NCBI GenBank assembly: GCA_945893365.1
Contig: CAMDED010000084.1
Coordinates: 1-33,031, forward strand
Direction: 5' to 3'
Source of the DNA: Candidatus Sulfopaludibacter sp. SbA3
GTDB lineage: Bacteria; Acidobacteriota; Terriglobia; Bryobacterales; Bryobacteraceae
DNA: 33,031 nucleotides
Shown here: positions 1 through 33,031 of the stretch, in pieces
How the letters are laid out: every line of letters starts with the position of its first letter
Numbering within the stretch: the stretch's first letter is position 1
The notes under the pieces: model-generated
The model's input: only the letters and a program-made list of their open reading frames with translations
Database searches by the model: none
Told to the model about the DNA's origin: nothing
Position numbers and translations under genes: made by a program

Positions 1-157
1 CCCCATGAAAACACGAGAGCCCAAAAAAGCGAAGCTCGGGCCAAGCCTGCATTTGCCGCCTTTGGTTTTTCATGAAGTTTCGCGGGCCGTAGGCCCTCCC
101 CAACAGGCGACGAAAGACGATCGCCTGCCCCACCGGCTGCCAATTGCAAATTCGTTG

Positions 158-916
158 TTACCGCTTCCCGAGGGCTTCCGCAATCGCCTTTTCGGCAAGA
201 GGCGCCATTTTCTCGTAACCGGCGTCGTTCGGGATCAGTCCATCCACGGTAAGCTCCCTCTTCATGGCTCGTCCGTCCGCAAGGGCGGAGTAGTAGTCGA
301 GATACACGCCTCCGATGCGCGCGGCAAACCCCTTTAGCCACACATTCAGTCCGATGATCTTCCCCGGCGGCCGCCGCGTGGTCATCTGACGGAAGCAGTC
401 GCACACGGGAGTCACCGACGCGAGCACCACTTGAATTCCGTTTGCCTTCGCCAAGTCCGCCATCGACATGAAATGCTCCGCCATCGTGCCTTCCGTCGAC
501 GGACCCATCACGCTCGCCAGGTCGTTTGTGCCGGCCTGGATGACAACCACCTTGGGCTTCAGCTCGATCACATCCTGACGGAAGCGGACCAGCATTTGCG
601 CCGCTGTCTGTCGCGTGATGCCGCGATTCAAGTAGGGCTTTCCGGGGAAAAAGGCGGACTTTCCCGCGCCCCATTTTTCGGTAATTTCATCCCCGAGAAA
701 CACCACGCGATCCACTCCGGGCGCCAGGCGCAACTCGGAATTCTCGCTGCCATAACGCGTCAGCCCGCCCCAATCGAGCAGCGCCCGCCGGTAGGCATCG
801 AGCTCTTGCTCCAACTGCGCGCGTGTTAGCGGCGCGGCCGCTGCCTGTGCGCAGAGAGGAATAACGCTTGGGAGGAGGATGGAGAATGCGTATAGCGAAG
901 CGGCAATCGGTCTCAC
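158..916 (-). CDS. Secreted SGNH/GDSL-fold protein lacking catalytic Ser and His
   Basis: The 252-residue product has an N-terminal signal peptide (about residues 1-25, ending near LCAQA) and an SGNH/GDSL hydrolase fold. Block I reads [13 protein letters not shown] (72-84), block II NRGI (98-100) and block III AGTND (128-132); block V reads [10 protein letters not shown] (225-234). In active family members block I is GDS and block V is DxxHP. Here the nucleophile position is Glu77 and the histidine position is Ile228, while the oxyanion residues Gly99 and Asn131 remain. The start is GTG at 916-914, which overlaps the upstream propeller stop as GTGA; a longer frame to 1225 lies inside that gene. 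Translational coupling to the propeller is therefore likely. The fold is clear. Hydrolase activity is doubtful, and a binding role is an inference. Confidence 0.85.
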
Positions 917-2463
917 TTCTTCAAGCCGAAACAATAGACGTTCCCGTCGTAGGTATTGATGTAGACCTGGCCGTTCGCCAAGGCAAGCCCGCTCCAGTGG
1001 TTCCAGGTCGTGATTTGCTTTCCACTCGACCAAAGTTCCTTGCCCGTTTGGGCATCCAGCACATAGAGCACGGCGTGCGTCGAAAGCGGAATGCGGCGCT
1101 CCATGCGGAAATCCAGACCCACGTCGGGAAACGCCTGCGCCGTGTTCTCGCCGCTCCCGTAGGCGAAAATCATGCCGTTCGCGATTAGCGGCGGCTCGGC
1201 CTGATTCATGTCGCGCGAAATCCACGCCGGCGTCAATTGGATTTTTCCGCTCACGGTTTCCATCTTGAACGCCGCGATCGCGCCTTTCTTCACCTCGCCA
1301 TTCTCGATCGGCGCTTTAAACTTCGGATGCTTCGGGCCCCAGAAAGGCGTCAGGATCCAGCGTGCGCCCTTGTCTTCCCAAGTCGCAAGCGAACCCCAGA
1401 TTCCGCCTTCGGCGAAATCGACGATCTCGTTACAGATCAGCGGCGTCCTGTAGACCGGCGTGCGGTGGTCGTCGCCGCCAATGGACTCGGTGTCCATCAG
1501 GTAGATGCGGCACTCCTTGCTCGCATCGATCATGTACTCCTTGCCCTTGTAATCGAAGATGGCGGGCGTCACCTGCATGTCCAGATCGCGTTTCCACAGC
1601 CACTCCGCGTTCGAAGGACCGTAGTAGTCCACGAGTTCGAGACTCTTGGTCTCGGGGTTCTGCTTGACGCCGATAATTCCGTTCCCGTAGACGCCGTTCT
1701 CGGGATCCCAGCGCCCGTCGCCGGTCCCCGTATACATGACCAGGCTCTTGCTGACAGCCGGACCGGAACGGCCCCACATGCCGCCGCCGGCGGGCCCCCA
1801 ACTGCCCACCTTGTGTGTCGCCAAATCGTATGTATAGGCTGTGTTCGGATTGCCGCCACAACCCTGAGCGCTGTGCGTGTAGATGACGTTGTTCACGAAA
1901 CTCAACGCATAAGGTTTGCCGTTCGGAGGCATGAACTTGGCGGCTGGCGCGAGGCTCTCGCCGTCGGCTGCGTTCAACTGATGCAGCCGCCCGTCCCACG
2001 CAGCCGCGTAGACGGTGTACTTTCCAGGCTCTCCAGAGGGCGCAACGGTGACATTCGCCGTCATGCCGCCGGGGCACAGTACGCTCGGGCCGCGGCCGCC
2101 GGACGATTCTTTGAATGTGCTCTCGAAATGGCGCTTCCAGACCAGTTTGCCGGTCTTCGCATCGAGCGCGTAAACGTTGTCCGACACGCCGGCTTGAATC
2201 ACCAGCTCCTTGGGGCCGCTCTTGGTATTCACCTTCCCGATCACCAGCGGTTCAAGCAAGGAGTGCATCTGGCGCGGCTCGTTATCGAGCTTCTTCTTCC
2301 AGAGCAGCGTCAGGCCCCTGACGTTGCCTTTGGTGAGCGTGGTCTCGCCCTTCTGCCAGTTGTTTCGCATCTGGTCGCCGCCGTCGGTGAGCCAGTCGGC
2401 GCCCAGGGCGAGGGTCGCGAACGCGAAGAGCGCGGGCAGTGGAGCGATCGAAAATGTTCTCAT
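913..2463 (-). CDS. Secreted PQQ-binding-like beta-propeller protein
   Basis: The 516-residue product starts with a signal peptide ([20 protein letters not shown], then GADW) and continues as a PQQ/quinoprotein-type propeller. Repeats of the [13 protein letters not shown] type appear near the start and [11 protein letters not shown] near the end. The ATG at 2463 has an AAGG ribosome site in front of it; the longer frame to 2694 runs into repeat DNA and is rejected. The adjacent Cys-Cys pair typical of PQQ alcohol dehydrogenases is not visible, so catalysis is uncertain and a binding or scaffold role is possible. It is divergent from a distant paralogue at 2759-4396: both carry CPGGMT, a GCGG loop and a LATxKV blade. 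It is coupled to the SGNH-fold gene downstream. Confidence 0.85.
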
Positions 2464-2524
2464 GAATGGACCTTTCAAACTATATACCAAAAACGAGCGA
2501 GGGAAGGTGGCCGGGCGTGGTGGG

Positions 2525-2690
2525 ACGGACTTGAGGGGCGGATGGAGCGAAAGGCGAACGGACTTGAGGAAAGCGGATCGACGGGAAGCGGAGCGGGCTT
2601 GGGAGAAGCGGATTGAGCGGAAGGCGAACGAGTTGGAAGAAGCGGACGGAGGGAAAGCCGAACGGACTTGGGAAGAGCGCCGGGCGGCCA
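2525..2690. repeat. Imperfect 33-35 bp tandem repeat between divergent genes
   Basis: About four and a half units start near 2525, 2558, 2593, 2628 and 2662. Each opens with a version of ACGGACTTGG, continues AGAAGCGGA, and most end GGAAGGCGA or similar. Unit lengths are 33, 35, 35 and 34 bp. The array fills most of the gap between the two divergent propeller genes. Frames through it have an extremely repetitive Arg/Glu/Lys-rich composition and are extensions of neighbouring genes rather than protein-coding. Confidence 0.75.
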
Positions 2691-2758
2691 GCACGCGATC
2701 CGGGGTTTGGGTATATGATCAAAAGTTCAATTCCGATACGCGAGAGGATTATCAAGTG

Positions 2759-4396
2759 ATGCGAAGATTTGCCCCAGCCGCAGTCCCCGCCGTCTTGGCC
2801 CTGATAGGCGCGAATATTGCGAGCGCGCAGCGCGGGACGGGAGATTGGATGACCAGCGCGAACGACGCGCAGCGTTCCTCCTGGGTCCGCAGAGACGGGA
2901 AGATTTCCAGGGAAAGCATGCAGAAGCCAGGTTTTGAGCTGGTGTGGAAATTGAAGCTCGAGAATGGCGCCAGGCAGCTGAACACGCTGACCCCGCCGGC
3001 GCTTCTCGATTTCTTTATCGGCCACCGCGGCTTTCGCACCCTCGGCTTCTTTGGAACGAGCTCCAATCGGGTGGTGGGCATCGATCTCGATCTTGCCCGC
3101 ATCGAATGGCAGAAGAGCCTCGCGGCCAGTCCTTCCGGCGCCGGCACTTTACCGTGTCCGGGCGGCATGACCTCAGCCGTCACACGGCCCACCGGTTTCG
3201 CGTATCCTGGTCCGGGACTCGCCGCGGGCGCGGGTCGCGGCACGGCGGCAAAGTCCGGAGTCGGGTTGCCTCACGAAGGCGCGGTAACGCTGAGAGCGAC
3301 TCCACCGCCCCCGTCACCACCGCCCCCGCGGCGTACTCCTGCGTCCGCGGCCAATGCGGCTCCAGTAGCGGCCGCCCCCAATCCGTTCGCACCGAGGGTG
3401 CAGTGGGTGCTTGCGCTCACCGGTGACGGCAAGCTGCATTCTCTCTACGTGTCGAACGGCGAGGAGCCGAACCAGCCGGTCCAATTTCTTCCGCCGAATG
3501 CCAACGCCCAGGGTTTGATCTCGTACGAGAACACCGTTTATGCCGCCACGACGAACGGATGCGGAGGCGTGGAAGACGGCGTCTGGGCGCTCGATCTCGC
3601 GACAAAGAAAGTCAGCCAATGGAAGTCGCCGGGCGGAGTCGCTGGAACCGCCGGTCCCGCCGTGGGTCCGGACGGCACGCTTTACGTAGCCGCCGGAGGC
3701 GAGCTCACCGCGCTGGCCGCCCGTACGCTCGAGCCGCGCGCCGGTTATAAGATGACGGACGCAGCCTTCGCGTCGTCGCCCGTGATTTTCGAGTTCAGAG
3801 GGAAAGACTTGATTGTTGTGGCCGGGAGCGACGGCCGGTTACATTTGTTCGACGCGGCCGCCCTGCCAAAGGGAGCGCTCGACAAGACCGCGCCCTTCTC
3901 GAACCCCGGCTATGCGTTTGGATCCCTCGCCAGTTGGCAGGATGAGGCCGGAGACCGCTGGGTCTTGGCCTCGGCAGCCGGCACGTTAGCGAATAGCGCT
4001 GGACTCAAGACGTCGAATGGCGAGCTCAAGAACGGGACGGTGGCCGCATGGAAGGTCGTCGACAAAGGCGGCGTTCCGTCTCTGCAGGCGGGTTGGACAT
4101 CCCGCGATCTGATTTCGCCGCATCCGCCCGCGGTCGTCAATGGCGTGGTTTTCGTTTTGTCGAGCGGCGAGTTTCGCGCGGACGACCCCAAACTGAGCGC
4201 CGCGCAACGCGCACAGCGATCCACCAACGCCGTTCTATATGCGCTTGATGGGAGCACGGGCAAGGATTTGTGGAACAGCGGCAAGACCATTACCTCTTTC
4301 GTGCACAGCGGCGGACTCAGCGCCGGAGGCAGCCGCGTCTTTGTGGCGACCTATGAAGGCACGCAGTACGCCTTCAGTTTCCCGGTCGAGCATTGA
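2759..4396 (+). CDS. PQQ-like beta-propeller protein with proline-rich insert
   Basis: The 545-residue secreted propeller begins MRRFAPAAVPAVLALIGANI with a cleavage site near ASAQ. GAGAGGA about 10 bases upstream supports ATG 2759; an in-frame GTG at 2756 is an alternative. The frame extends back to 2210, but that part crosses the opposite gene and the repeat array. The protein is paralogous to the left propeller, sharing CPGGMT, the GCGG loop, blade repeats and an end of the form YALDGSTGKDLW. About residues 180-205 form a low-complexity insert (PPPPSPPPPRR, then Ala/Pro runs) absent from the paralogue. A c-type cytochrome gene starts 13 bases downstream, which suggests that this propeller passes electrons to it. 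No direct catalytic signature was identified. Confidence 0.85.
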   Translation: MRRFAPAAVPAVLALIGANIASAQRGTGDWMTSANDAQRSSWVRRDGKISRESMQKPGFELVWKLKLENGARQLNTLTPPALLDFFIGHRGFRTLGFFGTSSNRVVGIDLDLARIEWQKSLAASPSGAGTLPCPGGMTSAVTRPTGFAYPGPGLAAGAGRGTAAKSGVGLPHEGAVTLRATPPPPSPPPPRRTPASAANAAPVAAAPNPFAPRVQWVLALTGDGKLHSLYVSNGEEPNQPVQFLPPNANAQGLISYENTVYAATTNGCGGVEDGVWALDLATKKVSQWKSPGGVAGTAGPAVGPDGTLYVAAGGELTALAARTLEPRAGYKMTDAAFASSPVIFEFRGKDLIVVAGSDGRLHLFDAAALPKGALDKTAPFSNPGYAFGSLASWQDEAGDRWVLASAAGTLANSAGLKTSNGELKNGTVAAWKVVDKGGVPSLQAGWTSRDLISPHPPAVVNGVVFVLSSGEFRADDPKLSAAQRAQRSTNAVLYALDGSTGKDLWNSGKTITSFVHSGGLSAGGSRVFVATYEGTQYAFSFPVEH

Positions 4397-4409
4397 GCGC
4401 GGCGTTAAA

Positions 4410-4907
4410 ATGGGAGTGATAGTGCAGCGAATCTTTTTCCCGGTTTGGACCTTGGCGTTAGCGCTGATATTGTCGATCGGCACTTTGTCCGGGAACGTCT
4501 TCGCGCAGCAGACAGCCGACGGACCGGGACGCGCGGAGATGGAGAGACTCTGCAAGGGTTGCCACGAGGTGGCGCGGTCGCTTTCGCCGCGGCAGGATCG
4601 CGACGCGTGGAATCATACGATGGCCCGAATGGTTGCCTTCGGCATGAAGAGCAGCGATCGGGACTTCAATCTGGTTCTCGACTACCTGGTGAAGAACTTC
4701 CCGGCCGAGGACGTTCCGCGCGTGAACGTGAACAAGGCTACGGCCATCCAACTGGAAAGCGGGCTGAGCCTCAAGCGCTCGCAGGCCGCCTCCGTTCTGG
4801 CGTACCGGGAGAAAAACGGGCCTTTCAAGTCCCTCGACGATTTGAAGAAGGTGCCGCTGATCGACGCAGCCAAGATCGATGAAAAGAAGGAGCGCATTGC
4901 CTTCTAG
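4410..4907 (+). CDS. Periplasmic monohaem cytochrome c with C-terminal helix-hairpin-helix
   Basis: The 165-residue product has a signal peptide (about 1-33, ending VFAQQ), one haem site CKGCH (48-52), and a C-terminal helix-hairpin-helix of ComEA type (about 104-165: VNVNKATAIQLESGLSLKRS, then GPFKSLDDLKKVPLID). Met72, Met74 and Met79 are possible distal haem ligands. The HhH fold normally binds DNA non-specifically; in a secreted cytochrome it may instead act as a protein-docking module. ATG 4410 has a weak ribosome site. A GTG at 4422 preceded by GGGAG would shorten the leader by four residues. Position inside the propeller/cupredoxin run implies a role as electron acceptor. Confidence 0.82.
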   Translation: MGVIVQRIFFPVWTLALALILSIGTLSGNVFAQQTADGPGRAEMERLCKGCHEVARSLSPRQDRDAWNHTMARMVAFGMKSSDRDFNLVLDYLVKNFPAEDVPRVNVNKATAIQLESGLSLKRSQAASVLAYREKNGPFKSLDDLKKVPLIDAAKIDEKKERIAF

Positions 4908-4932
4908 ACTGGCTTAAGGGGGGACGGCAACG

Positions 4933-5955
4933 ATGAAGAAAAGAAGTCTCGGTTTAGCCGCTGTACTCGCGGCTTTGGCGTCCACGGCGTGCAATCGGCC
5001 GGCCGGTCCCGCCTATCTGGTTTATGTTTCGAACGAGGGTTCGGGCGACATGACGGTCATCGATCCGAACCAGCCGCAATCTATCGCAACCATTCCACTG
5101 GGCAAGCGGCCGCGGGGCATTCATGCTGGCGGCGGGCTGATCTACGTCGCGCTCAGCGGTTCTCCCGCCGCGCCTCCGGGCGTGGATGAGAGCACGCTTC
5201 CGCCGCCCGACAAGAGTGCGGACGGTATCGGCGTGGTCGACCTTGCGCAGCAAAAGGTCGTTCGCAAGCTCTTTGGGGGATCGGACCCGGAGCAGTTCGC
5301 GATAGGCGGAGATGGAAAGCTGATGTATGTGGCGAACGAGGATGCGTCCGGACTGAGCATTATCGATCTCGCGGAAGGCAAGGTCCTCAAGACCCTGCCG
5401 ACGGGCGCGGAGCCGGAAGGAGTCACGCTCAGTCCGGACGGCAAGTTCGTGTACGTGACCTCGGAGGACGAAGGAACCGTGGCCGTGGTGGATACCGCCG
5501 CCGCCGCGGTCGTGAAAACGATCAAGGTGGGCCGCCGACCACGCTCGGTGGCGTTTCTACCGGATGGCTCGCGCGCCTTCGTCACTAATGAGAACGACGC
5601 CAGCGTCACGGTGCTCGATTGCGCGCGCCAGGAGGTGTCGAGCACCATCGCGCTTGATGAAGGCCTGAAGCCGATGGGGACCGCCATGACCAAAGACGGC
5701 TCGCGATTGTACGTCAGCACGGGCCGCGGCAAGAAAGTAGTCGCGATTGACACAGCTGCGGGGAAAGTGGTGGCGTCGATCGAAGTGGGCCAGCGCCCGT
5801 GGGGAATCGCGCTTTCGCCCGACGGGAAGCTTCTGTTCACGGCCAACGGGCCTTCGAACGATGTGTCCGTCGTGGACCTCGTTTCCCAGACGGTCATCCG
5901 CAAGATCAAGACGGGCGACCGGCCCTGGGGCGTCGTCGTCCTGTCAAACAAATGA
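4933..5955 (+). CDS. YVTN-family beta-propeller lipoprotein
   Basis: The 340-residue product has an N-terminal signal ending LASTACN, a slightly atypical lipobox, so Cys20 is probably lipidated. The rest is a seven-bladed YVTN propeller with recurring units such as LSPDGKFVYVTSEDEGTVAV and VGRRPRSVAF. A GGGGGA ribosome site precedes the ATG. Proteins of this type often accompany PQQ-dependent oxidation genes, and this gene sits between a cytochrome and a cupredoxin. It overlaps the next gene as ATGA (5952-5955). Function is likely periplasmic binding or scaffolding; no enzymatic motif is visible. Confidence 0.87.
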   Translation: MKKRSLGLAAVLAALASTACNRPAGPAYLVYVSNEGSGDMTVIDPNQPQSIATIPLGKRPRGIHAGGGLIYVALSGSPAAPPGVDESTLPPPDKSADGIGVVDLAQQKVVRKLFGGSDPEQFAIGGDGKLMYVANEDASGLSIIDLAEGKVLKTLPTGAEPEGVTLSPDGKFVYVTSEDEGTVAVVDTAAAAVVKTIKVGRRPRSVAFLPDGSRAFVTNENDASVTVLDCARQEVSSTIALDEGLKPMGTAMTKDGSRLYVSTGRGKKVVAIDTAAGKVVASIEVGQRPWGIALSPDGKLLFTANGPSNDVSVVDLVSQTVIRKIKTGDRPWGVVVLSNK

Positions 5956-6704
5956 GGTGGAGAACGTTTCTCGCGGTTGCCGCCGCCTCTATCGGATGCA
6001 ACCAGCCGAAGCAGACCGGCGCACCCGCAAAAAAGGCGGATACTCAATACTTCAAGGTCGATCCGGCCACGGCGGCGAGCCTGCGGGGCAAAGCGCGACT
6101 CGAGGGCAGGCGCCCGCCGGCCAAGCGAATTTCAATGGATGCGGAAGAAGGGTGCGAGGCGCTGCACAAGTCTCCAGTCTTCGATGAGCGAGTGGTGGCG
6201 GGTAAGGACGGCGCGCTTTCGAACGTTCTGGTCTATATCAAGACGGGGCTGGAGGGGAAGGTGTTCGCCCCGTCAGCGGAGTCCGTCGTGCTTGAACAGC
6301 ACGGCTGCCAGTTCGTTCCACGCGTCATCGCGCTACGCGCGGGCCAAACGCTCGCCGTGAGAAACAGCGACCCTGTTTCACACAATATCCACCCGATGCC
6401 GCAAAACAACCGCGACTGGAATCAACAGCAGCCGCCGCAGGCTCCGGACATCGAGCGCCGCTTTTCGTACCCCGAAGTCGCGATCCCGGTCAAGTGCAAT
6501 GTGCATGCGTGGATGAAGTCCTATATCGGCGTGCTGGAGCATCCTTTCTTCGCCGTGACCGGCCATAATGGAGAGTTTTCGATAAGCGGGCTGCCGCCGG
6601 GCGGGTATACGGTCGCCGCGTGGCACGAAGCCTTTGGGGAGGTAACTCAGAACGTAGTCGTGGGGAGTGGAGAAGCGGGGACAACGGGTTTCGTGTTTCG
6701 TTGA
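5952..6704 (+). CDS. Cupredoxin-like lipoprotein with carboxypeptidase-regulatory-like tail
   Basis: The 250-residue product has a lipobox ASIGC (Cys16). A cupredoxin-like domain carries likely copper ligands His144 and/or His147 (SHNIHP), and Cys182, His185 and Met188 in CNVHAWM. The C-terminal part (about 205-250, ISGLPPGGYTVAAWHE) resembles the carboxypeptidase-regulatory-like fold found in proteins often labelled methylamine utilisation protein. The ATG overlaps the upstream stop, indicating translational coupling. It probably carries electrons in the periplasm together with the cytochrome. The Cys-x2-His-x2-Met loop is shorter than that of plastocyanin. Confidence 0.84.
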   Translation: MRWRTFLAVAAASIGCNQPKQTGAPAKKADTQYFKVDPATAASLRGKARLEGRRPPAKRISMDAEEGCEALHKSPVFDERVVAGKDGALSNVLVYIKTGLEGKVFAPSAESVVLEQHGCQFVPRVIALRAGQTLAVRNSDPVSHNIHPMPQNNRDWNQQQPPQAPDIERRFSYPEVAIPVKCNVHAWMKSYIGVLEHPFFAVTGHNGEFSISGLPPGGYTVAAWHEAFGEVTQNVVVGSGEAGTTGFVFR

Positions 6705-6764
6705 AGGGCGCGCGGGAACAAGACACACCGGACGTTGAGCAAACCAAGCCTGATAGGTGGCGGT

Positions 6765-6796
6765 CAGGGGCTTGGCCGCTACGGCTCCAGCCCCTG
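6765..6796. terminator. Hairpin between convergent genes
   Basis: CAGGGGCT (6765-6772) pairs exactly with AGCCCCTG (6789-6796), with a smaller CCG/CGG stem inside the loop and a short TTTT downstream on the plus strand. It lies between the converging cupredoxin and OmpA-like genes and could terminate both. The T tract is short, so intrinsic termination is only probable. Confidence 0.5.
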
Positions 6797-6819
6797 CATT
6801 TTCGCCACTCTGGGTACAA

Positions 6820-8466
6820 TTAGTTGGCCGCGATCGCCTTCCCGATCTCCGTGCCGATCACCTCGCCGGAGATCACTATCTCCACACGCCGATTCTCCTG
6901 CCGGCCCTTCGCGGTGTCATTTGACGCTACCGGTTGACCCTCGCCAAAGCCCTTCGACGTGACCGAACTTGCCGGCATTCCTTGCTGTGTCAGGTACTCT
7001 TGGACCGCCCCGCCCCGCCGCTCGGAGAGCTGCTGATTATAGTCATCCCCGCCGACACTGTCGGTATGACCTTCCACGTCCAGTTTTAAGCCCGGATGTC
7101 CGGAGACGATGCCGGCCACCTTGGCCAGCTTCTCGCGCGCCAGAGGCCGTAACGTGTGCTTGGCGGTGTCGAAGAGGACATCGGACATGTTCACAATCAA
7201 ACCGCGCGCGGTATCGCGGGTCTGAAGAATAGCGTTGAACTGCCTCAGCAACTGGGTTCGCAATTCCGCCTTCTCCTTTTCCAATTGGGCTTTCTGCTTG
7301 GCGGCGCTGTCGAGGTCGGCCTGGAGGCGGTCCGCCGCTATCTTGGCGGCCGCTGCCCGCGCCTCGTTTTCGAGCTTCAATCGATCCGCGTCGAGAGCGG
7401 CGGCAGCCAGCCGGGCGTCGTTTTCGCGCTTCAAGCGATCGGCTTCGGCTGAAGCGGCCGCCGTCTGCGCCTCCTTCTCCCGCGCCAAGCGCTCAGATTC
7501 CGCCTGCGCCTTGATCCGCGCCGCTTCGGCTTCCCTGGTGACGCGATCCGCCTCGGACTGCGCGGCTACCCGTCCGCTCTCCGATCGCGCTTCGCGATCC
7601 ACCGACCGCTGGCGTTCCGCGGCCAGGGCCTCCTCTTCCTGACGTTTGACCGCGATCGCACGTGCGTCTTCGGCCGTCTGTACCGCTTCCCGGGCAGTCA
7701 TCGTCACCGGCTTTTGCCCCGCCTTGCGTGTCTGGTAAGCCTCGGCCTGCGCCAGACTCTTCTCCGCCTTCTGGAAGGAATCGGTGGCGAAACGGTCCGC
7801 ACCCATGGAGCGGGCGATCTGAACGGCGTTGCGCGCTTCGTAGAGCTCGAGCGGCACTTTCTGATCGAGCTTCAGCGCCAGGGGGTTCGAGAGACGCTGA
7901 TACTGACCGCGCTGCAACAGCTCATACTTGGCGTCTATCGTCTCGATCTTCCCCACGGTGTCCGCGCGCACCACGTTCTCCATTACAATCAGGTCGCTCG
8001 GCCGGCTGACTGCGTAATAAGGTTCGGCCGTGACCACCAACCCGAACACCTGCAACTCGGTGGTTACATTGAGCTTGCTCTTCGTTCCATTCAGCAGAAC
8101 CTCGCCCAGGTTGGACGTGCGGCCCTCCGGAGTGATGGCCCACAGTACATAAGTGAGGTATTCGGCCCCGTTTTTTGTAGCCGGCTGCAGGTCGTCGAAT
8201 TCCACTTCGATCTCGATGTAGCCCTGTTTGCTCTCGACCTTGGCCTCGCCACGAGCCTTTGGAAGGAGTTCAGTTCCCCGGAAGTCGATTTTCGTCGCAC
8301 CGCTACGGTGCTGGTAGTTAACCGCCTTCGCGGTTCGCGCCGTTACAGTGACGCGGAAAATGGGCGGCGCTCCGGCTGCCATCCGCGCGGCATTCTCGTC
8401 CTGATTCCGCGGCGCCTGGGCCAATAGAGCTCCGCATACCATGAGGAATGCGCTTATAAGTTTCAT
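6820..8466 (-). CDS. OmpA-family outer-membrane protein with long repetitive coiled coil
   Basis: The 548-residue protein has a signal peptide (MKLISAFLMVCGALLAQ), a beta-rich N-terminal half, an alanine/glutamate/arginine-rich coiled coil (about 235-420), and a C-terminal OmpA peptidoglycan-binding domain (about 428-540). The last has VEGHTDSVGGDDYNQQLSERR and KGRQENRRVEI. The coiled coil contains 18-residue units with ADRLKxENxAR. ATG 8466 is chosen because AAGGTGA lies 7 bases ahead; a GTG at 8475 would use part of that ribosome site as codon. The gene starts 51 bases downstream of the SYLF gene, so the two probably form one operon under the sigma-54-type promoter described below. It likely tethers the outer membrane to peptidoglycan. 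Confidence 0.88.
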   Translation of the reverse strand: MKLISAFLMVCGALLAQAPRNQDENAARMAAGAPPIFRVTVTARTAKAVNYQHRSGATKIDFRGTELLPKARGEAKVESKQGYIEIEVEFDDLQPATKNGAEYLTYVLWAITPEGRTSNLGEVLLNGTKSKLNVTTELQVFGLVVTAEPYYAVSRPSDLIVMENVVRADTVGKIETIDAKYELLQRGQYQRLSNPLALKLDQKVPLELYEARNAVQIARSMGADRFATDSFQKAEKSLAQAEAYQTRKAGQKPVTMTAREAVQTAEDARAIAVKRQEEEALAAERQRSVDREARSESGRVAAQSEADRVTREAEAARIKAQAESERLAREKEAQTAAASAEADRLKRENDARLAAAALDADRLKLENEARAAAAKIAADRLQADLDSAAKQKAQLEKEKAELRTQLLRQFNAILQTRDTARGLIVNMSDVLFDTAKHTLRPLAREKLAKVAGIVSGHPGLKLDVEGHTDSVGGDDYNQQLSERRGGAVQEYLTQQGMPASSVTSKGFGEGQPVASNDTAKGRQENRRVEIVISGEVIGTEIGKAIAAN

Positions 8467-8517
8467 TTGGGTCACCTTAACGTTTCTTTTTTCTCTGGAT
8501 TATTGGTTTGAGCCGGT

Positions 8518-9210
8518 TCACTTGCGCTCTCGCGGTGAATACTTGTTCAGCAGGGTAATCAGTCTTACGGCCGTCTTGGGGGTCCGCACCGATGTCGTCA
8601 CGATCTCCCTGTTCTCGAGTTTCTTGCCGTAGAGCGTGGCGTTATCATCCAGATCTTGCCGCAGCGTGGCTCCCTCTAGAGCAACGCCCGCAAACAATCC
8701 CTGGGATCGCGACCACGAAAGGATCTCGGCCTTCATTTGAGCGTCGGTTTGGGCCGTCGCCGTGCGTCCCACGGGCCCGGCCGCAACTGAACCTTCCCCG
8801 CCCAGAGTGAACTTGCTCGAAAGCAGTTTGTCCGCCCCCCGCTCATTCATTACCAGCATGATCAAGTCCGTTTCCGATCCGCCGATCTGAAAGCCGACGC
8901 TGCCACCTTCGATTCGGACCGTGCCCGGCGCCGACCAGCCTCCTCCGCTCTTCTTCCGGCAGGACACGTAGCCCTTTCCGAACTTGCCGCCAATCACGAA
9001 AGCAGCGGTTTTCAGTCCAGGGACGATTACGATGCAGTGGGCGTTTGCCAGCAAGTCTTCGGGAATACCCTTATCGGGCGTCGCCATGACATCGGTTAAT
9101 ACAGCAGCGGCTTCGTCCAACCGCTTGACGGGTTCGCTAACTTTGGCCAGCAGGGGCGTAATCGCCAGCGTAGCCGCCAGAATCATTCGCGTTATTGACT
9201 TCGTTTCCAT
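8518..9210 (-). CDS. SYLF-domain (Ysc84-like) lipid-binding protein, secreted
   Basis: The 230-residue product has a signal peptide (about 1-22, ending LLAKV) and a SYLF/Ysc84 domain. Visible family features are IPEDLLANAHCIVIVPGLKT, GGKFGKGYVSCR, GSVGFQIGGSETDLIMLVMN and a final GLFAGVALEGATLRQD. In eukaryotic relatives the domain binds phosphoinositides; bacterial secreted forms are associated with the envelope but poorly defined. AGAGGTC precedes the ATG. It is the first gene of the SYLF-OmpA pair. A strong GG-N10-GC promoter and two tandem palindromes lie upstream. Confidence 0.9.
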   Translation of the reverse strand: METKSITRMILAATLAITPLLAKVSEPVKRLDEAAAVLTDVMATPDKGIPEDLLANAHCIVIVPGLKTAAFVIGGKFGKGYVSCRKKSGGGWSAPGTVRIEGGSVGFQIGGSETDLIMLVMNERGADKLLSSKFTLGGEGSVAAGPVGRTATAQTDAQMKAEILSWSRSQGLFAGVALEGATLRQDLDDNATLYGKKLENREIVTTSVRTPKTAVRLITLLNKYSPRERK

Positions 9211-9272
9211 TCTTGACCTCTTCCGTCGACCTCATGGCCTCGCAGCGGCCCTGGCCGACAACATCCTTTGAT

Positions 9273-9287
9273 GCACGATTCGCGCCA
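9273..9287 (-). promoter_or_regulatory. Predicted sigma-54 (-24/-12) promoter of the SYLF-OmpA operon
   Basis: On the minus strand the sequence reads TTGGCGCGAATCGTGCAT. GG (9286-9285) and GC (9274-9273) have the exact sigma-54 spacing, and the element closely matches TGGCACG-N4-TTGC. The predicted transcript start is near 9261, about 50 bases before the ATG. The centre of the nearest palindromic operator lies 88 bp upstream of the GG. Confidence 0.72.
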
Positions 9288-9365
9288 ACTTCCCGATCTG
9301 TTGAGTCGATTCGCCCAGACATAACATTGCGGCTGTGGATTGGAGGGCGCGGGGGGTCGAGCAAG

Positions 9366-9399
9366 TGACCACTTATGGTCAAGTGACGAGGCGCGGTCA
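9366..9399. promoter_or_regulatory. Tandem palindromic operators (activator sites) upstream of SYLF
   Basis: The perfect site TGACCACTTATGGTCA is at 9366-9381, and a one-mismatch site of the same form, TGACG-N6-GGTCA, is at 9384-9399. The copies are 18 bp apart. The same pair with the same pitch occurs at 13516-13549, and a single copy lies upstream of the activator gene. Position relative to the promoter fits an enhancer for a sigma-54 activator. Confidence 0.7.
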
Positions 9400-10027
9400 G
9401 ATTGTTTTGAGATAAGGCACATCCCCGATAGAGCGCGGCGAGCGCCGGGCACTTGATCAATAGCAGTGGGACCGGCTGGCAGATGCTTTCCAAGAGGAAA
9501 CGCCAGCCCTTTCCCGCGTTTGCCTCGGGCGTGGCAGACAGCGCTATCGTGAGTTCCAGAGAACGAAAGCCGCTTGGCAAAGGATGTAATTGAGGTAGCG
9601 CTACCATCCCGCCAAGGACTTACCATTCGAGCTTACTATCAGGCGACGGGCGGGCGAGGATGCGCTTTCCATGCGGCGGGGCATTCCCGTTTCAGGGAAG
9701 CCCCACCGCCGTTCCCTCCGATTGCTTTTGCCACGTTGCATGGCTACAGGCCGGAAACCGACTCGATCTCAGACCGGTGAATCCTGGCTTTTAGCCAGTG
9801 ACTCCCAGTCTTTGGTGGCGGGTACCGGCAACACGAGAAGCAAACCAGTGGCCATTTCAGGGTTTGCGGCGGAGCTTCGTCGGAGCGTCGAAGGTTGGAT
9901 TCGCGCGAACGGCAATTTCACCCGATGGCTGCCGCGAATCGCGCCAACGGCTGTCACGCTGAAGCGGATATTCCGCTGTTAAGAAACGGAAACCGGCGAG
10001 TGCCCGAATGGTCAGCGAACGGCGTTG
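9400..10027. other. Gene-free stretch downstream of the activator
   Basis: Short open frames exist on both strands, but none has a ribosome site, a recognisable motif or protein-like composition. The only structured element seen is the palindrome at 9594-9605. Confidence 0.5.
9594..9605. promoter_or_regulatory. Perfect 12-bp palindrome, LacI-like operator form
   Basis: GGTAGCGCTACC is self-complementary and has the central CG typical of LacI-family operators. No LacI-family gene is in the window, and the site is not close to a start codon, so function is unproven. Confidence 0.25.
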
Positions 10028-12136
10028 TCAGAGATCCCGGCGGGAGATGCCGAGTTTTCGCATCATGGCGTTCAGCGTCGTCCGGTGCAGTCCGAGGCGT
10101 GTAGCGGCCGTGGTGACCACGCCACTGCTCTCCCGAAGCACCCGGAGGATGTGCTCGCGCTCCACCTGCTCGAGCGTCGCGCCATCGGCGGCTTTCAAGG
10201 CGTCCGGCCGTATGTCGGCCAACGGAGCGCGAAGGCTCGATCCGCTCGAAAGAATGACCGACCGTTCAATGAAATTTTCGAGCTCCCGTACGTTGCCCGG
10301 CCAGTGCCAGCTCTCGAGCGCCTTCATCGTTTCGGACGGGATCTTGTCGATGCGTCTGCCCATCTTCGAGGCATACTTCTTCGTAAAATGCCAGGCAAGC
10401 ACCGGTATGTCCTCAGGGCGCTCGCGCAACGGAGGCGTCGTGATCGGAAAGACTCTCAGCCGGTAGTAGAGATCGCTTCGGAAGAGTTTGTCCCCCATCA
10501 TCACGGTGAGATTGCGGTTGGTTGCCGCCACCAGACGGACGTCGATGGGAATCGTCTTGGTGCCGCCCAACCTTTCAAACGCCTTCTCCTGTAGCGCGCG
10601 GAGTAGCTTCGGCTGCAGATCCAACGGGATATCGCCTACTTCATCCAGAAACAGGGTACCGCGATTGGCCATCTCGAAACGGCCGATCTTTTGCGACAAG
10701 GCGCCGGTAAAGGCCCCTCGCTCGTAGCCGAATAACTCGCTTTCGAGAAGCCCGGTCGGAATGGCGGCGCAGTTCAATGTAATGAAAGGAAGGTTCTTGC
10801 GAGGACTCATCCTGTGGATAGCGCGCGCCACCAACTCTTTCCCGGTTCCGGTTTCGCCCAGGATCAACACGGTCGCATCGGTGGGAGCGACCACCTCAAC
10901 CTGCTGCTGAACCCGCCGCAAAGGCGCGCTCTTGCCTACAATCTCTTCGAAGTCCTGTTTTAATTCGACGTCGTCGTCTTCAAAACTTTCAAACCGGTTC
11001 CGTTCCCGGAGGTCCTGCACAACCGTAATCCACCGGAAGGGAGAGAGCTTCAACACGGCCGTGACTACCAGGACCGGGACGCGGGTTCCATCTTTTCGAA
11101 TCAGCTCTTTCTCAAACGGCGTGCAGGCTCCGAACCTCAGACCCTCTTCATGCGCCAGTTCATCCAGTGCGGCGTATTCCGGGGGAGTGAGATCGGGCCA
11201 GTGCATCCGGCCGGCCGCCAGGTCTTCGCGGCAATATCCGACCAGTTCGAGGAACGCGTCATTCACCTCGGGAACCCGGTCGAACTCACCCGACGCGACC
11301 CCGGCAATAGTCGATTCCGCGGGGATCGGCCGAACGCGCGCGCGTTTCCGCCGCAACGTCTCGTCTCTCTCGTGACGATCGCTAAAGTCGCGCACCGCTC
11401 TCGCAAAACCCTGTAACACTCCGGTTTCATCTTTGAGCGCCATCGTAATGGAATTGGCCCAAAATCGCGAACCGTCCTTTTTGGTCTGCCAGCCTTCAGA
11501 CCCGAGATGGCCTTCGACCGTAGCCCGCCTGAATTCTTCCTTTAACGTCACCCGTAGCGCATCTTCGGCGGGATAGAGGAACGACACGTGCCGGCCGATG
11601 GCCTCGCTGGCCGGATAGCTGTAAATGCGCTCCGCTCCCGAGTACCAGGTGGCGACACGTCCCTCGGTATCCAGCAGGCAGAGCGCGTAGTCCTGCACCC
11701 ATGCCGGAATGCGGTCACTGGAGGCGTCCCCGGCTTCCACGTGTGTAGTCTTGTGCTGCAGGGTAACGATGTGGCGCAGAGGTAACACGTTTACTTTGGC
11801 CGTGAACTTGACGTCCCGCGGAATTCCGTCCGGACCCATCAACGGGAGGACGCCTTCCTGCTTGCCCTGCTCGAGAAAGGCCCTCCAAAGCTGCGATACC
11901 TTCGGTTTGAAGCGGGGCGGGGCAAAGTCGTCTATTCGGCGCCCAATGATTTTTTCTCTCGGAAGCCCCAGGAGTTTGGTCGCGCCGACGCTCGCGTCCC
12001 TGGAATTGCCCTCGTCGTCGGCGATCAGGATGGGTGCGGAAGGGTAATAGACGATCGCCCGGAAGAGGAGTTCAAGTTCCCTCAATCCGTTCTCCGCGAG
12101 CCAGCTGGCGGTACTTGACTTTCGCTCCGGGGACAT
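10028..12136 (-). CDS. Sigma-54-dependent transcriptional activator with three PAS domains
   Basis: The 702-residue regulator has three PAS-type sensor regions (about 25-130, 145-255 and 270-385). An AAA+ domain follows, with Walker A GETGTGKE (about 423), the sigma-54 contact motif GAFTGA (about 473), Walker [12 protein letters not shown] and the arginine-finger region [10 protein letters not shown]. It ends with a Fis-type helix-turn-helix (about 650-702, [20 protein letters not shown]). There is no receiver domain, so it probably senses a ligand or redox state directly or through an unknown partner. AAGGGTG lies about 9 bases ahead of the ATG. A palindrome of the same type as upstream of SYLF precedes the gene, which suggests autoregulation. 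Confidence 0.93.
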
Positions 12137-12204
12137 CCGCGATCACACCCTTCCGGCCGTCGTTCCGGCGGGCCCAAGGCCGCCCGAAAGAACTAAATCG
12201 GTCC

Positions 12205-12219
12205 GCAATGAGAACACCC
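12205..12219 (-). promoter_or_regulatory. Candidate sigma-54 promoter of the activator gene
   Basis: On the minus strand, GG (12218-12217) and TTGC (12208-12205) have correct -24/-12 spacing. The -12 part is perfect; the rest of the -24 part is weak. The GG is 86 bp from the centre of the palindrome at 12296-12311, matching the spacing at the other two promoters. A second candidate (GG at 12253-12252, TTGC ending at 12240) exists at a shorter distance. Confidence 0.4.
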
Positions 12220-12295
12220 CCGCAAACGAGGGGACGCTTGCAAAACGCCGACCGGACCTAATCTTAGCATGGCTCGGGGCTTTGGCGCACCACTT

Positions 12296-12311
12296 TGACC
12301 ATATTTGGTCA
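12296..12311. promoter_or_regulatory. Palindromic operator upstream of the activator gene
   Basis: TGACCATATTTGGTCA is a perfect TGACC-N6-GGTCA palindrome, single copy here, about 160 bp upstream of the activator start. It is the third location of this motif in the window. Confidence 0.62.
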
Positions 12312-12340
12312 CTGAATCGCCGCGCGGGTGGGGACGTCCG

Positions 12341-12360
12341 GAATTCCATTGAATTCCATT
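12341..12360. repeat. 10-bp direct repeat
   Basis: GAATTCCATT occurs twice back to back, one helical turn apart, upstream of the activator's palindrome. It may be a binding site or simple duplication. Confidence 0.35.
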
Positions 12361-12510
12361 TGGAAAAGCAGCCACTCTAGGCAGTCTTAATTTTACGCGA
12401 ACTTCATGGCAGTTGCAAGACATTTTTGAAGGGTTTGAGGAGGTTTGATGGGGTATCCGCGGCGGAACCCGCATCACCGCCAGAGCCCCTTGCGCCAGCC
12501 GGGTTCTCGT

Positions 12511-12816
12511 TCAACCGGCCGGCGTCATTGGAGTCCGGAACGCCGTTAGCAAGGTTACGAAGGCGGCGATGCAGATGAAAACCAACAGGAGAAAAATTTT
12601 AACGACGAGCAACAGCGGACTGAAAACGACGCCGACCGTTACGAACCCGGCCGCCCAAATGTAGTTCCGTAACCGAGCCGCCCACGCCGCTAAGACGACG
12701 GCGCCCACGCAAATCGCGACATTCACGAGGGTTTCGTAACTCGTGGCAAAGCTCGAGAACATCGAGGCGACCAGCAGGACGGGAATTGAAACCCACTTCA
12801 TGATTTTCGTAACCAT
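12511..12816 (-). CDS. Small multi-pass membrane protein
   Basis: The 101-residue product is almost entirely hydrophobic, with about three to four membrane segments (about 6-25, 30-47, 52-70 and 72-92). The pattern YETLVNVAICVGAVVLAAWA, then a central YIWAAGFVTVGVVFSPLLL, resembles the DUF6804 family of small membrane proteins, but I am not certain. The ATG has AGGGGAAG about 12 bases upstream. It lies 91 bases downstream of the CsbD-like gene, with a long hairpin between them. Function unknown. Confidence 0.7.
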   Translation of the reverse strand: MVTKIMKWVSIPVLLVASMFSSFATSYETLVNVAICVGAVVLAAWAARLRNYIWAAGFVTVGVVFSPLLLVVKIFLLLVFICIAAFVTLLTAFRTPMTPAG

Positions 12817-12843
12817 ATGAAACGCCGCTTCCCCTTCAGCCTA

Positions 12844-12882
12844 CGATTGAGAGCCCACCGCAAGCCGGTGGGCCCTCAATCG
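12844..12882 (-). terminator. Long stem-loop between CsbD-like and membrane protein genes
   Basis: CGATTGAG (12844-12851) pairs with CTCAATCG (12875-12882), and GCCCACCG (12853-12860) pairs with CGGTGGGC (12866-12873), leaving a five-base loop and one mismatch. No T tract follows on the minus strand, so it may attenuate or stabilise the transcript rather than terminate it intrinsically. Confidence 0.5.
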
Positions 12883-12907
12883 AAGGTCCCTGCAAATCGG
12901 CTACAGG

Positions 12908-13117
12908 CTATTGAGCGTCCTTCAAAGCGTTAGACCACTCGTCAGCCTGCTTTTCAGCTTCCTCTTTCGCGATTCCGTATCGCTCCTGAATCTTTCCGAC
13001 CAGATGATCCTTTTTGCCTGTGAGAGTCTGTACGTCATCGTCCGTGAGTTTGCCCCAGCGCTCGCGGGCAGACCCGGTAAACTGCTTCCACTTGCCTTCG
13101 AGTTGATCCCAGTTCAT
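12908..13117 (-). CDS. CsbD-like stress-response protein
   Basis: The 69-residue hydrophilic protein begins MNWDQLEGKWKQFTGSARER and continues WGKLTDDDVQTLTGKKDHLV, then GKIQERYGIAKEEAEKQ. This is the CsbD/YjbJ family signature: small, abundant, stress-induced and of unknown mechanism. The ATG at 13117 has AAAAGGA about 11 bases upstream; the longer frame to 13243 adds residues unlike the family. It is divergent from the LPGTAS-protein gene, and the doubled palindrome at 13516-13549 lies in the shared upstream region. Confidence 0.92.
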   Translation of the reverse strand: MNWDQLEGKWKQFTGSARERWGKLTDDDVQTLTGKKDHLVGKIQERYGIAKEEAEKQADEWSNALKDAQ

Positions 13118-13515
13118 AGTAATGTTGTCCTTTTGCGCGATCTTCGCGCCGCCATTCTTTTCGATCCGGTCTTCTCGCGCCGAAAACCCGGTCAAGTTCG
13201 CCGCCTTTCGGCTGCCGCATCCCCTTGAAGGGCGCGCCGGCACGCTCGATACAGTGCATTCGGGAGTCCACCGTCGCGGATTCCACGCAGGCCGGGCGCG
13301 CCCGCCGCGGAAGCCTCGCGGAATCCCGCTGATCGGGTCGTGGGAACCGACCGTGCTGTGTCATGCGAGCGACTGAGGTTACGCCTCCGACGGCTCGGGG
13401 CGGGCTCTCGCTCCGCGCCTGCCCGGCGGCTTCTCAAGGCCCACTGAGCCCTGCGCGTTGCGCCCTATCCCGCGGGTCCGGCGAAGCGGAAATCCAGCGT
13501 GCGTGGCCGGCGCAG
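13118..13515. other. Gene-free divergent upstream region
   Basis: No frame here has a credible ribosome site or motif. Several GG-N10-GC matches occur, as expected by chance at this GC content. No element clearly assigned to the CsbD-like gene was found. Confidence 0.5.
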
Positions 13516-13549
13516 TGACGATATTCGGTCATATGACCCTGCATGGTCA
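13516..13549. promoter_or_regulatory. Tandem palindromic operators upstream of the LPGTAS-protein gene
   Basis: TGACGATATTCGGTCA (13516-13531) and TGACCCTGCATGGTCA (13534-13549) repeat the TGACS-N6-GGTCA motif with an 18-bp pitch. In the direction of transcription, the imperfect copy is distal and the perfect copy proximal. This is the same order as upstream of the SYLF gene. Confidence 0.68.
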
Positions 13550-13626
13550 AATCCGCCTCCGAATCCTCGGGCTCCCATGCGGCTGCCGGAGCGGCAATGC
13601 ATGACTTAACAACGATTCGGCGCAGA

Positions 13627-13641
13627 CGGACCCCGAAATGC
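13627..13641 (+). promoter_or_regulatory. Candidate sigma-54 promoter of the LPGTAS-protein gene
   Basis: CGGACCCCGAAATGC has GG (13628-13629) and GC (13640-13641) at sigma-54 spacing with a partial match elsewhere. It lies 87 bp downstream of the proximal palindrome centre. The match alone would be weak; the spacing supports it. Confidence 0.4.
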
Positions 13642-13744
13642 CTGTTTGTAAAGCGCGGGACATGCCCGCCGAGATCTTTGACGCGCCGAACCGAAGCGAA
13701 CAGCAGACTCCAAAATTCCAAGAGCAAAGGAAGGAAAGAAAAAA

Positions 13745-14485
13745 ATGAAGCTACTCAAAGCAGTGATGATCGTATGTTTAGTGGCGCTGATAGGCGCCGT
13801 GCTTGCACCAAACGCCACGGCGGCCGCCTGGAACAGGAAGACCGTAGTCACCTTCAGCGGTCCCGTGGAAATTCCAGGGGTTCACCTCACCGGATGGGGT
13901 GTGTTACCCGCCGGCACTTATGTGTTCAAGATCCTGGATTCGCAGTCCGACCGCCACATCGTGCAGATCTTCAGCAAAGACCAGAAGACCATCTATGCCA
14001 CGATACTGGCTATCCCGAACTACCGCCTCAAAGCCACCGACAAGACCGTGATCACATTCACGGAACGGCCGGCCGGCCAGCCGGAAGCGCTACGCGCCTG
14101 GTTCTATCCCGGCAGACATTGGGGCGAGGAATTCGTCTATCCGAAGGCAAGAGCGATCGAGCTGGCCAAGGCCAGCAACACGCCCGTCCTTTATAGCCCG
14201 GCCGAGATTCCCGTCGAGGTCGCCGAGCCGGTCAAGGTGGACGCGCCTGTCGTCGCCGAGTTAAAGCGGGCGCCCATCATGGCAGTCAAGCCGACCGGAG
14301 AAGACGTACAGCTCGCCGAGGTGGTCACCCCGCCGCCGGCCGCTGAGACGGAAGTAGCGGCGGCGGCGCCGGCCGAACGGGAGTCGCTCCCGGGCACGGC
14401 GAGCCCCCTGCCCCTGATCGGACTGTTCGGACTGCTGACTCTTGGCGGCGCCTTCGCGGTCCGTGCCGTAACACAACGCCTCTAA
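13745..14485 (+). CDS. Secreted protein with C-terminal LPGTAS sorting-like signal
   Basis: The 246-residue product has a signal peptide (about 1-27, ending NATAAA). A conserved beta-rich domain (about 32-135) includes LPAGTYVFKILDSQSDRHIV and YATILAIPNYRL. A Pro/Ala/Glu-rich linker (about 150-212) follows. The tail is tripartite: LPGTAS (215-220), a hydrophobic stretch (221-239) and a basic end (AVRAVTQRL). That tail has the architecture of a sortase signal, and LPxTAS resembles the LPNTA-type motif of class D sortases. A class D-like sortase is encoded 3.1 kb downstream. The conserved domain seems common in acidobacterial secreted proteins but has no known function. AAGGAAAGA precedes the ATG. 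Confidence 0.85.
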   Translation: MKLLKAVMIVCLVALIGAVLAPNATAAAWNRKTVVTFSGPVEIPGVHLTGWGVLPAGTYVFKILDSQSDRHIVQIFSKDQKTIYATILAIPNYRLKATDKTVITFTERPAGQPEALRAWFYPGRHWGEEFVYPKARAIELAKASNTPVLYSPAEIPVEVAEPVKVDAPVVAELKRAPIMAVKPTGEDVQLAEVVTPPPAAETEVAAAAPAERESLPGTASPLPLIGLFGLLTLGGAFAVRAVTQRL

Positions 14486-14503
14486 CAGAGGGTTTGTGAT
14501 CTG

Positions 14504-14537
14504 TCGCGCGGCGCGCAAACCATAACGCGCCGCGCGA
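14504..14537. terminator. Perfect 12-bp stem-loop
   Basis: TCGCGCGGCGCG (14504-14515) is exactly complementary to CGCGCCGCGCGA (14526-14537), with a 10-base loop. It follows the LPGTAS-protein gene and precedes the malic enzyme gene. No T tract follows. Confidence 0.5.
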
Positions 14538-14561
14538 GGAGCACGGACAGCGAGGTAGAGT

Positions 14562-16304
14562 ATGCGACAGAGAATTATCCCCCTACTGGCGTCGATGACG
14601 AAGCACCGGCAGAACGGGCACGGCCGCTACGAGACCGTCGCTCGCGGGCTGGCCGTTCTCAATTCGCCGCTGTTGAACAAGGGGACGGCCTTCACTGCGG
14701 AGGAAAGGAAGTCGCTGGGCCTCACCGGCCTTCTCCCGCCGGACATCAGCACGCTGGAGGCTCAGGTGAAGGGCGCCTACCTCCAGTACGAGCTGCTGCC
14801 GGATGCGTTGAGCAAGAACCTTTATCTGACCGCCCTGCACGACCGCAACGAGGTGCTGTTTTACCGGCTGTTTTCGGAGCACTTGCGCGATATGATCCCG
14901 ATCGTGAACGATTTGACGGTCGGCAAGGCGATCACGCATTATCACCATGAGTGCCGGCGTCCGAGGGGCGTGTATCTCTCCATCAACCAGCCCGGGTTGA
15001 TCGAGGAGGCGTTCGAGAACTTCGAAGCCTGCTCGGGCGATATCGACCTGATCCTGGCAACCGACGCCGAGCAGATTCTGGGAGTCGGCGATTGGGGTGT
15101 GGGCGGCATCGAAGTGTCGATCGGCAAGCTGGCGATTTACACGGCGGCCGGTGGAATCGACCCCACGCGCGTGATTCCGGTGATGCTCGACGTCGGCACC
15201 AACCGGGAAAGTCTGCTTAACGATCCCATGTACATCGGCAACCGGCATGCCCGCATACGCGGGGAGCGGTACGACGCCTTCATCGACGCCTACGTCACGG
15301 CCACGACAAAGCTATTTCCCACGGCCTTGCTGCAGTGGGAGGACTTCGCGCCGGGCAACGGACGGCGTATCCTCGAGAAATACCGCGACCAGATCTGTAC
15401 CTTCAACGACGACATGCAGGGCACCGGCGCGATCACGCTGGCCGCCGCCATCTCCGCGGTTCGCGCCTTGGGAACGCCGATGCGCAACCAGCGCGTGGTC
15501 ATCTTCGGCGCCGGCACCGCGGGCATTGGAGTTGCCGACCAGATTCGCGACGCCATGGTGCGTGACGGGCTCTCCAGGGAGGACGCAACCAGGCGCTTCT
15601 GGTGCGTGGACCGGCAGGGATTGCTCACGACCGCGATGGGCGATCAACTGCGCGACTATCAGGCGACGTACGCCCGGCCGGCCGCTGAGAGCAGGGGCTG
15701 GAAGCAGAACGGAAACGGAAGCGGAACCGGCGCGGGCTTGGCTGAGGTGGTGCGCTGGGTAAGACCGACCATGCTGATCGGCGCGTCGTCGGTGTCGGGC
15801 AGTTTCACGGAAGAGATCGTCAAGGACATGGCGGCGCATACGGAGCGGCCGATCATCCTCGCCCTGTCCATTCCCGCAGCCCGGGCCGAGGCGAACCCGG
15901 CCGATCTGATTGCCTGGACCGACGGGCGGGCGCTGGTCGCAACCGGCAGCCCGTTCCCACCGGTCACTTATAAAGGGGTGACGTACGTCATAGCGCAAAT
16001 GAGTAATACTCTGCTCTACCCGGGTCTCGCCCTCGGCACAATCGTCTCGCAAGCCGGCAGGATCAGCAACGGGATGTTCGCGGCGGCGGCGAGCGCCGTG
16101 TCGAGCATGGTGACCGTGCGCCAGCCCGGCGCATCGCTGCTCCCCCAGATCGACGACTTGCGCGGAGTGTCGGTGACGGTGGCGGTGGCCGTCGCCGAGA
16201 CGGCGCAACGGGAGGGATTGGCGGGAGTCAAATTCAACGACATCGTTCAACAGGTGCAGGACGCGATGTGGCAGCCGGAGTATCAGCGGATCGAGGCTTC
16301 CTGA
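14562..16304 (+). CDS. NAD-type malic enzyme family protein, variant active site
   Basis: The 580-residue protein matches the large NAD-malic enzyme family (malate to pyruvate and CO2) over its full length. The metal ligands are present in QWEDF and TFNDDMQGTG, the general-base Lys189 in IGKLAIYTA, the Rossmann motif in FGAGTAGIG, and the conserved TGSPFPPV. However, the usual VYTPTVG reads VNDLTVG (115-121), so the catalytic Tyr is Asn116. The substrate-binding Arg of ERILG is Gln172 in EQILG, and LSNPT reads LSIPA. The enzyme may use another substrate or belong to a divergent subfamily. GAGGT precedes the ATG. The upstream neighbour is the LPGTAS gene, with a hairpin between. Confidence 0.85.
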   Translation: MRQRIIPLLASMTKHRQNGHGRYETVARGLAVLNSPLLNKGTAFTAEERKSLGLTGLLPPDISTLEAQVKGAYLQYELLPDALSKNLYLTALHDRNEVLFYRLFSEHLRDMIPIVNDLTVGKAITHYHHECRRPRGVYLSINQPGLIEEAFENFEACSGDIDLILATDAEQILGVGDWGVGGIEVSIGKLAIYTAAGGIDPTRVIPVMLDVGTNRESLLNDPMYIGNRHARIRGERYDAFIDAYVTATTKLFPTALLQWEDFAPGNGRRILEKYRDQICTFNDDMQGTGAITLAAAISAVRALGTPMRNQRVVIFGAGTAGIGVADQIRDAMVRDGLSREDATRRFWCVDRQGLLTTAMGDQLRDYQATYARPAAESRGWKQNGNGSGTGAGLAEVVRWVRPTMLIGASSVSGSFTEEIVKDMAAHTERPIILALSIPAARAEANPADLIAWTDGRALVATGSPFPPVTYKGVTYVIAQMSNTLLYPGLALGTIVSQAGRISNGMFAAAASAVSSMVTVRQPGASLLPQIDDLRGVSVTVAVAVAETAQREGLAGVKFNDIVQQVQDAMWQPEYQRIEAS

Positions 16305-16650
16305 GGAGGTCGGGTGTGGGTCGTCTTTACGTCTTGGCGAGCGCCTTTCGTGAGCGCCTGGTGGGCTCCGCGGACGGGCTGTACGGTTGTTCGCACCGCG
16401 GAGCGGCCTTCCCGGCCGCGCTCGAGGGCGCTGCGGACGTGAACGGACGGTCGCGCGCGCGCGCGGCGCCTTACGCCGTGCGCCCGGAGCGTGGATGTTA
16501 TTCTGAATACGGCGGGACGGCGGTGCGCGCCACGAATGCAGAGCGGCCGTTCCGGGTCCGGAGGCGGCCGGTATCTCGCGGTGAACGGCTTCTTCCTCAA
16601 GCTGTCCTGTTAGAGTTCCACGTGGAGGCCGAGGCAAACGGAGGCTCACG
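16305..16650. other. Gene-free stretch
   Basis: Open frames cross this 346-bp interval but lack ribosome sites and have Arg/Ala-rich composition typical of GC-rich noncoding DNA. A short GC-alternating run lies near 16454. No promoter could be assigned with confidence. Confidence 0.5.
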
Positions 16651-17628
16651 GTGACAAGTACGGCGGAGCGGGGTTTCGCGGGCGCGCTCGCGGCGCTTTT
16701 CCTGGTCCTTTTCGAGGGCGATGCAAGACCTCAAGTTTCGCCGGCAAGCGACGGTCAGGAGGATTCCTATCGAATTACCGTGAACGTCGATCTGGTGGTG
16801 TTGAACGCCACGGTGCGCTACCGGAAAGGCGGGTTTGCTTCCGATCTGCGCGAACAGGATTTTGAGGTTTACGAAGACGGCGTTCGGCAATCCATCCGGC
16901 TGTTCCGGCACGAAGACGTTCCGGTTACCGTGGGACTGGTGGTCGACCATAGCGGAAGCATGCGGCGGAAGCTCACGGAGGTGATCGCGGCTGCCCGGAC
17001 GTTCGTCCAGTCGAGCCACCCGGAGGACCGGATGTTCGTCGTCAACTTCAACGAACGCGTGACCCTCGGCCTGCCGGACGCAACCCCTTTCACCAATCGC
17101 TCCGATCTGCTCGAGGCGGCGATCTCCAACACGCCCGCCCTGGGGATGACGGCCCTTTACGACGCGATCGTCGAGGCGCAAAAGCGATTGCACGCCGCTA
17201 CCACGGAGAAGAAAGTGCTGATCGTCATTAGCGATGGCGGCGACAACGCAAGCGCGCACAGCCTGGCCGAGGTTTTGAAGATGGCCGGGCAATCGAGCGC
17301 CCTCGTGTACACCATCGGCATATTCGACGAAGAGGATCCCGACCGGAATCCGGAGATGCTCCGCCGGCTTGCCCGCGCAACCGGCGGCGAGGCCTACATC
17401 CCCGGCCCATTCGATGGGCTTGCGGCGATTTGCGAACGCATCGCGCGGGAGATTCGCCATCAATACACCCTCGGATACGTTTCGAGCACCGCGGCCCAGC
17501 CCGGCGCCTACCGGGCGATTCGCGTGACCGCCCGCGCGCCGGGGAAGGGGAATCTCGCCGTGCGCAATCGCTCCGGCTACATCGCCGGGGATGTATCGCG
17601 GCCAGTCAAGAACGAGGGCGCCAAATGA
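16651..17628 (+). CDS. Secreted VWA-domain protein (VWFA-related, acidobacterial type)
   Basis: The 325-residue product starts at GTG 16651, with ACGGAGG about 8 bases ahead. It has a hydrophobic signal-like leader (about 8-28), a beta-strand region typical of the acidobacterial VWFA-related family (VNVDLVVLNATV, then DFEVYEDGVRQSI) and a von Willebrand A domain. The metal site DxSxS is intact in DHSGSM (Asp99, Ser101, Ser103), with the later MIDAS residues in GMTALYDAI and ISDGGDN. It ends YTLGYVS and RSGYIAG as in that family. It overlaps the sortase start as ATGA, so the two are coupled. Likely role: metal-dependent adhesion or assembly at the cell surface. Confidence 0.88.
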   Translation: MTSTAERGFAGALAALFLVLFEGDARPQVSPASDGQEDSYRITVNVDLVVLNATVRYRKGGFASDLREQDFEVYEDGVRQSIRLFRHEDVPVTVGLVVDHSGSMRRKLTEVIAAARTFVQSSHPEDRMFVVNFNERVTLGLPDATPFTNRSDLLEAAISNTPALGMTALYDAIVEAQKRLHAATTEKKVLIVISDGGDNASAHSLAEVLKMAGQSSALVYTIGIFDEEDPDRNPEMLRRLARATGGEAYIPGPFDGLAAICERIAREIRHQYTLGYVSSTAAQPGAYRAIRVTARAPGKGNLAVRNRSGYIAGDVSRPVKNEGAK

Positions 17629-18257
17629 AGGTCGTGGTTGCCAAAAGGCCGGCGAGGCGGATCGTGCTGTGGACCCAGCGCGTACTCTTTGCCGCCGCCT
17701 TCTCCCTGCTCGCGTATTGCGGCTTCGTTCTGGCGGACGCCTGGCTATTCCAGAAATGGGAGCGCCGCCAACTGGAGCGGCTGCTGGCAGGCAGACAAGA
17801 CTCGAACGCGGGAGCGCTTCAAACGGCGTCTTCCTCTTCAGCGGAAACGGCGCCGCCGGCGGTGGCGAACGGCTTGATCGGCCGCATTGAGATTCCCCGT
17901 CTCGGCCTTTCGGCAATGGTCATTGAGGGAATCAGCGGAAGAACCCTCCGGCGCGCGGTCGGCCATATTCCCGGCACGGCCCTGCCGGGACGGCCGGGGA
18001 ACGTGGGCATTTCCGGGCACCGCGACACGTTTTTCCGGCCTCTGCGCAACATCCGGGAGAACGACATCATCACGCTCACCACGTTGTTCGGCGAATACCG
18101 GTATCGCGTCGTGTCCACCGAGGTAGTGGATCCATACGACGTTGCGGTGTTGAATGCCACCGGGAACGAGGTCCTTACCCTGGTTACCTGCTATCCGTTT
18201 TACTTCGTCGGCACCGCCCCCGACAGGTTTATCGTTCGTGCCGAAAGGGTCACCTGA
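17625..18257 (+). CDS. Class D-like sortase
   Basis: The 210-residue membrane-anchored transpeptidase has one N-terminal membrane segment (about 14-38) and a Ser/Ala-rich linker. The sortase beta-barrel carries His132 in ISGHRDTFF, Cys189 in TLVTCYPFYF and Arg201 in PDRFIVRA, so the catalytic triad is complete. TLVTCYPF plus VGTAPDRFIV is typical of class D enzymes. In Gram-positive bacteria, class D sortases attach proteins with LPNTA-like signals to the wall. Here the LPGTAS protein at 13745-14485 is a candidate substrate, and the acceptor in a Gram-negative envelope is unknown. ATGA overlap with the VWA gene makes that protein a probable partner. Confidence 0.9.
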   Translation: MKVVVAKRPARRIVLWTQRVLFAAAFSLLAYCGFVLADAWLFQKWERRQLERLLAGRQDSNAGALQTASSSSAETAPPAVANGLIGRIEIPRLGLSAMVIEGISGRTLRRAVGHIPGTALPGRPGNVGISGHRDTFFRPLRNIRENDIITLTTLFGEYRYRVVSTEVVDPYDVAVLNATGNEVLTLVTCYPFYFVGTAPDRFIVRAERVT

Positions 18258-18289
18258 CAAACCCTCCTAAGGAGCAGATAGATTTTCCT

Positions 18290-18442
18290 ATGATGCCGAC
18301 GTTCAAAGAAAGACATTTGGTTCCGACCCATCACGCCGGGGAGCCGAAAAATCTGAAGACGCCGCTTTTCCGTACGGCAATCGGCCGCATCCGATTGATC
18401 CGGGATTACGGGCGCATGGCTGCAGGAGGAAACGCCCTATGA
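18290..18442 (+). CDS. Possible 50-residue leader peptide coupled to the GT4 gene
   Basis: This small frame opens MMPTFKERHLVPTHHAGEPK and ends GGNAL. Its TGA overlaps the ATG of the glycosyltransferase gene as ATGA, the same arrangement used elsewhere in the window. TAAGGAG lies upstream but about 15 bases away, further than usual. There is no recognisable domain; the peptide is basic with several His and Arg residues. It could be a genuine small gene, a leader for coupling, or chance. Confidence 0.3.
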   Translation: MMPTFKERHLVPTHHAGEPKNLKTPLFRTAIGRIRLIRDYGRMAAGGNAL

Positions 18443-20793
18443 TACAAACTTCCAATGTCCGCAAGATTGCTTTTGTGGGCGACCACCTGCCGCGCAAGTG
18501 CGGTATCGCCACCTTCACGTCCGACCTGCTTGCCGCCGTTGCAAGCGAGCATCCCGAAAGCCAGTGCTTCGCCGTTTCGGTCAACGACATTCAGAAGGGA
18601 TACCAGTACCCGGAAGTGGTGCGCTTCGAGATTGAGGAGCAGGATCTGTCGTCCTACCTGCGCGCCGCGGACTTCCTCAACATCAGCGACGTGGACATCG
18701 TCTGCCTGCAGCACGAGTTCGGCATTTTCGGCGGACCCGCCGGCGGTAACATCCTGGCGCTTCTGCGCGAGTTGAGAATGCCGGTCGTCACCACGCTGCA
18801 TACCGTTCTGCGCGATCCGAGCGCCGATCAGCGGCGCGTGATGGAGGGGTTAATCTCACTCTCCACGCGGCTTGTCGTCATGGCGGAGCGCGGATGCCAG
18901 ATGCTGCGGAGCATCTACCAGGCGCCGCCGTCGAAGATCGATCTCATCCGGCACGGCATTCCCGACGTGGGCTTCGTCGATCCGGCCTATTTTAAGGACC
19001 AGTTCGGCGTGGAAGGAAGAGTGGTGCTGCTTACGTTCGGGCTGCTCTCGCCGAATAAGGGCATCGAGAACGTGCTCAATGCGCTACCGCAAATTCTGGA
19101 GCAGTTTCCCGAAGTCGTTTATATCGTCCTCGGGGCCACGCATCCGAACGAGCTGCGCGAGCACGGTGAATCTTACCGGCTCGGCCTCGAAATGCTCGCG
19201 AAGAAGAACAAAGTCGACAAGAACGTCATCTTCTACAACCAATTCGTGGATATTGAGAATCTCAAGGAGTTCATCGGCTCGGCCGACCTTTACATTACGC
19301 CTTACCTTAACGAAGCGCAGATCACCTCGGGCACGCTCGCCTACGCGTTCGGCGCCGGCAAGGCGGTGGTCTCGACACCGTACTGGCACGCCGCGGAATT
19401 GTTGGCGGACGGCCGCGGGGTGTTGGTGCCGTTCGGCGACGCGGCGGCCATTGCGCGCGAAACGATCGCGCTGCTTGGGGACGACACCCGCCGCCATGCC
19501 ATGCGCAAAAATGCTTACAGGATAGGCCGCGAGATGATTTGGAGCAACGTGGGGCGGCTCTATATGCGCTCCTTCGAGTGCTCGCGCCTCGAAGTAGCGG
19601 CGCTGTCGCGAAAATCTCTGGCCAATAAGACGCTCGACCTGAAGCCGCGGGAACTGCCGAAGATCAAGCTGAGTCATCTCTCCCGGATGACCGATTCGAC
19701 CGGAGTCTTTCAGCACGCCATTTTCAGCGTTCCGAATTTTTCCGAAGGCTACTGCACCGACGATAACGCCCGCGCTTTCATCCTGGCGGTGCTGCTCGGC
19801 GAATTAGGCGAGGATCCGGAGTCCGTGCGGACGCTCGCCACCACCACCGGGGCTTTCCTCCATCACGCTTTCGATCTCAAAACGAAACGATTCCACAACC
19901 ACTTGAGTTTCGACCGGCGCTGGCTGGACGAACAGGGATCGGAGGACTGCCACGGGAGGGCGCTCTGGGCGCTGGGCGTCGGCGTGGGGCGTTCGCCCTG
20001 CAGGAACTTCCAGATGATGGCCGGCCAGCTCTTCGCGCTGGCGTTGCCCGCGCTGACCGGGTTCACCTCGCCGCGGGCTTGGGCGTTCGGTCTGATCGGA
20101 ATCCACGAATATCTGCGCAGGTTGAGCGGCGACAGCCTCGTCAACCAAACGAGGGAGATACTGACATCCCGGCTCATGGATCTCTTCGAAGCGGCCGCGC
20201 AGCCGGACTGGCAGTGGTTTGAACAGGAACTGTCGTACGACAACGCGAAGCTTGCGTGCGCCTTGATTTTGAGCGGCCAGGGCATGGGACAACCAGCGGT
20301 GCTTGAGCGGGGTTTACAGGCCCTCCGCTGGCTCACGGAAATGCAAATGTCCGGGAAAGGCCACTTCCGTCCGATCGGCAGCAATGGGTTCTACCGCCGC
20401 GGCGGCGCGCGCGCCGATTTCGATCAGCAGCCGGTCGAGGCGCAGGCAACCGTTTCGGCTTGTCTGGCGGCCTATCGCGCCACATCGGATTTCTGGTGGT
20501 ACGAACACGCCCAACGCGCCTTCGATTGGTTTATCGGCTGGAACGATCTCGGACTGGAGCTCTACTCTTCCGAAACGGGCGGCTGCAGCGATGGGCTGCA
20601 TTTGGATCGGGCTAACGGGAACCAGGGCGCCGAATCGACCCTGGCCTACTTACTCTCATTGGCCGACATGCGATTGGTGCAGAATTTACTGACGAATTTT
20701 AAGGAACCGGCGCTGGTGAAGACGAACGGGCGGCCGCATCTCTCGATTCCCGTGGAACCAGCCTACGTCAATCCGTATGTCAATCAACGTTAA
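18439..20793 (+). CDS. GT4 glycosyltransferase fused to an alpha/alpha barrel domain
   Basis: The 784-residue protein has two parts. Residues 1 to about 390 form a GT-B family 4 glycosyltransferase: the N-terminal GDHLPRKCGIATFTSDLL loop, LLTFGLLSPNKGIENVL donor region, and ITSGTLAYAFGAGKAVVSTP. Residues about 415-784 look like a helical (alpha/alpha) barrel (SRMTDSTGVFQHAIFSVPNF, YCTDDNARAFILAVL, then repeated Trp-rich helices such as WFEQELSYDNAKLACALI). This resembles glycoside-processing barrels. AGGAGGA precedes the ATG. It heads an operon with GH130, GT4 and GH130. GH130 enzymes act on beta-mannosides, so a mannosyl donor is the likely substrate, but this is inferred. Confidence 0.87.
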   Translation: MIQTSNVRKIAFVGDHLPRKCGIATFTSDLLAAVASEHPESQCFAVSVNDIQKGYQYPEVVRFEIEEQDLSSYLRAADFLNISDVDIVCLQHEFGIFGGPAGGNILALLRELRMPVVTTLHTVLRDPSADQRRVMEGLISLSTRLVVMAERGCQMLRSIYQAPPSKIDLIRHGIPDVGFVDPAYFKDQFGVEGRVVLLTFGLLSPNKGIENVLNALPQILEQFPEVVYIVLGATHPNELREHGESYRLGLEMLAKKNKVDKNVIFYNQFVDIENLKEFIGSADLYITPYLNEAQITSGTLAYAFGAGKAVVSTPYWHAAELLADGRGVLVPFGDAAAIARETIALLGDDTRRHAMRKNAYRIGREMIWSNVGRLYMRSFECSRLEVAALSRKSLANKTLDLKPRELPKIKLSHLSRMTDSTGVFQHAIFSVPNFSEGYCTDDNARAFILAVLLGELGEDPESVRTLATTTGAFLHHAFDLKTKRFHNHLSFDRRWLDEQGSEDCHGRALWALGVGVGRSPCRNFQMMAGQLFALALPALTGFTSPRAWAFGLIGIHEYLRRLSGDSLVNQTREILTSRLMDLFEAAAQPDWQWFEQELSYDNAKLACALILSGQGMGQPAVLERGLQALRWLTEMQMSGKGHFRPIGSNGFYRRGGARADFDQQPVEAQATVSACLAAYRATSDFWWYEHAQRAFDWFIGWNDLGLELYSSETGGCSDGLHLDRANGNQGAESTLAYLLSLADMRLVQNLLTNFKEPALVKTNGRPHLSIPVEPAYVNPYVNQR

Positions 20794-22360
20794 ACGCACA
20801 TCCACAATCCTCAAGCCCGACCCGTCGCGCGTTCTCTTGAGGCCCTTCAGTCCCGGGAGTCCCGCCCGCGTGGCGGCGATCATCGCGAGGATCGTGTCGC
20901 TCCCGGAATACAGAGTAGGCCCGCTCCTGGATGAAGTCTCCTCTGAATTCTCCGGGAGGCACCAGACAATACACGATCTCTTCCGGCAACGCTTCGAACA
21001 GGTCCGCGGATTCACGCTGAAGGAGGAGGAACTATCCGAGCAAAGACAACTCCTGATCGGCTCCTATTTCCTGGCCGAATATTCTTTGGAGTCTGCCGCC
21101 CTGTTCAATCCTTCCATTGTTCCGCACCCCGACCAGACGGATGTCCCGGACGGCGCCCTGCGGTTTATTCTCAGCCTGCGCGCCACGGGGGAAGGCCACA
21201 TTTCCTCCCTCACGTTTCGAACCGGTATCATCCATCCCGATCAACGGATCGAGGTCTTGGCCCCAGCCGGCTTCCTGATCGAGCCGCGCCAGATCCCCAA
21301 CCCCCAGTTCGACAAGCCGCTGTTCGAGCGGAAACTCTTTGAACTGGGGTTGAACGGCGACTTTCCCCATCGGGTCATGGAGGGACTCCCGGACTCGTTC
21401 GCACTCGAAGAGCTTCGCGCCAGTCTCAGAGCCGAACAATTCCGTCTGCCGGATGGAATGACGCAGGAGGATCAGAACGCCGCCCAAGGGATTTGGATGC
21501 TGGCCCGGTCCAACTACGAAGTTCAGTTCCAGCCCGAACAGGAGTTGTCGGAGCGTATTCTTTTTCCCTCCACGCCCTCTCAACGCAACGGCATTGAGGA
21601 CGCCCGTTTCGCTTGTTTCCGCAACGATGACGGCACCCACGTCTACTACGCAACCTTCAGCGCCTACGACGGCACGATTGTGATGCCGGAGCTGTTGGAA
21701 ACGACCGACTTCCTCCGCTTCCGATTCCTGACATTGAACGGTCCGGCCGCCAAGAACAAAGGCATGGCCATTTTTCCCCGGAAGATCGGCGGTCTCTATG
21801 CCATGCTCTCGCGCCAGGACAACGACAGCATCTACCTGATGTTCTCCGACAACGTCCATTTTTGGAATGAGCACAAGCTGCTCCTCAAACCCGTTTTCCC
21901 GTGGGAGCTGATCCAGATCGGGAACTGCGGATCTCCTATCGAGACCGATGCCGGGTGGTTGGTCCTCACCCACGGCGTCGGCCCCATGCGAAAATACAGC
22001 ATCGGCGCGTTCTTGCTGGATCGCGATAATCCAAGCAAGGTCATCGGCCGTCTTCGCGAGCCCTTGCTCAAGCCGAATCAGAATGAACGGGAAGGTTATG
22101 TACCGAACGTCGTTTACACCTGCGGCGCTCTACTCCACAACGGCGAACTGATCATTCCCTACGGCTTGGCCGATTACGCCACCGGTTTCGCGACCGTCCC
22201 CCTCGCGCAGGTGCTGGCCGCCATGGATTCCGAAGGCTCAAGGACAGGTCCGAATCAGGCCCAAAGGGAGCTCGCCGAGGCGCAGTCCGGCATGAAATAC
22301 GAAGAGGCCCTGACACGTCCAAGTCCGGCCGGGGAGGAGCTCGAAGGGGCGCTGACTTGA
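20777..22360 (+). CDS. GH130-family glycosidase or phosphorylase (long form)
   Basis: The 527-residue protein has an N-terminal extension of about 170 residues before a GH130 five-bladed propeller. Key segments are GHISSLTFRTGIIHPDQRIE, NGIEDARF (catalytic-type Asp275), YYATFSAYDG, KNKGMAIFPRKIGG, VHFWNEHKLLLKP, GSPIETDAGWLVLTHGVG and VPNVVYTCGAL. GH130 members are beta-mannoside phosphorylases or beta-1,2-mannosidases; the two cannot be separated here. There is no signal peptide, so it acts in the cytoplasm. The start overlaps the previous gene by 17 bases. A 40-residue charged C-terminal tail is additional to the propeller. Confidence 0.87.
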   Translation: MSINVKRTSTILKPDPSRVLLRPFSPGSPARVAAIIARIVSLPEYRVGPLLDEVSSEFSGRHQTIHDLFRQRFEQVRGFTLKEEELSEQRQLLIGSYFLAEYSLESAALFNPSIVPHPDQTDVPDGALRFILSLRATGEGHISSLTFRTGIIHPDQRIEVLAPAGFLIEPRQIPNPQFDKPLFERKLFELGLNGDFPHRVMEGLPDSFALEELRASLRAEQFRLPDGMTQEDQNAAQGIWMLARSNYEVQFQPEQELSERILFPSTPSQRNGIEDARFACFRNDDGTHVYYATFSAYDGTIVMPELLETTDFLRFRFLTLNGPAAKNKGMAIFPRKIGGLYAMLSRQDNDSIYLMFSDNVHFWNEHKLLLKPVFPWELIQIGNCGSPIETDAGWLVLTHGVGPMRKYSIGAFLLDRDNPSKVIGRLREPLLKPNQNEREGYVPNVVYTCGALLHNGELIIPYGLADYATGFATVPLAQVLAAMDSEGSRTGPNQAQRELAEAQSGMKYEEALTRPSPAGEELEGALT

Positions 22361-22382
22361 GTTCGGAGGACCGTCCAACCGT

Positions 22383-23420
22383 ATGCTCGTCGCCAACAAG
22401 AGGGTTGCGGTCCTTTCGCCCGTAGCCTGGCGGACGCCCCCCAGGCGGTACGGCGCCTGGGAGACGGTCGCGAGCAACGTCACCGAAGGACTCGTATCCC
22501 GCGGCTGGGATGTGACGTTGTTCGCTAGCGGCGATTCGACGACCCGCGCTTGCCTCCATGCCGTGGTAGCCCAGGGATATGAAGAGGATCCGGCCGTCGA
22601 TCCTAAAGTCGCTGAATACCTTCACATCTCCGAAGCGTTCGAGCACGCGGCCGAGTTCGACCTCATCCACAGCCATTACGACTTCATGGCGCTCTCCTAC
22701 ACCCGGCTCGTGAAGACGCCGGTTCTCACGACCATCCACGGATTTTCCTCGCCCAAGATCATGCCCGTCTACGACAAGTATCGCGACGGGTACTTTGTCT
22801 CGATCAGCAACTCCGATCGCGCGCCGGGGCTGAACTACCTGGCGACGGTCTATAACGGAATCGACCTCTCGTTGTACCCGCTCCAGGAACGGGGCGGCGA
22901 TCACCTGATCTTCCTTGGGCGGATTCACCCCGACAAGGGCGTGCATCTGGCGATTGAGGTTGCCCGCCTCAGCGGGTTGCCGCTGCTCATCGCGGGCATT
23001 ATCCAGGATGAGACCTACTTCCGGGAGCAAGTGGAGCCCCACCTTAACGGGACGATCCGCTACATCGGGGCCGTGGACGTGCCGGGCAAGAACGAGTTGT
23101 TCGCGCGCGCCAGAGCGCTGCTGCACCTGAACACGATCCCGGAGCGATTCGGACTTGTCCTTGCTGAAGCGAATGCCGCCGGCGTGCCCGTCGTCGCCAT
23201 GGACCTCGGCTCCTGCCGGGAGGTGATCGAAGACGGGAGAACCGGGTTCCTGGTCAACAATGTGCAGGAGGCGGTCCTGTCCCTGGAACGTATTTCGGAA
23301 ATCGATCGCACCGACTGCCGCCGGCGGGTCGAGCGGTGTTTTTCCATCGAAACCATGGTCGAGGCCTACGAACGGGTCTATCGGACGATTTTTGAACGGG
23401 AAGCACAGAGCCGATTATGA
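22383..23420 (+). CDS. GT4 family glycosyltransferase
   Basis: The 345-residue GT-B enzyme has VAVLSPVAWRTPPRRYGAWE near the start, as in family 4 members. The donor domain contains HLIFLGRIHPDKGVHLAIEV and the EX7E motif in PERFGLVLAEANAAGVPVVA. GGAGGA stands ahead of the ATG, 22 bases after the preceding gene. It overlaps the next GH130 as ATGA. It probably adds a sugar to the glycan handled by the other three proteins; donor and acceptor are unknown. Confidence 0.9.
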   Translation: MLVANKRVAVLSPVAWRTPPRRYGAWETVASNVTEGLVSRGWDVTLFASGDSTTRACLHAVVAQGYEEDPAVDPKVAEYLHISEAFEHAAEFDLIHSHYDFMALSYTRLVKTPVLTTIHGFSSPKIMPVYDKYRDGYFVSISNSDRAPGLNYLATVYNGIDLSLYPLQERGGDHLIFLGRIHPDKGVHLAIEVARLSGLPLLIAGIIQDETYFREQVEPHLNGTIRYIGAVDVPGKNELFARARALLHLNTIPERFGLVLAEANAAGVPVVAMDLGSCREVIEDGRTGFLVNNVQEAVLSLERISEIDRTDCRRRVERCFSIETMVEAYERVYRTIFEREAQSRL

Positions 23421-24352
23421 AGCAGGACATTGTCAGACGATACGCGTACAACCCCATCCTCACCAAGGCCGAGATCCCCTATCCTGTGGAAACGGTCCAC
23501 AACGCCGCGGTCGTGAAGCATCGGAAGGAATACATCATGCTGTTCCGCTCCCATCTGCGCACGGGGCGGTCCATCATCGGTCTGGCGCGCAGCAGCGACG
23601 GATTCCACTTCACCGCCGATCCACAGCCCTTTCTGACTCCCGCGGCGGATGGTCCTTTTGCCGCCTATGAGGAGTTCGGCGTGGAGGACCCGCGCGTGAC
23701 GCGCCTGGAGGGGGAGTACGTCATCACTTACAGCGCCTACTCTCGAAACGGCGTGCGGATCGCTCTGGCGAAGACGAAGGACTTCTGCTGTGTGGAAAGG
23801 GTCTCGCTCATCACGGAGGCGGACTACAGAAACGTAGTGATCTTCCCGGAAAAGTTCGACGGACTCTATGCCCGGCTTGACCGTCCTCACTCGGAAATCG
23901 CGCCCTGGTCCATCTGGATCTCCTATTCTCCGGACCTCCATTTTTGGGGCGAATCCCAGCTCATCATGAGGCCTGAGCAGTATCACTGGGATGAGATGAA
24001 GATCGGTCCGGGCGCGCCGCCCATCAAAACGGACCAGGGATGGCTTTCCATCTATCACGGCGTTTTCGAAACTATGGACGGATCGGTCTATCGCCTGGGG
24101 GTAGCCCTGCATGATTTACTGAACCCGGCGAAAATCATCGGCGTGGGCGACTCGTGGATCCTTCAGCCGGAAGACCCCTGGGAAATCACGGGATATGTCC
24201 ACAACGTCGTATTCACTTGCGGCGCCGTTCCCGAGCCCGATGGAACCGTGAAGATCTATTGGGGCGGCGCGGACACGGTCATGTGCGTGGGAGAAGCGAA
24301 TGTCGCCGATCTCGTCGCGTTGTGCCTGGATCACGGCAGACCGGCAAAGTGA
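23417..24352 (+). CDS. GH130-family glycosidase or phosphorylase (short form)
   Basis: The 311-residue cytoplasmic enzyme begins MKQDIVRRYAYNPILTKAEI and has the typical GH130 landmarks: FRSHLRTGRSIIGLARSSDG, FGVEDPRV with the catalytic-type Asp91, KDFCCVERVS, GLYARLDRPH, GPGAPPIKTDQGWLSIYHG and GYVHNVVFTCGAV. It lacks the long N-terminal extension of the first GH130, so the two probably have different substrates or chain-length preference. It is the last gene of the operon and is translationally coupled to the GT4. Confidence 0.91.
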   Translation: MKQDIVRRYAYNPILTKAEIPYPVETVHNAAVVKHRKEYIMLFRSHLRTGRSIIGLARSSDGFHFTADPQPFLTPAADGPFAAYEEFGVEDPRVTRLEGEYVITYSAYSRNGVRIALAKTKDFCCVERVSLITEADYRNVVIFPEKFDGLYARLDRPHSEIAPWSIWISYSPDLHFWGESQLIMRPEQYHWDEMKIGPGAPPIKTDQGWLSIYHGVFETMDGSVYRLGVALHDLLNPAKIIGVGDSWILQPEDPWEITGYVHNVVFTCGAVPEPDGTVKIYWGGADTVMCVGEANVADLVALCLDHGRPAK

Positions 24353-24611
24353 GCGCGCCAGGTTCCGTGGCGCCGGTCGCGTGGTGGTGGCCGGCGAGGC
24401 GCGGCGGCGGGTGCGATTCGAACAGGTTAAAGGCTGGCCTGCGATGCCTGACTGTTGCCGGTTTTTAAGCCGCGAACGCGGAACGCGGCACACTCGCAAA
24501 CCTTCGGCAATGCCTCTTTGAATGACGTAGTCGCAATTATGTCGTCGCCGCCTTCATCAAAGCAGGTGGAATCGTGAACATCTGCCGTTTGTTCCGGTCT
24601 GTGATTCTTTT

Positions 24612-25369
24612 CTAAGCGCTTATTTTCAACTTCGGCTGTCCACCAAAGCGGGCCGTTCGCCACCCGGCTGCGAACACAGTCGCAGCCCGTTCAATCCGGC
24701 CCCGCCGGTGGCCCGCTAAGGCCCGGAGTCGGCGGGATGACGAGCCGAGGAGGGCAAGGGCGACGACGGTGAGGAAGGCGGAGGACGGTTCCGGGACGCT
24801 CGAGACGGGATCTCCGCCGAAGGTGAGGATGTCGACCACGATGTAGGCGTTCTTGACTCGCAAGGCCTTGATGTCGGCCGAACCCCGGACAACACCGCGC
24901 CACTCGGCCGCGTTAAAGCCCCCCGGGGTCGAAATGGGGGCAGCGACAGCCAAGTTGTACGATTCGAGCACGGACAGGTTAGCGTCGAGGGCCTCGATGA
25001 TCGGGTCGTCGCCGACGCCAGCGGCGTAGTTCATCAGCGCCGACACCGCTGACACAGCCGATGGGAACTCGAAAATCATGAAGTTGGCGCCGCTATCGAC
25101 ACCCGCGAAGAATATTTCACTCCAAGAACCGTTGACAGCTAGAAAATAATTGCCGGTGCCGAGCACTGCGCCTACGCCGGTATTGGCGCCGAGGGCGCCA
25201 GCGGTGAACACGACACCTGTGGGTAGGACGACGGGGCCGGTCGTGAAGCAATACCCGCAGCCTGTTCGGGAATCGAAATCTTCGACCGTGCCCGTCCGGG
25301 GACGGCTATAAGGCCCGCAAAGCTTAGAATCGGAAGAATGGAGGCAAGCGCCAAGAGTCTCGGTTTCAT
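24612..25369 (-). pseudogene. PEP-CTERM exported protein, frameshifted
   Basis: The signal peptide (MKPRLLALASILPILSFAGL, ATG 25369, GGGAGGT ribosome site) is in one frame. The mature protein (TVEDFDSRTGCGYCFTTGPV onward) and the C-terminal PEP-CTERM tail (VPEPSSAFLTVVALALLG then SSSRRLR) are in another. The change falls near the four-base G run at 25298-25301 (C run on the coding strand); one extra base there would join the two frames. The frame also runs 29 or more residues past the basic PEP-CTERM end, which is unusual. Either a decaying gene or a sequencing error in the homopolymer. No exosortase gene is in the window. Confidence 0.75.
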
Positions 25370-25724
25370 TTGGTTTTGGTACCTCCCGGCGACATCCAAG
25401 GGTTGCGAATCTCGAGATCTTCGCAGCAAACATCAAGGACTCTAGCACCAGCCGTGGCGAAAAACAAGTGAAATTGGAGAGTAAGTCTTTAAATCCTTGA
25501 AGTTCTGTTCCGTCCCGTGCTTCGCAGGTATGGGAACGTGGCGCCGGTGTCCACCATACACCGCGGCAATATGGCTGCGAAGTCGCGAGACCGGAAAGCC
25601 GCGTCGGTGCATAGCTTGAAGAGCAAACGAATCGCGCAAACAGACCGAGCGGGACGTTCGTCGCTCCCGGGTTCGTGCAAGTCGCAATCGTTGGCGGCGG
25701 ACAAGTCTTGGAGGTACCGACCGC
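25370..25724. other. Gene-free stretch between PEP-CTERM gene and HDO gene
   Basis: Short frames occur on both strands but none has a plausible ribosome site or motif. The HDO gene on the minus strand ends at its edge; the PEP-CTERM gene's promoter must lie here, but I cannot point to it. Confidence 0.45.
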
Positions 25725-26555
25725 CTACTCCGCGTTGGCCGTTATGATGGACGGAACTTCATGGGTGGACCGAGACAGGCAATCATCGAGGTATCGCGCC
25801 GACGTTTCGAGACACGCCGCGATGCCTTCCGCAACAGGTATCCGCAGCCTGGGGTCCAGCCGAATGCTGGGTGCGATCACGCCTTCGCTCCAATCCGACG
25901 CATGGCCCTCGTCGCACTCCACATGTACCCGGATGAACTCGAGATCCGCGGGGTCGAACTGGAGACGCTCGAGACCCGCGCCCATTTGAGTCATCCGGTA
26001 ATGAGCCATGACCTCGGTCGCGTAGAGAGAACCGGCCAGGCGCCAGGGATCGCAGTAGTAACCGTAGTAAAAGACGAGAATACGATCGGCCAGCGTGGGG
26101 AACGCTTCGAGTCGCAGTTCGTCGCCGCTGCGCGCCTTCAATGCTGTAACGAGGCGTCGCATCAAGTCCGCATGCGGCGCGGGTACATTTTCATCCTCAA
26201 TGTTGCGAAGGACGGCGGCGCGGCCCTCGTCGCAGATCTGCGCCGCAAGAGTACGCTCCACGAGCGGCAGAAATGCGGGAAGCGGCGAATTTTCGAGAAT
26301 GAACGCCGCGAATTCCCTCACGCTGGCCCCCTGCGCCAGGTAGTCATACCAGGAGTGCCGGTGCGCGCGATGCTCGAGGATCGTACGGGTCCAGCCCTGT
26401 TCACCTTGCTCGAGGAGAGCGGCCGCAAGTGGACTCGATCGCTCCTTTTGGCCGTGCCACCAGAGCCGCAGGGTGCGTTCTTCCTCGGCGTCGAGATGCG
26501 TTGCGACACGTTGTTGACATGTCCTTAGAAGTTCCGTTTCAGTAAGAGTCAGCAT
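25725..26555 (-). CDS. Haem-oxygenase-like diiron oxidase (HDO) / iron-containing redox enzyme
   Basis: The 276-residue all-helical protein has the pattern of the haem-oxygenase-like diiron family: NIEDE (118-122) followed by His128, an acidic helix around Glu181 (YATEVMAH), and HVECDEGHASDW (211-222) with Asp215 and His218. These are candidate iron ligands. Known relatives include UndA-type and SznF-type oxygenases, which decarboxylate fatty acids or oxidise N groups. It is the last gene of a five-enzyme operon. Its first 27 codons and leader are duplicated 1.47 kb upstream, between the P450 and ligase genes. Confidence 0.78.
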   Translation of the reverse strand: MLTLTETELLRTCQQRVATHLDAEEERTLRLWWHGQKERSSPLAAALLEQGEQGWTRTILEHRAHRHSWYDYLAQGASVREFAAFILENSPLPAFLPLVERTLAAQICDEGRAAVLRNIEDENVPAPHADLMRRLVTALKARSGDELRLEAFPTLADRILVFYYGYYCDPWRLAGSLYATEVMAHYRMTQMGAGLERLQFDPADLEFIRVHVECDEGHASDWSEGVIAPSIRLDPRLRIPVAEGIAACLETSARYLDDCLSRSTHEVPSIITANAE

Positions 26556-26585
26556 ATTTTCCGCTCCGTTCGAAGTAGCCCGGCA
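26474..26585. repeat. Junction repeat, copy A (HDO start and leader)
   Basis: About 112 bp covering HDO codons 1-27 and its leader match 27943-28056 at roughly three quarters of positions, from TGCGTTCTTC to CGAAGTAGC. The leader part still spells YFERSG in one minus-strand frame, the same residues as the C-terminus of the P450. The copied segment therefore originally spanned a P450-HDO junction. Confidence 0.75.
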
Positions 26586-26600
26586 AGAAATGAAGCCCGA

Positions 26601-27890
26601 TCAGTGTACCTCCTCAAGCGTCTTGATGATCGGCCGCTTTCCGGACCGTTCGGGCGGAATCTCCGCGACGGTGCGGACGCCGGCCTCCACCCCCGGGCCG
26701 AGCAGCTTTGACATCTCGTCGCGCAACCGGGCGGCGGCGGACTCGTTCCAGGCGTCGCCCGGCACGACCAGCAAGGTAACGCGCCGGTTTCCCTCCCGAA
26801 CGATTTGGTAGTGCCGGACGTCGTCGGTGTGGCGGTTATAGACAAATAGGTAGTAGGCCAGGCTCCCCGGCCTGATCACTCTGTTGGCGGGAGTGGTCAG
26901 GCACTCGTCCGTGCGCCCATCGATCGGTCCGAGCAGCGGGAAACCGCGCCCGCAGGAGCAGGATCCCTCGGGACGGGCCGCCAAGTCACCCGTATCGTAC
27001 CGGATGAACGGACGGGCGTAGTTCCACAGGTCGGTTAAGACGATCCGGCCGGTCTCGCCATCTTCGGCCAGCGAGCCGTCTGGACGCAGGATTTCGCACA
27101 CTGCCAGCTCGGTATTCACGTGAAACCGCTCCGGGGAAGCCGCACAGCTCTGTGCGCTGAACCACCCGAATTCGCGCAGGCCGTACCGGTTGGTGATCGG
27201 AGCCTGAAAGTATTGTTCGATCAGCCGCCGGCGCGGCGGCGAAAGCGTCTCAGCCGTGGCGATGACGCCGCGCAGCGAACGGCTCAGCCGCAGGCCGCGA
27301 CGCAGCAGCAGGTCCGCCATGGTTGCCAGCGTCGAGGTATAACCGAAGACGAATTCCGGCCTGCACGCCTCGATGCGCCGCCAGATGTCCTCGGCCCGCC
27401 CCGCGTCAATGTCCCAGATCGAGATCCTATCTTGCGTAAAGCGATCATGGACACGCTGCAACCAGGGGAGCATGCGTAGGCCGCCGGACCCTGGCGGCGG
27501 GGGCACTGCGATGCGCAGGCAGCGATCGAATGGGCGCAGGCCGATCCAGGAATCGTAGGAAAGCTGACTGGCGAAGGCAACCGGCAGGGCGGCGCGGTCC
27601 ACTTCGAAGCGGAACGGCACGCCCGTAGATCCGGAGGTCGCCTTCTCCATGCGCCGCTGCGCCGGCAGGTTCGACGCCGCGAACGCCTCCGGCGGATGGT
27701 TGCGGTAGGCCGACTTGTCCATCACCGGCAGGTGGTTGATGTCGAGCCCCCGGTAGAAGGGCACGTTCTGGACGGCGTGGCGCAGCAGCCGCAGCCGCCG
27801 CGCTTCCGATCGTCGGCGCAGCTCCTCGGTGGGGAGCCACTGGGCGCGGTTGAGCTCAAGCAGCGTTTTGACGATTCCGATGGCTGTCAA
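26601..27890 (-). CDS. PaaK/CapK-like adenylate-forming ligase
   Basis: The 429-residue product resembles phenylacetate-CoA ligase family proteins. It has the AMP-binding loop KATSGSTGVPFRF, NRYGLREFG, RYDTGD, a CSCGRGFPLLGPIDGRTDE segment and a C-terminal lysine region (RSGKRPIIKTLEEVH). The family activates a carboxylic acid as an acyl-adenylate and passes it to CoA or another acceptor. I chose TTG 27890: GAGGGA is 6 bases ahead and TTGA overlaps the stop of the preceding 45-codon frame. The frame extends to 28076 but would run through the P450 end. The gene is flanked on both sides by the 112-bp junction repeat. Confidence 0.83.
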   Translation of the reverse strand: MTAIGIVKTLLELNRAQWLPTEELRRRSEARRLRLLRHAVQNVPFYRGLDINHLPVMDKSAYRNHPPEAFAASNLPAQRRMEKATSGSTGVPFRFEVDRAALPVAFASQLSYDSWIGLRPFDRCLRIAVPPPPGSGGLRMLPWLQRVHDRFTQDRISIWDIDAGRAEDIWRRIEACRPEFVFGYTSTLATMADLLLRRGLRLSRSLRGVIATAETLSPPRRRLIEQYFQAPITNRYGLREFGWFSAQSCAASPERFHVNTELAVCEILRPDGSLAEDGETGRIVLTDLWNYARPFIRYDTGDLAARPEGSCSCGRGFPLLGPIDGRTDECLTTPANRVIRPGSLAYYLFVYNRHTDDVRHYQIVREGNRRVTLLVVPGDAWNESAAARLRDEMSKLLGPGVEAGVRTVAEIPPERSGKRPIIKTLEEVH

Positions 27891-28024
27891 AACAGGTCCC
27901 TCGCTCCCGGAAGACCGCTCGGGTCCGTTCGCCTGGAGGACCTGCGTTCTTCTTCGCCGCCCGGATGCGTTCCGGCATATCGTTGACAGGGCTCTAGAAG
28001 ATCTATTTCGGTAAGGTTTGACAT
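27887..28024 (-). pseudogene. 45-codon remnant of a second HDO N-terminus
   Basis: The frame starts MSNLTEIDLLEPCQRYAGTH and continues PGGEEERR, clearly homologous to the start of the HDO gene (MLTLTETELLRTCQQRVATH, then LDAEEER). After the EEER it diverges and stops. It overlaps the P450 gene by 22 bases and the ligase start by TTGA, so it may now serve to couple translation. GGAGAG lies just ahead of its ATG. It is either a truncated duplicate or the left scar of the ligase insertion. Confidence 0.7.
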
Positions 28025-28056
28025 TTCTCTCCGCTTCTTTCGAAGTAGCTCTGGCA
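27943..28056. repeat. Junction repeat, copy B (P450 end and HDO-like start)
   Basis: Imperfect direct copy of 26474-26585. Here it covers the last codons of the P450 gene (SYFERSGEKCQTLPK) and the first 27 codons of the HDO-like remnant. Both copies have the same orientation and flank the ligase gene. Confidence 0.75.
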
Positions 28057-29376
28057 GAGTCGCAAGCGGCGCGCATGCCACACCATGAAGCTCCCCAGGG
28101 TGAGCTGAACGACGCTGCCCCAGACGTCTTCCCAGCTGTCGCGAATGCGCATGAACGCGAGCAGCGCCCGGCTCCGCCGCCGATCGTCCTTTTGTTCCCT
28201 TGGAATGAGCAGGCATGGTCCCCGGTGCGGAATCGAGCGCGTATGCGACGCCGAGGAGCGGAGCTTGAAGCGCCTGAGCATTTCCCGCGCCGCCACCCGC
28301 ATCGTGATCAGCGCCACGGAATGCGCCGGACAGGGCCGGTTGGCCGTGACTCCGAATGGAATGTAGGTCGCCTCGTTCGCCGCCAAATTCTCCCACCGGC
28401 CGGGGTCGAACCGCTCCGGGTCGTCAAAGCCCGCACGGTGGTACTCGGGGTAGTTGAAGCACACCACTGAGTCTTTGGGAATCGTGGTCCCTTCGTCAAC
28501 CGCGATATCCGACGAAGCGATTCGGTGGGCGATTCCGAAAAGCGGAAACATTCGCAGTGTCTCGGCCAAAACGCGGTCGAGATAGGCGTCGTCCGTGGAA
28601 TCGCCGGCAAGCTTGGCCTGCACATTCCCGTGCTGAGCGATCGCCATTAAGAGATGGGTCATCGCTTCGGACATCTGTACCACGGCCGTGTTAAAGAAAA
28701 CTCCCTGGAGATACAGAGCCCGCTCCTCTGTGGATAAACTTTCGGGGAGCGTGTGGGGCACGCCCCCCTCGAGTCTGCGGATCAGGAAACGCGTGAGCCT
28801 GCTCCGTTTTTGCATATGGCGCAGGCCGCGGCATTTGAGCGCGGTAACGACGTCGTTCGCATTGCCCACGATCAGGTCGCGAGCGTTCCGCGGACAGGTC
28901 TCGCCAAAAACCAGCTCGTAGTAGAACTCGGCCCAAACCGGCATCATCACGTCGCGCAGCCGGACGAGATTCGCGCTCCGAAAGTCCTGCTGGTCTAATA
29001 CGCGGGTAACGCACCTGGACGCCAGATCCTCCGCTTCCGTCTTCGACAAAGCGAGGATGCGGCGGGTCGATCGCGCGACTTCTTCGTACCTTTTGCCCGG
29101 TTCGAGATGTTCCTGGTGGACTTCGGGTCCGGGTGAGAGCCAGTACCAGAAAAGATCCGAGAGCGCCGCGCCCCGGCTCCTGCCGTTGGCCGCGGAGTGG
29201 GAGTAAACCTGCTTGAAACGCGAGGCATCGACGAGCGGACCCGGAATCGGGATGCCTTCCTCGCCGTTGACGCGCGTGAAGATGCGCATGCGCAAACGAA
29301 CGATCGCGGGCGGAAGCCAGTAGGGAAGGCTCATCGCCAGGAGTGCGCCCGCAGCCAGGCTAAGGGCAATCAACAT
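28003..29376 (-). CDS. Membrane-anchored cytochrome P450 with atypical I-helix and haem loop
   Basis: The 457-residue P450 starts at ATG 29376 (GGAGGGA ahead). It has an N-terminal membrane segment (about 2-18) followed by WLPPAIVR, similar to microsomal anchors and unusual in bacteria. The K-helix ExxR is intact (AETLR, 271-275), as is DPERFDPGRWE. The haem loop reads PFGVTANRPCPAH (340-352): Arg347 and Cys349 remain, but there is one extra residue compared with FxxGxRxCxG and no glycine after Cys. The I-helix reads FFNTAVVQMSEAM, lacking the acid-Thr pair used for O2 activation. A hydrophobic C-terminal extension of about 60 residues (398-457) follows the core. It overlaps the FMN oxidase gene by 7 bases. 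Confidence 0.87.
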   Translation of the reverse strand: MLIALSLAAGALLAMSLPYWLPPAIVRLRMRIFTRVNGEEGIPIPGPLVDASRFKQVYSHSAANGRSRGAALSDLFWYWLSPGPEVHQEHLEPGKRYEEVARSTRRILALSKTEAEDLASRCVTRVLDQQDFRSANLVRLRDVMMPVWAEFYYELVFGETCPRNARDLIVGNANDVVTALKCRGLRHMQKRSRLTRFLIRRLEGGVPHTLPESLSTEERALYLQGVFFNTAVVQMSEAMTHLLMAIAQHGNVQAKLAGDSTDDAYLDRVLAETLRMFPLFGIAHRIASSDIAVDEGTTIPKDSVVCFNYPEYHRAGFDDPERFDPGRWENLAANEATYIPFGVTANRPCPAHSVALITMRVAAREMLRRFKLRSSASHTRSIPHRGPCLLIPREQKDDRRRSRALLAFMRIRDSWEDVWGSVVQLTLGSFMVWHARRLRLCQSYFERSGEKCQTLPK

Positions 29377-30437
29377 TGTCCCTCCGATCGGCGGAGCATC
29401 ACGAAATCGCGGGACAGGGCGCCGGGCGAGCCGCATCCGCAAAACGCCAATGCGCGATCGAGCTCCGAGCGTAGCATCTCGAGTACCTGCTCCACTCCCT
29501 GCTGGCCGGCGAGGGCGAGTCCCCAGAGCACCGGGCGGCCGATCGCGACGGCGCGCGCTCCGAGGGCAAGCGCCTTAACGATGTCGGTTCCGCGCCGGAT
29601 TCCGCCGTCGAGCAGCAGGGGAATTCTTCCGGCGACCGCATCGGCAATGGGCGGCAGCAGTTCGATTGCGGCCGGCACGGTATCGAGCTGCCGCCCACCG
29701 TGATTCGACACGAGCAACGCATCGATACCGCGTCCGGCCGCCAGACACGCATCCTCAGGGTGCATCACGCCTTTAATCGCGATCGGCAAGTTAGTCACGC
29801 TCCGCAGCCACTCCATGTGCTTCCAGGAGAGATCCGGAGCGAAAACAATCGGCCGCGGCCGGCCTCCGTTGCCGTGATCGCGCATATTCTCGCAGCACAT
29901 CCCGGCCGGCAGATCGACGAAACCATTCCGCAGATCGCGCTCGCGGCGGCCGAACGCCGGCGAATCGACGCTCACGACCAAAGCCTTGCAGCCAGCCGCC
30001 TCGGCGCGCCGCACGATCGATTCGGTGAAACCGAGATCAGGCTGAATGTAAATCTGAAACCACAAGCTGGACGGGTCGCCCGCCGCCGCGATTTCCTCGA
30101 TTGCCCTAGTCGACGCCATGCTGGCGACCATGATCGTCCGCGCCGATGCCGCCGCCCGCGCCGTGGCGAGCTCGCCCTCGGCGTGAGCCAGCCGGTGGAA
30201 CGCAGTGGGCGCCACCAGCACCGGCATGGAGGAGCGGCAGCCTAGCAAAGTCGTTCCCAGTTCGCGTTCCGTCTCACCGCGCAGCACGCGCGGCACCAGG
30301 CCGACGCGCCTGAATGCAGCTTCGTTAGCCCGCAGTGTAATCTCGTCGTCCGCTCCGCCGGCGAAGAAATCGTACACCGCGGGGTCGAGACGGCGCCTCG
30401 CCTCAGACTCCATTTCGCGCAACGAGAGCGCTGGCAT
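29370..30437 (-). CDS. FMN-dependent alpha-hydroxy-acid oxidase/dehydrogenase
   Basis: The 355-residue TIM-barrel enzyme oxidises an alpha-hydroxy acid to an alpha-keto acid. All family residues are present: the AGGADDE motif near the start, Tyr130 in FQIY, Asp158 in SVDSP, a following Arg (RERDLRNGF), Lys222 in AIKGV, His246 and Arg249 in SNHGGRQLD, and the FMN phosphate site LDGGIRRGTD and IGRPVLWGLA. ATG 30437 has GAGGA 7 bases ahead and lies 35 bases inside the upstream flavoprotein gene; the longer frame to 30710 is an overlap artefact. Its acid substrate is presumably linked to the acid used by the ligase in the same operon. Confidence 0.9.
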   Translation of the reverse strand: MPALSLREMESEARRRLDPAVYDFFAGGADDEITLRANEAAFRRVGLVPRVLRGETERELGTTLLGCRSSMPVLVAPTAFHRLAHAEGELATARAAASARTIMVASMASTRAIEEIAAAGDPSSLWFQIYIQPDLGFTESIVRRAEAAGCKALVVSVDSPAFGRRERDLRNGFVDLPAGMCCENMRDHGNGGRPRPIVFAPDLSWKHMEWLRSVTNLPIAIKGVMHPEDACLAAGRGIDALLVSNHGGRQLDTVPAAIELLPPIADAVAGRIPLLLDGGIRRGTDIVKALALGARAVAIGRPVLWGLALAGQQGVEQVLEMLRSELDRALAFCGCGSPGALSRDFVMLRRSEGQC

Positions 30438-32037
30438 TGTGTTCGTCCTCAAACCCGAGCCGGGTTGGCCGCTTGGGCGCCGCAATTTCACGGGCGAAGA
30501 AAGCGCGCAGCGGATCGCGATGCGCCGCCTGCCCGGTCCAGTCGTTCTCCAGGTTCTCCGTGACATGATGCTCTGCGGCAAGCGTGCGCTGGGAGAATCG
30601 CCGAACCACCGGGTGAAGATAACGGCCTTGGCCGGAATGCTCAGCGTCGCTTTGTGAGATGCGGCCGACCGAAACGTCGAATGGGTCGAACTGATCGTGC
30701 CCCGGGCCATACTCGAGGGTCAACGCGAAGTAGCTCTCGGCGGCGCCGAACTCGCCCTCGTGTACGTAGTCGACCGGTAGTTCCTCGTAGTAACGTGCGT
30801 CTCCGTCGCTCCCAACGACGATCAGATCGCAAAGAAAGCCGAACTCCTGCCACAAAGCCGAGGTCCGGTTCACGCGGGCGATCACCGCTTCCATGAGCAG
30901 GTTCGGATCGGCTGGAAGCCTTCGATGCGGCCATTCGCGGCCATGAAACTTTCGCTCCAGCATGCGGTGCAGCGCGCGTATGCAATAGCGGAATCCATGA
31001 ATGAATCCACTGGTGGACTTCTTATAGTCGCGCGTCTGCATCAGGGTTCCGGCAAAATACAGATCCGGAACGTTAGTTGATTCCCACTCCGAAGTCTGCG
31101 CCGGGAAGCGGTCGCGAATCGTCAGCGCCGGGCCGCAGTCATCCGCAAAGATCGAGGCGTCGAACCGGAACCCGGTGCAGGCGATCACACGATCATAGAT
31201 CAAGTCCTTCTTGACTTCATTGGCGCGTGAGAAGCTTACCGTCACTAAGTAGGACCGATCGCGGCGCTCGATGCGCTCGATGTTTCCATCGAGCAGAGCA
31301 TTCTGCGATTTGAGCTGATAGGTGTCCAGAAGCTGGTTGTTAACGGCTCGAAGATGACCCACATAGTGAGATCTCCAGGCCATGTGGATCGAGCTTGGAC
31401 CGGCGACGTGGATGACAGCCGCCGACTCGATCAGGTTGTCCGCGGTCTCGAAAGCCGAGTTACCCTTCCCGATGATCAGCACCCGCTGGTTCACGAACTC
31501 GCGAGGATCCACGGAAACGCCGGTATACAGTTCGGCTGTTTCGATACCGGGGATCGGCGGAATATACGGCTTCGAGACGCCGCTTGCCACGATTAGCCGC
31601 TTCGCCTCATACCGCCGACCCTGTTCATCGGTCGCCTGAAACGATCCGTTTCGGCTGATCCTGGCGATCCGCGACTGATAACGGATCCGCAGACCGAACG
31701 CCGAGGCGAAATCGCCGAGGTATCGCACCAGGTCGCCGGCGTCGGGAAAATAGCGCTCCGTGTAAAGTGGGAAGCGGAGGCTTGGATGGTCGGAGAGCAG
31801 GGAGTTCCAGTCCATCCGCAGGTTGACTTCCGGGTCGTCCGAACCGGTATGCGGCTTATTTATGGAGATAAGACGGCGATGACGCGGAAACGTCTGGAAG
31901 AACGTACCCGGTGAGTCTCCCGCTTCCAGGATGAGGTAGTTGCGGCCGGCCTGTTCTAGAAAGTATCCCAGTTGAAGTCCAGCCGGTCCGGCTCCGATCA
32001 CCAGGTAATCGATGTTAGTCGATACATCGGGTCCCAC
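30403..32037 (-). CDS. FOXRED2-like FAD-dependent oxidoreductase
   Basis: The 544-residue flavoprotein has an N-terminal FAD Rossmann motif (DYLVIGAGPAGLQLGYFLEQ), then PRHRRLISINKPHTGSDDPE, a second nucleotide-binding motif (VLIIGKGNSAFETADNL), and ACTGFRFD near the C-terminal FAD segment. The LISINK and NLRMDWNSLLS segments closely resemble the FOXRED2 family, related to flavin monooxygenases. GTG 32037 is preferred because GGAGG stands 5 bases ahead; a GTG at 32049 is possible. It is the first gene of the five-enzyme operon and may hydroxylate or oxidise the starting metabolite. Confidence 0.86.
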   Translation of the reverse strand: MGPDVSTNIDYLVIGAGPAGLQLGYFLEQAGRNYLILEAGDSPGTFFQTFPRHRRLISINKPHTGSDDPEVNLRMDWNSLLSDHPSLRFPLYTERYFPDAGDLVRYLGDFASAFGLRIRYQSRIARISRNGSFQATDEQGRRYEAKRLIVASGVSKPYIPPIPGIETAELYTGVSVDPREFVNQRVLIIGKGNSAFETADNLIESAAVIHVAGPSSIHMAWRSHYVGHLRAVNNQLLDTYQLKSQNALLDGNIERIERRDRSYLVTVSFSRANEVKKDLIYDRVIACTGFRFDASIFADDCGPALTIRDRFPAQTSEWESTNVPDLYFAGTLMQTRDYKKSTSGFIHGFRYCIRALHRMLERKFHGREWPHRRLPADPNLLMEAVIARVNRTSALWQEFGFLCDLIVVGSDGDARYYEELPVDYVHEGEFGAAESYFALTLEYGPGHDQFDPFDVSVGRISQSDAEHSGQGRYLHPVVRRFSQRTLAAEHHVTENLENDWTGQAAHRDPLRAFFAREIAAPKRPTRLGFEDEHNASALVARNGV

Positions 32038-32351
32038 TATTGCCTCCACTTACTGCTCTTTCCGGCTTCCAGGTTCGTACTGGATGCCCTCGGCAACCGG
32101 TTATCCACCTGCGCGGAATTCAACCTTCCGGTTGAGCGCACCGGCGCCGATCATCTGGAATCGAACCAAGTCGAAGTCCCGGCCTGTACGGCGCGGACAT
32201 CGCCCGATCAGGCGGATTCTTATTGTAATTATCTATCCTAACGTAACTGAGCGACAGAGCAATAGCGGGACACAACATTTTACAATCATTAACTTGTTAA
32301 TTGGTGCTTAATTGGTGCTAAACTACTTTGAATATTCGAAAATGACCACTG
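32038..32351. other. AT-rich upstream region of the biosynthetic-type operon
   Basis: No gene is seen. From about 32215 to 32345 the base composition is clearly AT-richer than anything else in the window. The presumed promoter of the flavoprotein operon lies here, but no clean -35/-10 pair stood out. An 11-bp tandem repeat is at 32297-32318. Confidence 0.5.
32297..32318. repeat. Perfect 11-bp tandem repeat
   Basis: TTAATTGGTGC occurs twice without a gap, followed by TA. The one-turn spacing would suit a regulator binding two half-sites on one face of the DNA; it could equally be IS-linked debris. Confidence 0.5.
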
Positions 32352-32369
32352 CTGTCCAAAACAGGACAG
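32352..32369. repeat. Inverted repeat near IS-element end
   Basis: CTGTCC (32352-32357) and GGACAG (32364-32369) form an inverted repeat at the border between the AT-rich stretch and the transposase remnant. This may be close to the terminal repeat of the IS element, but the other end is outside the window. Confidence 0.3.
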
Positions 32370-32468
32370 GGTCGTGATGTCGGCTGTTGAAAACGAAGGC
32401 TTTGGGATCTGGGAATCGGGGTTGTCGGATCGAGGTCTGTCGTTTCCTCCGGTAATTGCGTGTCCAAA

Positions 32469-33031
32469 TCATGCCGGCGCCAGGGTAAGTTGTTTGGATT
32501 GAGGCAGCAGTGGCGGAGTTTCGAACGGGTCGTCCAGCCACGTCCGCAAATCACGGTAAGTAAACAGGTTCAGCCCCAACATCGAGGCCGGATTGGACAA
32601 GGACCATCGGGCCTTCGACAGATGGTGCAGCCATTTCAGCAGCAGGATCGCGATCAAGGCTGTCCAAATCTGGATGCGCGGGGCATTTTCGCCGGCGCCC
32701 ACGAAGCTCTTCACCTTGAGGTTCTGCTTGAGCGCAGCGGTCCTTGCAGATGGCGGCAAGGGTCGTGGCGCCAAACGCCGGCAGGTTGGTCGGCAACACG
32801 ATCTCCCGTTCGTTCACCGCATCCCAGACCACCACCCGCCGCAGCAGGCAGGGGCAATCCTTTTGAGCCTTGACACCAGTGAAACTGGATCGGTCGGTCC
32901 AACCGAATGTTGCGGTCCTTCGGAACCGCACACTCCTTCACCGCTTCGTACGCCGCATTTTCCTTCAGGCGGGTGACAAAGTAGATTTCCTCGGCGGTCC
33001 ACTTGCCGAACAGCCCGTAGTCGTTATACCC
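32469..33031 (-). pseudogene. IS4-family transposase remnant, 5' end outside window
   Basis: Reading from the right edge, three frames must be joined. The first is GYNDYGLFGKWTAEEIYFVT and RLKENAAYEAVKECAVP; the second contains RRVVVWDAVNEREIVLPTN and FGATTLAAICKDR; the third runs from ALKQNLKVKSFVGAGENAPR to the stop at 32469. Shifts occur near 32865 (A run) and at 32735/32736. At the second, about 23 bases are missing, removing the residues after KDR, including the catalytic Glu of the Y-R-E-K signature. The element cannot make active transposase. Confidence 0.82.

Follow-up and report, generated by a model that had tools for sequence, protein, structure and literature searches.

A patchily distributed flavoprotein, FMN oxidase, and P450 gene cassette with varying accessory genes, including a haem-oxygenase-like diiron oxidase and a probably inserted PaaK-like ligase

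The conserved unit at this locus consisted of the first three genes, encoding a FAD/NAD(P) flavoprotein (FMO), an FMN-dependent α-hydroxy-acid oxidase, and a divergent P450, and not of all five genes, as the preliminary description of this DNA had assumed for a pathway of five enzymes. A haem-oxygenase-like diiron oxidase (HDO) and a PaaK-like ligase accompanied this core in only 3/82 and 1/82 loci, respectively (the window, i.e., the whole 33,031-nucleotide stretch analyzed here, is counted in each), and the latter gene appears to have been inserted later. The core itself was patchy in its occurrence and varied in its accessory genes.

Organization of the locus

The five genes formed an operon-like run on the minus strand from 32049 to 25725 (Table 1). 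The five overlapping or near-touching frames reported in the preliminary description were confirmed, all of them being open, as was the general character of the run, oxidative enzymes plus acid activation. The frames of FMO and the FMN oxidase overlapped by 35 bp, and the stop codon of the latter overlapped the ATG of the P450 by 7 bp; the P450-PaaK and PaaK-HDO spacings were 112 and 45 bp, respectively. Fragments of a transposase (IS4) were found at the end of the contig (32469-33031).

Table 1. Coordinates of the genes and repeat copies at the locus.
Feature	Coordinates	Strand	Length, start, and basis
FOXRED2-like FAD/NAD(P) flavoprotein (FMO)	30403..32049	-	548 aa; start GTG 32049 or 32037; Pyr_redox_3
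FMN-dependent α-hydroxy-acid oxidase	29370..30437	-	355 aa; ATG 30437; FMN_dh
Divergent-family P450; predicted anchor helices at the N-terminus, helical extension at the C-terminus	28003..29376	-	ATG 29376
Relic direct-repeat copy: 3' end of P450 and 5' end of HDO, dead ORF 28024-27887	27943..28058	-	repeat alignment
PaaK/CapK-like adenylate-forming ligase	26601..27890	-	429 aa; TTG 27890; probably inserted
Second direct-repeat copy, at the start of intact HDO	26474..26588	-	repeat alignment
Haem-oxygenase-like diiron oxidase (HDO)	25725..26555	-	276 aa; ATG 26555; Haem_oxygenas_2

Conservation of the first three genes

Of the 82 loci compared, of which 76 belonged to Actinomycetota, 62 carried FMO, the FMN oxidase, and the P450 in this order. 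Near the P450, the FMN oxidase was present in 76/82 loci and FMO in 69/82, and the FMO relatives adjoining the P450 were 56-74% identical. The oxidase and P450 frames overlapped in 49 of the 62 ordered trios (median, -7 bp, with starts picked by our own scorer). Similar results were obtained with a second draw of 31 loci, at least four contigs of which, judged by their length, were already in the first set of 82: the FMN oxidase was located directly before the P450 in 31/31, FMO was found in 30/31 (apart on the other strand in five of the 31 loci), and the ordered trio in 25/31. Of the co-localization of five families put forward in the preliminary description, that of the first three was retained, and the full five-gene set was seen only in the window; nor were the first three genes scattered in relatives, an outcome named there as a refutation. 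Five loci carried the P450 and FMO without the FMN oxidase (Nonomuraea L003, L021, L070, and L073, and [Actinomadura] parvosata L050), so that the oxidase must be dispensable in some cases or supplied by a gene at another site.

P450 and FMN oxidase

The P450 (Pfam p450, 2.1e-19), in which helices 2-14 and 16-36 were predicted as a putative N-terminal membrane anchor, retained the hallmarks of the superfamily: the haem Cys and ExxR Glu in 82/82 loci and the ExxR Arg in 80/82. A fold match was found with Z 29.4 and rmsd 2.9 over 345 aligned residues; since CYP17, CYP51, CYP90, and CYP152 structures were tied in this search (Z 27-29), the fold does not choose between them. The acid-alcohol pair was assigned from one profile alignment, with 14 ordinary P450s of actinobacteria as the reference. 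Their I-helix AGHETT was opposite AVVQMS, and therefore the acid corresponded to Gln (82/82) and the alcohol was mostly lost (Met in 61, Leu in 9, Gln in 6, and Ala in 1; Thr in 3 or Ser in 2 kept). In this alignment, the I-helix pair for O2 activation was thus not kept (alcohol lost in 77/82), and Ser directly followed the lost alcohol in 78/82, such that a shift of one residue would restore an alcohol. The Arg-Pro signature that replaces the pair in CYP152 peroxygenases (PMC5377825) was also absent: Gln-Met in the window, and Gln in 82/82.

When coding-scored genes were scanned, the 82 loci yielded 6 small called genes located within 3 kb of the P450, none of which was ferredoxin-like; a reductase or ferredoxin may be encoded elsewhere in the genome. 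A motif scan of all frames was discarded, because its matches (27/82 loci, compared with 6/16 controls) were nearly all out-of-frame noise by eye. The RiPP P450 ApyO was rejected as the parent of this P450 (66 bits against a cut-off of 525).

In the FMN oxidase (Pfam FMN_dh, 5.1e-126), the columns of Lys, His, and Arg, to which we assign the active-site roles, were invariant in 76/76 sequences. The window has Phe at a position (presumably Tyr24 of glycolate oxidase) occupied by Tyr in most of the family: 56 Tyr, 18 Phe, and 2 gaps of 76.

We tentatively favor a reading in which the cassette oxidizes a carboxylic acid, by means of an oxidase-fed, peroxygenase-like P450, with activation by a ligase and, in the window, a step by HDO. 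The reaction would take place at the membrane. The FMN oxidase would convert an α-hydroxy acid to the α-keto acid and H2O2, and the adjacent P450 would use this H2O2 in a peroxygenase-like manner, possibly on the same acid, because the O2-activating residues were lost in the profile alignment and no ferredoxin gene was seen adjoining. FMO would catalyze another redox reaction, linked to NAD(P)H, and the resulting acid would be converted to acyl-AMP/CoA by a ligase, which is of the ANL type in actinobacteria and of the PaaK type in the window; here, HDO may contribute an additional O2-dependent reaction, either C-C cleavage or N-oxygenation. Judging from its sequence, the FMN enzyme could also be a dehydrogenase that passes electrons to an acceptor other than O2. 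Other points against this reading are the five loci that lack the FMN oxidase, the Ser next to the lost alcohol, the missing Arg-Pro signature, the tied fold matches, the Phe in the window's oxidase, and the loci of the second draw in which FMO lies apart. It is more doubtful that the pair represents a natural peroxide relay, widespread in actinobacteria and joined here by a diiron oxidase, in which a dedicated FMN oxidase, its frame overlapping that of a P450 that gave up O2 activation, feeds H2O2 on site to this P450; the oxidase would perhaps form the H2O2 by oxidizing the hydroxy acid that the P450 itself produces.

Neighboring genes and distribution

Neighbor families were taken from codon-scored gene calls, as shadow ORFs obscured the clustering when every ORF was included. 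The neighbors in Actinomycetota often included an acyl-CoA-ligase-type (ANL) enzyme, a CPA2 antiporter, and a two-component system. Over all the loci, the ANL ligase was found near the core in 53/82, the antiporter in 55/82, a response regulator in 53/82, and a histidine kinase in 50/82. For the ANL ligase of L003, the best PDB match (273 bits) was a chain labeled as a fatty acid CoA ligase. An MFS protein followed the P450 in four loci (L006, L015, L016, and L064), and the L006 copy resembled aromatic-acid transporters, under the cut-off. No PKS or NRPS was found among the annotated recurrent neighbor families (Pfam on ten neighbors). The earlier remark that transporters, PKS, and NRPS are lacking was correct within the run, but did not extend to relatives with regard to transporters, since the antiporter (or, in the four loci above, the MFS protein) is common there.

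The carriers searched had one P450 match per genome. The P450 was present in 33 of the 296 Streptomyces rimosus relatives searched (seed counted) and in 6 of 396 genomes of the phylum of S. rimosus. It was confined to the starting genome among 396 genomes of the window's own phylum (none in the 395 others), and also among 235 genomes of the phylum of a myxococcal MAG (L057) and among 385 genomes from the class to which Novosphingobium rosa (L024) belongs. Neither the P450 nor HDO had a relative in the viral-contig scans. In a tree of the trio (quick method; 42 of the 82 loci, chosen by us), the window grouped weakly with L019, L024, and L025 (support 83) and L057 (78); this tree did not show one origin of HDO.

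A somewhat unlikely alternative is that the cassette belongs to lipid or organic-acid catabolism or to a stress module, and not to a natural product: α-oxidation of an acid and CoA activation would be placed under two-component control and coupled to ion homeostasis. The frequent antiporter, response regulator, and histidine kinase genes, the MFS proteins, the absence of PKS/NRPS among the annotated recurrent neighbors, a ligase closest to fatty-acid-CoA ligase models, and the resemblance of the FMN oxidase to glycolate/hydroxyacid oxidases are all consistent with this, but the patchy occurrence (33/296 and 6/396) is unlike that of a housekeeping pathway, and neither antiporter nor two-component genes adjoined the window version.

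HDO and flavoprotein

HDO matched Pfam Haem_oxygenas_2 (3e-18; 66.7 bits against a cut-off of 28.9). Its proposed ligands, assigned via alignment with BesC and the usual ligand spacing, were E122, H128, E181, H211, D215, and H218 (3 His and 3 carboxylates), and were invariant in 3/3 sequences (window, L024, and L057). An AlphaFold2 model from these three sequences reached a pLDDT of only 47 and was set aside. No match to HDO was found in 100 other near genomes.

FMO belonged to Pfam Pyr_redox_3 (2.4e-49), and matched Lys_Orn_oxgnase weakly (25.9 bits against a cut-off of 21.3); "FOXRED2-like" is the label of the preliminary description, and the libraries searched named no FOXRED2. The fingerprint FxGxxxHxxxY/W, which we take to be that of class B flavin monooxygenases and placed on FMO ourselves, was not kept: the position of His was Ala in 62/70 flavoproteins and Val in 5/70.

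These two proteins bear on amino-acid-derived N-O chemistry, which we also regard as rather unlikely, and in which the flavoprotein and HDO would oxidize an amine (to an oxime, nitro group, or similar), the P450 would be an ordinary NAD(P)H monooxygenase with unlinked partners, and the ligase would couple the product. The characterized HDOs nearest by profile were HrmI (1.2e-11) and BesC (8e-8), which act on Lys (to nitro) and Cl-Lys (cleavage), respectively (PMC13108848), and the Lys_Orn_oxgnase match of FMO points in the same direction. However, both HDOs are remote, and they do not establish an amino-acid substrate or an N-oxidizing diiron step, each of which was one of the options named in the preliminary description. 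HDO was found in only 3/82 core loci and therefore cannot define the core chemistry, the class B fingerprint was not kept in FMO, and the acid-alcohol pair of an ordinary P450 was not present in the profile alignment. Amino-acid N-oxidation is only one possibility for the cassette.

Loss of the acid-alcohol pair would also fit a P450 that leaves O2 unreduced and acts as a dehydratase or isomerase (e.g., aldoxime to nitrile), O2 activation not being needed and the flavoprotein making the oxime; in ferns, a flavin monooxygenase is reported to initiate the biosynthesis of cyanogenic glycosides (PMC7486406). We consider this quite improbable, as it leaves the tight pairing with the α-hydroxy-acid oxidase (31/31 and 76/82) unexplained.

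PaaK-like ligase and the duplicated junction

The ligase was assigned from matches under the cut-offs: Pfam AMP-binding (18.4 bits; cut-off, 29.9) and NCBIfam PaaK-type models down to 4e-27 (the best, 95 of 300 bits). Motifs that we take to be the ATP loop, TGD, and C-terminal Lys were seen by eye. This gene, which matched nothing in the other 81 loci, lay between two diverged direct repeats, one of 116 bp and the other of 115 bp, with 84/115 ungapped columns identical between 27943-28058 and 26588-26474 (alignment score of 50, compared with 16 or less in 500 mononucleotide shuffles). The P450-PaaK gap thus holds the relic of a second HDO start. Because of these flanking repeats, one of which is a defunct duplicate of the 5' end of HDO, the PaaK-like gene was probably inserted between the P450 and HDO; these two genes were adjacent without PaaK in L024 and L057.

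It is very improbable that the window merely contains a decaying transferred operon of no coherent function, as the HDO relic and insertion, the captured ligase, the transposase fragments, and the lack of HDO matches in 100 other near genomes and of P450 matches in 395 others of the phylum might suggest, since the five frames are open and the haem Cys, ExxR Glu, FMN site, and diiron ligands are kept.

Significance and comparison with known systems

Among the matches listed in the open-access full-text literature, none described a characterized pathway of this type or gave a function or product for the cassette, in agreement with the preliminary description, which did not recognize the combination from a known pathway. 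The P450 is carried by approximately 1 in 9 of the 296 S. rimosus relatives, yet no assigned function was found. Mining tools based on core enzymes would probably overlook the cassette because its annotated recurrent neighbors lack PKS/NRPS. If the oxidase-P450 relay is true, it would provide enzyme engineers with a native, self-supplied P450 peroxygenase system, and the window, together with the two other loci that contain HDO, offers small gene sets for heterologous expression.

The actinobacterial cassettes (e.g., Goodfellowiella L005, Actinomadura, and Streptomyces rimosus L075) shared the three genes, their order, and short spacings with the window at 50-74% identity, but differed in often having the ANL ligase, CPA2 antiporter, and two-component system, and HDO and PaaK were not found adjoining. 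In Novosphingobium rosa L024 and the myxococcal MAG L057, the trio was directly followed by HDO, 49-51% identical to that of the window, whereas PaaK was absent and L057 also had an antiporter. The window HDO shared the ligand pattern with HrmI/BelK and BesC, its best profile matches, at remote similarity. Similar to the window P450, the CYP152 fatty-acid peroxygenases (OleT and P450BSβ) have the acid-alcohol pair replaced, and their fold (Z 27-28) was tied with other P450s; the window P450 differs in lacking the I-helix Arg-Pro, in its C-terminal extension, and in its weak sequence similarity (NF053744, 1.8e-5). The FMN oxidase showed near full-length homology with glycolate/hydroxyacid oxidases (313 bits with a PDB glycolate oxidase; Lys, His, and Arg kept) and with 4-hydroxymandelate oxidase (258 bits).

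Gene organization in the window

The window (33,031 bases) belongs to a 7.88-Mb genome, and the five consecutive open genes on its minus strand (Table) were separated by two overlaps and then two gaps, in agreement with the preliminary description of five enzymes in overlapping or near-touching frames.

Table. Positions and spacing of genes, repeat copies and neighboring features
Feature	Position	Strand	Spacing or basis
Five-gene run (window ORFs)	32049 to 25725	minus	
Gene 1, flavoprotein, Pyr_redox_3 type		minus	domain profile match
Gene 2, FMN α-hydroxy-acid oxidase		minus	overlaps flavoprotein frame by 35 bp
Gene 3, P450	start used, ATG 29376	minus	overlaps FMN oxidase frame by 7 bp; purine-rich ribosome-site-like stretch upstream (by eye)
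Gene 4, PaaK-like ligase		minus	112 bp after P450
Gene 5, haem-oxygenase-like diiron oxidase (HDO)		minus	45 bp after PaaK-like ligase
Repeat copy at P450 end, before ligase	28058-27943		
Repeat copy at HDO start	26588-26474		
IS4-family transposase pieces, more than one frame, at contig end adjoining operon	32469-33031		NF033592, weak matches
Possible PEP-CTERM-anchored protein, directly downstream of operon	24612-25448	minus	PF07589 and TIGR02595, scores mostly below cut-off
Glycosyltransferase-like and glycoside-phosphorylase-like gene run	18439-24352	plus	by eye only
Sortase-like frame	17430-18257		by eye
MFS transporter behind P450, locus L006	11317-12861		
429-aa protein and FAD_binding_3 monooxygenase after trio, Chloroflexota locus L019	4295-6775		429-aa protein: no Pfam/NCBIfam match at 1e-5

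Conservation and distribution of the trio

The P450 shared 58% identity with that of Nonomuraea gerenzanensis, which adjoins a flavoprotein 65% identical to that of the window. A genome collection was scanned with both P450s, and the best 80 of 177 relatives, L003 (Nonomuraea) and the window gave 82 loci, a sample biased toward P450 likeness because the best-scoring relatives were taken. The order flavoprotein, FMN oxidase and P450 was found in 62 of these loci, and, regardless of order, 76 loci had an FMN oxidase and 69 a flavoprotein close to the P450. Some exceptions were accounted for by contig ends (L029, L039, L058 and L083), and an extra gene lay between FMN oxidase and P450 in L034 and L049; the FMN oxidase was truly missing from L003, L021, L050, L070 and L073, and the flavoprotein truly absent nearby in L017, L028, L042, L051, L052, L054, L055, L056 and L079. 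A sulfotransferase-like gene (family named Sulfotransfer_4 from the L003 copy) lay in the same direction between oxidase and P450 in L028, L034, L049, L051, L052, L054 and L056, five of these seven having no nearby flavoprotein. Two genome searches supplied a second draw of 31 loci, not independent of the first (at least four contigs shared, judged by length: L127/L067, L129/L045, L132/L058 and L133/L065). All 31 had the oxidase and 30 had the flavoprotein (apart and on the opposite strand in 5); the trio was in order in 25.

Actinomycetota contributed 76/82 loci; the others were the window and one each from Chloroflexota, Pseudomonadota, Acidobacteriota, Candidatus Melainabacteria and Myxococcota. 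With E 1e-100 as the cut-off, the P450 family was detected, one match each and seed included, in 6/396 genomes of the S. rimosus phylum and 33/296 relatives of the S. rimosus genome. Elsewhere only the seed itself was recovered: 1/396 genomes in the window's own phylum (cut-off 1e-15), 1/235 in the phylum of L057 (a myxococcal MAG; 1e-60) and 1/385 in the class of L024 (Novosphingobium rosa; 1e-60). Since matches were so sparse, the cassette is patchily distributed, which is compatible with transfer.

Accessory genes and origin of the window arrangement

Of the five families for which a co-localisation search had been proposed, the trio recurred in order, as described, but an HDO adjoined the P450 only in L024 and L057, and a PaaK-like ligase in none of the 81 other loci (E 1e-6). 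Truncation was not the cause, because the contig ended less than 1.5 kb past the P450 in L039 only. When the whole genomes of seven carriers were searched, a close HDO turned up only in those of L024 and L057, which have further, weaker matches elsewhere (1e-8 to 1e-12), and the window HDO had no match in 100 other near genomes. Within four genes of the core on either strand (families named by Pfam on L003 copies and NCBIfam), 55 of the 82 loci had a Na/H exchanger (CPA2 in NCBIfam, score below cut-off), an acyl-CoA-ligase-type (ANL) enzyme and a response regulator were each present in 53, a histidine kinase was present in 50, and 34 had a Sulfotransfer_4 protein. An MFS transporter replaced the antiporter behind the P450 in L006, L015, L016 and L064, the L006 copy resembling aromatic-acid symporters (score below cut-off), which may point to a pathway that deals with an organic acid.

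The two repeat copies in the window were identical in 84/115 ungapped columns (score 50, whereas 500 mononucleotide shuffles scored 16 or less), and were also recovered by a second comparison. The first copy encodes a dead HDO start beginning 22 bp inside the P450 end, much as the frames of P450 and HDO overlap by 19 bp in L024; the ancestral order was therefore probably P450-HDO, the ligase having entered between them with duplication of the junction. The same pattern would result from a tandem HDO duplication in which the first copy was later replaced. Since PaaK-like genes are frequent in this clade (relatives of 25-36% identity in 18/60 other near genomes), the ligase may have been recruited locally.

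Properties of the P450

The predicted fold was that of an ordinary P450 (pLDDT 86, pTM 0.88; Z 27-29 against many P450 families), with a C-terminal helical extension. The membrane anchor claimed previously corresponds to predicted N-terminal helices that resemble one. All 82 sequences had at least 95 residues past the haem loop, which was one residue longer by profile alignment and carried an invariant CPA instead of CxG. When the O2-activation pair was placed by profile alignment to 14 other P450s, the acid was Gln in 82/82, and the alcohol was replaced by Met (61), Leu (9), Gln (6) or Ala (1), with Thr in 3 and Ser in 2. Because the next residue is Ser in 78/82, loss of the pair hangs on alignment accuracy to one residue. 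In CYP119, a Thr-to-Met exchange is described as modestly raising H2O2-driven epoxidation via methionine sulfoxide (PMC9112060).

Possible mechanism and comparison with known systems

The FMN oxidase, whose active-site Lys, His and Arg were invariant (76/76), would supply H2O2 to the P450 and share one substrate with it; the ligase would then activate a putative acid product, and in the window the HDO may contribute one further oxidation. Gene content and order, conservation, the residue pattern and the junction repeat are observed; the use of peroxide, the common substrate, the sequence of steps and an acid product are inferred. The strongest evidence against this relay is the five oxidase-less loci and the Ser adjacent to the lost alcohol. 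The cassette could alternatively serve amino-acid N-oxygenation, or lipid or acid catabolism, or contain a P450 that acts as a dehydratase. The flavoprotein lacked the class-B monooxygenase His (fingerprint placed by hand). No description of the cassette was found in the titles or opening abstract lines of the open-access matches listed, from which absence from print does not follow, because subscription papers were mostly outside the search.

CYP152 peroxygenases are described as set apart by a replaced acid-alcohol pair (PMC5377825); their Arg-Pro was absent from the window P450 family, which therefore lies outside CYP152. The FMN oxidase was homologous to glycolate/hydroxyacid oxidases over nearly its full length. 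The HDO ligand set (three His, three carboxylates) was present in 3/3 members seen; a 2026 review (PMC13108848) puts the number of HDOs with validated functions at about a dozen, most of them acting on fatty or amino acids, and the nearest characterised relatives of the window HDO, although remote, were HrmI and BesC.
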